Assembly: GCF_020520425.1 (NCBI RefSeq)
Contig: NC_079487.1
Location: 134,950,385-135,014,384 of the forward strand
Origin: Spinacia oleracea
Lineage: Eukaryota > Streptophyta > Magnoliopsida > Caryophyllales > Amaranthaceae
Direction: 5' to 3'
DNA length: 64,000 nucleotides
Shown: in pieces, positions 1 to 64,000 of the stretch
How positions within the stretch are numbered: the stretch's first letter is position 1
Layout: every line of letters begins with the position of its first letter
Made by a program: the position numbers and the translations under genes
The notes under the pieces: generated by a model
What the model was told of the DNA's origin: nothing
The model's input: the letters and a program-made list of their open reading frames with translations, nothing else
The model's database searches: none

Positions 1-1859
1 CTCATAACCTCGCGGCTAGAACACTAATTACTTATCCACTATGCTATAGCACATTGTATGTGGTCTTTTACATACTAATATAATAAAAGCGAATAAAATG
101 AAGAACAATTATTTTTAATAAAAAATACAGATTCAATTATAGTTTTCTTTATTGCAAACGACATAATTACTGTCATCCAAGTAATGACCGGGGCATCCCG
201 CATCCGGGCCTCAAAACTAGTTATTTATTATTTCTCTCCAACCATATTCCCCATTACCAATCATTTTATTTTTTCTCTTCCGTGTCCCTACCACATACTC
301 ACACCATCAATTTATTACAAAAAATAATTTGTCCACTATCTTTTCCCTGCAATAATGATTTCATTCACTTACCCCACTGCATTATATAAATACTAAATCC
401 AACTCAGACTTCTAAAACTACGTGCCGTCAAACCGATACACTTATTAAAAATGGTGAGGGTAGCTTCTACTTGATGAGAAAAGTAAAAACTTCAAAAAAG
501 AAAGAACCAAAGCCCTAATATTGATTTAAAATACACCTTGATTGATGCGACTTTGCTTGTTTATTTTAATGGAGCTCAAGATCTCAGGCTTTAAGCAATA
601 AGTAGATGCAATAACTTGAGATCTTAGGCATAATATGTTGAGAACAACAATTGCCTTTTCAAGATCATTTTCTAAAAAATTGGCAGAAGATAACATAATG
701 ATCTCACACATAACGCATTCATTCCCACCTGATTTAATACCAAGCCCTCAAACCTGACTAAACATAACATAATGACCACACACATAACACAATCACTCCA
801 ACCTGATTTAATAGCAAGCCCTCAACCCCTTACTTTTTATTAAGTGTATATAAACCTTCAAAGGTGCTCATAGAAAATGCAAATGTCTTCAACAAGACTT
901 CAGCCTTAAGCATGATACGGAGGGATATGTGAAATTCAGATGTCCATAGCGTGATAGCGTTGTGCATCTCGTCCTGCTATTTTAAATCAGTGTATGCGTA
1001 CCAATGAACGGTCAATGCCATAAGATTTCCATTGCTCCCAGGTCATCTAGATTCTAATCAGAACTTCTCTGTTAAATAATAGGAATAAATTAGCTCTTAG
1101 ATAAACCTATGCACTAGTGCACTACCATCCCGCAATCCATACTCTGAAAGGTCCCTTGAGCTCACATACAGAGAACTATTATGCCCTACCCCATACAAAT
1201 TGGCCAAATCAGTGAACCATGTTATCAACATTTTCTTATTTGTCTATTCTTCTAGCTCGACATTACTTTTCACTTTCTCTGACACATCAGTTTTCAATAT
1301 TTAATAATAGCCTACCCATACAAGTTCATCGTGCTCTTTCTTATTTAACTTTATTATAATGTATATGATGGAGTCAAATATTATGGATATATTGCAGACC
1401 TTGTATGCACTAATCTCGCAGGACTATTCTTACATTTAGCCCTGTTTGGTAGGGGTTAATAAATGGCGAGAATGTCAATGAATTGTATGAAATTTTAAAC
1501 GAAATATATCAAGTTAATGTCGGTGATAATTTAACTCTGCTCTCAAATACATGTTTCCTGACATAAGTTCCCATAGTACTCGTCAACATTTTATGCACGG
1601 TATTGAGTATAGAAATTTATGAAGTAAAACACATAATTGGAGATGGAATTGTAATACAATGGAATTTTTCTTGCAAAATTACACGCAAAATCATTACCAT
1701 CATTTATCTTTTTCTACCTAAAAGACAGTTTAGTTATTGCAAGAACAAAAATCTATGCATATAGATGAAGTAACTAACATTAGTACTCGACATGTCAAAA
1801 CAGGCCTTATGGAAGTATTTGATTTAACCAACTTTAAAGAAGAATCACAGACTGACTAC

Positions 1860-3179
1860 CTTCAAACGATTTGAGAGATCTTTGAACCCTTGTACAAGTT
1901 GAGGCCATAAGCGCTCCCGATTTGTACTGTCCATGCCCTCAAGTTTTCCCATCGCCTCAGCCCACATTATCTACCGCCACCGAGAGATCACAACCTCAAA
2001 GTTACATTCTGTGCTCCAATAGAAAGCATATACTAAAAGAAAAAAGATACATCCCGCTATAAATATTAAACCACGTAACATATTGAAGAACTTACATCTG
2101 ATACCCCAGGTGGCTTAACCTTTAATTGCGGATCCATCACACTGAATAGCAAATGCTGAAACACCAACAAGAACATTTACCATTGCCATGTCAAAGCAAA
2201 AAAAGATATGTATGTGCACAAAAGATTATTGTTTATGTAACAAAGGCAATAGACAACCATGGTTTGATATACATATTGGTAACATGGTATATGGGTACAT
2301 CTTTTGATATTTTCAATTTCAATACATCAGTATATAATGTCAGCACTCATTCAAATATGTGAAAGTTTGATAAATCCCTCTTTTTAAGCAACTCAAGCTC
2401 ACACTAAATGTTTTCCTGTACATTCCAGCCTCAATTGGATACCTAAATACGACAACATTACATTCCTTGATAATACTGGATGTAACACAAAATAAAGGCA
2501 GCACGTAATAAGGATTTTCTCCATCTGCAGATCAAAATTTAAAGCAATTTCATATGGAGTTTTTTTGGCGGGAAACTAACCTTAAATGCATACTTCGTAT
2601 TTCCAGGTTCGTCCTTGTAAGCATCAACAATAGTCTAAATGATAAAAAAAAAAAACAATCAAAATTATAAACTTAGAAATCAAATTAATCACAAACTAAA
2701 TACAAAACAATTAAGAAAATCGAAAAATTAGGGTTTCAAAATGCTATAAATTGCTATCAAAGAAGTAGGGAGACCTGAATGTCACGCTCGGCAAGGGAAA
2801 AAGGTAATGGAGCGACAGGAGCCATTTGAGTGGTGAGCTGCTGAACACCGGAAAGATTGAACGGCGTCATTTGCTGCGGCTGTTGTTGCTGTTGCTGTTG
2901 TTGAAGTGGAGATTGAAACAAAGTCGAATTGAAGCCGAATCCGGTACTCGGCTGCTGCGAAAACGGCGTCGTTTGCTGCTGCTGCTGAGTATTCTGTGCG
3001 AAAGGAGAGGGAGTATTGAAGATAGAAGATCCGAGAAAAGGCGATGATGGAGTGCCGAAACCTGGCGTCGACGGAGCCGCTCCGAAAGCTGGGGTTGTCG
3101 AGGGAGTTCCGAACGCCGAGGTTGACGACGGTGTTCCGAACGACGGAGTTCCGAAGCCGGAATTAGATGCTCCGAACAT
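1860..3179 (-). CDS. NUP54: Nucleoporin NUP54, 5' part (continues past left edge)
   Basis: Four coding exons are visible: 3179-2775, 2634-2581, 2155-2096 and 1970-1860, all phase 0 with GT-AG borders. The first encodes about 135 residues rich in FG and FGTPS repeats plus glutamine runs, typical of an FG nucleoporin that lines the nuclear pore channel with NUP62 and NUP58. It ends in a conserved segment (PFSLAERDIQ) that continues in frame into TIVDAYKDEPGNTKYAFK, then a HLLFSV block, then IMWAEAMGKLEGMDS and RLWPQLVQGFKDL, which match the start of the conserved plant NUP54 domain. The C-terminal coiled-coil half of the family is not found in 1-1859. Either a long intron separates it and it lies beyond the window, or the gene is truncated. 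The start ATG at 3179 opens with MFGAS, as expected for an FG nucleoporin. Confidence 0.93.
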
Positions 3180-3401
3180 TTTGGCGGAGATTAGAGAGAG
3201 GGGAGAAGAGAGTGGAAATTTGGGAAATGACTTTTGGGGGTTTTGGGGAAGAAGGGTTTTCCTGATTTTGGAGGGGAGTTTTGTTTGAGTAATGTCTTAT
3301 TTTCAGAAATATTTTCAATTGAGTAAACTTTTTCCGAGCATTGACTTTGTTTTCGGCCAATTTTCCAACTTTCCTTACTAAATTGCGTATTTATCTATAT
3401 A

Positions 3402-4010
3402 CTCCCTCTACACTTACTTTTTCCGGCCGTATTTATTCACAACTTCTTACTTATAATGGGAAATATTGTATACCAGAGTAAAAGTTGACTAAAAATGCTT
3501 AAAAGTTACATTTATATATGTAAAAGTTATCTATTTTTTAATGATAAATTTTTTCATTTGAATAAAAATTATTTCTTCAAAATCACTAATAATGTATAAA
3601 TTAATCATTTAACCATTTAAAATGTTTATCTATCAACTTTTTAATTTTATAATATAAAAGTTACAGAAAAATAGGTTAAAGTTACAAAAAACTGCATAAA
3701 AGTTATCTTGGTGTACAATAAATTTATTGTACACCTCGTGCGCGCAAGACCTTTTGGTATTTATTTAAGAGATACTCTGTAATTTATCAACACCACCCTC
3801 TAATTAATTTATCAACACCACCCTCTAATTAATACTCGTAATCTATTTACAACCCATCCACACCCTCCATCCCCTAAAATGACATGGTACCCACTTATTT
3901 TACTTATTAAATATACTCAACCCCACTTGTTTTATTACTTTATTTCATTCAATTGTTTTTCTTAATACCCGTGCCCGACCAAGTGTATCTCTTAAATAAA
4001 TACGGAGGGG
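3402..4010. mobile_element. Stowaway-like MITE, enlarged by a nested repeat
   Basis: The ends are CTCCCTC on the left and GGAGGGG on the right, flanked by TA on both sides (3400-3401, 4011-4012). The subterminal motif TTCCGGCCGTATTTATT and the right-hand GTATCTCTTAAATAAATACGG are typical of Tc1/mariner-derived Stowaway elements. The element is about twice the usual length because another AT-rich repeat (about 3458-3755) sits inside it. No coding capacity. Confidence 0.65.
3458..3755 (+). repeat. Interspersed AT-rich repeat, family A, copy 1
   Basis: This roughly 300-bp repeat has internal AAAAGTTA motifs, a near-palindromic GTGTACAATAAATTTATTG near its right end and a terminal GCAAGACCTTTTGG. 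Two other copies lie in this window (about 12940-13238 and 45290-46620). No coding capacity is visible and I could not assign a superfamily. Confidence 0.6.
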
Positions 4011-4199
4011 TATAACTTTGATCGTAATTATCTCTAAATATTTATCTCAAAAAAAAATTAACTCTAACCAAAATTATAAAATTTATTATTACAAAATCAT
4101 ATGGAGTATAATGAAAGAACGATTTCCCTACAAATAGCTAAATCGTAAACTAATTCCCAATTTGCATTGGGTTTAAAAACTAATTCTCATGGTACCGTC

Positions 4200-4515
4200 C
4201 ATGGAGAATCGGGTAAGAACTTTGTATGATTTTTAAAAAAAAATCAACATAAAACCGCTAAAGGTATTAGCGGTTCATATATTAGACCCGCTAACACCAA
4301 TAGCGGTTTATATTAAAGAACCGCTACCACTGTTAGCGGTTCATATTACGTATTTGGTACCGGTTTAACATAGAGAACCGCTACCACTGTTAGTTGTTCT
4401 TTAGAATAAACTGCTACCACAGTTAGTGGTTCTAATATATGAACCGCTAATACCGTTAGCGGTTTTACGTTGAATTTTTTTTTAAAAAATATATATACGA
4501 AACTCTTAACCGCCA
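4200..4515. repeat. Fold-back element built from AACCGCTA...TAGCGGTT hairpins
   Basis: Five or six short self-complementary units of the type AACCGCTAACACTGTTAGCGGTT-like lie in series, spaced by ATAT-rich linkers. The whole segment is also a long inverted repeat: about 4230-4290 is nearly the reverse complement of 4425-4490, including the flanking T/A runs. An RNA read through it would form a branched hairpin. It lies between the NUP54 start and the F-box gene terminus, with no coding potential. Confidence 0.7.
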
Positions 4516-4951
4516 ACGTTAGTACCTGAAGTCATGAATAATGACAAAATTAAAAGTGTTACAACTTTTAAACGGATGAAATGTAATTTTCTTGTTGAAA
4601 GGATCAAGTAGCAATATCGGGAACCTAAACATCAACGTCTAATTATTATTTTGTTAAATCAAAACTAAAAAAAAAGGACGTATTTTGCGATTGCGAGTAA
4701 CAAAGCCTGGCTTTTGTGACACCTTAGTCAGGGTTACTAAAACGATGAGCAAAGATGAGCACTTCTTAGTACGGGTCGGGGTAAGGGAAATTGCAATACG
4801 TTGTATAGAATTTGTATCAGATTAGCTTATTTACACCATAACATTAAAAAACACACGAAATCTATAACTGATCCAAAGCAAAGATCGAAAGGGTTAAGTC
4901 ATAATACATGATACACACATTGATTACATCGAACATTCAGACGTTAATCAA

Positions 4952-5283
4952 GAACACTGAAGATACAAACTTGAAAGCAACTAGTACAAGAGTACAAACA
5001 AGTACGATGAGATAAGTGATAAAGATTAAGGCTGGCAATCTCTAACCCGACTCGAACCTGACCTGAAGTTACTAAAAGAAACCCAAACCCGATCTGAACA
5101 GAACCCGAATGAACACTGAAGATACACCGAAGCTACAAACCTGAAACAACTAGTACAAGTGTACAACAAGTACGATGAGACAAGTGATAAAGATGAGGGC
5201 TGACAATCCCTGACCCGACTCGAATCTGACCTGAAATTACTATAAAGAAAAAACTAAACCCGATCTGAACAGATCCCGAATGA
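4952..5283. repeat. Imperfect tandem duplication, about 160 bp x 2
   Basis: Copy 1 (4952-5110) and copy 2 (5111-5283) both contain GAACACTGAAGATACA, ACTAGTACAAG, AGTACGATGAGA, TGATAAAGAT and a GACCCGA-rich tail. The tail resembles degenerate (GACCCGAA)n sequence common at plant transposon ends. Confidence 0.7.
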
Positions 5284-5465
5284 CCTAAAATCGACCCGAT
5301 TTGACCCATTCTCATATTTTGTACTAATATAATATTTCTGATATTTTTGACACACCGAAATCGACCCCAAACCAAACCCGAACTTGACCCATTTATCCGA
5401 ATTGACACCCTACTGCGACAAAGAAAAACATGCTAAGCAGGAAATGGCAAACTCCTACGTACCCG

Positions 5466-7483
5466 TCAAGCCTTCATAGTCACGCTATACAAGCACGAGC
5501 CGGAGGGCTTGATATCAGTGGTCTTCCACTCCGACCCCGGGGCTGCCTCGGGATCATACAATAGTGTCTTATACCCCGGCTCATCCTTAAGCGAGAACAG
5601 CAAAAGCTTACCATCAAGTATACCAAATCTAAACCCGATACTCAAACTCCCAGTTACCGGAACCGGAACCATCTTCCACGAACCGTCTTCAGGGTTAAAT
5701 ATAGCTAACTTCCTTTGATTCTTCCATTCGATACAAAACAGCTTTTCTCCTACCACAGCATGAGCAGTAACCATAACACACCCGTTCTTCATCTCGCACC
5801 AAGTTTGGTTATCTGGGTCGTACACATCGACAAACTTTGAGTGTCCGATAGTGAAGCTCGACCTCCCACCCATAACGTACAGCTTCCCCTCAAACGCGCA
5901 GGCGAAACAACCCCACCTTGGGCGGCGAAGGGACTCTATCAAAGTCCACTTGTCAGTATCAGGATTGTACACCTCAGCACTGCACAGAGACTCGCCGTCT
6001 GCTCCATAGCCTCCCACGGCATAGATCATCCCGCCAACTTCAGCACACGCAAAATCATAACGTGCGACGTTCATATCTGACAGCTTGCTCCAGCTGAAAT
6101 TATGAACATCACAAAGGGTTATCGACTAAGGGTTTCCCTGAACTTAACACAATTCTAGGAATAGGTAAAGAATAAGCATCAAGCGCATAAAATATCACAC
6201 AACATCAATTTAACACATTTCTAGGAAGAGAAAGAGACATGAAGCACATACAAAGTATTTCCTGAGAGAAAAAAAAAAAAAAAGAAAAAAAGAAAGAAAA
6301 GAGCTAAACCCTCTATGCTCCTAACAGTGACATTGACATTCCATTTCTACAAATGATGATCTAATTAAGCCCATTTACATAAAAAGAGTGAGGAATATTA
6401 CTAATTGAAAGCACTCAAGATGGCACAATGTTGTACTTGTACATTCCATTGCATAATACACAATGTTGTACTTGTACATTCCATGGCATAATAGCTATTA
6501 GCTAGTATGGAGTAGTTATTTACGCACCACTGGCAAACTCGTATGAGTATAACCTGACACCTAATGGCCCGTTCGGTATCATTTTTTGTTTCCAATTTTC
6601 TTTTTCTACAAAACTGAAAACCAAATATGAAAACCACAAAAAGTAGTTTCCAGTTTTTTGCCAACATGATTACTATAGGTATGCCTGTTTTTTGGTTCAT
6701 GATTCAATCTAAATCATTTGACTTTCAAAACCAAAAACAGGGAACTGGCAGTTATGCAGAACGAGCCCTAACCTATCTGGATTAGTAAAAGAGATTTTTT
6801 TTCCCAGACACTTGCAAACTACATTTTCTGCAGTAGTAGTGAAAACTAGTGACAGCAGACTTTTTATAGCACAAATACTAATCAGCTTTGAACAAAGGGA
6901 CATGCTCAAACCATCAATTAACCAAAGCCACAAAAGAAAGATTAGCAAGTATCACATATTCGCAACCATAGACGTACCTATTGAGAGATGAATCATATTG
7001 GTAAACATCAGCTGTGGGAGATGACGCCCCTTCACAGACTGTACAACCAGCCATTACTAACAGCTTCCCGTGAAGAGCCACGACACCAAATGCCATCTTA
7101 AATTCACCAGGCATGGGTGGAAGAACCCGGTTCTTCTTACCGAAACAATCCAATACTTCCCACTGGTTCTCATTTCCCTCGTTGTCAATGGACAACAAAT
7201 AGAGCCATTCCTCAAGCAATCCAACTTGCTTTCTTATGGTATTGAACTCTTTACTTCGAATGAATGACCTCCATTGATTTGACACCGCACCCATTGAAGG
7301 GAAGGAAGTTCGAGGGACAAGCGCAAGGCATAGCTTCGCCACATCATCAGGTAGCCCCGGCAAAATAGGGACATAGCAATCATCTACAGCTCGAGACCTT
7401 GTCCCACGAGCGTCTTTGGAGTGATTTCCAAAACACATGTTTGATTTTGTTAACCTTTTCTTTTCACTAACAAAACCAGGCAT
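5466..7483 (-). CDS. F-box/kelch-repeat protein (At1g67480-like)
   Basis: Two coding exons, 7483-6978 and 6093-5466, join within a serine codon (AG|C) to give 377 aa. An F-box lies at about residues 41-85 (LPGLPDDVAK..., WRSFIRSKEF) and would bind SKP1 of an SCF ubiquitin ligase. A kelch propeller follows, with diglycine blades visible at about 196-197 (YAVGGYG) and 244-245 (YVMGGR). The protein would act as a substrate receptor, but its substrate is unknown. Length and wording match the plant family typified by At1g67480. The start is the ATG at 7483 (MPGFVSEKKR), which agrees with the family N-terminus; an in-frame GTG 11 codons upstream is not needed. The 884-bp intron carries a MITE (6565-6768). 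Confidence 0.95.
6565..6768 (-). mobile_element. PIF/Tourist-like MITE, family B, copy in F-box gene intron
   Basis: The ends are GGCCCGTTCGGTATC and, on the opposite strand, GGGCTCGTTCTGCATAA, flanked by TAA on both sides (6562-6564, 6769-6771). Internal sequence (AAAAAGTAGTTTCCAG, TTCATGATTCAATCTAAATC) is shared with the copy at 59812-60018 in the NMD3 promoter block. About 204 bp, noncoding. Confidence 0.65.
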
Positions 7484-9700
7484 CTTCCAAAATGACCGGT
7501 TAATCGGCCCTATCACTCAAAATCTAAGACCAGAATAAACTAAAACTATCAACAACAGCAGCTAAAGAAACTCGTGATACCCGTCACATATAGGGATTTT
7601 ACGCGACCAATGAATGAAAGAAGTAGCAGAAGAAATCAAAAGGAGTTTATGTACAGAAGACTTTCTATGTTTTGTCCAACCAAGGTCATTGGCCATGCCA
7701 GAAGTTTCACTTTTAAGATCTTCTGTTACTGTTCTGTTGAGATTAAAGCCACCGCTAATTGTTGCTGAGTTGTTTCTCCCCCCACACATTGCCCGATTAC
7801 CTATCATATGTTACAATTACAATCAGATCAATAACAGTTCGGGAAAAAGAATAGCATGCTGCAAATAAAAGTGATCATTTTTACTGTACTATAAATCCTT
7901 GATACAAATAGTGCAGACTGCAGAAGCTAAATAAAAGACTAGAAGGCAGGGGGTCAAATGAGTTAATGAGTCATAAGCAATGAATCAGAGCAAGTAATAC
8001 CAGTCAAGGCCATAGAACATAGCCAGAATTATCCTGCGGCGACTTCCATTATGTGGGAAGATCAACTGTAAAGAATCATACAGGGTCAAAATTGACAAGT
8101 TAACCAATTAAGATTTAACCAGCAATGAGCAAGACATGGATATTTCACGAAAAAACTCTATTCGAGTTCAGATAAGATCAGGTCAAATAAGTTGAATAGA
8201 ACGCACCCTAACAGAAGGTAAAATGTCATAGTAAATCTTCATGAGCAAGAGGTAATTAGAATCAAGTAAGAACACTAATGACATTTCTCCCTTTGTAAAT
8301 GTTAGGAGATCCTAGAATCATTCTTCAAAGATTTCAAATTAAGGCCTCTTTATAAGAGTCATGGTTCTTCTCTTCTTCCCATTGAACTATATAAGGCTAT
8401 AGTGTTGGACAGTTGAAATTTCACAATTTCCAAATGAAAACAATTACTAACATATAGTAACGTGCATAATGTGTATGTCAATTAGCTTAGTTAATAAAGT
8501 TTAGAGGCACCAACGCAAAACTCATGGATTGAATCTCGTCTACATCATTGGATGAAAAGGTAGTGGTGTTGTGGTCCTTGTGGTAGGTAGATTCAAAGCA
8601 AGAAAGTGAATAAACTAGCACATGGGGCAGTAAAGCATATTATAAGCAAAGATCTCAAGTGATATTCTAAAGTTACTAACCTTCCTAGCAACCACCTACC
8701 CCACTAACAGACATTTGAAAGAACCATACAAATCACAATTCTAATAACCAATTAATCAGTACATTGAAGATTTCTTCTTTTGGAATTGTAATATAAATAT
8801 ATAATAATTAAATTGAGATCCTTCCCTTTCTTTTTCTCTTTGTTTAACATAGAAAATCTGAAAATGTCCTGGCTTTTAGAAAGGGCAATCTAAATTATTC
8901 AAGGAAATTAGATCTGGGTGTATATTTAGACATCAAAATCATCAAACTAATTGCCCAAATGAGGCATTATATCATGATCCCATCAAAGAAATCATGAAAA
9001 GTATTATTGGATTCATACTTAAGGAATGAAGAAAATCATCAATGTATACTTAGACCTCAAAATTATCAAACTAATTGCCCGAATGAGGCATTATATCATG
9101 ATCCCATCAAACAAACCATGAAAAGTATGATTGGATTCATAATTAAGGGATGAAGAAAATCAGCAGGTCAATCAAGAAACAGTGGCAATTTGCACATTGG
9201 ATAAATTAGAACAAGAAAGTATAGTAATATGAATCAAGTGTGTACATGAGTATATGACTCCACCAAATAAGCAAACTCTACAAGTAGCAAATAAAAAAAG
9301 ATACAAACTTGCAATCAATGGCAATGGTTATTCAAACAATAGTTTCAACAGAAAATTAAGACACCCCAAAATGGCAAAACCCCATCAAAATAAATACAGA
9401 ATATAATTAGAAAAAATGAATAAAAACTATAAAAATTCAAAAATTAAACTAAAGGGGAGAAGAAAATATACCTGAAAATAATGGTAGGGTAGAGAAAGTG
9501 AGATAAATTTCCAGTGATTGATTTTTTTTTGAGGATAGGATAGATTGTGAAGGAAATGGGAATGTAAAGAAGAGATATGGAGTATGAATTTATAGAACCT
9601 CGAAAAAAGGAGTGGGGAATTATTTTAATTTTAGGAAAATGAAAAATAAAAATTAAAGAAAAGAGAGTGGGGCAGACATGGAAAAAAACTGGAAGAAGAT
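7484..9700 (-). other. Probable 5' leader and leader introns of the F-box/kelch gene
   Basis: No coding gene is visible here. On the minus strand a splice acceptor-like TCTTAG lies just upstream of the start codon, and donor-like CAG|GTATA (about 9472) and CTG|GTATTA (about 8004) could delimit noncoding exons. The true promoter may therefore be near 9500-9750. This is inference from splice motifs only. Confidence 0.3.
8921..9165. repeat. Tandem duplication, period about 122 bp
   Basis: Two copies (8921-9042, 9043-9165) share ATTGCCC(A/G)AATGAGGC, ATATCATGATCCCATCAAA and GGATTCATA. They lie in the presumed leader intron of the F-box gene. Confidence 0.75.
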
Positions 9701-12383
9701 AAAGTTTTGACATGGTCGATCGACACGTCAGGATGAGCAAGGACTATGAAGGAGGAGTAAGATTCTCGAGTCACATTACAGTGGACATTTTACGGTTTTG
9801 GTGGGAGAGATAGATGAGAATAAGATTGAGGGATGATGATTTTATGATATAGGTCATATTTTTATCTTATTACTTCTCGTTTTTAATAAGGGATTTAGGT
9901 GTTCTTTTTTGAAATAATAATAATTCATGGTCAATGTAATGAGGTATAAATAATGTTAATCATTAATGTTAATCATGAATGATCTGAGCGGCTCGTTTTT
10001 TAGGTAAAAGTATTAGAACGGTCTGATTTGACTCCTATCACTTAGGCTTAGTATAGTCCTAAATTTAATCTGGTCGGAAAATGTGCGGGTTTAGGTAGCC
10101 CTAAAAACTCAAGTTCATACCGAAAAAATCCATGTTGGCTAGATAAGCTAGACCCAATTTTGCAAGCTAGCTTGGACATGTTTTTTTTTTTTTTTGTTAA
10201 AGCATGACCTGAATTTAGATCACCTTAACTCTTGGAAATAGGATGGGTTTGTATGGATAATTTCTTTAGTTGTGATGTCATCTTTTTCAAACAAGAACAT
10301 GCATTATTGCCTATTTGCCTGATACTTTGTAAATTTCATGTTCGCGATTCTTCATCCATGTAGAAATTACTTTATTGTTATATGAGACCCAAAAGACTTT
10401 GTAATAGTACTACTTGTCTTTTTATTGGTGGTAATATAATATAATTAACTTAATTCTAAAATATTGTGGAGGTGCATGGTATTGTGCTTTGTTTCCTTAC
10501 CGGGTGAGAATAGCTCCAATGAAATTGTTGATTTCTAGCTATATCATGTAAAGATCTTTTATGTAAATGTAGCAACAAAAATCATGGAGAAACGTTTGCA
10601 ATGTGTAAAGTAAGTGAGTCCTTATTTTATGTTTTTGGGTAAACTAGATCAGGTAATTGAAGAAAACGATTGAAAATAGTCAAACTCTAAAAATATCAAA
10701 TTAATCATAACTTTGGTCAGTTAAACTAAAAATTTAACTCTAGAAAGTAAAGAAGGAAAGGTATGGATCGAGATAAGAGGAGGAGATTGATGAATGACCA
10801 AATGGTTGTTTTAAATTGTCTAAAACATATAAACATGAAAACAAATCAATAACAAACGGATCTTTAAAACTTACTAGTAATTAATGGTGAAATACAACAA
10901 GGTCTACCTCATATGTTTATCCATTTTTCTTACCACATCAACTCATCAAGTTGTATAAATATAATTAAACTACAAAGTAGCAATCGTTTAATTTAATTTA
11001 CATGCATAGAATTATTTAACACATCACACCCATAATCTTGTTAATTTCATTGACAAAGATTTATGGTTTGAATATTATTATACAACTATATAGAAGTAGA
11101 CAGGAATGTTCCATGATCTATAAAATACAAATAAATAACCAAGGAATGGACAAATTCTAAGATCAATCCAAGTTGGAGTACTATTGAACTTAGCTTTAAT
11201 TTCAAACAATTGCATCATAAAATAATATTCCATCATATATCAAATTGATGTGAATGTTTTGTGATTGATCAAGCTAGGATCAAATTTCACCAACCAAATT
11301 TAAGAATTGCATCATGCCTCCATGAAAATCCTAACCACATACAAGATACAACTCATGTGGTATAACAAATTAAAGATAATAATTAACTAATTATTTAAGG
11401 ATACTGATTTATGCAGCCGTTATGATTGTAAACAAACATTTAATACAGAGTATATCTTCTATATTAGAATTAATTTAGAAATGTATGTCAAAATTACGAG
11501 TCGGCGAAATATGTTTGATACCCCATATTAGCTATTGTTTTACTTTTAGAATTGTATATATCATTTTTAATTTATTAATATAAAAAGTAAATTAAGATTT
11601 TTTATTAATTAATATAAGTGATCTTTCATTTTATTTTATTTTTGTTTTTGGAAAATGAAGGCCACACGAAGAAGTATCAAATGGGGCCCACTACTTCATG
11701 CCGTTCCACGTGTATGATTAATCATCTTGTCTGATAATCTGAGTCGTCTGATTTTCTTGTCGTGGGATCACCATCGGTTGGGTTCATTTTCAAGTTTTCA
11801 ATTATTTAAGTTCCAAAATCTTTGGACTTAATTATGGGAAAATGATCGATAAAATCTGAGGAAATAATCATGAATCAATTTTTTTGGCCAACACATAATA
11901 AGGAAGGAAGACATGTACTCCGTATTGAACTCAAGAAGTTCTACATATCCATAATCCATTTAAGGGAGTATATTTTATCGGGTCAGTCACAGGTCACAGT
12001 CCAAATCCCTGTTTTTACAAAATTACTATGTATTAGTTGTACAAACTAAAAAATAGACATATAAATATTGTGATATATTGATTGAATGAACTTATATTTA
12101 ACAGGAGGTTGAGATTTCAAACATGTAGTCCCTCGTATATTAGTTTAGGGGTTTTGAATTCGAACCATGTATTGCTTTAGTGGGTGGACAACATTTGTAC
12201 ATAATTTTATGAATGAACGTCGTGTTTGTAAGATTCTTTTTTATTTTTATTTTGAAAGGATAGTGTGTAAGTAATTTAATTTGAAGTTGCAAGTTCAAGT
12301 GTTCTTCTTCTACTACTATATACTTCGTAAGTACGTTATGCTTTCGTCTGGCAATTTATTACCGAGTAGTTCGCAATTTAGAA

Positions 12384-12650
12384 GGTGGACCATGGTGCAC
12401 ATAGAGCATGGTGCACCTTAAGAACACTAGTATATAATGGAAAGAACATCTGGTTACGAGAAAAGAACATGAGTAATTTTTTTTATTTAGGTTTTTAATA
12501 AATAGTAAATTAATATATTATTTTTATAACAAAAAAGTGAAATATTATATCGCATGTTCTTTTATTGTAGTATCATGTTCTTTTGCTTATACACACGTGT
12601 TTTTATTGGTGCACCATGCTCTACGTACACCACGGTCCATAGTCCACGGG
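12384..12650. mobile_element. MITE with about 33-bp terminal inverted repeats
   Basis: The left end has GGACCATGGTGCACATAGAG; the right end reads as its imperfect reverse complement (GGTGCACCATGCTCTACGTA...GGTCC). The AT-rich core includes repeated AAGAACAT/ATGTTCTTTT arms, so the whole element folds back. No clear target duplication. Confidence 0.6.
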
Positions 12651-12939
12651 TTTCCGAATAGTTTGTTTTTGTAAATTCTTTTTTGACATATGTGTGGCAT
12701 TAGTATATTACCTATTATGAATAAAAGTTTTAACCTGTATGCAAATAGAAATACATATTTGTTAGTTGTTTCTATACGAAATGACTTGATTATTCAAAAT
12801 AAAGGTATTTTTTCTTTAAAATGTCAAATTGCAATGTTTTGGCAAACAAAAAATCGTAGATACATCAACCTTTTTTTCCCATCGTTTTACCACATTATTA
12901 GCAAGTTAAGTGACACAAGCTAAGTGAATTCACACATAT

Positions 12940-13238
12940 ATTCTTATTTAAAGGTGGTGTAAAATAAATATTATATATTAGAATAAAGTAAAATTAAAAT
13001 GTTTAAAAGTTATTTCAGTATAATGTGAAATTTATCTTTTTTTTATTGATAAAACAATTTTCTTTAATAAAAATTATCTTCTCAAAATCACTATATAATG
13101 TATAAAGATAACTACGTAATCCTTTAAACTGTTTATCCATTAAAAAAATTATATATATAATATAAAAGTTAAATAAAATATGTTAAAATTTTCCAAAAAT
13201 TGGATAAAAGTTAAGTTAGTACGTGCAAGGCCTTTTGA
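12940..13238 (+). repeat. Interspersed AT-rich repeat, family A, copy 2 (degenerate)
   Basis: It starts near TTCTTATTTAAAGGTGGTG, contains ATGTTTAAAAGTTA and CAAAATCACTATATAATG, and ends GTGCAAGGCCTTTTG, following the same order as copies 1 and 3. The palindrome near the right end is lost. Confidence 0.55.
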
Positions 13239-13787
13239 TGTTTATTAAGGTATTATGTTAGTGTTCAAGTAGTTATCTAGCCTCACAGGAGTAATGTATT
13301 CCAAAGACATAGAATTGAACCAATCTAAGCCAACTAATTGATGACTAGATTCCTCTTCTTTGATAAGGCTTAAAGAATTTAATAAAATTCTATCATTCGT
13401 GTTGATTTGCCTACTAATTTAAAAAGATTAATTTGTACTTCGTAATACGTATATCACAATTATCTATTGTTTGATTATTTTTTAAAACAATTATCTATTG
13501 TACTTGTTCATCTAAGCTAGCAAGCCACTAAATTATCTAAAATACATATTTGATGACACAAAGGCATAAGTGATAGGAGCTTGTTGAGTGCTACTTTGAT
13601 CCGAGGTTGGAGAGGGGCATGTTGTGTTGTGTGAGCAAACACATCATAGGGGTATTTTCGTAAATTCACACCAACATCAAACAAATTAGGAATATGACAA
13701 AATGAATAGTACAACCGAAAAAGGACAAAATTAATAAATAAAAGAGAAGAGAATGACAGAAAAAGAGGAGAGAGAAAGTGACATGAA

Positions 13788-13960
13788 GTACCATTTCTCT
13801 TTTACAATGTACCATTCTTTAAAAAACAAGTACCATTTTCTTTTAAAATGTACCATTCTTTAAAAAACAAGTACCATTTTTTAACAAAACACCATTTGTT
13901 TTTTTACAAAATGTCATTCTTATTTAAAAAATACCATTTCATTTCATTTTTTGTACCATT
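13788..13960. repeat. Minisatellite of GTACCATTYTTTAAAA units
   Basis: Irregular repeats of ACCATTCTTTAAAAAACAA and ACCATTTTCTTTTAAAATGT alternate in 20-45 bp units. It is low-complexity and noncoding. Confidence 0.65.
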
Positions 13961-14869
13961 ACATCATTTGTTCGATCCATAATCGGTCCAAAAAAATATG
14001 ACAGCAAGCAGTTTTATCTTTTCTCTATTTTGTCTCTTTGTTGGTGTTATGTTTTTGGTGATACATCACAGCATGAGATTTTTACTTCCTCCTTTGATCA
14101 GCTTACAACACCCATGAATCTTTGGCAACGAAAACAAAGTTGTTAAGAAGTACTCAAAGCCTGAATGGGTATGTCCTTCTTTATTGCCTATTTAATTACG
14201 GAGTAATTATAAGAGACAAATAATATTCGGCATACTTGTGAAAAGACAAAGTTGTTATCTTTAAGGAAGGCTTGATTTGGTGGCAAATGTTTAAACTCGT
14301 GACTTTAAGGTTTACGGGGCTCTTTGAAAGAGAATTCCCTTACCATTTTCTCTCACTTCAAATATGTGTGACTTGCAAAACCGATTAAGGATTAATTCGA
14401 TTATTGACTATTATTGTTTAATATTCATTTCGTCTCTTGTTTGTTCTTTTTAGCTACTTGATTTTTTGTGTCTCACAAAAAAAGTCAGAAAAATTTAATT
14501 TTATTTACAATTAGCATTTCTATATTCTAATGTCACTTTCCACACACTGTTGGTTCAATCACATTTCCAACACTTAAAATAAAACCATTGATCTAAATTT
14601 GCCCTTTTGAATATTTCCCCACTCAAAAAGAATAAGAGTGGACGAGTAGTATATGTGAGTAATTAAGCCAAGAGACAAAAGCCTAGAAAATGAAAGGATT
14701 AGGGTAATTAAATATGCATATATATACGGTCCAAACTCCAAAGCATATGGTGTCCCATATCAAGATTAGCAATTATGTTCGTAAGTGGGTGTATGAAAAA
14801 CCACATTCTACTCTCACGTTTGTTATCGTTTCTAAATTTAGTGATCGTTCGACTTACTTGGTCAGTATC

Positions 14870-14930
14870 AAAAATTACAACATAGCCAATGTCAAAAAAA
14901 AAAAAAAAATAAAAAAAAAATTACAACATA
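14870..14930. mobile_element. Minimal retroposition footprint (poly(A) with 15-bp target duplication)
   Basis: AAAAATTACAACATA occurs at 14870-14884 and again at 14916-14930. Between them is only a short unique stub (GCCAATGTC) and an A-rich tail. This is the pattern left by a severely 5'-truncated LINE/SINE-type insertion. Confidence 0.5.
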
Positions 14931-15070
14931 ACATTCTGGATGTTAAAGTCGAGATGATAAATTATTATTATTTTTATCTTTTTCTCTTTATAATTATTTG
15001 CTTCCGTATATTTAGGATTTTATCTACCATGCACCCAGATAAAAACGGTAGCCTAAAAAAATCTATGAGA

Positions 15071-15207
15071 TAAGTCACTAAACATTTTTTTTTTGGTGCG
15101 AATGAGCCACAAAGGGCGGGGATGAGAATCGATCACAGGATCACCTGGAACCGGGATGGAAGCTCTAACCAACTGAGCTATCCATCACTCTCTAAGTCAC
15201 TAAACAT
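15071..15207 (-). mobile_element. tRNA-derived SINE with 15-bp target-site duplication
   Basis: TAAGTCACTAAACAT is repeated exactly at 15071-15085 and 15193-15207. The 107-bp insert between them (15086-15192), read on the minus strand, begins with a tRNA-like 5' part carrying a clear Pol III A box (TAGCTCAGTTGG, followed by TTAGAGC). A weaker B box follows (GTGATCGATTC) in tRNA-like spacing, then a short tRNA-unrelated part, and the insert ends in about ten A residues. This is the structure of a short plant SINE mobilised by a LINE reverse transcriptase. Perfect target repeats suggest a fairly recent insertion. Similar poly(A) SINE families are known from Amaranthaceae, but I cannot assign a family name. 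Confidence 0.82.
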
Positions 15208-16363
15208 ATAATATCATTTGCAAATTTTATTTGATATTTAATATATGACAATATTATCTGTAATTAAAAAAGTCAAAACTTTTTATCAATCAAAATGTCA
15301 ACGCTTGAATTTTTTCCTTGAGAAGTCACTTCCTATATAAAAAAATCACACCTAAATTAATTATGCCCTTTAGAACACTTCAAAGTTCAAAATACTTGAG
15401 TGGTTAAAGAAAAATATAGGAAAGAATGTTACACAAACATGTTTGGGTTGCAGAGCTTTACATTTTCTGTTATTTTATTTTATTTTCTTTATATAGAATT
15501 CATGTTTTAATCTGTTGATTAAAAGTGGACACCTTGACATCGACCTTAGGACAACATGTTGACATTTCCCCCCTAATATCTCATGCATAACTTTCTTTCA
15601 TTATTAACTTTGAAGTTTTGTTATTAGAGAATTTAAATGTATTGAATTTCATACTCCGTAAATTTTGAGATAAATTATACTACTCGTGCCATTAACTAGT
15701 TCTAAACCCGTTTTTGAACATGTTTTAACATAGTCATTGACCATATTGAGATGACTTTACTCTTATCAATTTAAGAGGATTTGCATAAATCATTTTCATT
15801 TGTTTTTCTTGCCTTTATACCATTATATTTATCGATCCAACCCATCTAGCCATTAGGTTGAGTTTATTGACCCAACCCTGACCAGCCATACGCCAAGCAC
15901 AACAAATCAAAACCAGGCATAATTTAATATGAACTGCTCATCCAACATTTTTTATCGAACCCCCTCACGGCCTCTCCATGTCTTCTCGCCAAATTTCTAA
16001 TCCACCTCAATCGACCTTATTAGTGAGCCGACACCTAATCAATTAAACTAAAAGTCTATCTAGCGGCTATATACGTGGGTGTGATGCTTGTGAATGATTT
16101 CCACCTTGGCACGGTGGTCGGTGGTCGGTGTCGGTGGCTGGCCTGGCCACCTTCACATTTAGAACTAGGCACGATTTCATTCAAATATCTAAAAGCCCAA
16201 AGTATTCAGAATTCTGAACCCAAACCCACACAAAAATAGCCTCAAAGTTCAGAAACATCTGGAACCTTCTATCTTTCCAATTTCCAGTGACCCCTTGTAA
16301 GAATTGGAGCAGAAAACAAATGGATTAGACTGAAAACTTCCACCGAGAGTCACCGTTTAAAAA

Positions 16364-19300
16364 ATGGCGGTAATCTCATTCTCTCTCCTCCGCCACCACG
16401 CGTCACCGTATCTAGCTCCTCCCACCACCGCCACCTTCCTCCTTCTCCGACGCCGATTCTCTCCCCTCACCACTACAATTGTTTGCAGAAACATCCATGA
16501 CAAAAGCAAGCAAGCTCAATCAAACGCGCTCAAGGCGGCGCGTGAATTCACACGCACCAAACACACACAATCTTCTCTTTCCTCACTCTCGAAACCTCAG
16601 AGTCTCTCTCCTAATCAAGCCGTAGGAACTGTAGCTTCAGCTCAAGCCAACTTCATGCGCGTTGTTGTACAATCCACTCCTCCTCCAGAAGAAGAAGACT
16701 CTGGAGCTTCCGAGATGGAGAATACGCACATTCCAGAAGGTTCTGGCGGAATTGAGCTTCTATGCGTGGTGAGAGCCGTGTTGAAGAAGATTAAGCGGAG
16801 GGTTTTAGTAGGGGATAGGGTTTTGGTAGGGTCAATTGATTGGGTGGATCGCCGGGGCATGATAGAGAATGTGTTTCCTCGGAAGTCGGAGATTCCTGAC
16901 CCTCCGATTGCGAATGCTGATCATTTTCTGGTGGTGTTCTCGCTGGATCAGCCTAAGGTTGAGCCGTATTCGTTAACTAGGTTTTTGGTTGAGGCTGAGT
17001 CTGCTGGATTTCCTCTCACTCTTGCTCTGAACAAATGCGAGCTCGTTCGCGATGAGGTTTGCGTGTCTAGCATTGATTAGATTGTTGTTGATTACCAGAT
17101 TAGTTAAAATTTGTTGCTCAAATGTGTATATGTTTTGAACTTTTGGAGTGGCATTGCGGGTTGTTGTACTGATATTTTGTGTGACATATGAGGAATTAAC
17201 AAAGTACTGTTTGGTAGATAGATAATGTGGTAGTGGAATGGAGGGAGAACATCAGTATATTAGCCTGTTAGGTTAGCTGCGTAGTGTTTGATTGATTGAG
17301 CTTAAAACCTTGAAAATGTTTTGGATGTTGAAAGTTGTGCTTCGAGTTTGATGATGTTTAGAGACAAACATACATAATATTTTGTGAAATGATGGGTAAA
17401 TAGGGCATTGGAGCAAGTTGGATGATACTTTTGAGCAAGTTAAAAAGAATCCAGGTTCAGCTTTTAGCATGATTGAGCTGAAATTTGTAACTGAAAAACA
17501 GTATTTTGATGTGTGTGTTGTATGTGTGTTTTCCACGTTTTTAAGAGTGTATGGTATGTTAGTTGTAAAATTTAAGTGAGCTCACTGCAGTGTAGTACTT
17601 TGAAAACTGAAAATTTTGTTCTGTCTGATGGTGCTCGGAGGCAATGTGCGTAAGTTTTTGTGAACTAACATAGGGAATGGAGTGTTGAAGACTTTGAAGA
17701 GAGTTGTATAGTCGCGTGGGAGCAAGTTCAATACAATGCAGGTGTTTAGTGCTTATGATTTTACTTACCTACTTACATAATATTACCCTCAATGTTAAGT
17801 GACAACTGACAAAAGACAGGAAGACAATCTTTTAATGCAAGATTGCAAGTAGCCTATCCTTTTAGTGGTGTCATGGAATTTTGCTAGGAACTGTTGTAGG
17901 TTTAATGATCACACTCTTTTGTTTATTTGGCTTGCTCATCTCAATTCAATTTGATTTTAGAGAAATTAGTGGTCAAACTTCAACCTCGAAAGCATGCGTG
18001 TGTTATTCAATAGAGGGAGTATTACAATAGTAGTTGCGTAGCATTTTACTGTGTCCGCTGCAATTAATATGCTGGGTGCTGAAGTTTGTGTTTTCAGATT
18101 GGTGAAACTTAGAGAATGTGTATATTTTCACAATTTGGTTGAAGAAACATGTTTGGTCTGAGTAGGATAAGATTTGTCAGAGGACATTCCTAACAGAGTA
18201 GGCGTAAACCATAATGATCCTAGGTTGAGATTAGAGTTACTCTCTAATATATGTCAGAGACTCAGAGTTACAAACAACGGGAAAGCTGAAAAGAATGCAA
18301 TCTTCTAGTGCCGGGAGCTTATGCTCACATCGATATCTGTAAAGTAGTTCGTCTTTGACTTATTTAGCTAGTGTGTTTACTTGTTCCTTGAGGCTTTCTA
18401 GGGTTGTGTATGAAAGAGGGGGGAACGAGTATTATTCTCTTTGAATTTTTGAGAGCGAAGTAAAACAAAGTGTTTTACCTACAGGTTCAACGGCCTCTAA
18501 GTTGGTCGATTTTGCTTGGTTGGCCATATTGTGTGACCTAAACTTATCCAATGTCTATGTTGCGGCTCATGTGGATTCACAAGCTCTTTTTTTATTTTAT
18601 TTTAAATCATTGGTACTCTATCTGTTTTAGTGATTCTTTGTTTCTAAAGTTGGTCAGTTTTGATGATGGAATATGCAGGTTCTGGTTGAGTGGAAAACTA
18701 GGCTTCGTCAGTGGGGATACATACCCATATTTTGCAGCGTTGAGTCAAAACGCGGACTTGATTCCCTCGCATTTTACTTGAGAGATAGGACAACAGTGAT
18801 TGTTGGTCCAAGTGGTGTTGGGAAGTCCAGTCTGATTAATGCCTTGCGAAGCACTGATCAAACCCCCACCCTTATGGAAGACGGTAGCTTGTTTGATCAT
18901 GTGGGTTTCAAATCCCTCTTGTTTTCTATGATCCTCTCATCTCTTAATTTTACAAATTATAATGTTATTCCGAAAGGTTCATAGCTTAATTGTCCTCTGT
19001 TCTGAAATGTGAACTATCAGATTTCAGGCAGCAAATGGTTTGACGAGCAGCGAGTTGGAGAAGTTTCTGCTAGAAGTGGAAGAGGGAAACACACAACTCG
19101 AAACGTATCTTTGCTACCATTAGCTGGAGGTGGATATCTAGCTGATACCCCAGGTTTCAGCCAACCTAGTCTAATGAAGGTGACAAAACAGACCCTCGCA
19201 CAGGCATTCCCTGAGGTAACTTCGGTTTCATTTCAATTTAAAACAGATATAACAGCCCATTTGGTAGTCGGTAATAAATGGGAGGAATGAGAATAAAATC

Positions 19301-21760
19301 TAAGTGTAATTTGGCAAGAAAATAAAATCATGATGTCAATGGTAATGAAATTTTGTCTCAAACTTGGTGTTGTTCTTCATAAATTTTCATTCCCGCCTAA
19401 TACCAACGGTAATGAAAATTTATAAAGAAAAAGAGATAATTTTGAGTGAACTTGTATCACCATGGGATTACATATTGTTTTTCCTTACAAATTTACATAC
19501 AAATTTATTCCCATTTACACAATTTATGGCCGGCTACCAAACGGGTCGTAAATGTTTTTTCTATCTTCCTGTTTTCTTCTACATTCATTTGCATACAACT
19601 GATAAACTGTATATTCAGATCCAGAAAAAACTGGAAGCAAACAAACCTAAAGGATGCACATTCAACAATTGCTTGCACATTGGTGAACCTGGATGTGTGG
19701 TAAATGGAGATTGGGAGAGATATCCGTATTACTTTCAACTACTGGATGAAATTAAAGTAAGGGAGGAATTCCAACTAAGAACAATGGGCACGAAGAGGGA
19801 GGGCGACGTAAGGTATTGTAAATATTTTTCTTACTGTTTTTTGTGCAAGAGAATCTCTAATACTCCGTATTGAGTTGCTTGTTACTTATCTTGGTCTCTT
19901 TATATTAGATCTGATCAACTATAGCCCGACCCAACCCGAAAAAGAGCGGGTTTGGGTAGCCTAAAATATGTTCTTAGACCAAAACCAAACCCGGCCCGAA
20001 AAAGCCTGTTTCAGCCCGCAAAGCCCACATCAAATTTATGGGTTTGGGCTTGCTTTTTGGTGTTAAAGCCCGGCCTGTAGGGATGGCAAATGGGCGGTGC
20101 GGGTGCGGGTACGGGGCCCCCTCCCCCGCACCCGTACCCGCCAAAAAAATTTACACCCATCACCTACCCGCCACCCGCAGCGGGTATAATTTTTTCGTCC
20201 ACACCCGCCTATGCGGGTACATTCCTATAATCGTACCCGCTCCACCACCCACGTGGATATCCACCAACCGCTTTTACCCGCCTGTACCCGCCTCCTTAAT
20301 AATATAATAAAATAATAAAAAAAATCTTGTTTATATGACATGTTTATCAATGTTCTCAAACTAACAATAAAAGTATTTTTAGAACGTTCTTAAATACCGA
20401 AAATTAATAATTTCACCATAAATTACTTAAAGAAATACACAAATCTCAATCAATACACACAACATTTGCTCCCATATACAATCTTGCATCATCTTCATCT
20501 TCGACATCGTCCTCAATATCATATATATTCACCACCTTAACGACACCACCACCTGCAAAATTGCATAAATTTATATAATTAGAGTCTAAATTAGATTTTA
20601 ATATATCATAAATTATTACTCTACGTCTGAAAATAATTTGCTAATGCAAATTGCCAAGTTGAAGCGCATCTCAGGGAGATCCTCAATTAAAACATCAAAT
20701 AATAAAATAGCAAAACTATTGACTATTTACCAGTTAATAATAATTTGCTAATGTAATTGCCCTTTTTTATTCTATTTCACACAACATTACTATTTACCAG
20801 TTACTACATCCATAATTTTCAATTCCAGAAGTATATTGTTCATCAGTACACAGTCCAAGCAGAGGAACAGACTGAGACTTCAAATATGCTTTTTAAAAAT
20901 AGCTGAATAAAGAAAAGTCCTTCCATACTCCATATTCGATACCAAGTATTAAATTTCTTAGCTACTCAAGTCAAAATATAGAGAAATTTCTAAACCAAAT
21001 TCTCATTATTATTCTGTTTCAAAGGATTAAATTCCACACATAATTTCAGAATTTGAATTATTCAGTGTAATTAACAACTCCCAAAAATCACATTACTATT
21101 ATAATCACCAAAAAACGAAAGAGGAATTCAAATTAATCGAATAGGAAGTAGATAAACGAATTGTAAATAAACGAATTATAGATAAACGAAGTGTAGATAA
21201 ACGAAGTGTAAAACTGACTTTGAGGGATGAGTGCGGCTCGCCGGCTCGACTGAAGACGGAATGAGAAGGAGGCTCGACGGAAGACGGAATGAGATGGAGG
21301 CTCGCCGACGAAGAGAAGGAGGCGCCGGCTTCACTGACTAAGTTACTAGGGTTTTCAACTTTTCATCCAAATGTGCAAATGGAGTAAATGGGCTTATATA
21401 TTAGTAAAATTTGTAAAAAAAATTCAAAGAATGCGGGTATAAGACATGCGGGCGGGTAGGAGGCGGGGCGGGGCGGGGCAGGCGGGTATGGAGCGGGTAT
21501 GACCTAATATCCACTACCTACCCGGCGGCCTGACCCGAATTTTAATCACCTCTACTTTATATTACAGGAACAAGGTGGGAGAAATGGGTGTGACACTATC
21601 TGAGCCAAGACTGGAGTCAAAGAAGCACAGGAGACAATCTCGCAAGAAAGTGAACCAGTCTTTGTTAGACGACTTGGATGAGCTGGATGATGATGATGAT
21701 GATGACGAATACTTGGAAGATAATCCTATAATCCGTGCTATGGAGCAAGAAAACTTGTAG
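16364..21760 (+). CDS. Organellar-type small-subunit biogenesis GTPase RsgA (YjeQ family)
   Basis: Five exons, 16364-17056, 18679-18900, 19021-19215, 19619-19812 and 21568-21760, give 498 aa. RsgA is a circularly permuted GTPase that checks late maturation of the bacterial-type 30S subunit. The plant homologue (remembered as EMB1688/At1g67440) is organelle-targeted, and the Arg/Ser-rich N-terminus here fits a transit peptide. In order I see an OB-fold region (about 85-185), G4 as NKCE (223-226), G5 SVES (251-254), G1 GPSGVGKS (274-281), a G2-type GKHTTR (327-332) and G3 DTPG (347-350). The zinc site is Cys383, Cys388, His390 and Cys396. An acidic C-terminal tail follows. G4 ends in Glu instead of the usual Asp. 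Introns 1 and 4 are long (1.6 and 1.75 kb), and introns 3 and 4 contain transposons. Confidence 0.95.
19253..19548. mobile_element. PIF/Tourist-like MITE in RsgA intron 3
   Basis: The ends are CAGCCCATTTGGTAGTCGG and, on the opposite strand, CGACCCGTTTGGTAGCCGG, with a 3-bp TAA target duplication (19250-19252, 19549-19551). At 296 bp it makes up most of the 403-bp intron. The splice acceptor at 19618 lies 67 bp beyond it. Confidence 0.8.
20076..21555 (-). mobile_element. Transposon with GCGGGT-rich ends in RsgA intron 4
   Basis: The left end (GTAGGGATGGCAAATGGGC, then GCGGGTGCGGGTACGG) and the right end (on the opposite strand GTAGAGGTGATTAAAATTCG, then GGGTAGG and CGGGT motifs) form an imperfect inverted repeat about 1.5 kb apart. 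On the minus strand the interior has a short coding-like stretch near 20470-20560 (VNIYDIEDDVEDEDDARLYM) and a GC-richer, Ser/Pro/Arg-coding stretch at about 21225-21345. These look like remnants of a transposase or captured gene. Probably a decayed hAT-type element; the superfamily is uncertain. Confidence 0.5.
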
Positions 21761-22199
21761 GATATTGAAGATGAAGCATTTGAATAGGGAGATGATGATG
21801 ACATCTTACTTTGTTTAGACTGTTTTGAGGATATTGAAGGGGAGGAAAAGTTTTGAACCCTTGTATTTTGCTCCTTTCTTGTAAATAGTGAATCACTAAA
21901 GCAAAATACTTGTATAGATAAATCTTTGGGGTCAATTTAGTTGCTGATTATGTTGAAATGAGTTACATATTTGATATTCTTGGATTATGTGAATATATGA
22001 CATTGGCTTGTTGCCTGAAATTTACGATCACTGTCAAAGTGTACCCAAGGTGAGTTAAGGATACGAACTTGATTGACTACCGTGAAAGATTCTGATGAAC
22101 AGGCCTTTTGTGGCCGAATAATAGAGGTTTACGGCTTGCGTCATTACGTGAAAGACCCTTTGTTCATGGCATATTGGCATGGGATCTTTACAGGTTTGC

Positions 22200-22515
22200 T
22201 GTAAAGATGGCCGTGGGGAGGGCCGGGTCAGGCTGAGTCCATGCCAAACCCACATTGTATCAGGGCGGGTCGAGTCAAGTCCACACCCAGCCCACATTGT
22301 ATTGGGTTGGGCTGAAAAGTTCAAAAACAGGCCCCCAAGTCCATGGGCTTTCGGGCTGCCCGGGCCTTTCGTGAATCATGACTAAGCCTAAATTTAGCGT
22401 GCCGGCTCGAGTCATGTATTGTCGTGCTTTTTCCAAAAAAAGGCTGCCCATGGCCTACGACTTTGTGCTCGTGCCGAGTCAGTCGGGCCTTCGTTTGGCC
22501 CAGCCCACAACCATC
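22200..22515. mobile_element. Small TIR element with GGGCCGGG/GGGTCGAG-rich body
   Basis: The left end TAAAGATGGCCGTGGGGAGG and the right end, on the opposite strand TAAAGATGGTTGTGGGCTGG, are inverted repeats. The GC-rich, purine-skewed body is typical of decayed plant hAT-like elements. A truncated relative with the same terminus (CCACAACCATCTTTA) lies at about 29943-29957. Confidence 0.55.
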
Positions 22516-22971
22516 TTTAGATTACTGTAATGCCCAGCAAGCACAACTCTATACAATTAATTAACTCTACGCACAAGCTTTTGTACTGATGCCATTTATT
22601 CAAGCTTCACTTTGACCGAACTACGGAACCAAGCTCAAGCTTTAGCCAGATAGGCTCATAATCAAAGCCACAAAAGATCAATAATTTCATCAACTGAAAG
22701 ACAAGAATCTCATCAGATGAATTTGTACATCCTATTTTCTGAACATTGCTGAATGCAGCAGTCACAAGACAAACTCTACATCACAAACTTTAACTTCAGG
22801 AGTTTCAGGTACAGATCAATCTTCCTGAACTCAATAAACCACAATCTTAATCTCCTTCTAACACAAACCACAATACTCTGATTCAAAGTTTACGTATTTC
22901 AAGACACAAACCTTTGTACTGACGCAGTATGTAGGACATTCTACATCGATCTTCCATCCCTCTGTGTCCTA

Positions 22972-23300
22972 CTCCCTCCGTCCCGGAATACTTGACCTGT
23001 TTTCCTTATCGGGCCGTCCCTTAATACTTGACCTGTTTCTAAAAATGGAAATATTCTAACAATATTATATTATTTCTCACTCCACCCGCTATTATCCCAC
23101 CCACCTCCTACTCCATACAAAAACTAATTAAAAATTCAACCCCTACTCTCCCCCAACCCCACCCCTTTACACATTTCCCACTAACTACATTAAAATAATA
23201 CCCCACTATCAACTACTACCTATTAAATTAAATAAGTCAATTCAAGTCTCTTAAACTCTGTGCCGGTCAAACCGGATCGAGTATTCCGGGACGGAGGGAG
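22972..23300. mobile_element. Complete Stowaway MITE
   Basis: The ends CTCCCTCCGTCCCGGAATA and its reverse complement are flanked by TA (22970-22971, 23301-23302). The subterminal GGGCCGTCCCTTAATACTTG repeat of the end is typical. 329 bp, noncoding. Confidence 0.9.
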
Positions 23301-24763
23301 TAACTCCTAAGGTTGGTCGTAGCAATTAACAAATAGTGAAGCTCCACTAAATGCTTCACGGTTCATTGATCTAACCAACACGAAGAATTAAATTTAAAAA
23401 TCTGCACTGTCTAAAAATTTATGAATCACCTTCCTTGTGTGCAACACCTACTACAAACTACTTTTCTAATGTTAACAACTGAGGAACCAACTCAAACTTC
23501 CTACCTGCAACATCAGCCTAAACACCATGAATGAATAACTCCACCTACTAGACCACAAACATTACATTAACTAAGGAAAAAAAGAACCTTATGTAGCTAA
23601 CTTCACTTAATCCACTGTCATCGCTATGTTCATATATTGTTAATAAAGAACAATTGAAGATAATTTTTCTATGCACCAAATAATCACTGTCTAAGACGTA
23701 GCATTAAAGGACTAGGCCTTACGGTTATGGTGATTCAATGTGTACGCTCTGACTCACACTGAAATGTGGAATGGTACTGAGCCACTTGTTTAACTGGTTA
23801 AAATATTTGACATATAAGCAAACATTGGCAGAAACTAATCTAATGATGCAAAGCAAGCTAATCAGTTCATAGATGCATCTCAAAAATTGCAAGAAATGAC
23901 CACGCTACATTATCTTAACTGACATCCTGCCTGCAGTCTGGGTATTGTATAGTTCGTGCTTCTAGACCAATATCATCAACCATACGGCATTAAGATCCTA
24001 TCAAAAATCGTACATGCTTACTGTAAAAAATATCTGAATGCAGCATTGTCATAAATATAACTCTACATCACAATTCTGACTTCCATTAAAATAAGCCATC
24101 TCTGTCAACTCCACAAATCACAAGCTTAGTTTCCTTTCAACACTAATAAACAACTTCAATCCACCATATATTCAAAAGTAAGATTGGCATGTCATATTAC
24201 ACAACTATTTTCTTTCTTCTAGTATTTGTATCAGAAGAATCTGTTTGAGTTACTATAAAGTCATCCTTAGGCAGAAATTTGAAGGAGTATGTGGGTGTTC
24301 TATACTCATCTTCTAACTCCCTCAGTTCATACCACAGAATCAAGCTCCTTTTTGCAGTTTTTTATCTTACCGATCCTTAAGGGGGAAACCAAAGGTAAAA
24401 GATAATGTGTCAAATTTTAAGGATCATCTCCCATTCTCCCATGACAAGTAAGATACTAGGTGTACATCAAGAAGCTAAAGTGAAAACTGTGTGTTAAGTG
24501 TAAGGGAGTAAGACACTAAAATTTCTCATTTTTACAGCGTAGCAATCAACTATTTCGAAAAACTCAACTTCGTAACTGAAACATCATGAACATAGACACA
24601 ATGTCAAAGTGATCAGAAAAACTCCATCAGTCACTAATTAGACCAGCAACATAACCGATACGAACTAAATCTGGTGCAAACCTAGAAAATCAAATAACAC
24701 AAATCAAATGCTACAGTTTTGTCTAACACTTGAAAATATTCAAATACAGAGTAACTACCAATC

Positions 24764-25203
24764 CAATCAAGATTCTGTTGTTTAACACTAGAAGAAGGAT
24801 ATTTCACTCCACATTCAACACCAATCTTCTAATCATCAACCAAACCATCAAATAATTGATTCAAGAAACAACAAAAAAGAAGCAATAACCAACCAAATCA
24901 AGTCTAAAACATTATCATCACATTAAACTCCATGTTTAAAAAACAAGAAGTTCAATTTTAACTCAATTATAATGATGTAGCCAATCAATATTTTGTTGTT
25001 TAACACTCGAAGGAGGATATTTCACTCCACAATTAACACCAATCTTCTAATCATCAACCAAACCATCAAATAAGTGATTCAAGAAACAACAAAAATAAAA
25101 AGCAATAACCAACCAAATCAAGTCTAAAGCATTATCATCACATTAAACTCCATGTTTAAAAAAAACGAGAAGTTCAATTTTAACTCAATTATAATGATGT
25201 AAC
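24764..25203. repeat. Tandem duplication, about 217 bp x 2, downstream of SPCS1
   Basis: The two copies (about 24764-24979 and 24980-25203) share TTGTTGTTTAACACT, GGATATTTCACTCCACA, CTTCTAATCATCAACC and TAAACTCCATGTTTAAAAA at over 90% by eye. The second copy ends about 140 bp from the SPCS1 stop codon, in or near its 3' untranslated region. Confidence 0.85.
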
Positions 25204-25344
25204 CAAATGTTGCCGTGAACAAACGTCTAAAACTTCACTAAAATTTCCAATAATAAACAGCGTAAGCTCAACAACATCATCATAAAACGACAATTCAGCA
25301 TAATTTTGACCTAAATTTGGTATTCCTCCCTCCCTCAAATTTCT

Positions 25345-25629
25345 CTACTTTTGCTTGTTGTTTTTCTTCTTATTTCCAGAATTAACAACAGGTTGAGGTT
25401 TAGGGTGTTTATCAGCTTCACTAGAATCAAGCCAATTGAGAGGATGACGATTGTACCATGGCCAATTTGGGATGATGATCAGAGCAGTCAAAACGACGCC
25501 GCCAGCATAGATCAGAACCATCAACTGGAATGAACCAATCACATAACCTGTCACAAATGCCACAGCTGCTGAAACTAGCAGAAAAATTTGCATCCATTGT
25601 TCCGCCACTTTCTGCCCTTGCCAATCCAT
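25345..25629 (-). CDS. SPCS1: Signal peptidase complex subunit 1 (SPC12 type)
   Basis: A single uninterrupted coding exon of 94 aa matches the full length and wording of plant SPCS1 (remembered as At2g22425). It starts MDWQGQKVAEQWMQ, then has two hydrophobic helices (about 13-31 and 34-54). A conserved NWPWYNRHPLNWL loop and a lysine/asparagine-rich cytosolic tail follow. It is a non-catalytic ER-membrane subunit of the signal peptidase complex. On the minus strand upstream, CTCAG|GTAAAT (about 25774) and a GTTAG acceptor suggest a leader intron. Two nearby copies of AAACCCTAACAAAATCG (telo-box-like) lie at about 25640-25700, in the leader. Confidence 0.95.
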   Translation of the reverse strand: MDWQGQKVAEQWMQIFLLVSAAVAFVTGYVIGSFQLMVLIYAGGVVLTALIIIPNWPWYNRHPLNWLDSSEADKHPKPQPVVNSGNKKKNNKQK

Positions 25630-25899
25630 CTTTCGCAGTCGAAAACCCTAACAAAATCGAAGAAAAAAAGTCGTCAATTTGGCGATCAAAACCCTAACAA
25701 AATCGAAGAATTGAAAACACTGATTTTCGAGATCTCAGAGTTTGAGAATTATGAATGCGATTGAGGAAATTTACCTGAGATTGAATATGGCGATGGAAGA
25801 GACGATGAATTTTCCGGTGAGTAGATTTATTTATGGGGAAAAGGGATGATTTTTATATGATGTGATGTCAAGGGTCTTTGTTTGACTTGTATTCGGAGT

Positions 25900-27660
25900 A
25901 TGAATTTGTGATACGGACATATAAAAGGGACCCCTTTATTAAAATGCAACGCTATTCGTCGTCGGCTTTTACGCATGTTGCCCGTTTTTTAATGATGAAA
26001 ACCCGATATTACTCTTATACATCCACCCACCCCCCACCCCCACCCCCAAACCCCACCCTAACTCATACATCACTTTCTCTTTCCATAATATCTCTACCTC
26101 CTTCCCACCGGCGCCACCCACAGCCGGCACCCACCACCGTCATCCACCACTTTCACCCACCACCGACATCCACCACCACCACCCACAACCACCAACCACC
26201 ATCATCCACCACCCATAGCTGGAGAAATCATTCTCATTCACCTCATTACAGCCGGGATACGCCCATCCACGAATGCTCTGTTCTTTTTCCATCACCAACG
26301 CCGGCGCACCACCATGAACGAGTTTGAAAAGGGTCCCAAGAAGAAGTCAAAGACTAGCTCGTCAGGTCAAGTAGAAGGGATGCCGCCTCCACCATCGACA
26401 ACGGCCGAGTTATAGGTTAGAATTTTGTATTAATTTTTTTTTACGGAATAAGGCCAGAAATCCTATTCTTACCTAGATATGGAATAGGAATTTCAACCCT
26501 ATTCCCTGTAAAACACGGAAAAAGAATCTTGACCTTATTTCGTGTTTTACATGGAACACGGCTAAGAACCCAATTCCATTAATAGGTAGGAATAAAAATA
26601 TTGGCCGTATTCTCACGTAGGTATTGAATAGGAATTTCAACCCTATACTATGTAAAACACGGAATAGGGATCTCTTGACCTTATTCCGTGTTGTACATGG
26701 AATACGGCTAAGAACCCTATTCCATTCTTAGGTAAGAATAGGAATTTTGGCCCTATTCCAGCCTAGGAATGGAATAGGGATCTCAACCCTATTCCGTGTA
26801 TATGTTGCATGTTTTTTTTATCCGTTTATATGGAATAGGGCTTCCATCCCTATTCCCGACCTAGGAAAATATAGTGACCTCATCCCTATTCCTGGCCTAG
26901 GCCGAAATAGGGATTTCAACCCTATTCCATGTTTTTGTCATTTTTGTTTGGAATAAGACTCCCACCCCAATTCCCCGACCTAGGACAAGATAGGGATCTC
27001 AACCCTATTCCGTATTTTTTTTGTTATTACATGTTATTCCTCAATTAATTCTTCGTCAAAAATTTATTACATTTGTAATTATAATTTAATTAATATTTTT
27101 TATTATGTTTTGTATTATTAAATAGGTTTTTTTTTAGGGTCATTTATTAATTATATGTCAAAAAATAATTTTTCCAAATGACACAAGTGATTTTTTTTCC
27201 TAAACTGATTATTAACTTAATTATAATCAACAAATAAACAAACAAATTTAATTCTAGTCAACAAATAAACAAACATAATAAAAATTTATTTATGTTCTCC
27301 GCCAAAATTCCGCTTCAATCACGATAATGACGATAAAAGGTGGTGGCGGCGACGGTGGAGGTGCTGGGGGTTGAGCTCACGAGGTGGAGGGAGTGACAAT
27401 GATATGAATTGAGGAGGTGGTGGACGGGTCAATGATGGGGTGGCTAAGGTAGGGCCGAGGTGGTTGCCGGAATTTGGTGGTGGGTCTAGTGAGGGAAAGT
27501 GGGGTAAGTGAGTGGGGAAGTGGGGGTGAGTGAGAGTGGGGTGGGGTGAGAGGGATAAGAGGGACATTTCGATAAATAAAGGTGGACGTTTTGCATAAAA
27601 ATGGGCGTCGAATAGTAATGCCATAAACCACGTAGGAAAGAGATTGGGCTTTCATACACA
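25900..27660. mobile_element. Fold-back/TIR element of about 1.7 kb with skewed arms
   Basis: The left arm (AACGCTATTCGTCGTCGGC, then a C-rich CCACCACC tract) and the right arm (a G-rich GGTGGTGGG tract ending GCGTCGAATAGTAATGCC) are imperfect reverse complements of each other. Between them lies an array of short palindromes (26440-27015). Open frames in the arms are proline/histidine-rich artefacts of the CCACC composition. Exact ends and target duplication are not resolved. Confidence 0.5.
26440..27015. repeat. Array of short palindromes (AATAGGG...CCCTATT)
   Basis: Eight or so irregular units pair GGAATAGGGAT with its complement ACCCTATTCC, spaced by GTGTAAAACACGG-like or CGACCTAGG-like linkers. 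Each unit can form a hairpin. They fill the core of the surrounding fold-back element. Confidence 0.75.
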
Positions 27661-28020
27661 TCGGAAAATATCAATTTCGGATAAAATTTACGATCCATAA
27701 TACTTCGTATGAAATTGCTACCCATAACAAGGAGTAGGGGGGGGGGGGTCAGGAAAAAATCATTACGTTTGCAATTGTGAATTTACCACGGCGGTGATTA
27801 AAATGACTGTGAATGTTAGACTGATTGAGAGCATGTAAGAGTCATTTAATTTGCATTTAAAAAAAAAAAGTTAAATATGATTAGAGTTGGGTGTGTGTCG
27901 GACTGTGAGCCCACGTGCCAGAATCACTTGCTTGTCCCTTACAGCTTGCGCCTGGAATAGCCAAGGGCTAGCTCTGTCGTATCGGTGTCTTAAAACTCAT
28001 TCATAAATACAGCTCATGCA

Positions 28021-28601
28021 CAGGCCCGACCCTGGGGGTTGAAATTAGGGGCGGCCGCCCAGGGCCCCGGAGGGCAAGGGGCCCCAAAATATACAACTGA
28101 GTTATAAGTTAAATAAGTTATAAACACAGATAGTAGATATGAAATGTTGGTGGCTAATTGGTTAAATTCAATTAATGTTTGGCAGTTGACAGGGGTTCGA
28201 AATCTCATAGCCGATTTTTTGTGAATATCTTTTTTATCGTTTTGATTGTCTCTGTTTCTTTCGTTATTAATCCACTTCTTCTTTAAATGGACTTCTTTTT
28301 TATGGTTCTTTAAACAAAATATTTTTATGTGCAAATTTTTAAACATTGTGTCATTAAGAAATACGTAGTAAGTATTATTTGCATATTTTATTTTGCATAA
28401 CTAATTGTTTTATGGCATTTTATATTCATATATGTTGTTAAATGTGGTTCAAATATTTAAATGAGAGATAAATATAATAAACTCCGTATGTAATATGGAC
28501 ATACATTGGATATTTTAAAACCTCGCACCATATATAAGGCCCCCTTGGGACCCCTTTATCGTGATTCGCCCTGGGCCCCTGAAATGTCAGGACCGGCTCT
28601 G
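28021..28601. mobile_element. hAT-type nonautonomous element with 8-bp TSD
   Basis: The ends are CAGGCCCGACCCTGGGGG and, on the opposite strand, CAGAGCCGGTCCTGACAT, typical hAT termini (CAGNGCCGG). They are flanked by an exact 8-bp duplication CTCATGCA (28013-28020, 28602-28609). 581 bp, AT-rich inside, no transposase. Confidence 0.9.
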
Positions 28602-28609
28602 CTCATGCA

Positions 28610-29576
28610 TGACCGTTACACACATTATGCTAGCGGTAGGGCTTCAAACGAGTCAAGCTGAGTTTTAGTCTGCTCGAGGTGAGCTGATAAGGATTATTAG
28701 TATTCGAGCTAACTCGAGCTTTGAAAAAATCTTTTTCGAGCTTGGCTCATAATTTGGTTTGTTCGAGATTTGTTCACGAACAAGCTTGTTTTCATTTCGA
28801 GATTGAGCTCGAGCTTGAACAGTTAAAAGAGCTTAAATCGAGCTTAATAAGATAAACAAGCCCTTATAAAACAAAAAGTTTATATACGCATTTTATTAAC
28901 TTTATTCATATCTTCCTACTATATGAAATTTTTATGGCCAAACTTTTATACGTCACATCCTAGCATTCTTTTGTAATTTTTATGGCCAAATTTAATTTTG
29001 ATTTAATTCAAAAGATATAGAAAAAAAACAAATTAGCTATAAGGTCATGTTAACATTCTTTTGTAGTTCGTATCATTCAGATTTCTTCAAATCGTAAGAA
29101 AACTTTACGACAAACATATGCTAAGACACTGAGTAATACTACGTAGTATAGTACATTTAGTGCACCATCAGAAAATTTAATGGAAAATACTTCGTCATAC
29201 ATCGATGGATTAGAATTTAGAGGTTCACAATATTGTACTCGTACTTAGCTTATAATAAATAAAAAATAAAAGAGGTATACAAAAGCATTGGCATCCATAA
29301 ATGAAATTTAACTAATCACTACTCAGAAAAAAAAAAAAGAAAAAATTACATTTTGGAGCAGCATCATGAGCTAATTGAACTAATCCTCTATTATTAACCT
29401 TGACAATAGAACGCCATTAGATGCAGGATACCGTTGCAATTGTATCTTGGAGAATTGCAGAGTTTGTATAATGTTTCCAAGCAAAGCTTCGACGTGGCTA
29501 AGTGTTACATAATACATATGATTGGCTGCAAAAAATGTGAGCCTCCATTTATTTATGTGCTGCCCCAAGTTGTGAA
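28610..29576. other. Intergenic region 3' of the ERMP1-like gene
   Basis: Contains a CTCGAGCT/AGCTCGAG-rich degenerate tract (about 28640-28850) resembling decayed transposon termini, then AT-rich sequence. The part nearest 29577 probably includes the 3' untranslated region of the minus-strand peptidase gene. Confidence 0.5.
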
Positions 29577-32500
29577 CTAAAATGTATAACTGGACATAAA
29601 ACTCGTATAAGCAACTATGTCTGCCCATTCTGGGAAACGATGTTTCAACTCCTTGGCTGAATCTGTCAAATGTTGGTCTAGGGCAACAACTTCTACTCTT
29701 AAAGGTTCTGAACTATTTGCCTGCAACATAACATTTCAGTGATCATAAGATTTCTAATGAAATGATGGGCATGCATAAAAAGAAAAGAATGTGGTTAGAG
29801 AGACAAATTTCAGTCATAATAATATAACCGGAAACACGATGCCATAATCCATACTACCAAGCACGCTAAATTTAGTAACATTAAGGTTAGGCATGATGGC
29901 CCGACCTGACAGCCCATGGACTCGACCCGAAGCCTGACCCGGTCCACAACCATCTTTAATTATGCGGTAAGAGATGGCAAGTGAAAATGAATATCGGGTG
30001 ATAAACAGGATAACTTTTATCAAGTGCCACCCCTACCCAACGGGAAAAGAAAAAAGATGCCTAAAACAACACTCTCCTTCATATAGGTTGAAAATCCCAT
30101 AAAAGGTGAAAACAGCTGCTATGATTCTATGAATGAACATAGCTAGACATCAAGTTGACAGAAAATAAGGAGGAAGGTGATGATTTTTTTATTAATAAAC
30201 TGGAATTTACAGAAAAGTAGCAGATATTCAAGCTTTCACGAGGGTTGATCCTCTCCCAATGAACTCTTAAAGGCTCAACAAAACAAACAGTCAATATTCC
30301 ACATGATTTCCCTTTTCTAACTGTGCAGGGGTATGAATAATTTCCGGTATTTTTAGAATATGTCTTGTATCGGTTAAGTTCCCATTTGAACAACCAATCA
30401 CGGGATCTCGCCGCCCATCAGTAAGTCGGGGTCCAGGGACGCAACGTGGTCTCAGATGGTATCCGGTATCTGTTATTCTGGGCTAGGGTTATATGTTTGA
30501 GCCTATTTTCTGGGTCTTTTCCGCATTTGTCTAAAGAGCACTATATAAACTCTCGGGCATAACCTAGCTATATTCTGTAAATTGTACTCCTCGAGATCAA
30601 TAAAACTTTCCTCTCCTATGCCTATGGAGGTAGGCACGTTATTCACGTAGCTAACACATTGTTAATGAACCATGTTAAATCTTTGTGGTCTTTATTTGTG
30701 TTCTTAATAATTTTTCTTGCTTTCGTTATAAAAGGTACGAAGTATAATAGTATAATTACTGAAGTACAGTTGCGAGTGAGAAAAATCATCAAAATCAAAA
30801 TTAACAGTCGCTTATTCTAGTCCAGACCCAAAGAGGAACTAAATGACAATTTTAGAACATAAAATCAAACCAAGTATTAGCAGATGACATGATGTATTGC
30901 TGTGTAAAGGTGTAACAGACTAACAGTCATATGTATACAGTCATATGTAACAGACTAACAGTCATATACCATATGTATCATTCAGCATCAATACACATTT
31001 ATACTCTAGAGTTTTATTTCAACAAGAGGTGATGTACAGGGCTTGGATTAAGATAGATGCAACTTCTCAAGTCTTAGTTGAAGGCTTGGCACTAAACAGT
31101 CTCACATCTAAAAACTAAAGATTCTTTCAATTTAAACAGTAAAGACAACATAATACGGAAAGTGTTCACGATACCACCAGTTCTTAGTTCTTACTATTGA
31201 AGCAAGCACGAGAAGTCGAAAGGACAAAACGAGACACATAAACTTCGTATGCAATATTTAGGACTTTACCTCCAACCAGAAGGCCCACTTTTCATAGCTC
31301 GCACCACTAAGTCTGCATATGTATGAAGGAGGACCACCGTCAATTGTTTCCGGGGCTGCAGACCAATCACAGATGAAGGTTCACGCAAAGATGTTAAGAT
31401 ATACTTTGTGACAAGTACAAAGTGTATAACAAGAGAAAAGGGCACCAGCAACAAGTACCTGGTAATGTCTTGTCAGCAAATGACCAACCAGATAATGGAC
31501 CAGTAACATTGAGGACAGTAACCGAAACCTCTTTCAGAGATCTGGAAAGGAGAGGAAGTCCAATACCTTGACGTTAGCAAAGGAATATCTCCAGAGTATT
31601 CATATCTATATCACAACTCTTAGTATGTCAAAATCAATAACTCTAAACTTACCCCACATGCCACCCCCCAGCCCATTTAAAGCACTACAGTCACATTACA
31701 TCAAAGAATAATGAAGTAAAGAACTCAACATCTTAACTACAATACTACCAAGAAGTACTTCTGGATACACCAACCATCTTGGAGAAAATGTTTCATACCA
31801 AAATATGCTATGGCATGCATTTAATAGCTGTGACAAAACTGCTAACGCTTTAGAAAGGAGAGGAGTAAAACCAACAAATAATTGCAACATTCTTTTCTGC
31901 TTATCAGTAGACATTGAAGTATGATGCTACAAGATGCCGTCAGAAACTGACAACAGAGCCAGCTTCGAAGTGTTTGACTGGCTGTTTGTTTCTGTCAGCT
32001 TAAGTAATCAATATTTATTACTACCCTTTGCAAACAGAGATAATTTTCTTCTCAATATACAAACAGTGGAGTATAAAGCAATGGCAGTTCAACATGCTCA
32101 AGTACAATTGAACCCTCGGTATTGCAGACTAAAAAACACCAAGGTTTTATTTATTTATTAATTTTATATGAAACATTTTGTAGGTATCAACAAAAGTTAA
32201 TACGAAGTAGTAGACAATACTGGCACTCACCCTAAATTTAGTTCCAGGTGAACCTTGCGAATACCCGCATCAGAAAACACTTCCCGCTCAATAGTTGATA
32301 GATGAGGAAAAGAGTTATACTGCTTCAAGATTTCTTCATGTCCGACTGGGAACTTAAAGCTTCTTGAAATTAAATTTGATACAGGGAAAATTGCCTGCAA
32401 ATAAACAGCAAGATACGTGATTGAAGATAATAGAATGAATAATATAGGAAGAATAAGACAACAGGCAGTTCATACATGATGTTTAAACTTCAAAAGTCCA

Positions 32501-33817
32501 ACTAAGCTATTAGAGAGAATTCACTAGAGAACCATAGAATACTGAAAGAAAAGACTTGCAAGTTTTCTCGAGTTTAACTTCCGAAATGTGAAGGCAGGCA
32601 GGGGGGGGGGGGGGGGGTGTCTTCTTCAATTTATAAAAATTCCAGAAATACTATATATAGTACCACACAGCAAGGAATTAATAGCTCCAATATTCTAAAG
32701 CGGAAGCCACTGAATCTGGTTTTCCTTCCTAACATTCTCTCCAAAAGACACTGAGCTACACTAAATAAGAGATTCCCTTGAAATAATAAGGATGGGTCTT
32801 ATAAACAGCAATTATTTATCAAAAATGCAATTTCCCATGGAAACTTTTATTGATTTATGTCTTGGAATTTAATTTATTACATAGAAGCCCAATGTCTTTG
32901 TCATATATACATTAATTTAAAAGACCTAGCTTGGCTCCGGGATTACCTAGTTACTTGTGTATTGAAAAGTATTCTATTGGTGAACTACAGTAACAGATAC
33001 ATAAAAAAAATGGAGATAAGAAGATGCAGAAATTATCCAATCCAGGGCAAGAACTTGAAGCTCAAAAGAATAAATTTGCCCAAAAAAGGTTCTTCTTACA
33101 AGCCATCTATCTCTCGTATTCTGGAAAGAATATCCTGAACCAATTTGCGGATGTTCTGACGCCTCCTGAGCATACTTGAAAAGAAAAGATAAAGAATTTG
33201 AATCTAGAACACCAAATTCATAGCTTGAGTCCAAAATCTGCGTTGAATCTGTTGGAGGCAAACAAACATCAAAACTGGATTACCTAGCCCTAGCAAATCA
33301 TCATTCTGTGATTCAATAAATGTCTAAGTTTTACTGTGGCTATTTTTTCCAGATGATACTTAATAAAAAGGAATTAAGGATAGAACACATGACTACAAGT
33401 ATACAACATATATTCTGTTACAATCTCAGTCTTCTAAATTACCTGCGGTTAAAATTGCATGCTGCATTACTACCCTTTTAGGCGCTTCCGCACTGTAAGG
33501 AAAGAACCCTGACGAAAGAGCCAGGGCAAGCACACTGAGCTGCAGCAAGGTTTGCAATATAGAAGATCGGGCTAACCAATCACCAATAACAGGCAGCAAC
33601 GGACCCACACACCAACCAGTTACAATGCCAACCATTGCTGCCACGGCAATATCCTGTACATAGTATCCTGTAACGAAAGTATAAGACTCGTTATCTTAGA
33701 ATGAAGAAGACAATAGTCTCTGTTGACAGAGTTTATACAGCCTATTGAAATGCGAGAAGACATAACAATCAAGAACAAAGCAGTACAACAAATCCCAAGC
33801 GACCAGCGCCAATACCC

Positions 33818-33848
<31 letters not shown>

Positions 33849-36800
33849 ACACGGACATTTATGGGCAATAGAAATAACAATTCAAATTTGATGGAAATTT
33901 GGGTTAGACTTTGCCCAATCTTAATGCACATATTCCATTTACAGTGACTTATGGAACTGTCAAGATCATGAAAAATCCCTTCAAAGCTAGAGTTGAGTTT
34001 TAACACTAAATAATAGGTTTACTTTAATAACTCACTAGTTGTTTACTCCCTCTTTCCCGAACTACTCACAAGTCGCAACACTTTCCTTATTCATCCGTCC
34101 CAATATTACCTGCAAGGGCTGCAACACTTCTATAAATGGCATGGACCTACCATAATACGTATAATTCTCATGGAACCCACTTTACTTGCTACTTTCGGAA
34201 AAAAACATTAAATATAGAGACCCACCCACTATCACCCACGGCAATTGTCCCATGATTACAGAACTCAATCTTCATCTAGCACAATCTCTCTCTGACAACC
34301 TTACAATTGATAAGAGAAAAAAATGCTAGCTAAGTGAGTTCTTTGTGGAGCTGGTCTCCACTCTATAAGCATTCTCTCAAACCCTTTATTATGCACACGA
34401 TCTAAATGCCTTTCTGGTCACTCTTTGGATTGCCTTTGTGTTGGTGGCAAACTTGAAAATGTCAACTTCAAATGCCTTTTTCTTCTTACAATCCCCTCCC
34501 CTTCCCACAGATACTCTACCAGAAACTCCTCTTGTCGTGCTTCCCTAAAACAGCATTGATACCTTATCCTTGCATCTGGAATCAAGAACCTGTAATAAAA
34601 TATCTAACTCAAACTGCTCATTCTGAATTGATACAAGTATGCAACAGGTTGAGGCCCTTGGTGTCTGGATAAATTGTTAGAAGATAAAAAATGGCAGAGA
34701 ACAGAATTTTGAGTATTTGTTAAAGTAAGAGAGCGAAAGAGAGATATTCCGGTGAAGACGGGTGTGACCCCAGGAAGCACAATGGTTTAGTAAGTAGTGA
34801 GCTTCAGACAAAGAATGAGATCTTTAAAAATAGAATCACTGAACCAGCTGGAAATAGTGTCATATATGTTAGCAAAAGAGGGCATGACTACTGTAGTAGA
34901 TTCTAATTCCTGAGGCCCAGAGCCTACCACAATTTATTAATTTATTTGTCTTCTTTTTTGGGGTGTGTGTGTGTGTGTGTGCTATGTCGGTCACAGTCAA
35001 CTTGCAATTCATTGAAAACAAATAAGTGGTAAAGGATTTCTTTTGAGTTTGGTGGGAAGAGTTCAGCATTTTGCATGTGCTATGTGCTAAAGGTAAACAG
35101 TTTCCTCCTATGCGGTCCCGGGACGGCGGTACATGACATATATACTATTACGTATAAACTATAAAGTGCCCCACTACCCAGTATCCATTGGTCAACAGAC
35201 TTGAGAAGAAATACGAACCGATGACAGCACAAAACTTGTATAATATTTTTCCAAAACCATACAGCTTACTTGAGAAGAAAAATGAACCAGCAACAGCACA
35301 AAAGTTGTACAATGTTTTCCCAAAACTAAACGACTCTGTGCCACTTCCCATAAATAGAGCAGTAACTCGAATCAAAAGTACAGAACACATGAGATAATCA
35401 CAGGAAAAAAAAAAATAGCAATAACACGAACACCAATGTTTATATAGAGTGAAAAACATTTGCAAATTGCAAAAGATCTCATTTTAAAATCTTATTAAAT
35501 GTTACTGAAAAAGTCCAAGTATGCATGCTAATTAGAAAAATTAAAATATGGTTATAGCTGTTGTTCGTTTTTCCTACATAGTACGCTACTACTTCATCTC
35601 CCCTTTGGATATCATACAAGCATTTCTAACCTAAGTCTAATTCAGATATCCCCAACACAGGCAGACTTGCCCCCTTGTAATCTTCCAACAAGGAGATGCA
35701 CGATTCAATTCTCATGATGAACAAGATTGGGGCTTTTCCTCTTGCCAGAAAAAATTGCCATACCTCTTAAAATAATTAGGTACCTCAGATTGCAGCCACC
35801 CTCACTTGTGATATTAGATTTATAATCTGAAGATACCCAAGTCTAGTTAGGACTTAGAGTTAGATCCCACTATCAAGTGTCCTACTGCTATGAACGAAGA
35901 CTTTCCAATGTAAAGTCTGGGAATTTTTTATGTGTTGATACTTAATTCTATAATAAAAAAATGAACTGAGAAATAAGAAATTCATACTTAAGAATATCAA
36001 TTCATTATTCATACTTACCATAGGGTGGTGGAACAGAACCCATCATACCCATCTTCTCGATCAAGAATTGCGTAATAAACCCACCATAATGGACCGAATA
36101 TGTTAAACATGGCAGCAATGGAAACAAATAGACCACCACGGACCTAAAAGAAATCCATCAAAATATCAGGGCAATTATCATGCAATCGTTGAGAAAGTAA
36201 AAGCTGTGTTTAAAAATCATTCAAACTTCAATGAAGCAATATCAACCTCAATGAATGCTCAGGATAAGAGAGCAACTGAGTAAATATCCAAGCTAACAAC
36301 ATAGATACTGATGTAAAAAAGGTTAAGGAGCCCCCACCAAGACCAGCGAGAGAAAAAACCTGCAAGAACGTAGAGTGAGCAACTTGTTTAAAATAATTTC
36401 CTTGGAAGTTCATTTCTAGAGAGAAACCAAGATCAGCAATAGTGATTCCTGGAGCATACCATAGTTAACAGAGCATAAAATCCAAAGGCTCCATAAAAAT
36501 TTGATTCATAAATTCGTGCCTGCAGTAGTTGATGCTGAATTAGGAGAATAAAACACATATTATAACATTAGAACAACACAGACTGGTTGATCCCATTTCC
36601 AAATATATGGAGAAGTGAAACACAGCAAACAGCTTTAGCAATTTTGTCAGCCAGAAAATTCCATGGTGAAGAATAACTGATTAACATAAGATATTGAGCA
36701 GATAAAAACATTAAAGGTGATAGGATCTTCCTATAGTTTGTTAAAGCAGCACTATCAAGCCATGCACTACATCAAAAAAGTAAAAAGCAAGACCAATGTT

Positions 36801-39800
36801 CACCCCACTTAGATGGATGATTTGGAATTATTTACTGAAGTTTTATCAGGCCGCATATTCAGACTGCATCTGATCTGCAGTGGGCAATTGGCCATGATTT
36901 GCACTGCCATACCCAACAGTTGGTTCTCTTAATTTTACATTGTATATTAAACTATACCAAAACTCATTTGTGGCACAAATCTATCAGCCTGGGGGACAAT
37001 GCATCTTATCAACAATGCAAAATCTATACAGTGTGCTGTCTCTCAGCTTCATGATCGGTAGCAGTCATTCATTTATAGCACAAAATAAACAAAAAAAGAG
37101 AGCAAGATTAGTGATTCAACCTTGCTCGATATAAAAAGAAACTACTCCATTCCGTATTTGTATTTTAACGTCATACACACGTCTATAGAAGATGTTACTC
37201 CCTCCGTATTTTATTAGGAGTCACACTTATCATTTCCGGCCGTATTTTATTAGGAGTCACACTTCCATTTTTAGTAACTTTATTCCTACCTTCTAATTAT
37301 TTAATATATCTAATTTTCTATAGGGACCACCCCTACAATAAACTCTCTCTCTCTACTTTGATTAAAATATTTTTCCCATCATATTTTTTCTATTTGTTTA
37401 TTACTCCCTCCACCACTTGCTTTATTATTTTTATTAGATTCAACTCTCATTCTTTAATACGCGTGCCGATCAACATGTGACTCCTGATAAAATACAGAGG
37501 GAGTAGTTATTTTTGATATTTACATTTGCCAAGAACTATATCAAGGTAATATTGAAAAATAAGTAATGTTCATTGGTACTTAAAAAAAATGAAACAATGA
37601 AAGCCGGTTAAGTGGGCAGATAATTTGGAATTGAGGCCTTGAGGGAGTGATAACAGCTGAGTCTTAAGCTTACAGATTCAACCCAAGTGTGATCCAAAAT
37701 TGACTCGAACAGAAGGGGAAAAAACCAAATTCAAATTCCAAAAAAATTAATCTTATGGCTGAATCTGAATCATTTACTGATCCCACATTCCCATTGTCGC
37801 ACTACGGCCCGATTTTTTTTAAAATCTTACTTCCTGTAATATATACAAGTATATGTAAGGGACTAACCTACCCCCTCTTTTGTCACATACTCGTATTCTA
37901 AAGTACCCGTGTTGGAATCTCGGCACTATGGTATGGGTATGGACACTTAACACTTCATTTTTAGACCAAACATATTACAAGGAAAACACGAGTAATTGAG
38001 TCAGATTCAGAGTTTAAGGAATTCAACTTGAACCAAATGTGGATGTACTAAATCCCACTCGCTGCCATTAATATTGAACACCTAGGAGTTCCCAGGGAAT
38101 AGCAGTTAAAACACAAGCACTAACCCGCCTATCCCCCCTTAAAAATAAAGGAAATGAAAAAAATAAGAAAAATATGATATGAGCACCTCTCTTGACATTA
38201 TCTGAACAGACATGTCTTGATAATCATGAAAGTGTCTCCACATATATCTTGGAATAAGCAGACCAACAACAGAGCATGGGACGAACATCATGAAGGCCAA
38301 ATAAGGATTTGCAAACCTGTAAAATACATAGTTAATAAACAAAGAAAGGGAAGGGAAAGGAAAATTCAAGATGAAGAACATGTGACCACTCAAGCAAAGA
38401 TCAAGAACCACTCTCATCAAATCAAAAATCCCAACCTGAATACTAGACAATGATCACTAGAAAACCAATAGACTTCCATTTTCCTAATACGCGCAGAAAT
38501 CTGCAGGTCTTACAGGGTGAAAAAATCCGAAAGAAATACACAGGGCTACTACATCCATTTGTTAGATACACATCCAGCAGTTCCTAAGATCCCAAGTCCC
38601 ACTCAACCTGGTTATGTCCGTCCTCAAATATACTTCGAAGGCAGAACAGGAAACAATTATTTCATACACGCAAAATGCTACTTCCTTGCAACTACCAGTG
38701 ACTTCCACCACCTAATATTCCCTACGGTGGTCAACACCAACCTAAATTATTTGCTTGCTTCTGAATTATCTACCAGTGGGAACTTCCTACGGCAACTACT
38801 TAACCCAGTTACTTGATTTTCACGAAGAAACAGGCAAAAACTTGCGCACCATCAAATGCAAGTCCCAAGAAACATCTATTGGTAACAATATTGCCCTCAT
38901 GCAATCAGTATAATTTTTCCTTTTATACCTATCTTAAAACAACAAAATCAAAATCTCAAATCCAAGGGACTTGTTTTTTTGTAAAATTAATAGGAAACGG
39001 CCTCCTACCAGTTCATTGCGTGATTAGAGAAAAACAGTCTACAAACTGCTAAAACCACCGGAACAATAATTGCCATTATGATCGCGATGAAGTGTTGGAA
39101 CATCCCTGCAAAATGTAGGCATCAAATATCAGATTCATTGCCCAGATTCACTTCTTAAACTACAGATTTTTATAAAAAATGAGATAAAAGAATACAGAAT
39201 TTTAACAATCATAAAGGAGGACTGTAGCTAAAAGTATAAAACAGCTTTTGTATTAAATCCATAGTATTGTACCTTTCAAGAAGTCAAAATAAGTTTTACA
39301 ACAAGAACATAGTCCAAAATTTGCCTGACATAAGATGATTGGAGCAACGAGAAAGATAACTACTGGAAGAATATGGAGAACTGCAGCAACGCTTTTTGGG
39401 TAATAGACCTAAAAAATAATATGGACAAAGCAGTCATTTGTCAGAAAGAATCATCAGTCCTGCATTCTCATGCTACTGGCATACTGGTATAGTGGTATAT
39501 ACAGATCTCAATGAGAATAAAATTAAATCTTCTCTAATTTATACCATGAACCATGTCATATAGTCAAAGAAAATTGCCCGTTCACTATCAGTTCCTTGAT
39601 CAGCAGATTCAAAATACTGGCGTTCACTTGCATTCCGGAGCATAGAGGAACTAGCAAAGGCCCTGACTAAACTAAACAGATTGTCTCCACGCGCTTGAAT
39701 GCTTCCAGGTCTGTTCGCAGAAAGTAACAGGGGTAAGTGACAGCATACAATCCAATTATATCCAGCGTCACAACAAAAAAGAATATGTACCAAGGTAACA

Positions 39801-42800
39801 AATCTAATTCATACAATAGCCTTTCGAGTGTATCAGAGGAAGTGTGATAAAAGTAACCACCAAGGAGAAAGATTACGTCAAGTCCAGGAATCTTCCCATA
39901 ATCTTGGGCAAAAATTCTGTAATCTGTGTCGCCTGGAATAACACCAAAAAGATCCTGCAATATAAACATGTTTCAGGAAAGAGTTCAATTAAACATGGTC
40001 ACCAGTATAGCTAAATACAAAAGAAGCAAGAGACTTTCCAGTAATATAAGCTTTTATGCAGGACATTATTAATCATGTAGGTTAATTAGTCTTCACGGCA
40101 TAACCAAGTTTCATCAAATGTACATAAAAATATACATAGACAAGTAGCAGCAAATAGCAATAATATAAAAATTATACAAGTTTCATCTATGATTGAGATG
40201 AAGTTGCATAAACAGATAGCTAGTGTGCCACAACTCAGCAACAGAAAGAAAAACTAAGTCTTTGTCTACCTGAGCACTACTCTGGGCCATGGGATATACA
40301 GCTGACTGAGCATACACACGAGAAGCCCAAGATCCAGGTCCAGATTGGCAAACTACATCTGTACATGGAGAATAACATTGTGACTTATCTTGTTTTAGGG
40401 AAGGAAGATAATGTTCAGGAAATCAAGAGCGTCAGTAACACAACATCATACGAGTAGATTATACTTCAACAGCTCGAATTTCAGTAATTTATACTCAGAG
40501 GAAGAATCTTAGAAGGCCGAGAACAAATCAATAGAATCTCATCAGAATGACGCAAATATATGGATGACAACAGGGAGTGGTAGGTCTATACCCACTACAA
40601 ACATTCAAACGAGTACCATAGCCACATTCCCCACAAGTCTACAAGTAAGATGCCATGCCCATCCTACACCTGTCACCAATTATCTCAATCTACACTCACA
40701 AGAATATGTTTAGGGTTTGATGGAGGAGGACAGGAGAGCATAGCATAGCACGCTAGTAATAAAGTGAACTCCTCATAAAAATCACGCCCTCTGTCCCATA
40801 TTAAAGTACACATTGGCAAATGGCACAAAGATTTGAAACAAGGGAAATAGTACAGAAAAGAGAGGGTAGACGGTTGTGGGACCAACTTTAGAAATAAAAA
40901 AAAGTAGAGAAGAAAAACTTACTTTAAGTACGAATGTAAAGGTTCACATTGCCATAAGGGACATCCATTCTTGGATTTATAGTTTTTGTACGGGTTGGAG
41001 AACGTATTCTTTTTTACTCATGCCCTACCTATTGTAGAATCAATAATGTGATGCTATTCCGACTGTGTGTGACACGTAACACAATAATTCAACTCAGGTG
41101 AATGACGATTTACCCCTATTAAGATGATACCTCACTATCCTGGACACATGTCACCTTCGTATTCCTAGGCCAATCATGGGCAAGGAGGAAATTAGGGTGC
41201 CCAAGGGGAGACTCAATACTAGAAGACTATAACTATCCGCTCATATCATGAAAATGGGGGAGATTACAAGATATCTCATCAAGAGCACTGAAATTTCTCT
41301 CTGATTAAAAACAAAACCATGTCTACCTATAAAGTGCCAACTTAAGCATCGGAGGGAAGAGTACCCACCCAAGGGTACTTCTCATTCTTTGAAGGTATTG
41401 ATAGGCGATATTTATAGTGTAGATGTGTGATCTCCCAATTCACTTCCAAAGTTCCAGAAAAATATTGGGAGGGCATGAAAACTTCAACCTAAGGTCAATA
41501 ACGAATAACCCATAAACCTTCCAAGTCTGAATCAAGATGCAAGAACAACTCAAATTTGACTTGTCGTTAAGTATATGAAACTTGGAAATTTCCCAAAGGT
41601 AACAAAAATGCATCCTTGATTAAGTTATGCTGTCACTGTGGTTTAAAAGATACAACCTCTATCCCAAATTTAAGTTTACATATAACTTAGTTGGCTATCC
41701 CAAAATAAGGTCTAGCTTACATACCTTTTTAGAATGCTTTTTTTTTCTTACTTCACATAAATATTAGACACAAACCCACTCAATTTTTATCCTAAAGTGA
41801 GGGAAAAAAATCTTCGCTATGAGTACAACTTAATCTCAATCCTATTACACAATACACACACACGCACACACACAGACAGACACACAAATATTAGTACCAT
41901 ACCAGGACCACCACTTCCTGATGCTTCCATGTTTATAAAAGCTCCAATAGTGTCACGCCATTTATGAGTGGTGATGAAACCATGTGAACCCTGGAGAGTA
42001 CGAAACAAAAAGAATGGAACTCATAAATTTAGAGAGGGTCAATCAGGGGAATAAATATACAGATGGAAGACATACTTCCAGGAGAAAGTAATACCAAATT
42101 GTTAAATTAGCACTAATTTCATGCAAGATCAATTTAAGGAATCAATATGATGTTTTCTCTACTATAGCAATAAAAACAACATTTGGGAAGATTGAAAACA
42201 TGATACTTTCTACTAACCCCTTTCAAGTTAGTACAAGAGAAAATGAAATACACGCCATGAACCAACAGAAGCAACCATTTCGGAATTCAAAAGACACTTA
42301 CCAACATGAAAAGTTCTTCGGCCCCATTGAAAAGAAATATGACTGGCCGGGGAGAAATCCAATTAGAATCAACTATAAGTCTCGCTAGTTCAAGCATTGA
42401 TGCTGCAGATAACAAAGACTGAAGTTATGTTCACGAACTCAATCATTTGATGATACTTATCCAATTTTAATTAATTAATATACAGATTCGGAGGCATACC
42501 AACACAAGAACCACAATCAGCAGCCCCAGGGGAGTTAAGAGCACTATCATAATGACCATTTACCAAAACTGAAGCATCGGTTTCTGTTGAATTTACTGAT
42601 GATATTCTGTAAACAGAAAGACAGAAATGTTATTCACTCGTGCAACATGACTTGAAATGGCATAATTGAAAGCCAAAAGCACCGACTGTACCTCATGAGA
42701 ATATTAGTATGGGCTCTATAAGCCAGAGATAAGCTGTGACCTAAAAACATCATGCTGAAAGACCCATTGACCAAAGTTTCCTCAACCTCAATCCTGCACA

Positions 42801-44773
42801 ATTATATGTTTTCATAATGACCCTGATCGAGAAAATCGACATTAGGGAGGAACAGGATGCAAAATACGAATTCTATTATATATAGGATTATTTTTGAAAC
42901 AAAAATACAAATGAAAAACATAGGGATTTATTGGATTTGGACTCGTTGTGAGCAGATGTGCAAAGAAATAGCAGTTGGTTAGAAAAGAAAAGACTTACCA
43001 ACTATTACAAGAATTTCCAACCAAGTGTGTACCAATTGTAAATGCAAGGTCATGACAACAACTACATGTAGTCTATAAATTATTGTTCCTTCCGGGATCA
43101 AGGTCTTCAAAATATGTAAAAGATAATGATGGAAGAACAGAAGAATAACAAAAAAACAAGGTCTTCAAAACACATAAAAGAGAATGATGGGAGAACAGAA
43201 GAATAACGATAAACAAGGTCTTAAACTACTCTCCCCCCACCCCCCCCCCCCCCGGTTAAAAATTACACCAGAGTACCCGACTTATCCAACAAAAATATCA
43301 GAAAGATTGTGTGCTTATATGGTAAGGGAGGGAGTAAGACTTCAAAGAAGCTTATACTAGCCCTGTTTCCCAAATATTTTCCTAGATACTATTCATTTTG
43401 ACCGCATTTGGTAATTTTTATATATAATAAAAAACATTGTCATGTGGGATTTATTAGATTCGTTTTAATGTGTGTTTTCAAAATTTTAAATTTTTATACA
43501 TGAAATTAAAGATATAATTGGTCAAAAATGTGCATTGGAGACCGCACAAAATGGAACGGGATCAAGAAGATGTTTGAGAAGCGGAGGGAGTGTAGCAAAT
43601 AAAGAAAGGTAAATGTTGCTCTTCTTCACAAATCAAAACAACATAACAGCATTTGTGTTCACTCTAGAAGTTGTTATAACTGAGAAGGGTAATATGAAGT
43701 ATAATCTTGTTGATGCACTTAACTTTTAACCATACCCATTTCAAATATAATATATCATATCTACTCTCTTGGATCCAAAATATACGCAGTTTCAACCAAT
43801 TTCTTACGCTCTAGGTATATGTCATTCTAATAACTGTTTGCCATTCCGTTGTGCGTTAAAGACCATCTTCCCTTTTCTCTCTTTGTCCCCTTATAAGGCT
43901 TATATCCTTTTTGCTCTCCATCCCAACATTTTCATTTGTCTAATTTTATCTCTCTATCCACTAGTCCACAACCAACTTTCAAAAATTCAGTCAATTACCA
44001 TTCTTAATCTTCATGCTCAATCCAAGAATCAAGATTGTTAAAAAAAAACATGTGAACATCAATATTACTCCGTATATTAGAGGTCATACACTACCAATAC
44101 AATATTAAACACCATTTCAGTATTTCACATACCATCGCGATCCAAACTAAAGTCATCAAATGTTTAATAGTTTAGCTCTAAAACAACATATATTTTGGAT
44201 CAGAGTAACTAACAACTATCGCGATAGACATTACATATTCAAAACCACATACATTGAGTAGCAGCAAGATTTCCCCAAGTCCAGACATAAAACACTTCAA
44301 TGTAGTAGGTATGCCCTAATCAAACAACAAAGAACGAGCAATTACTGTACATTACAGCCCAATCAAAAAAGATGCAGAACCAACCTAAAGTTCGAGTTCG
44401 CTCGAATCTTCAGCAACTCCAGCTGCTCTTTAATATAATCAGCAGCTTGCTTCAAACCTGGGCGCCCTTCCTACCAATCAAATTTTCACAAAAAAAATCA
44501 CAATCCACACAAAAACGAAAATCGAGGAAAAATCAAATCAATTAAAAAAAACCTAACCTGGCGACCATCAATTTCTTCAGACAATACTCGAAGATGTTGA
44601 ATAGCTCTACCTTCGGAGAACTGATTAAGAGGGGCGTCAATGCCGAGGGGAGTAATGAACTTCATGTGAAGAACAGAGTACACTAACACAGACATTAAAC
44701 CGTACATTATTGCTAATACGAAGAGTAATTTGAATGCGAAGATATCTCCAGATTTCAGTCTGAAAATCGCCAT
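29577..44773 (-). CDS. ER membrane M28 zinc metallopeptidase (ERMP1-like, At1g67420-like)
   Basis: Twenty-one coding exons keep frame throughout: 44773-44558, 44470-44385, 42793-42692, 42606-42500, 42402-42302, 41990-41903, 40358-40270, 39954-39815, 39710-39545, 39408-39330, 39105-39009, 38316-38187, 36534-36460, 36359-36247, 36143-36019, 33667-33443, 33248-33100, 32394-32231, 31541-31459, 31355-31270 and 29720-29577. The product is 854 aa. An N-terminal membrane helix (about 14-36) precedes the M28 domain. All expected zinc/catalytic residues are present: His153 (GHYDSA), Asp165 (AADCG), Glu199/Glu200 (NGAEE), Glu226 (MEASG) and His300 (YFYH). Several membrane helices follow, then a lumenal-type C-terminal domain. 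The family cleaves peptides at the ER membrane; plant substrates are unknown. Introns hold MITEs, duplications and long C/G tracts. Confidence 0.95.
30470..30656 (+). mobile_element. Possible solo-LTR fragment in ERMP1-like last intron
   Basis: The segment begins TGTTA and ends TAACA. It contains a TATATAAA box followed about 60 bp later by an AATAAAA signal, like the R-U5 part of an LTR. No target duplication or internal retroelement sequence is seen, so this is tentative. Confidence 0.3.
32601..32617. repeat. Poly(G) tract
   Basis: Seventeen consecutive G residues on the plus strand (C on the sense strand of the peptidase gene), in the intron between exons 17 and 18. Confidence 0.95.
33815..33852. 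repeat. Poly(C) tract followed by (AC)n
   Basis: About twenty C residues are followed by nine AC repeats, in the intron between exons 15 and 16 of the peptidase gene, about 150 bp from exon 16. Confidence 0.95.
35200..35332. repeat. Tandem duplication, about 68 bp x 2, in ERMP1-like intron
   Basis: Two copies share CTTGAGAAGAAA, GAACC, ACAGCACAAAA and TTGTAYAATRTTTT (about 35200-35263 and 35269-35332). Noncoding. Confidence 0.8.
37198..37503. mobile_element. Complete Stowaway MITE in ERMP1-like intron 12
   Basis: Ends CTCCCTCCGTATTTTATTA / reverse complement, with TA on both sides (37196-37197, 37504-37505). The subterminal duplication TTCCGGCCGTATTTTATTAG is typical. 306 bp. Confidence 0.9.
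40787..40970. mobile_element. Degenerate Stowaway-like MITE
   Basis: The left motif CCCTCTGTCCCATATTAAAG and a right-hand CATAAGGGACATCC look like eroded Stowaway ends, inside an intron of the peptidase gene. Ends and target duplication are not clean. Confidence 0.35.
43100..43215. repeat. Tandem duplication, about 58 bp x 2, in ERMP1-like intron 2
   Basis: Two units begin CAAGGTCTTCAAAA and contain GAACAGAAGAATAAC; a third CAAGGTCTT starts the next partial unit. It is followed by a C tract at 43233-43253. Confidence 0.8.
43233..43253. repeat. Poly(C) tract
   Basis: Six C, one A, then fourteen C on the plus strand (G-rich on the sense strand of the peptidase gene), in intron 2. Confidence 0.9.
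43764..44205. mobile_element. Stowaway-like MITE with TGGATCCAAAATATA ends
   Basis: The left end CTCTCTTGGATCCAAAATAT and the right end, on the opposite strand CTCTGATCCAAAATATATG, are inverted repeats flanked by TA. 442 bp, noncoding, in intron 2 of the peptidase gene. Confidence 0.65.
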
Positions 44774-45398
44774 TGATGAACGATGAAGAAATGCAAAAAA
44801 AAAAATCGACAGTTTTTGAAGGTGAAGTAAACCCTAGGGGGTTTTTGGAATTGAGTAGTTAGTGGGAAATTTAAAAAACTGGGGTTTCTACAAAATTGAT
44901 GATGATGGTCGATTGATTGATGACGGATGAGCGGCGGTTACAATGACAACTCAATCAGTGTCCAATTAGTTCCAGTATATTAATCGTGGTTTTCTGTGTT
45001 TTTTCAAGTGGGGTAGATGGATGATGTGAGTAACGAGTTGTCTAACCGCTCTGTTTGGTTCGCTTGATTTTGACTGATATTAACGTATCTTGACTTATTT
45101 TTTATAAACGTTTTGTTGTAAAAAAAATACAAATATGTCAAGTATAACTCAATAAAGTTGTCGTTTTGTCAATTACAATCTTAAACTTTTAGATTTGTAA
45201 ATCACAATCTTAAACTTTATATCTTACGGAGTACTTTAAATTACTAGTCAGTTTTGAACACCGTGAAAAGAATAACACAAATTCTTATTTACATGAGGTG
45301 TACGATAAATATTGTACACCGAAGTTAAAGTCGACGTAAAATGCTTAAAAGTTACCCTTATATATGTAAAAGTTATCTATTTTTAGTAATAAAAATTT

Positions 45399-46403
45399 GG
45401 TAAAATTGTTAAAAAGTACCTTGTTTTTGTCTCAATTAGGAAAATAGTACCTTAACTTTCTTATTTTGTCAAATAGTACCTTGAATTAAAATACTTTATT
45501 AAAAATGGGACCTTACTGCCATATTTCGGCAAAATTTTCAATTTACCGGCCATTCATTCCGTTCATTGGCACAACGTGGGAGGGAAATAAACGCGTGAGG
45601 ACACGCTCTAAACAACAAACCACGTTCAAACGTCCTTTCCTCTTCACTTCTTCTCATTTACTCCTCTGCATTTCTGCTTCACATTGAATCTCAACCACCT
45701 TACTCATGCCTGCTGATTTCCCCCTTGAGTAAATCAATTTGGGATTGCAAAATTTTCTTTTCAAGTAGCAATTGGTTGGTAACATCCTTCTGCCAGTCAA
45801 GGATACCTTCGTCCACTCACTCAAAAAACTTGCATCCCCTTCTTCCAGTTGCATAGTCATAGAACTTGCAGGCTATGAACTTTCTTCCTGGGTTTTTCAT
45901 TGTCCACGCCTTTAATGGCCCATCATAATGAATTCCACAGTCACATGTAGTGCGAAATCTTCGAAGAGATGAATGAGAATGGGAAGACATATGTAATGGG
46001 AATCAATTTCAGTTTATTGCGACAAGAAATCCAAAAGAAGAAAAGATAGAAAATAATACCTTTGGATCTTGAATTCAGTTGGTTTCCCCCCAATAAACTT
46101 GCTGCTTCCCTCCAAAATAAACGGCTGTAGATCCTTAAGTCTTGTCTAGGTGTTGTTGTTGCTGTTCTTATAAGAGGTAAGCAAAGGCGCGTGATTTTTT
46201 GGCTTGTTTGTTGCACACGCACAATAGTTTGGAGGGGAAATTGAAAAATTGGCCGGAAAAGGTTAATTTTGCCCGGAATGTCGGAGTAAGGTCCCATTTT
46301 TAATAAAGTATTTTAATTCAAGGTACTATTTGACAAAATAAGAAAGTTAAGGTATTATTTTCCTAATTGAGACAAAAACAAGGTACTTTTTGACAATTTT
46401 TCC
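45399..46403. mobile_element. Mutator-like element (Pack-MULE candidate), 1005 bp
   Basis: The terminal inverted repeats are long and nearly identical (45399-45552 and 46251-46403, about 153 bp). Both contain AAAAAGTACCTTGTTTTTGT and AAATGGGACCTTACT on their respective strands. An exact 9-bp duplication TAAAAATTT flanks the element (45390-45398, 46404-46412). Long TIRs with a 9-bp target duplication are diagnostic of Mutator-like elements. There is no transposase; the roughly 700-bp interior carries a broken GRF zinc-finger coding sequence on the minus strand. Confidence 0.9.
45700..45990 (-). pseudogene. GRF-type zinc-finger gene with one in-frame stop, carried in the MULE
   Basis: From an ATG at 45990 the frame reads 57 residues and then meets TGA (45817-45819). 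It continues in the same frame for 38 more codons to a TAA at 45700-45702. The first part has the GRF zinc-finger pattern: CDCG (Cys16, Cys18), NPGRKF, Cys41 and Cys53 followed by KFFE. The family normally has Trp next (FFEW), so the TGA is best explained as TGG to TGA. The second part (VDEGILDWQKDV..., LLLEKKILQSQIDLL) is the coiled-coil commonly found after GRF domains in plants. Such proteins are thought to bind nucleic acid. It may be a captured host gene or a gene native to a transposon lineage. Confidence 0.8.
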
Positions 46404-46620
46404 TAAAAATTTTCATTTTAATAAAAAATATTTTTTCAAAATCACTAATAACGTAAAAAAATAATCATTTAACACTTTAAAATGTTTATTTACTAACTTT
46501 TTTTTAATAATATAAAAGTTAGAGAAAACTTAGTAAAAGTTAAAGAAAGCTGAGTAAAAGTTATGTTGGTGCACAATAAATTTATTGTACACCTTGTGCA
46601 TGCAAGACCTTTTGGAAAAG

Positions 46621-48214
46621 AATAGAAAAGACTGTCTGAGAACCGTGCTTAATATGATTGAAGATGCTGGTAAAGCTAATGCTTGGTAGAGGAGGCTTGA
46701 ACGTCATATGTCAAACAGAGGCTTAAAGCAAAACCAGCATTCATGGAAACGTTGTTTGCTAAGACGAAGAAGGTCCAAGTTGTTATTCCTGCGTGAGTTT
46801 TCTTTCTCTAGAATACAGTTTTACGAAGTTTCTCGTAGCTCTTTTAGTAGAGGCAGTGTACTCAATGCATCAACTTTTTTGGTTGCTTAAGGTGTCAATG
46901 GGGAAACCCGAAAGGGTGTTGGTGTATATTGTTTACAATGGAGCCATTTGTATCCAAAATTCTACTGTAGTAGATGTGCACACGAATGTCATACTCGTTT
47001 TTAGATCGCATGATGCCTTGTTGTGGAATCTGTTTTGGCTGGTCCATTGCCATTTAAATAACCGTAAAACATGATTTTAGGGTTGTCTTATCTTGAAGGA
47101 ACTAAGCTGCCATAATTTTTATATTATATTGTTTACTAGTTGACACATCTGTCGTCTTCTATTTTAAATATTTTGTGGTATATGATGTTCCATATAAATG
47201 ATTTTGTTGGGAATTGCTTCATGTCTTGAGAAGGAACATACGTAGGTTTGATTTGAACTGCTGACAAGTCCATGATTTATTGTTGTTTCTCAATTAAGCA
47301 CAAACATTATGAGAAACTTTGGCCTGCTGCTAAGCTTCTTCTCGTCGAAAACATACTCCTATCTAAAATTAGAAAATGGGGGAGGAAGAAGAACAATACA
47401 AAGGACGAAAATGGTGGGGTTACAACGGTCATAATGCCACATCATCTATTAACTTGTGCTAGCAAGTCGCATTTGAAACGAGTCTTTTCAAAACAGATCA
47501 ATACTAAAAGCTTGTGTTATTCTTAGTTGAAAAAAACACATCCATTTTTAAGAAGACCGACCAAAGATTGTATTTTTAGAATCAAACTAACCGACAATTA
47601 ACGTGTATAATAACAATTATTTTATTATAAAAAACTCATTAACAATAAATTCAGATATAAAAAGATCCAAATTAGGCCAATCTGACTCCAATATCAACTC
47701 GAATATTTTTTAAGAACTTGACCCAATACAAACCGGTCCAAACGACCCGCTAAATTTCCTACTCCTTTTACTCCAAGCGACAATCACTCAAAAAACCTTT
47801 ACAACCCATGATGTACCAATGAATCCAAGTATCCAAACCCACAAAAACAAAAAGAAACATCCTAAATTCTCATACCATGAAATAAAGTTAACCAACACAG
47901 ATCAACTTACTCACTCAACCACCTTTAATTAATTCTTGGCAAAATTAAAATCAAAACTAATTTTATTCATTAAAACAACTCCCAAATTCAGCAGCTGTAC
48001 TAATAATTAGTAGTAGGAGAACTGTAATCCCAACTGATAAAACCTTACCTTTTCAAATTCTTACCATTTTTCCATTATTAAACTCATCTACAAACTGCAA
48101 TTCACCGAATCCCACGACTCTTTTCCACCCAATCTCAAAAACCCACCAAATTTCTTTCCAAATTATGAACACCCACTTCCAAAAACAACACAATTGAAGA
48201 AAAACCCAGAAAAA
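46621..48214. other. Intergenic region upstream of the exostosin gene
   Basis: No gene recognised. The last few hundred bases are presumably promoter and 5' leader; about 47590-47760 holds an AT-rich stretch and a GACCCAATA/GACCCGC-like tract. Short open frames at 46700-47520 are not recognisable. Confidence 0.5.
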
Positions 48215-51200
48215 ATGAGCAATTGTGAGAAGCAAATGTATAAAAAAGCAGGATTAATACTTGCATTCTTAATAATTCTCACATTCTCATACTTTTTCTT
48301 GATCGGAATTTTCGATCTAAGAGGTTCTTATCTTACCCCATTTCTCCAATCTTTGCCGCCGACGGCGACACCCAACTCGGCCCCACCTTGCCGGAGTTTG
48401 TCCCCGTTGAGAGTTTACATGTATGATCTTCCCCGGCGATTCAACGTGGGGATGCTCCAGCGGAAGAGCTCTGATGAAACGCCGGTGACGGTTGAGACGC
48501 TGCCGCCATGGCCAGCGGTTTCTGGGTTGAGAAGGCAGCATAGTGTTGAGTATTGGATGATGGCTTCTTTGCTTGTTAAAGGGGAGGAGAGAGAAAATGG
48601 TGATGGGGTTTGGGTTGAGGAAGGGATGATGGAAGCTGTGAGAGTATTGGATCCAGAAATGGCGGATGTGTTCTTTGTGCCGTTTTTCTCTTCTTTGAGT
48701 TTCAATGTTTATGGGCATAATATGACTGATCCACGTAATGAACGTGATAAGCAACTTCAGGTAAAAGTATAGTTATGGTTTCTTGTTTATATTTGGCTGA
48801 TTTGCTGTTTTTAGATTGATGTTCATTGTTTTTTGATGTATAAAGAGCTTCAAAAAGCCAATGAAGTAGACGGGATTTGATCCAAGGTCTTTGTGTAGCT
48901 TGATATTGATTGTTTGTGTATGTATGTATGTATGTATGTATGCTTGAGGTCTTTGTGTAGCTTGATATTGATTGTTTGTGTATGTATGTAGGTTTAACTG
49001 TTTAAGGGTAGAATTTAGTACTAATTTTGATAGTGTAAGAATTGACTTGAGTGGTGAATGCAGTTGAAGTTTGGTCTTGGGAAAGGTTACATGTAGTTAA
49101 AGTGTAATTTAGTTTTGTTGTAGGAATAGGGAAAGAGAATGGTTGTTTCTCTAAAACTTGATTGTGGAGTGAATTGGAGCTGTTTCGCCGTTCATTAAGG
49201 GTTAATATTGTTTTTAAAAGATTGATTGGAAGTTGGGATGATTTGAATGCCTTTTGTAGTTTATGAGAAGAGATATTGTGGACTTGCATTGCTGTAAAGC
49301 CTGTAATGTGATGGTACATTGAGAGGATGGAGTTTATTGGTGATTTGATTTGTTTTTGTTTCATGAACTGCTTACAAAGATTGTTTGTTAAAACCTTAAT
49401 ATTCGAATGAGTTAATGGCTCACTCGACTCACTTCCCCTTTAGTGGGGGTCCAGACCCCTACAAGTCCCGGTTCATGTTTCACATTTGGAACACCACTGT
49501 GTCAATTGGTTCATGAGTAAGACTCCTGCCATTGATCGGATCCATATTGGGTTCCTGTCTTAGTTAAATGGCTTTAAAGTCGTGGTTTTGAATGTTAACC
49601 ATTATTAGTTCTCGTAAAATTTTGGTGTTATAGCTTTGTGATCTATGCAGTGAGTTTCTAGATGATCATTAGCCTTTGGTTGTTTCCCTCTATAATCTCT
49701 CAGTAGCAAGTCTACTGAAATGGAGAAAATGGGAAGTGAAATGAAGAACGCGAATTTCCATTTCCTCTTTTCCGCTTCACTTTAGGGTCCTCCCTAGTAA
49801 GAAGATTGAGGTGAGGGGCTATGACAAAGTAGTGTGGCTTAGATTCTTCTAGTTAATGGAAATATTCTTGGCAGTGCTTTCTAAATTATTAGGCAATTGA
49901 TATTCCCGCCGGGACTTTTTTGGTGGGTGAACACTCAGTTGACTAGGATATTTGGTTAAGGTGAGAAAATATTATGACTACAAAGCTCGTCTATAATTTC
50001 GACCTATTGAGCTACTTGAGTCTGTTCGTGTTGGATGTGTGGCGGTGACAAGCTGTTTGGATAGTGTTGATTATTTATCTTAGTGATTTTCCAAGCTCGT
50101 GGTTTTATATGAAGAGTTTCCTATTCTCCATTTGACCTTACAGAATGACAGGAGCCTCTTCTAGTACATGATAGCTAGTTAACCACTTGGCACCTGCCAC
50201 CTATGAAGTGAAAAAAAACTGTGGATGTTTCTAATTCCTGGAGATTACTAGTGAAGAACAGGAAATCTCCTATGTTTCTGCCTATTTAATCTTTCATCTA
50301 GATCCTAATGTTTTTACTAAGTGTTTACCAAGTTGCACTATTGGTTTTAGGTTGACATGTTGAAGTTTTTGAGGGAGTCTGAGTACTGGCAAAGATCAGA
50401 AGGCCGAGATCATGTCATCCCTATCCATCACCCAAATGCTTTTAGGTTTCTTCGGGAGCAGGTAAACGCATCAATTCTCATTGTGGCGGATTTTGGTCGT
50501 TATTCGAAGAGCATGTCAAGTTTAAAGAAAGATGTTGTGGCCCCATATGTCCATGTTGTGGATTCATATACCGATGATGAAACACCCAGCCCCTTCAAAT
50601 CTCGCACCACCCTGTTGTATTTCCGTGGCAGGACTGTAAGGAAAGATGTAAGTTCAACTTCAGGCCAGTATTTCATCATTCATTTAAATATTTGTTTTGC
50701 TGTTAAGGGCTTACGGGTAGCTTTTTCCATGTTTAGGAAGGTGTTGTTCGTGCTAAATTGCAAAAGCTTCTGGAAGGTTATGATGACGTTCACTTTGAAA
50801 GGAGCTTTGCCTCACAGGAAAGCATAAAACTGGTATGTCATTTCAGTAACCGTCCTTCTGATTTCGTTGTAGTGCCACGATGGTTGTGATGTATGTTGAT
50901 TTGACAAAGTGCTCTCTAAAAAGTAAAAAGTAATATTATGTGAATCTTGGAACCCTTATTATTTTTTTAAAAAATAATACTCAACTAAACCGAAGTGCTC
51001 CACAGGGTTGTTTCTTTCATCACTGATCCTCATTGTCCATTAGCCACCAGGGGTAAAATAACAGTATGAACCCAGTAGTAGTAGTAGTTCCATACAAATG
51101 GAGTCTTGGAAAGTGTATGTGTAGTCTGTGTACTTTATTCTCTGACCAATCTAAACCCGAGGGAGCGTTTGGTATGGGGTATTCAGGAAAGGGAAACAGA

Positions 51201-52520
51201 ATGAGAAGGGTTGGTTCCCTTTGTTGTTGTTTGTAATGTCATTTTAATCATTCCCTTTACCCCTTCTTACCCCCCACACCCCCATGGTTTTTGCATTCCC
51301 TTTCCTACACCACCAGCACACCCAACAACAACAGTTTCCAACCAAAACGCCCCACCACACCACGACGCTATCATCATCAGAGCCTCCCACAACCACCTTC
51401 CCGCCCTACCACCACCCTCACACTACCTTGCCTCCCTACCACGTCCACCACCAGCAAGTCCCCTCTGCAACCACCATAACACCACCCCTCTCACGAAACC
51501 CCTACCCCACCGTGGATTTTTATTGGTGTAGTGTCTAGGAGAGAAATACTGAGTTTATCATAAAACGACCAAACAACATTTTAGGGTTTTCCTTTCTATT
51601 CCCTCTGAATCCCTTTCTTGGTTTGATTCCCTTTACCCCGTTTGTACCAAACTCCCCCTGAAGGTAGATTTAATAGTGCAGGAGAAGCCCACTTTCATAA
51701 CTAAAAGCAAACTCGGAAATAGCCGTTGAAGATGGTTAGACATGGAAGTCTAGATAGCACTGTTAACAGAAAGAGGGACATCCATATCTAGGATAGATGC
51801 AGTTCCTATTTTTCTCTCTCTTTTTTTGTTTCCTCCTATTTTTCTCATTTTACAACGAATATCATTCTTGTAGCTAGGGCCTAGGGGTGTCAAATCGGGT
51901 CATCGGTTGGTTACGGGTCGGGTATAATTTGTTCGGGTATAATCGGATAATGTAGTTGTACGGGCCATTATGTTTATGCGGATTGAATGTGTGAATTTTA
52001 TTTTTTGGTTCACTTCGGTTTTTGTTAGAAATCGGTTAGGTCGGGTCAGTTTTTGACAGCCCTACTTGTAGCTAACACATCTCGTTTCTGACAGTCCACA
52101 CAGGGAATGCGAAAATCAAAGTTCTGTCTACACCCGGCAGGAGATACCCCATCCTCATGCCGGTTATTCGATGCTATAGTCAGCCATTGCGTACCCGTCA
52201 TCGTTAGCGACCAAATTGAGCTCCCCTTTGAAGACGAACTCGATTACTCCGAATTCTCTCTCTTCTTCTCAACTGACGAGGCACTAGAACCCGGTTATAT
52301 GATCGAAAAGCTTCGACAATTCCCAGAAGAAAGGTGGCTTAACATGTGGAACAAGCTGAAGAGTATTTCTCACCATTACGAGTTTCAATACCCACCAAAG
52401 AATGGTGATGCAGTCAATATGTTGTGGAGACAGATTAGGCATAAGCTCCCTTCGGCTAAACTTACTGCTCATAGAACTCGAAGGTTAAAAATTCCTGATT
52501 GGTGGGGAAGGAAAAGGTAG
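48215..52520 (+). CDS. Exostosin-family glycosyltransferase, GT47 (At1g67410-like)
   Basis: Four exons, 48215-48760, 50351-50647, 50737-50832 and 52095-52520, give 454 aa. A short basic cytosolic N-terminus and one membrane helix (about 10-32) indicate a type II Golgi protein. The GT47 exostosin domain follows, with conserved blocks KVYMYDLP-type ([14 protein letters not shown]), [48 protein letters not shown] and [22 protein letters not shown]. The family builds cell-wall polysaccharides; the closest named relatives are ARAD-like putative arabinosyltransferases, but the exact substrate is not known. The first ATG (MSNCEKQ) is used. Intron 3 contains a MITE, a MULE-like MITE and the fragment duplicated near NMD3. 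Confidence 0.95.
48850..48995. repeat. Tandem duplication with (GTAT)n in exostosin intron 1
   Basis: GGTCTTTGTGTAGCTTGATA and TTGATTGTTTGTGTATGTAT occur twice, separated by a GTAT microsatellite. Confidence 0.85.
51160..51660. mobile_element. MITE of about 500 bp in exostosin intron 3
   Basis: The left end GGGAGCGTTTGGTATGGGG and the right end, on the opposite strand GGGGGAGTTTGGTACAAACG, are inverted repeats. The C-rich interior opens long but meaningless proline/threonine frames. TIR type resembles PIF/Tourist or hAT MITEs; the target duplication is unclear. Confidence 0.6.
51672..51808 (+). repeat. Segment of exostosin intron 3 repeated upstream of NMD3
   Basis: It shares AATAGCCGTTGAARATGGTT, CAGAAAGAGGGACAT and ATATCTAGGATAGATGCAGT, in the same order and orientation, with 59451-59609. 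The other copy has a roughly 30-bp extra piece. Either a segmental duplication or a dispersed repeat. Confidence 0.8.
51877..52065 (+). mobile_element. MULE-like MITE, family X, in exostosin intron 3
   Basis: The terminal inverted repeat TAGGGGTGTCAAA / TAGGGCTGTCAAA (opposite strand) is flanked by an exact 9-bp duplication TTGTAGCTA (51868-51876, 52066-52074). The interior has ATAATCGGATAATGTAGTTG, shared with the copy at 54567-54719. The acceptor of exon 4 lies 20 bp beyond the right duplication. Confidence 0.75.
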
Positions 52521-54221
52521 TGCCAGTAAAAACCAGGGTTTGTACTTGGTACTTTGTACCTAACTGTACTTATTTTTGTGTGTACAGTATCACATTTTAC
52601 AGTCTGAAAATTCCCTAAGAAGGGGAAAATCATAGGTTATTCACTTATTCTTATTACAGTTACATGTTTTTGATCCATCTGTTTGTAATCTCTGTATTAT
52701 CTTTGTAGCATTATTTTTGTGCTGCATTATGATGGCACAATCCCTATATTAAAAACACCTGAGGTATATTACAGGCTGTGATGTCTGACTTTTTGAGTTT
52801 TGGTGCATTATTGTTGCGATTTTGCGACGGACAATACCATATTTCTAGGATCCCCTTTCCCCCGTTTTTGTTTGATGTACTTGTTGTTAATTATGTAAAT
52901 GCAGAGGCATGTTTGTTCTTGTCTAATCTAACAAATGATTAGTGATAAATACAAATGCAAAGCAGCAACGTGACAGTAGTTAAACAAAGATATGCAGTGT
53001 ACTTGTAGCAGTTTGACTTTCTTCATTTGAGAGGTCAAAGATGTACCAAAAGACGCGATTCAAGTAGGAACTCTTTTGAAATTAAAGGAGTATCGTGTAC
53101 ACTCTGGTATATAATGAACACTAGTTTAGGGGCCGTGCAACGCACGGCTACTACTAAAATAATTTATTATTTTAATAGTAACTAAAAGACTTGTGATATT
53201 AGAAAAACATGAAAGTAAAAAGGATATATGAAAAAGTATAAATTCAAAATTGTGTAAAAAAAATATTCAAATGAACTAAATTTGCATATTACTATACAAA
53301 GTTAAAAGTTATAGTCGTTTACTTGAATGTAGAACGATCTACTAACGTTAACCAAACCCGAATGACTCAAGACTAATTTTCAAAAAGACCCGAGCATAAC
53401 CGAGTTAGTCAAATACAACATATTTTGAATTGAGTAAAATCTTGATAAATAAACTTATATGTTTAGTCTACTTACCATGTACTCCGTATTATTATTTTAA
53501 TTAACATTCTTACTTACCAGTTACCATGTATTATATTATTAATAGAGACTAACATTAGAAGTTCATTTATCAATATTTTTTATATTTCTTATCAGATTAA
53601 AAAGTTATAATAATACATAAATAAAATTATATCATAAAGGAAAAAATAATACTGATTTAGCTTTCCTCCAATAATATATTATGCAGTACATATCTTTGGT
53701 AATTAAAATATATTTTTATCTTAGTTTCCTAAAAAAACGTAATGTAATTTATTTATTTTAAAATAAAAAAATAAAAAAAATTTGGCGGGAAAAAATCGCA
53801 CCAGGAAATGACATGTCATTCCTAGTGTCTCTTTTAGTATATAGTAATAGAAAGATAATAGATCCTATTGATATGAGAGTATCGTGTACATTGTGGTATT
53901 GGGTGGAATCAAGAATGATATCAATGTGGTATGAGTTTGAAACTTAATTTTAAATACCATGCGCTTGGTTCAAGTTCGGGATGAGTATCTTTTTCTTCTA
54001 TTTGATACATGGAGTACAAGTATGATCCAAACTCACCTCCCCTAGGTTTCTGAACCTCATAACCTGAGGGTTTAGGGGAAGTAAATTTCAATAACTGATA
54101 TGTATAAGTAAAAATATAGCATGACAATTCTGTAAATACACTGAAATTTCAATTAAAAATGAAAACAATGGTATAATTAAAGAACAATGGTATAAACAAC
54201 AATGGTATTAAAAAACAATGG
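52521..54221. other. Intergenic region between exostosin gene and NOC2 promoter block
   Basis: The first 250 bp are exostosin 3' untranslated region. The remainder holds the repeat described at 53085-53901 and an AACAATGGTAT simple repeat (about 54165-54225) that abuts the duplicated promoter block. No gene seen. Confidence 0.5.
53085..53901. repeat. AT-rich repeat with CCGTGCAACGCACGG motif, flanked by direct repeats
   Basis: AGTATCGTGTACA followed by GGTAT occurs on both sides (about 53088-53110 and 53880-53900). Between them a segment begins ACTAGTTTAGGGGCCGTG with the palindrome CCGTGCAACGCACGG, and ends in TTTTAGTATATAGTAATAG. A related ACTAGTTTTGAACCGTGCATCG end lies at about 63752, near the right edge. 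Superfamily not assigned. Confidence 0.45.
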
Positions 54222-55124
54222 TATACCGTGCCCATGTTATGTATATTTATAAATGTGTTTATAAACACATAACGGTTAGCCGCCTATTCGTCCTCGGTGG
54301 GTTAAGGTACGGGTTTAAAACATCCAACAAAACACAATAATATACGTTTAGACCATTTTAAACTCATACCTAGAAGTCGCGAGCTAAACACCACCTTAAG
54401 GTTGCCTAACTTACCTTCATTGTTGAATTGTTCATGGATACCTCGATTATTAAAACATTATTATTGGACTTCCATTGTTGGACTTAAAGGGTCAAATGCA
54501 AAATAGCCCAAGCTTAAAAGAAGACAAAACCCAATTTAAGCCGAAAGGCCGGTCTAGCCGTCAAAGCCAGTTATGACTGTTAAAAACTGACCCGATCCAA
54601 CCGATTTTTGACAGAAATCAAAGTGACCTGAAAAACAAAGTTCACACATTGGATCTACATAAGCACAATAACTCAGTACAACTACATTATCCGATTATAC
54701 CCGACCCGTAACACCCCTTTCAAAGGTTTACCGCCCGACCCGGGTACCGACTTTCAGCAAAAAAAACTGTGAATCTTTCCCCAAATAAAACAGCTGTAAA
54801 ACCCCAGCTTCCCATTTCTGATTACCATCCCTCTTAAACCCTGAATTTCGCTACCGTTCGCTGTTTTCCGGCAGCTTTTTTCTCTTCTCGTCTTCAATCC
54901 CCAGGTACTTTGATTTCTAATTTCATTAAAATACTTTGCAAATCCTTCCTTGTGATAATGATTCTTTTTATTTTGTGAAAAATTTGGTTTACGCTGTTTA
55001 ATTTTCGCTGAATTTTATGGAACTTCTTGTTTATTGATGTTTGGTGGAGTTGTTGAATTAGATGATAATACTTAATTAATCGATGATTCTTAACTGTGTA
55101 TGATTTTTGGGGGAAATTCTGCCT
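54222..55124 (+). promoter_or_regulatory. NOC2 promoter, 5' leader exon and intron 1 start (duplicated block, copy 1)
   Basis: This block is homologous, base for base over most of its length, to 59610-60569 in front of NMD3. It includes upstream sequence, the leader (TTCCGGCAGCTTTTTTCTC), the splice donor CCCAG|GTACTTTG after 54904 and about 220 bp of intron 1, up to GGGGGAAATTCTGC. The acceptor (TTGCAG, 55327) precedes the NOC2 start codon by 18 bp. Candidate motifs are one site II element AGCCCA (54505-54510) and a one-base-off telo-box AAACCCTGA (54836-54844). Both motif types are associated with ribosome-biogenesis genes in plants. A family X MITE sits at 54567-54719. Promoter activity is inferred. 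Confidence 0.85.
54567..54719 (-). mobile_element. MULE-like MITE, family X, inside the NOC2 promoter block
   Basis: The NMD3 copy of the block reads straight through this point (CCGTCAAAGGTTTAAC), so 54567-54719 is an insertion of 153 bp. TCAAAG is repeated at its borders (54561-54566, 54720-54725). On the minus strand it shares GGGTATAATCGGATAATGTA with the copy in exostosin intron 3. Confidence 0.8.
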
Positions 55125-55345
55125 ATTTCTCCCTCTTCATTCTTGTCAGCTCTCTAAAAGTTCAAATCTTTACTGCCCCCTTTCCCATATTTCTCTTAGG
55201 TGTACTACTCAATCCAGCTCTTTAATTACCAATTCGTCGAAATCAATTTTCACCCCCCTCCCTTTCTACTGGGATATTGCTCATCAATTAATAAGTTCCT
55301 GATAACTGTTTGAATTGTTTATTGCAGTTAACTGAATCGAAAATC

Positions 55346-58300
55346 ATGGGTTCAAAGAAAAAAGGTAATTTCAACTTCCAATTCTTTATACTTTTAGGAT
55401 TTTTATCCATTTTCATTTATGCCCAATTAGTTAGTTTAGCTGATTATGATGTTTTTAAAGGTGGGTTTTTTGGTTTGAATTTGAATTGCAGTAAAGAAAT
55501 CAAATAATGTTGTATCAGATGAAGTGGGGGATAAGATGGAAGCCAAAGAACATAAGAAAGAGTTGGAAAGTCTTAAGGAATCGGTTAGACCTTTTACTAC
55601 TCTTTTGTATTTTGGTTAATCATAGTAATTTGGTCTGGATAAACATGGTACATTTGGGGGGTTTTGGATGTTAATTGATCATTAATTTTGGTGCAGCAAC
55701 CAGAATTTTATGAGTATCTGAAAGAGGTGGACAAGGAGCTCCTAGAGTTTGATGATGAGGGTAATGATGTGAGTTTTACTGTCTGTTGGCTATATTAGCT
55801 TGTATTTCATGATTGGTAATAGTAATGTTTTCGGATAGGATGATGATGAAGTTGATGAGGATGATGCTGAAATTGATGGGGATGATGATGATGAAATTGA
55901 AAATGAGGAGGATTTGGACGATAGTGATGTCGAGGAGAAGGTTGTTAGGTCAAAAAAGGAAGAAAGCTCGGGTAGAACTATTATCACTATGGAAATGGTT
56001 GAATCCTGGTGTAAGGGTATTCAGGAAAATGAGAAAATTGCTCCTGTACGCTCTCTGCTGAAAGCCTATAGAGTAGCTTGTCATCTTGCAGAAGAAAGTG
56101 ATGAAAAATCCTCAGAAAAGTTAACTACAATGTCTAAAGCTGTTATGAACAAAGTTATGGTAGAAACTTTGACTAATATCGATGGGATTCTTCGCAATTT
56201 GATGAATCTTCCTGCTTATGGAGGAAAGAAAGAGAAGTTAATTGAGGTCAAGAACACAAAAAGTTGGAAGAAGTATCAGCATTTGGTGAAGTCATATCTT
56301 GGAAATTCATTGCATGCTTTGAACCAAATGACAGACGCAAAGGATATCTCATTTACTTTGAAGCACTTAACTAAATCATCCTTGTTCTTGGCTGCTTTCC
56401 CAGCCTTTCTGAGGAAGTATATTAAGGTATGCCCCAATTCTTTCATCATTTGCCTTGTTGCTTTTGTAGTAAATTTTCCTTATCAGAAACCACTCTTGCA
56501 TTGTTTCTCTTGGCAATTTTATGTACGACGGTGCAAATTACAACTCTGTTGCTTATCACGACAAAGCATGCTTATTTTGCTTAATATAGAGTACTCTTCT
56601 AAATGATGTGATCATTTCCTTATCTTGTGATTCGACTATTTCCTTACTTAACAATTAACATAGTAAGATTTGCATTCTTCTATTGATTGGTCACTGACAA
56701 ATGAATTTGTGAATACGATCTTTGTGATTTTTGTCAGGTTGTTCTGCACTTTTGGGGTACTGGAAGCCGGGACCTTTCATTTGCAGCATTTTGGTTCCTA
56801 AGAACTCTATGTGTCCAACTTGGCACTGATTGTTTGGATGAGTGCTTTAAAGGGTTGTACAAAGCTTATGTCATGAACTGCCAGTTTGTAAATGCAACTA
56901 AGTTGCAGCATATCCAATTTCTTAGGCAATTGTTTGTTGAATTTATGTTGGTGGGCCTTCCAACCGCATACCAACATGCCTTTGTTTTCATTCGACAATT
57001 AGCGATGATTTTGCGGGAGGCATTGAACACGAAGACAAAGGTTAGTCTTTTTGTGCAAAATCACTCTTGGTTTGGAAGTATTTGTTTTAGTTATACATGC
57101 CTCATTATTTGCGAATAGAGTTTTATACCACTCTCTTTTTTGAACATGGTTTGAAGCATTTGGTCCTGTGAATCTGAGATGGATGCTTACACTTCTGTTA
57201 CTTCTGCTGTCATTTCTTCTAGGAATCATTCAGGAAGGTTTATGAGTGGAAGTTTATCAATTGTATTGAGCTTTGGACTGTAGCAATCCGTAAATATGGT
57301 CTGGAACCTGACTTTCAACCCCTTGCTTATCCATTGACTCAAATAATTTCTGGAGTAGCCCGTTTAGTTCCAACTGCTCGTTACTTTCCTCTTCGAATGC
57401 GTTGTGTTAGAATGCTCAACTGTATTGCTGCTGCAACCGACACTTTCATACCAGTTTCCATGCTGCTTTTGGATATGTTAGAGATGAAAGAACTGAACTG
57501 TCCACCTAGTGGAGGTGTTGGCAAAGCTGTTGACTTGCGGACAATACTCAAGGTACAATTTTCTCTTCTCGGGTTGCTCCAAGCGTGTGATCACTTTTTC
57601 CTCTCTCTTAACTCGTGAATTCCTTTTTATAGGTCAGCAAACAAGCACTTAAGACTCGGTCATTTCAGGAAGCATGTGTGTCTTCTGTGATTGACGAATT
57701 GGGTGAACATTTGGCTCAATGGAGCTATTCTGTTGCTTTCTTTGAATTATCTTTTATACCAGCTGTTAGATTGCGTAATTTTTGCAAATGCACCAAAGTT
57801 GAGAGGTTCCGTAAAGACATGAAAGAACTTATTCGACAGGTATGTTCTCTGTGATGAATAGTAATTGTACCTCCATAAATAGAACTCGGTACACATCATA
57901 TGGCATCGTAGAACATTTATTTATTTCTTTCCTTTTCCTTTTATCCCTTGCTTATAACATTTATTTGCTTATACTAAACTGCTAACTATAAATGCCTGCA
58001 GATTGAGGCCAACTCAGAATTTACAAACAAAAAACGTGCAACAATCTCTTTCTTGCCAAGTGATCCAGCTATATCGTCTTTCCTCGAGGTTTGCTTTTGA
58101 TATGTATTGTTTATCTTTTCAGTAGCCAAATTCATGCATACATCAAATGTAATCTACGGATGTTTACAGATACTCCTATTCTTAATTAATTTCATACTTG
58201 GGTTGGCAGAAAGATTAAGAATATTGGGTAGAGAGAGAAACATTAGAGAAAGTGTAGAGAGATGGGAAGTATAAAGTCTATTAGGGTTATTTGTTTTCTA

Positions 58301-59083
58301 TTGTTTCCCTTTCCGTTTCTAACATTTAGTTTCCCATGTAATATAAACAAAATGCATGGTTCTTTTAGGAGGAGAAGCAGTCTGGTGCTAGCCCCTTGTC
58401 AAAGTATGTTGCTACATTACGCCAAAAAGCTCAACAGAGGAATGTCTCTGTATCAGAATCCAGGTTCACTACTGTGCTTCTTATATACATTTGTGGATAT
58501 ATCATACTATATGTTTATTCTGAAAGAACACTCATTTTTATCATGTCATCCAGTGTCCTTTATGGTGCGGAGCCACCCATTTCCGATAAAATGCTAGCAG
58601 AAAGTGATGATGAAGATGAAGATGAAGATGAAGGAGACAAAGGTGAAGCAGTCTTTAATTCCTTCTGGACACAACAGAAAGAAACGAGGTATGACATTGA
58701 CGAGTATAGTATTATATTATATTCCACGTTTTACAGGAACTTAGCACCAAATCTTTGGTTTTCTAGTTTCTGATCATACGTGATTTGTTTGCAATTGCAG
58801 GGATAATAAGCCTCCTCCAGTGGATGAAAAAACGCAGAAAAACAAGAAGAAATCGAAGAGCACGCAAAAGGACGCAATAGATGAAGACATTGTAGAGGAT
58901 TTGGTGCTAAGTTCAGATGAAGATGATGAACCCATGGATGATGACTCTCTACCAGAAGAAACTGTTAAAACAGAAAAAGGGACCTCGAAAAAACGGAACA
59001 AGCGAAAGCCTACTGTAGATGGTTCGGTGAAAAATGAACGGGTAAACAAGAAGGGGGGAAAGAAGAGAAAGCGAAGTCACTAG
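55346..59083 (+). CDS. NOC2: Nucleolar complex protein 2 (Noc2), pre-60S assembly factor
   Basis: Eleven coding exons, 55346-55364, 55492-55583, 55697-55768, 55839-56426, 56738-57040, 57223-57552, 57633-57839, 58002-58088, 58369-58463, 58554-58688 and 58801-59083, stay in frame and give 736 aa. Noc2 pairs with Noc1 and then Noc3 to carry 60S precursors from the nucleolus to the nucleoplasm. The N-terminus is basic, then strongly acidic (about 60-95). The long helical Noc2 domain follows, with conserved blocks such as [59 protein letters not shown] and [16 protein letters not shown]. The tail alternates acidic and lysine-rich stretches ending [11 protein letters not shown], a likely nuclear signal. 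The fit is to the NOC2 (At2g18220) branch rather than REBELOTE. Confidence 0.95.
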
Positions 59084-59450
59084 CCATATTACATATAATT
59101 TGGAATTTTGGAATTTTTTTTGGGAGGCTTGATTAATAGAGGGATGTTATTAAGCATGTTATTAAGGATCAAAGGTACTTTGTGCACGTTAGAAGAATCA
59201 CATCACCAGAAAATGTAAAAATAATAGAATATCATGATTCTTTTTTGCTCTAACGTCCATTAATGGATTGATTTTTATATTTTTCTAGTTTTGATCATGA
59301 GTTTAAGCATTGATCATTCTGGTTCATGGTTATTTTCTGAGAATAAAGGCCATTGGAGAAGATTATCTGAACGAGAAGATTATCTGAATTTAACTGAACT
59401 TATTTGAACTTATTTTATCTAAGTTAAAATATGTTGAACAGAACCGAGTC
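59084..59450. other. NOC2 3' region
   Basis: 3' untranslated sequence and spacer. A GAAGATTATCTGAA direct repeat and a TTATTTGAACTTATTTT motif (about 59355-59430) resemble the end of a small MITE. No gene. Confidence 0.5.
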
Positions 59451-59609
59451 TAGTGCAGGGGAAACCACTTTCGTAACTAAAAACAAACTCGAAAATAGCC
59501 GTTGAAAATGGTTAGACATCATGTCTAGATGCACTGTTAGGGCTACGGCATAGATGACCAGCCTACAGCAGAAAGAGGGACATTCATATCTAGGATAGAT
59601 GCAGTTCCT
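59451..59609 (+). repeat. Copy of the exostosin intron 3 segment, upstream of the NMD3 block
   Basis: Homologous to 51672-51808 in the same orientation, and directly joined at 59609/59610 to the duplicated promoter block. This order (intron 3 piece, then block) mirrors the order at the exostosin-NOC2 locus, with about 2.4 kb missing in between. Confidence 0.8.
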
Positions 59610-60569
59610 AAACACATAACGGTATACTGTGCCCCTGTTATGTGTTTATAGATGTGTTTATAAACATAACGGTTAGCCGCCTCTCCGTACTCGGTGGTTT
59701 AAGGTACGGGTTTAAAAAGTTTAAAATATCCAACCCAACACATGATATGCGTTTAGACCATTTTAAACTCATACCTGAATCCGCGAGCTAAACACCACCT
59801 TAAGGTTTCCGGTTTTTGGTTTTTTGATTTTGTAAATCATATTTCGTATGATTTAGATTGAATCATGAACTAAAAGATAATATTACTTAAAGTAATCATG
59901 TTAATTTTGAAAATTGGCAACAAAAAACTGGAAACTACTTTTTATGTTTTTCATATTTGAATTTTAGTTTTGTCAAAAAGAGAAACTAGAAACAAAAAAA
60001 CGATACCGAACAGGCCAACTTACATTCACAGTTGAATTGCTCAAGGATACCTCGATTATTAAAGCATTATTGGACTTTAATTGTTGGACTTAAAAGGTCA
60101 AATGCAAAATAGCCCAAGTTTAAAAAGAAGACAAAGCCCAATTTAAGCCCAAAGGGCGGTCTAACCGTCAAAGGTTTAACATCTGACCGCCCGACCCGGG
60201 TACCGACTTTCAGCCAAAAATTGTGAATATCTCCCCAAATAAAACGGCTGTAAAACCCCAACTTCCCTATTTCTGATTACGATCCCTCTTAAACCCTAAT
60301 TTCCGCTACCGTTCGCCGTTTTCCGGCAGCTTTTTTCTCTTCTCATCTTCAATCTCCAGGTACTTTAATTTCATTAAATACTTTGCAAATCCTTCCTTGT
60401 GATAATGATTCGTTTTATTTTTTGAAAATTTTGGTTTACGCTGTTTAATTTTCGCTGAATTTGATAGAATTTATTGTTGATTGCTGTTTATTGGAGTTGT
60501 TGGATTAGATGATAATACTTAATTATCCATGATTTCTTACCTGTGTATGATTTTTGGGGGAAATTCTGC
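59610..60569 (+). promoter_or_regulatory. NMD3 promoter, 5' leader exon and intron 1 start (duplicated block, copy 2)
   Basis: Homologous to 54222-55124 in front of NOC2, from GGTATACTGTGCCC to GGGGGAAATTCTGC. Three site II elements AGCCCA (60111-60116, 60135-60140, 60146-60151) and a perfect telo-box AAACCCTAA (60291-60299) lie just upstream of the leader. The leader ends CTCCAG|GTACTTTA (donor after 60359) and intron 1 runs to CTCCAG (61694), 14 bp before the NMD3 ATG. A family B MITE sits at 59812-60018. Promoter function is inferred from position, motifs and conservation between the two copies. Confidence 0.85.
59812..60018 (+). mobile_element. PIF/Tourist-like MITE, family B, inside the NMD3 promoter block
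   Basis: The NOC2 copy of the block lacks this segment (AAGGTTGCCTAACTTACC is continuous there). On the minus strand it begins GGCCTGTTCGGTATC and shares TTCATGATTCAATCTAAATC and AAAAAGTAGTTTCCAG with the element in the F-box gene intron (6565-6768). Confidence 0.8.
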
Positions 60570-60768
60570 AAAAATTCGGCCATATCCTGGAATGATGCTA
60601 TATGTAAATTTGATCAATCCTAATCTCATATTAGCGTTATTTAGAAGGATTGAAGCTATGAAATAGTAGGTGTATTACTTAATCGTGGTTGTAAATGAAC
60701 TTTAATCTAACCAAACAATCGGAAGAGTATAACTTATTGTTGCGACTTATGAGCACTGGTGAATTCGA

Positions 60769-61363
60769 GATAGTGTTGTGAATTTGTGATGTTACCAAGT
60801 TTTGCAAGAAGTGGAAGAGGCCTCTTTTATCATGCTACTAACAGTGATAAGATTTAGAGGTTTGAACTTTGAAGGGAAAAAGAGAAGAAGTTCCTGTTGC
60901 AATAAACCTCATTAATATGGTATTCCTAGGACCACATACCAGCTCTACGATGTAATTGTAGTAATTTTTTTGTTTGGAATTTGGTGTTAAGTCTTGTGTA
61001 TTTAAGCTGCTTCTCTTTTTTTTTTTCTTTTGTTATATTTTATGGCGAATTCGATTCCGAGGATTTTTTTTTTCTTTCTGTGATTGGGGGTTCAATTGGG
61101 TGATAGTGTTGTGAATCTGTGATGTTACCAAGTTGTACCTTGCAAGAAGTGGAAGAGGCCTCTTTTATCATGCTACTAATAGTGATGAGATTTGGAGGTT
61201 TGAACTTTGAGCTTTGAAGGGCAATAGAGAAGAAGTTCCTGGTGCAATAAACCACATACCAGCTCTATGATTTAATTGTAGTAATTTTTTGTTTGGAATT
61301 TGGTGTTAAGTCTTGTGTATTTAAGCTGCTTCTCTCTTTTTTTCTTTTGTTATATTTAATGGT
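60769..61363. repeat. Tandem duplication in NMD3 leader intron
   Basis: Copy 1 (about 60769-61044) and copy 2 (about 61102-61363) share GATAGTGTTGTGAAT, CTTGTGTATTTAAGCTGCTT, AGAGGCCTCTTTTATCATGC and CATACCAGCTCTA. The NOC2 intron has no counterpart, so this arose after, or outside, the promoter-block duplication. Confidence 0.9.
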
Positions 61364-61708
61364 GATATGATTGAAATTTTCTTTGACAATGGATCGGTTT
61401 CTGTTTAATGGTGAAGATTGAAATTATGTTTCCTAGTGACTTTGTTTCTTTGACTACGGATCTGTTTCTATGTTTTGTGTTAATTAGTTGTTTCAGTGGG
61501 TTCTATCTTCTATGCATTTTCCATTATGAAACCTATCACATGGTTATTTGGTGAAACTAGAACTAGTCTTTCATGAGTTTCATATAATTTCGTTTTTGCT
61601 GAAGTCAAATTATAAACTAATATGAAATCAGATTGAGAATTGAGAACTAATTGTAACTATGAGCCCTGATTTTCATTTTTTTTCTTTACTCCAGAATTTC
61701 CCATCACA

Positions 61709-63259
61709 ATGGCACAAGAAAATGGTATGTTTGTTGTACATCAAACCGTTGGCAGTGTTCTATGCTGCAAATGTGGCATCCCTATGCAACCAAATGCAGC
61801 CAACATGTGTGTGAGGTGTTTGCGTTCCGAAATCGACATTACCGAAGGTTTGCTGAAACAAGTGACAATTTTATATTGCCCAGAATGCGAGACCTATTTG
61901 CAGCCTCCAAAGACTCGAATCAGGGCTCTGCTAGAATCAAGGGAGCTTCTAACATTTTGCCTAAAAAGGTTGAACCTGGATAAAGCCAAAGTCACATTGG
62001 TCCATGCCGAGTTTGTGTGGACCGAACCACACTCGAAGAGGCTCAAGGTTAAATTGAGAATTCAGAAAGAAGTCCTCCACGGGGCAGTTCTAGAACAAGC
62101 TTATATTGTTGAGTATGTTGTGCACCATAATATGTGTGACTATTGTAATAGGCTTCAGGCAAATCCAGATCAGTGGGTGGCATCAGTTCAACTCCGGCAA
62201 CACGTTCCTCACAGGAGGACTTTCTTCTACCTCGAGCAACTTATTCTTAAACATGATGCTGTTTCCCAAGCTATCAGAATTAAGCAGATCGTTCATGGAA
62301 TCGATTTCTTCTTCTCCAACAGGAGTCATGCTGTGAAATTTCTGGAGTTTGTTGGTAAAGTTGCTCCCATCAAGAGTCGTAGTGACAAAGAGCTTGTTTC
62401 TCAGGATTCCAAGAGCAACACTTACAATTATAAGCACACCTTCTCAGTTGAGATTTGCCCCATTTGCCGCGAGGATCTGGTGTGTCTTCCTCCTAAAGTT
62501 TCAAACAATCTCGGGAATCTGGGCCCACTTGTGATTTGTACAAGACTGACCAACAGTATAATGTTGATGGATCCAAACACCTTGAGGTACTGTTTTCTGG
62601 ATGCTGATCAATACTGGAGATCACCTTTCAAAAGCCTGCTTAATAGTAGGCGGCTGGTGGAATATATCGTGCTAGATATCGACAATGTTTCACCTGAAGT
62701 TAACGTTTCTGGGTCAAGGTACGCTTTGGCCGATGCCCAAGTAGCCCGTGTATCAGATTTTGGAAGGAACGATACCATATTTCACATCAGGACACACTTG
62801 GGTCATCTTCTGAGTCCCGGGGATTACGCCCTTGGTTATGATATATATGGGGCTAACCCTAATGACTCCGAATTGGACAAATACAGAAGTCTTGTTCTTC
62901 CCGAAGTCATATTGCTAAAGAAGAGCTACGAAGAGAAGCGTCAAAGAAAGCGTGGGAAGCCCCGTGCTTGGAAGCTTAAGAAACTTAACATGGAGGTCGA
63001 TGACTCGGGTAACGCTAGAGTTGACCAGGATAAGGTGGCGAATGAGTACGAAGAGTTTTTGAGAGATTTGGAAGAAAATCCTGATCTGAGGTTTAACGTG
63101 TCATTGTACCGCGATAAGGAATACCAACCATCGGAAACAGCTTCTATGACTGATGATGGTGAACAGGTGCCCTCTGTGCCCCTGGATGAGCTGCTTGCTG
63201 AACTTGATATAAAAGATGAAGATGATGAAGAAGCAGAAGGCAGTAACATGAAGGAGTGA
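61709..63259 (+). CDS. NMD3: 60S ribosomal export protein NMD3
   Basis: One uninterrupted coding exon of 516 aa, full family length. NMD3 is the adaptor that binds the joining face of pre-60S subunits and links them to the CRM1/XPO1 export receptor. The N-terminal zinc-binding cysteines are Cys19/Cys20/Cys22, Cys34-x-x-Cys37, Cys57-x-x-Cys60 and Cys143-x-x-Cys146. A CPIC motif follows near 253. A basic nuclear-import stretch lies at about 404-428 (EKRQRKRGKPRAWKLKKL). A leucine-rich export signal (PLDELLAELDI, about 491-501) sits in an acidic C-terminal tail. Its leader intron and promoter lie in the block shared with NOC2. Confidence 0.97.
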   Translation: MAQENGMFVVHQTVGSVLCCKCGIPMQPNAANMCVRCLRSEIDITEGLLKQVTILYCPECETYLQPPKTRIRALLESRELLTFCLKRLNLDKAKVTLVHAEFVWTEPHSKRLKVKLRIQKEVLHGAVLEQAYIVEYVVHHNMCDYCNRLQANPDQWVASVQLRQHVPHRRTFFYLEQLILKHDAVSQAIRIKQIVHGIDFFFSNRSHAVKFLEFVGKVAPIKSRSDKELVSQDSKSNTYNYKHTFSVEICPICREDLVCLPPKVSNNLGNLGPLVICTRLTNSIMLMDPNTLRYCFLDADQYWRSPFKSLLNSRRLVEYIVLDIDNVSPEVNVSGSRYALADAQVARVSDFGRNDTIFHIRTHLGHLLSPGDYALGYDIYGANPNDSELDKYRSLVLPEVILLKKSYEEKRQRKRGKPRAWKLKKLNMEVDDSGNARVDQDKVANEYEEFLRDLEENPDLRFNVSLYRDKEYQPSETASMTDDGEQVPSVPLDELLAELDIKDEDDEEAEGSNMKE

Positions 63260-64000
63260 ATGCGATGAGCTCTTTTAGAATCTGTAAAGTTTCTTTGTCA
63301 ATTGCAATTCTGCTTTTGAAAGGTCCATTCCTCTGTTTTTGTTTAAAATTCCATACTTTTTTTTGGTCTTCTGGAGTGTTATATGCATCCCTTCTGAATA
63401 CATTAGCTTTCTTTAATCTTTTGCACTTTACTACTACTACTAGCTCTCTATTCCCCCAATCCTTTCTCTCTCTTTTTTTGTGTGTGTGTGTGTGAGAGAG
63501 AGAGATTATCGTATGCAAAACCACTTACCACCTAAAACTCTGGACAAAAGTAAGTGAAACAACTAATCTGGGAAGGAGGGAGTATTCCGTGATAAAAGTT
63601 GTATGTTTAACGGTTTCTCCTAAGCCTATAATTAAAAACCTTGTGATATTTCTAAACTCAAGTCTCTATTGAATGGTCAATCAATTAGTTTGTTCATCAA
63701 GTCTATATTTCTGAATACGAGGTATACAAAAACGCACACATAATAGTAATTACTAGTTTTGAACCGTGCATCGTTAATTTTCGTACATATTTTTTTTATT
63801 ATATCATCGTATACAAATAAGCGTTTTATAAGTTATACGTGTAATAAAAAGTTATGATATATCCCTTTTCAAGTTAGAGTAAAAATGTGTTCTTAATATT
63901 TAAAATGTAAATGCATAAGGCACTCGTAGTAAAATCGGAGTTATGAAATGGGAAATTCAATAAAGGTAAAACTCGAGTTAGTTATTCGTGTGATCTCACC
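63260..64000. other. NMD3 3' region and right edge
   Basis: 3' untranslated sequence, a (GT)n(GA)n microsatellite (about 63478-63506), a GGAAGGAGGGAGTA Stowaway-like end (about 63572-63585) and, from about 63752, a repeat end related to 53112 (ACTAGTTTTGAACCGTGC). No gene. Confidence 0.5.

Follow-up and report, generated by a model that had tools for sequence, protein, structure and literature searches.

NOC2 is an assembly factor and NMD3 an export adaptor of the 60S ribosomal subunit, and the co-expression of ribosome-biogenesis genes is usually attributed to short motifs shared by separate promoters. Capture of promoters through duplication has precedents. In the long-term evolution experiment with Escherichia coli, for example, citT reportedly captured the rnk promoter through a tandem duplication. 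In plants, redundant site II motifs (TGGGCY) with a downstream telo box (AAACCCTA) are reported for ribosomal-protein and rRNA-processing genes (PMC3022908; PMC3212954). A Drosophila yakuba study describes tandem duplications cutting within genes that put a promoter and UTR before other sequence (PMC5460883). For human segmentally duplicated regulatory elements, co-regulation via duplicated non-coding DNA, not transposons, has been proposed (PMC13333887).

In the window (the whole 64-kb stretch of DNA analysed), the sequence before NOC2 (54217-55122, copy A) and that before NMD3 (59618-60569, copy B) aligned in three collinear, same-strand BLASTN matches (E = 6e-150, 1e-56 and 2e-55; Table 1). 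Identity was 91.8% over 723 aligned bases (K2P 0.087, insertions excluded), with 59 differences (31 transitions and 28 transversions) and 13 indels besides. These alignments confirm that the duplication of a promoter-like and leader segment is real. The initial annotation had described clear copies of about 0.9 kb before both genes; the similarity stands, but it is not continuous, each copy being interrupted by its own insertion. From its limits (54222-55124 and 59610-60569) we revise the edges to about 54212-54217 and 55122 for copy A and to about 59611-59618 and 60569 for copy B. The right edge is sharp, as the final 29 of 29 bases are identical and the sequence beyond is unrelated. At the left edge of copy A, a 16-bp minisatellite (54162-54224) adjoins the block and runs into its first bases.

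Dispersed repeats were found in and beside the block. Together with a copy count that covers the 64-kb window, they would fit a block that is itself a member of a dispersed repeat family and lies before two genes by chance. We regard this as very improbable, because a self-comparison of the 64-kb window (E up to 1e-8) gave no third copy, both copies lie before same-strand genes and each ends in a predicted leader intron, and no terminal repeats or target duplication were noticed by eye at the block ends.

The two interruptions are different repeats. The insertion in copy A, putatively a hAT-like MITE, has a reverse-complement relative at 51933-52059 (82%) and is flanked on both sides by TCAAAG, whereas copy B has the uninterrupted GTCAAAGG there. 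The insertion in copy B has a reverse-complement relative at 6565-6737 (75%), and no clear target duplication was seen around it. The difference in insertions between the copies speaks against an assembly artefact, and in the simplest order of events the duplication preceded them both.

The gene names of the initial annotation were upheld. The spliced NOC2 model has no internal stop and matched Pfam Noc2 (PF03715, E = 1.2e-101), and its first 597 residues matched four distinct Noc2-family sequences in the PDB. NMD3 carries the Pfam domains NMD3 (PF04981, E = 1.3e-70), NMD3_OB and NMD_SH3 and matched six distinct NMD3 sequences in the PDB (best E = 2.6e-146). Both coding frames are intact. A search of viral contigs for NMD3 relatives gave seven pattern matches, none of them confirmed, and no snoRNA or other known RNA matched Rfam at the gathering score in 47000-64000 or in the whole window.

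Ahead of both ATGs there are near-identical donors, ATG-free leader stretches and AG acceptors. The predicted NOC2 leader has no ATG (54825-54904), and 56 of the 59 bases of the leader segment 54851-54909 are the same as in copy B. The leader introns are predicted at 54905-55327 in NOC2 and at 60360-61694 in NMD3 (acceptor CTCCAG, last base 61694). Similarity ends abruptly 218 bp (copy A) and 210 bp (copy B) past the predicted donors, in agreement with the earlier description of a common leader, splice donor and about 200 bp of intron 1, and of similarity that stops inside intron 1 of each gene. The same upstream and leader segment, with a sharp edge in the predicted transcribed region, precedes unrelated genes, as in capture by duplication. 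This supports the duplication of a promoter-like module that takes in the leader, the donor and a portion of intron 1, with unrelated coding sequences behind its two copies. Between copy A and the NOC2 coding region, 55123-55346 contains no ATG (2.2 expected), its last base being the A of the NOC2 start codon; it is a candidate for the original 5′UTR and start of NOC2. A motif scan found no site II motif or telo box in it.

Table 1 Features of the duplicated block and of the two genes. Positions are those of the window.
Feature	Position	Strand	Remarks
Copy A, distal upstream piece U1	54217-54406	+	vs 59618-59810, 184 aligned bases, 90.8%
Copy A, piece U2	54407-54566	+	vs 60016-60173, 157 aligned bases, 90.4%
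Repeat insertion, copy A only	54567-54729	.	163 bp; separates site II from the TATA-like sequence
Copy A, core promoter part	54730-54825	+	within P segment 54730-54850 vs 60186-60305, 91.6%; TATA-like AAATAAA at 54783
Predicted NOC2 leader exon	54826-54904	+	AAACCCT at 54836; donor CAG/GTACTTTG
Block-derived first part of predicted NOC2 leader intron	54905-55122	+	54910-55122 93.1% identical to copy B
C-rich stretch lacking ATG, from block edge to NOC2 start codon	55123-55346	+	now mostly intronic by prediction
NOC2 coding region	55346-59083	+	736 aa, 11 coding exons, hand-made GT-AG model
Copy B, piece U1	59618-59810	+	aligns with 54217-54406
Repeat insertion, copy B only	59811-60015	.	about 205 bp; missing at matching place in copy A
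Copy B, piece U2	60016-60173	+	holds the three site II motifs
Copy B, core promoter part	60186-60280	+	TATA-like AAATAAA at 60237
Predicted NMD3 leader exon	60281-60359	+	telo box AAACCCTA at 60291; donor CAG/GTACTTTA
Block part of predicted NMD3 leader intron	60360-60569	+	edge at 60569
Remaining predicted NMD3 leader intron	60570-61694	+	composition resembles block part
NMD3 coding sequence	61709-63259	+	516 aa, intron-free

In its motif content, the block is laid out like the promoter of a plant ribosome-biogenesis gene. In the motif scan, copy B had three TGGGCY site II motifs in reverse orientation (60111, 60135 and 60146) and, downstream of them, the full telo box. Copy A had one TGGGCY-type motif, also in reverse orientation (54505), and AAACCCT in place of the full telo box (7/8, last base missing). 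The distance from site II to the telo box is 145-180 bp in copy B and 331 bp in copy A, where the repeat has widened it. With the shorter motifs the contrast is smaller (GCCCA, two in copy A at 54230 and 54506 vs three in copy B; AAACCCT, one vs one), and calling copy A degraded therefore depends on the motif chosen. Another site II triplet within 60 bp is present elsewhere in the window, at 22289-22344. We accordingly rejected the idea that such a cluster is rare in itself, and it counts only through its position.

Motif bases differ between the copies at 3 of 26 positions (2.1 expected), about the same rate as elsewhere, so that selection keeping both copies active is not visible. Divergence is even across the block segments (chi2 p = 0.75). 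The leader has a K2P of 0.054 against 0.072-0.103 in the other segments, a difference that is not significant in the same test, and stronger conservation of the core or leader was rejected. Therefore, special constraint on the core is not visible, and conservation is no proof that the block drives both genes.

The single strict site II motif of copy A against three in copy B, its incomplete telo box and the repeat between them weaken the earlier claim that NOC2 and NMD3 are under matched control. Along with the uniform divergence and the ATG-free, 5′UTR-like stretch directly ahead of NOC2, they would fit a copy A that is a decaying duplicate, little or never used, with NOC2 starting in its own C-rich 5′UTR (55123-55346). 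We consider this possible but not probable, since the TATA-like element, leader, donor and AAACCCT are retained in copy A and the proposed 5′UTR has neither of the two promoter motifs. Such decay is compatible with either direction of copying.

The direction was approached through base composition. Past the block edge, copy A turns from C 10%, G 18% to C 27%, G 10% (55123-55327), whereas copy B keeps its composition (the NMD3 intron has C 10%, G 18% up to the edge and C 13%, G 20% beyond). This break at the A edge but not at the B edge favours NMD3 as donor and suggests, weakly, that NOC2 is the recipient. In overlapping 205-base windows, the C excess of the A stretch was reached in 0 of 185 from the remaining NMD3 intron, in 0 of 265 from the joined other NOC2 introns and in 4.4% of 12760 on the + strand. 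Of 224-base + strand windows, 2.5% are ATG-free, and C excess and absence of ATG coincide in 0.9%. The two features occur together at ten places, namely the A stretch, both block copies, the start of a GT47 gene and six unassigned places. C excess is taken as a mark of gene starts from this 64-kb window. A first-order Markov score sets the A stretch apart weakly, 18% of window positions scoring as high. Copying of the NMD3 promoter onto NOC2 by local duplication is, in our judgement, moderately probable as to direction, and NOC2 may retain its own start in 55123-55346.

Our leading explanation, held with about even confidence, is a local duplication of a promoter of ribosome-biogenesis type, most likely from NMD3 to the 5′ end of NOC2. 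The copied unit would run from the site II cluster through the TATA-like element, the telo box and the leader exon to the splice donor, and on for about 0.2 kb into the leader intron. Both genes would then have one type of start in front of them, to which splicing of a leader intron joins the coding part of each. A simple route would be that a segment of about 5.4 kb, from the NOC2 5′UTR (55123) to NMD3 intron 1 (60569), was duplicated in tandem, so that the NMD3 leader in the copy was fused to a second NOC2. If the first NOC2 was then lost together with its own promoter, the present gene order would result. No leftover of the NOC2-NMD3 spacer was detected left of copy A (best E = 0.08), and the tandem route therefore requires a deletion ending at the block.

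Alternatively, the block may have belonged to NOC2 originally and have been copied to a site before NMD3, the direction implied in the initial annotation. NOC2 could, for instance, have been duplicated in tandem and the body of its second copy deleted as far as the NMD3 leader region. This needs no more events than a route with NMD3 as donor, and the minisatellite at the left edge of copy A could be old local sequence. However, a tblastx comparison with the whole NOC2 region gave no clear NOC2 remnant in the NMD3 intron (best E = 0.07), and the one 18-base match found there with 55123-55340 alone (E = 0.008) was taken as chance. With the composition break at the A edge only and fewer strict promoter motifs in copy A also against it, we think NOC2 an unlikely donor, if a conceivable one.

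A more far-reaching form of the NMD3-to-NOC2 reading, which we consider doubtful, is that an old duplication, perhaps of millions of years, placed NOC2 under the NMD3 promoter together with the leader and leader-intron start of that gene, that NOC2 kept its own start as an alternative promoter inside the new intron, and that the two partners are co-regulated. If true, this would be a natural case of two pathway partners co-regulated through copying of one promoter, and a whole promoter-leader-intron module copied between neighbours would be a one-step alternative for co-expression. Its effect on co-expression could be tested by comparing relatives that have the duplication with others that lack it. 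One collection of open-access literature yielded no paper on a duplicated-promoter case of this kind, and by title none of the open-access matches listed for promoter duplication at adjacent genes was on plants. No paper on the NMD3 and NOC2 promoters in Arabidopsis was found in the open-access literature, whose limited coverage makes this no proof that such work is unpublished.

In the reported citT and rnk case, a neighbour's promoter likewise came to stand before a gene; unlike the present locus, that case is bacterial and laboratory-selected and has no leader intron. Copy B shares the site II and telo-box layout of plant ribosome-biogenesis promoters (PMC3022908, PMC3212954). Membership of that class would also place the telo box no more than about 50 bases from the start of transcription, and the starts here are predicted. 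Unlike the promoters described there, the spinach block exists in two diverged copies before neighbouring unrelated genes, and copy A falls short of the strict motifs. The Drosophila yakuba variants are polymorphic and form chimeric genes or recruit untranscribed sequence (PMC5460883), whereas NOC2 and NMD3 keep intact frames and belong to one pathway, and their block copies have diverged by 8%. The human case differs in that it concerns families of elements with chromatin and CRISPRi data (PMC13333887).

The upstream regions of NOC2 and NMD3, genes with established roles in 60S assembly and export, gave three collinear same-strand BLASTN matches. The block duplicated before both genes, as proposed in the initial annotation, is real: with insertions excluded, copy A (before NOC2, 54217-55122) and copy B (before NMD3, 59618-60569) differ at 59 of 723 aligned bases (91.8% identity; 13 indels; K2P 0.087 ± 0.011). 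From left to right, K2P was 0.099 in the distal segment, 0.103 in the site II part, 0.090 in the core, 0.054 in the leader and 0.072 in the intron, and differences were homogeneous over the segments (p = 0.75). At the right edge, the final 29 bases are identical and similarity stops there. Near the left end, 54242-54273 and 59637-59668 are palindrome-like, with copy A also matching copy B reversed at 26 of 32 positions. The G+C content of the window is 36%, and its genes and promoter motifs suggest that it comes from a plant.

Coordinates of the block, associated genes and other features
Feature	Position	Details
Block match 1	54217-54406 / 59618-59810	same strand, BLASTN
Block match 2	54408-54566 / 60017-60173	same strand, BLASTN
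Block match 3	54730-55122 / 60186-60569	same strand, BLASTN
Copy A motifs	54505; 54783; 54836	site II; AAATAAA; AAACCCT, not AAACCCTA
Copy B motifs	60111, 60135, 60146; 60237; 60291	site II; TATA-like AAATAAA; telo box AAACCCTA
Copy A insertion	54567-54729	163 bp; resembles reverse complement of 51933-52059 (82%)
Copy B insertion	59811-60015	~205 bp; resembles reverse complement of 6565-6737 (75%)
NOC2 leader intron	54905-55327	predicted
NOC2 coding region	ATG 55346, stop ending 59083	736 aa; GT-AG model without internal stop
NMD3 leader intron	60360-61694	predicted
NMD3 coding sequence	61709-63259	single open frame, 516 aa; NMD3, OB and SH3 domains
Open frame	16361-17080	+ strand; RsgA_GTPase Pfam match

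The NOC2 model matched Noc2 PF03715 (E = 1.2e-101) and, with the first 597 of its 736 residues searched, four distinct Noc2-family sequences with solved structures; six distinct NMD3 sequences of solved structure were relatives of the 516-aa frame. No ATG occurs in either of the two 80-base leader stretches examined (0.5 expected). The NMD3 leader intron also holds a tandem duplication of about 280 bp (60769-61048 / 61102-61365, 82% identity).

According to PMC3022908, plant ribosome-biogenesis promoters typically combine redundant site II motifs with a telo box lying no more than about 50 bases from the start, and 46 of 49 Arabidopsis rRNA-processing genes have a telo box. The shorter forms GCCCA and AAACCCT are used in PMC3212954. 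Because its site II motifs and telo box fit this published class, copy B resembles an ordinary promoter of the kind expected. GCCCA occurs twice in copy A (54230, 54506) and three times in copy B, and the distance from site II to the telo box is 331 bp in copy A versus 145-180 bp in copy B. Motif bases differ between the copies at 3 of 26 positions (2.1 expected); therefore, the motifs were neither specially retained nor specially lost. A promoter reading of the block is plausible, and the block may drive both genes, but the matched control suggested in the initial annotation is weakened because copy A has a sparser set of motifs. A second triplet of site II motifs within 60 bp lies at 22289-22344, in a stretch with no gene assigned.

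On the NMD3 side, base composition changes little across the right edge of the block, with C 10%, G 18% inside it and C 13%, G 20% beyond; on the NOC2 side it shifts to C 27%, G 10%. No overlapping window reached this C excess among the 185 from the remaining NMD3 intron or the 265 from the other NOC2 introns joined together; on the + strand, 4.4% of 12760 windows did. The 224 bases at 55123-55346 contain no ATG (2.2 expected). Both features coincide at ten + strand places including this stretch, the others being both block copies, a GT47 gene start and six without assignment. A first-order Markov score pointed weakly in the same direction, with 18% of window positions reaching the score of the NOC2 stretch. 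From these sequence features, we infer that 55123-55346 is a candidate original 5′UTR of NOC2 and that the block would be native to NMD3. About 425 bp left of copy A, TTTGGCGGGAAA (53781-53792), which we take to resemble an E2F site, may belong to an older promoter.

The junction now before NOC2 would arise if a tandem duplication ran from the NOC2 5′UTR into intron 1 of NMD3 and the first NOC2 was subsequently lost together with its promoter. A mirror route, in which NOC2 was duplicated and the body of the second NOC2 deleted, would require an equal number of events. Neither route had left convincing remnants: the best match to the whole NOC2 region had E = 0.07, and 55123-55340 compared alone gave one 18-base match (E = 0.008). 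About 10 bases or fewer separate the left edge of copy B from the end of a dispersed repeat (59451-59610). The other copy of this repeat, 51674-51808 in a predicted GT47 intron, is about 92% alike outside gaps by alignment count, with one 27-bp indel. A minisatellite (54162-54224), whose 16-bp units resemble the first bases of copy A, adjoins the left edge of that copy. Neither edge repeat settles the route.

The copy A insertion, flanked on both sides by TCAAAG (uninterrupted site in copy B, GTCAAAGG), is presumably a hAT-type MITE, judging from its end and target features. Its relative at 51882-52064, inside the GT47 gene, has TAGGG(G/C)TGTCAAA-type ends, and we take it to be a hAT-like MITE. 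The copy B insertion is missing from the corresponding place in copy A, and no clear target duplication was seen around it. Since each copy carries a different insertion, the block duplication most simply predates both, which argues against an assembly artefact. Plant substitution rates of 0.7-1.3e-8 per site per year would date the duplication to about 3-6 million years ago, and a slower rate of 2e-9 to about 22 million.

Promoter capture by duplication is a known kind of event, of which the bacterial citT case is reportedly one example. In Drosophila, regulatory shuffling through tandem duplication is described in PMC5460883. What is unusual here is that the presumed donor and recipient are neighbours within one assembly pathway, a coincidence that could be due to chance.
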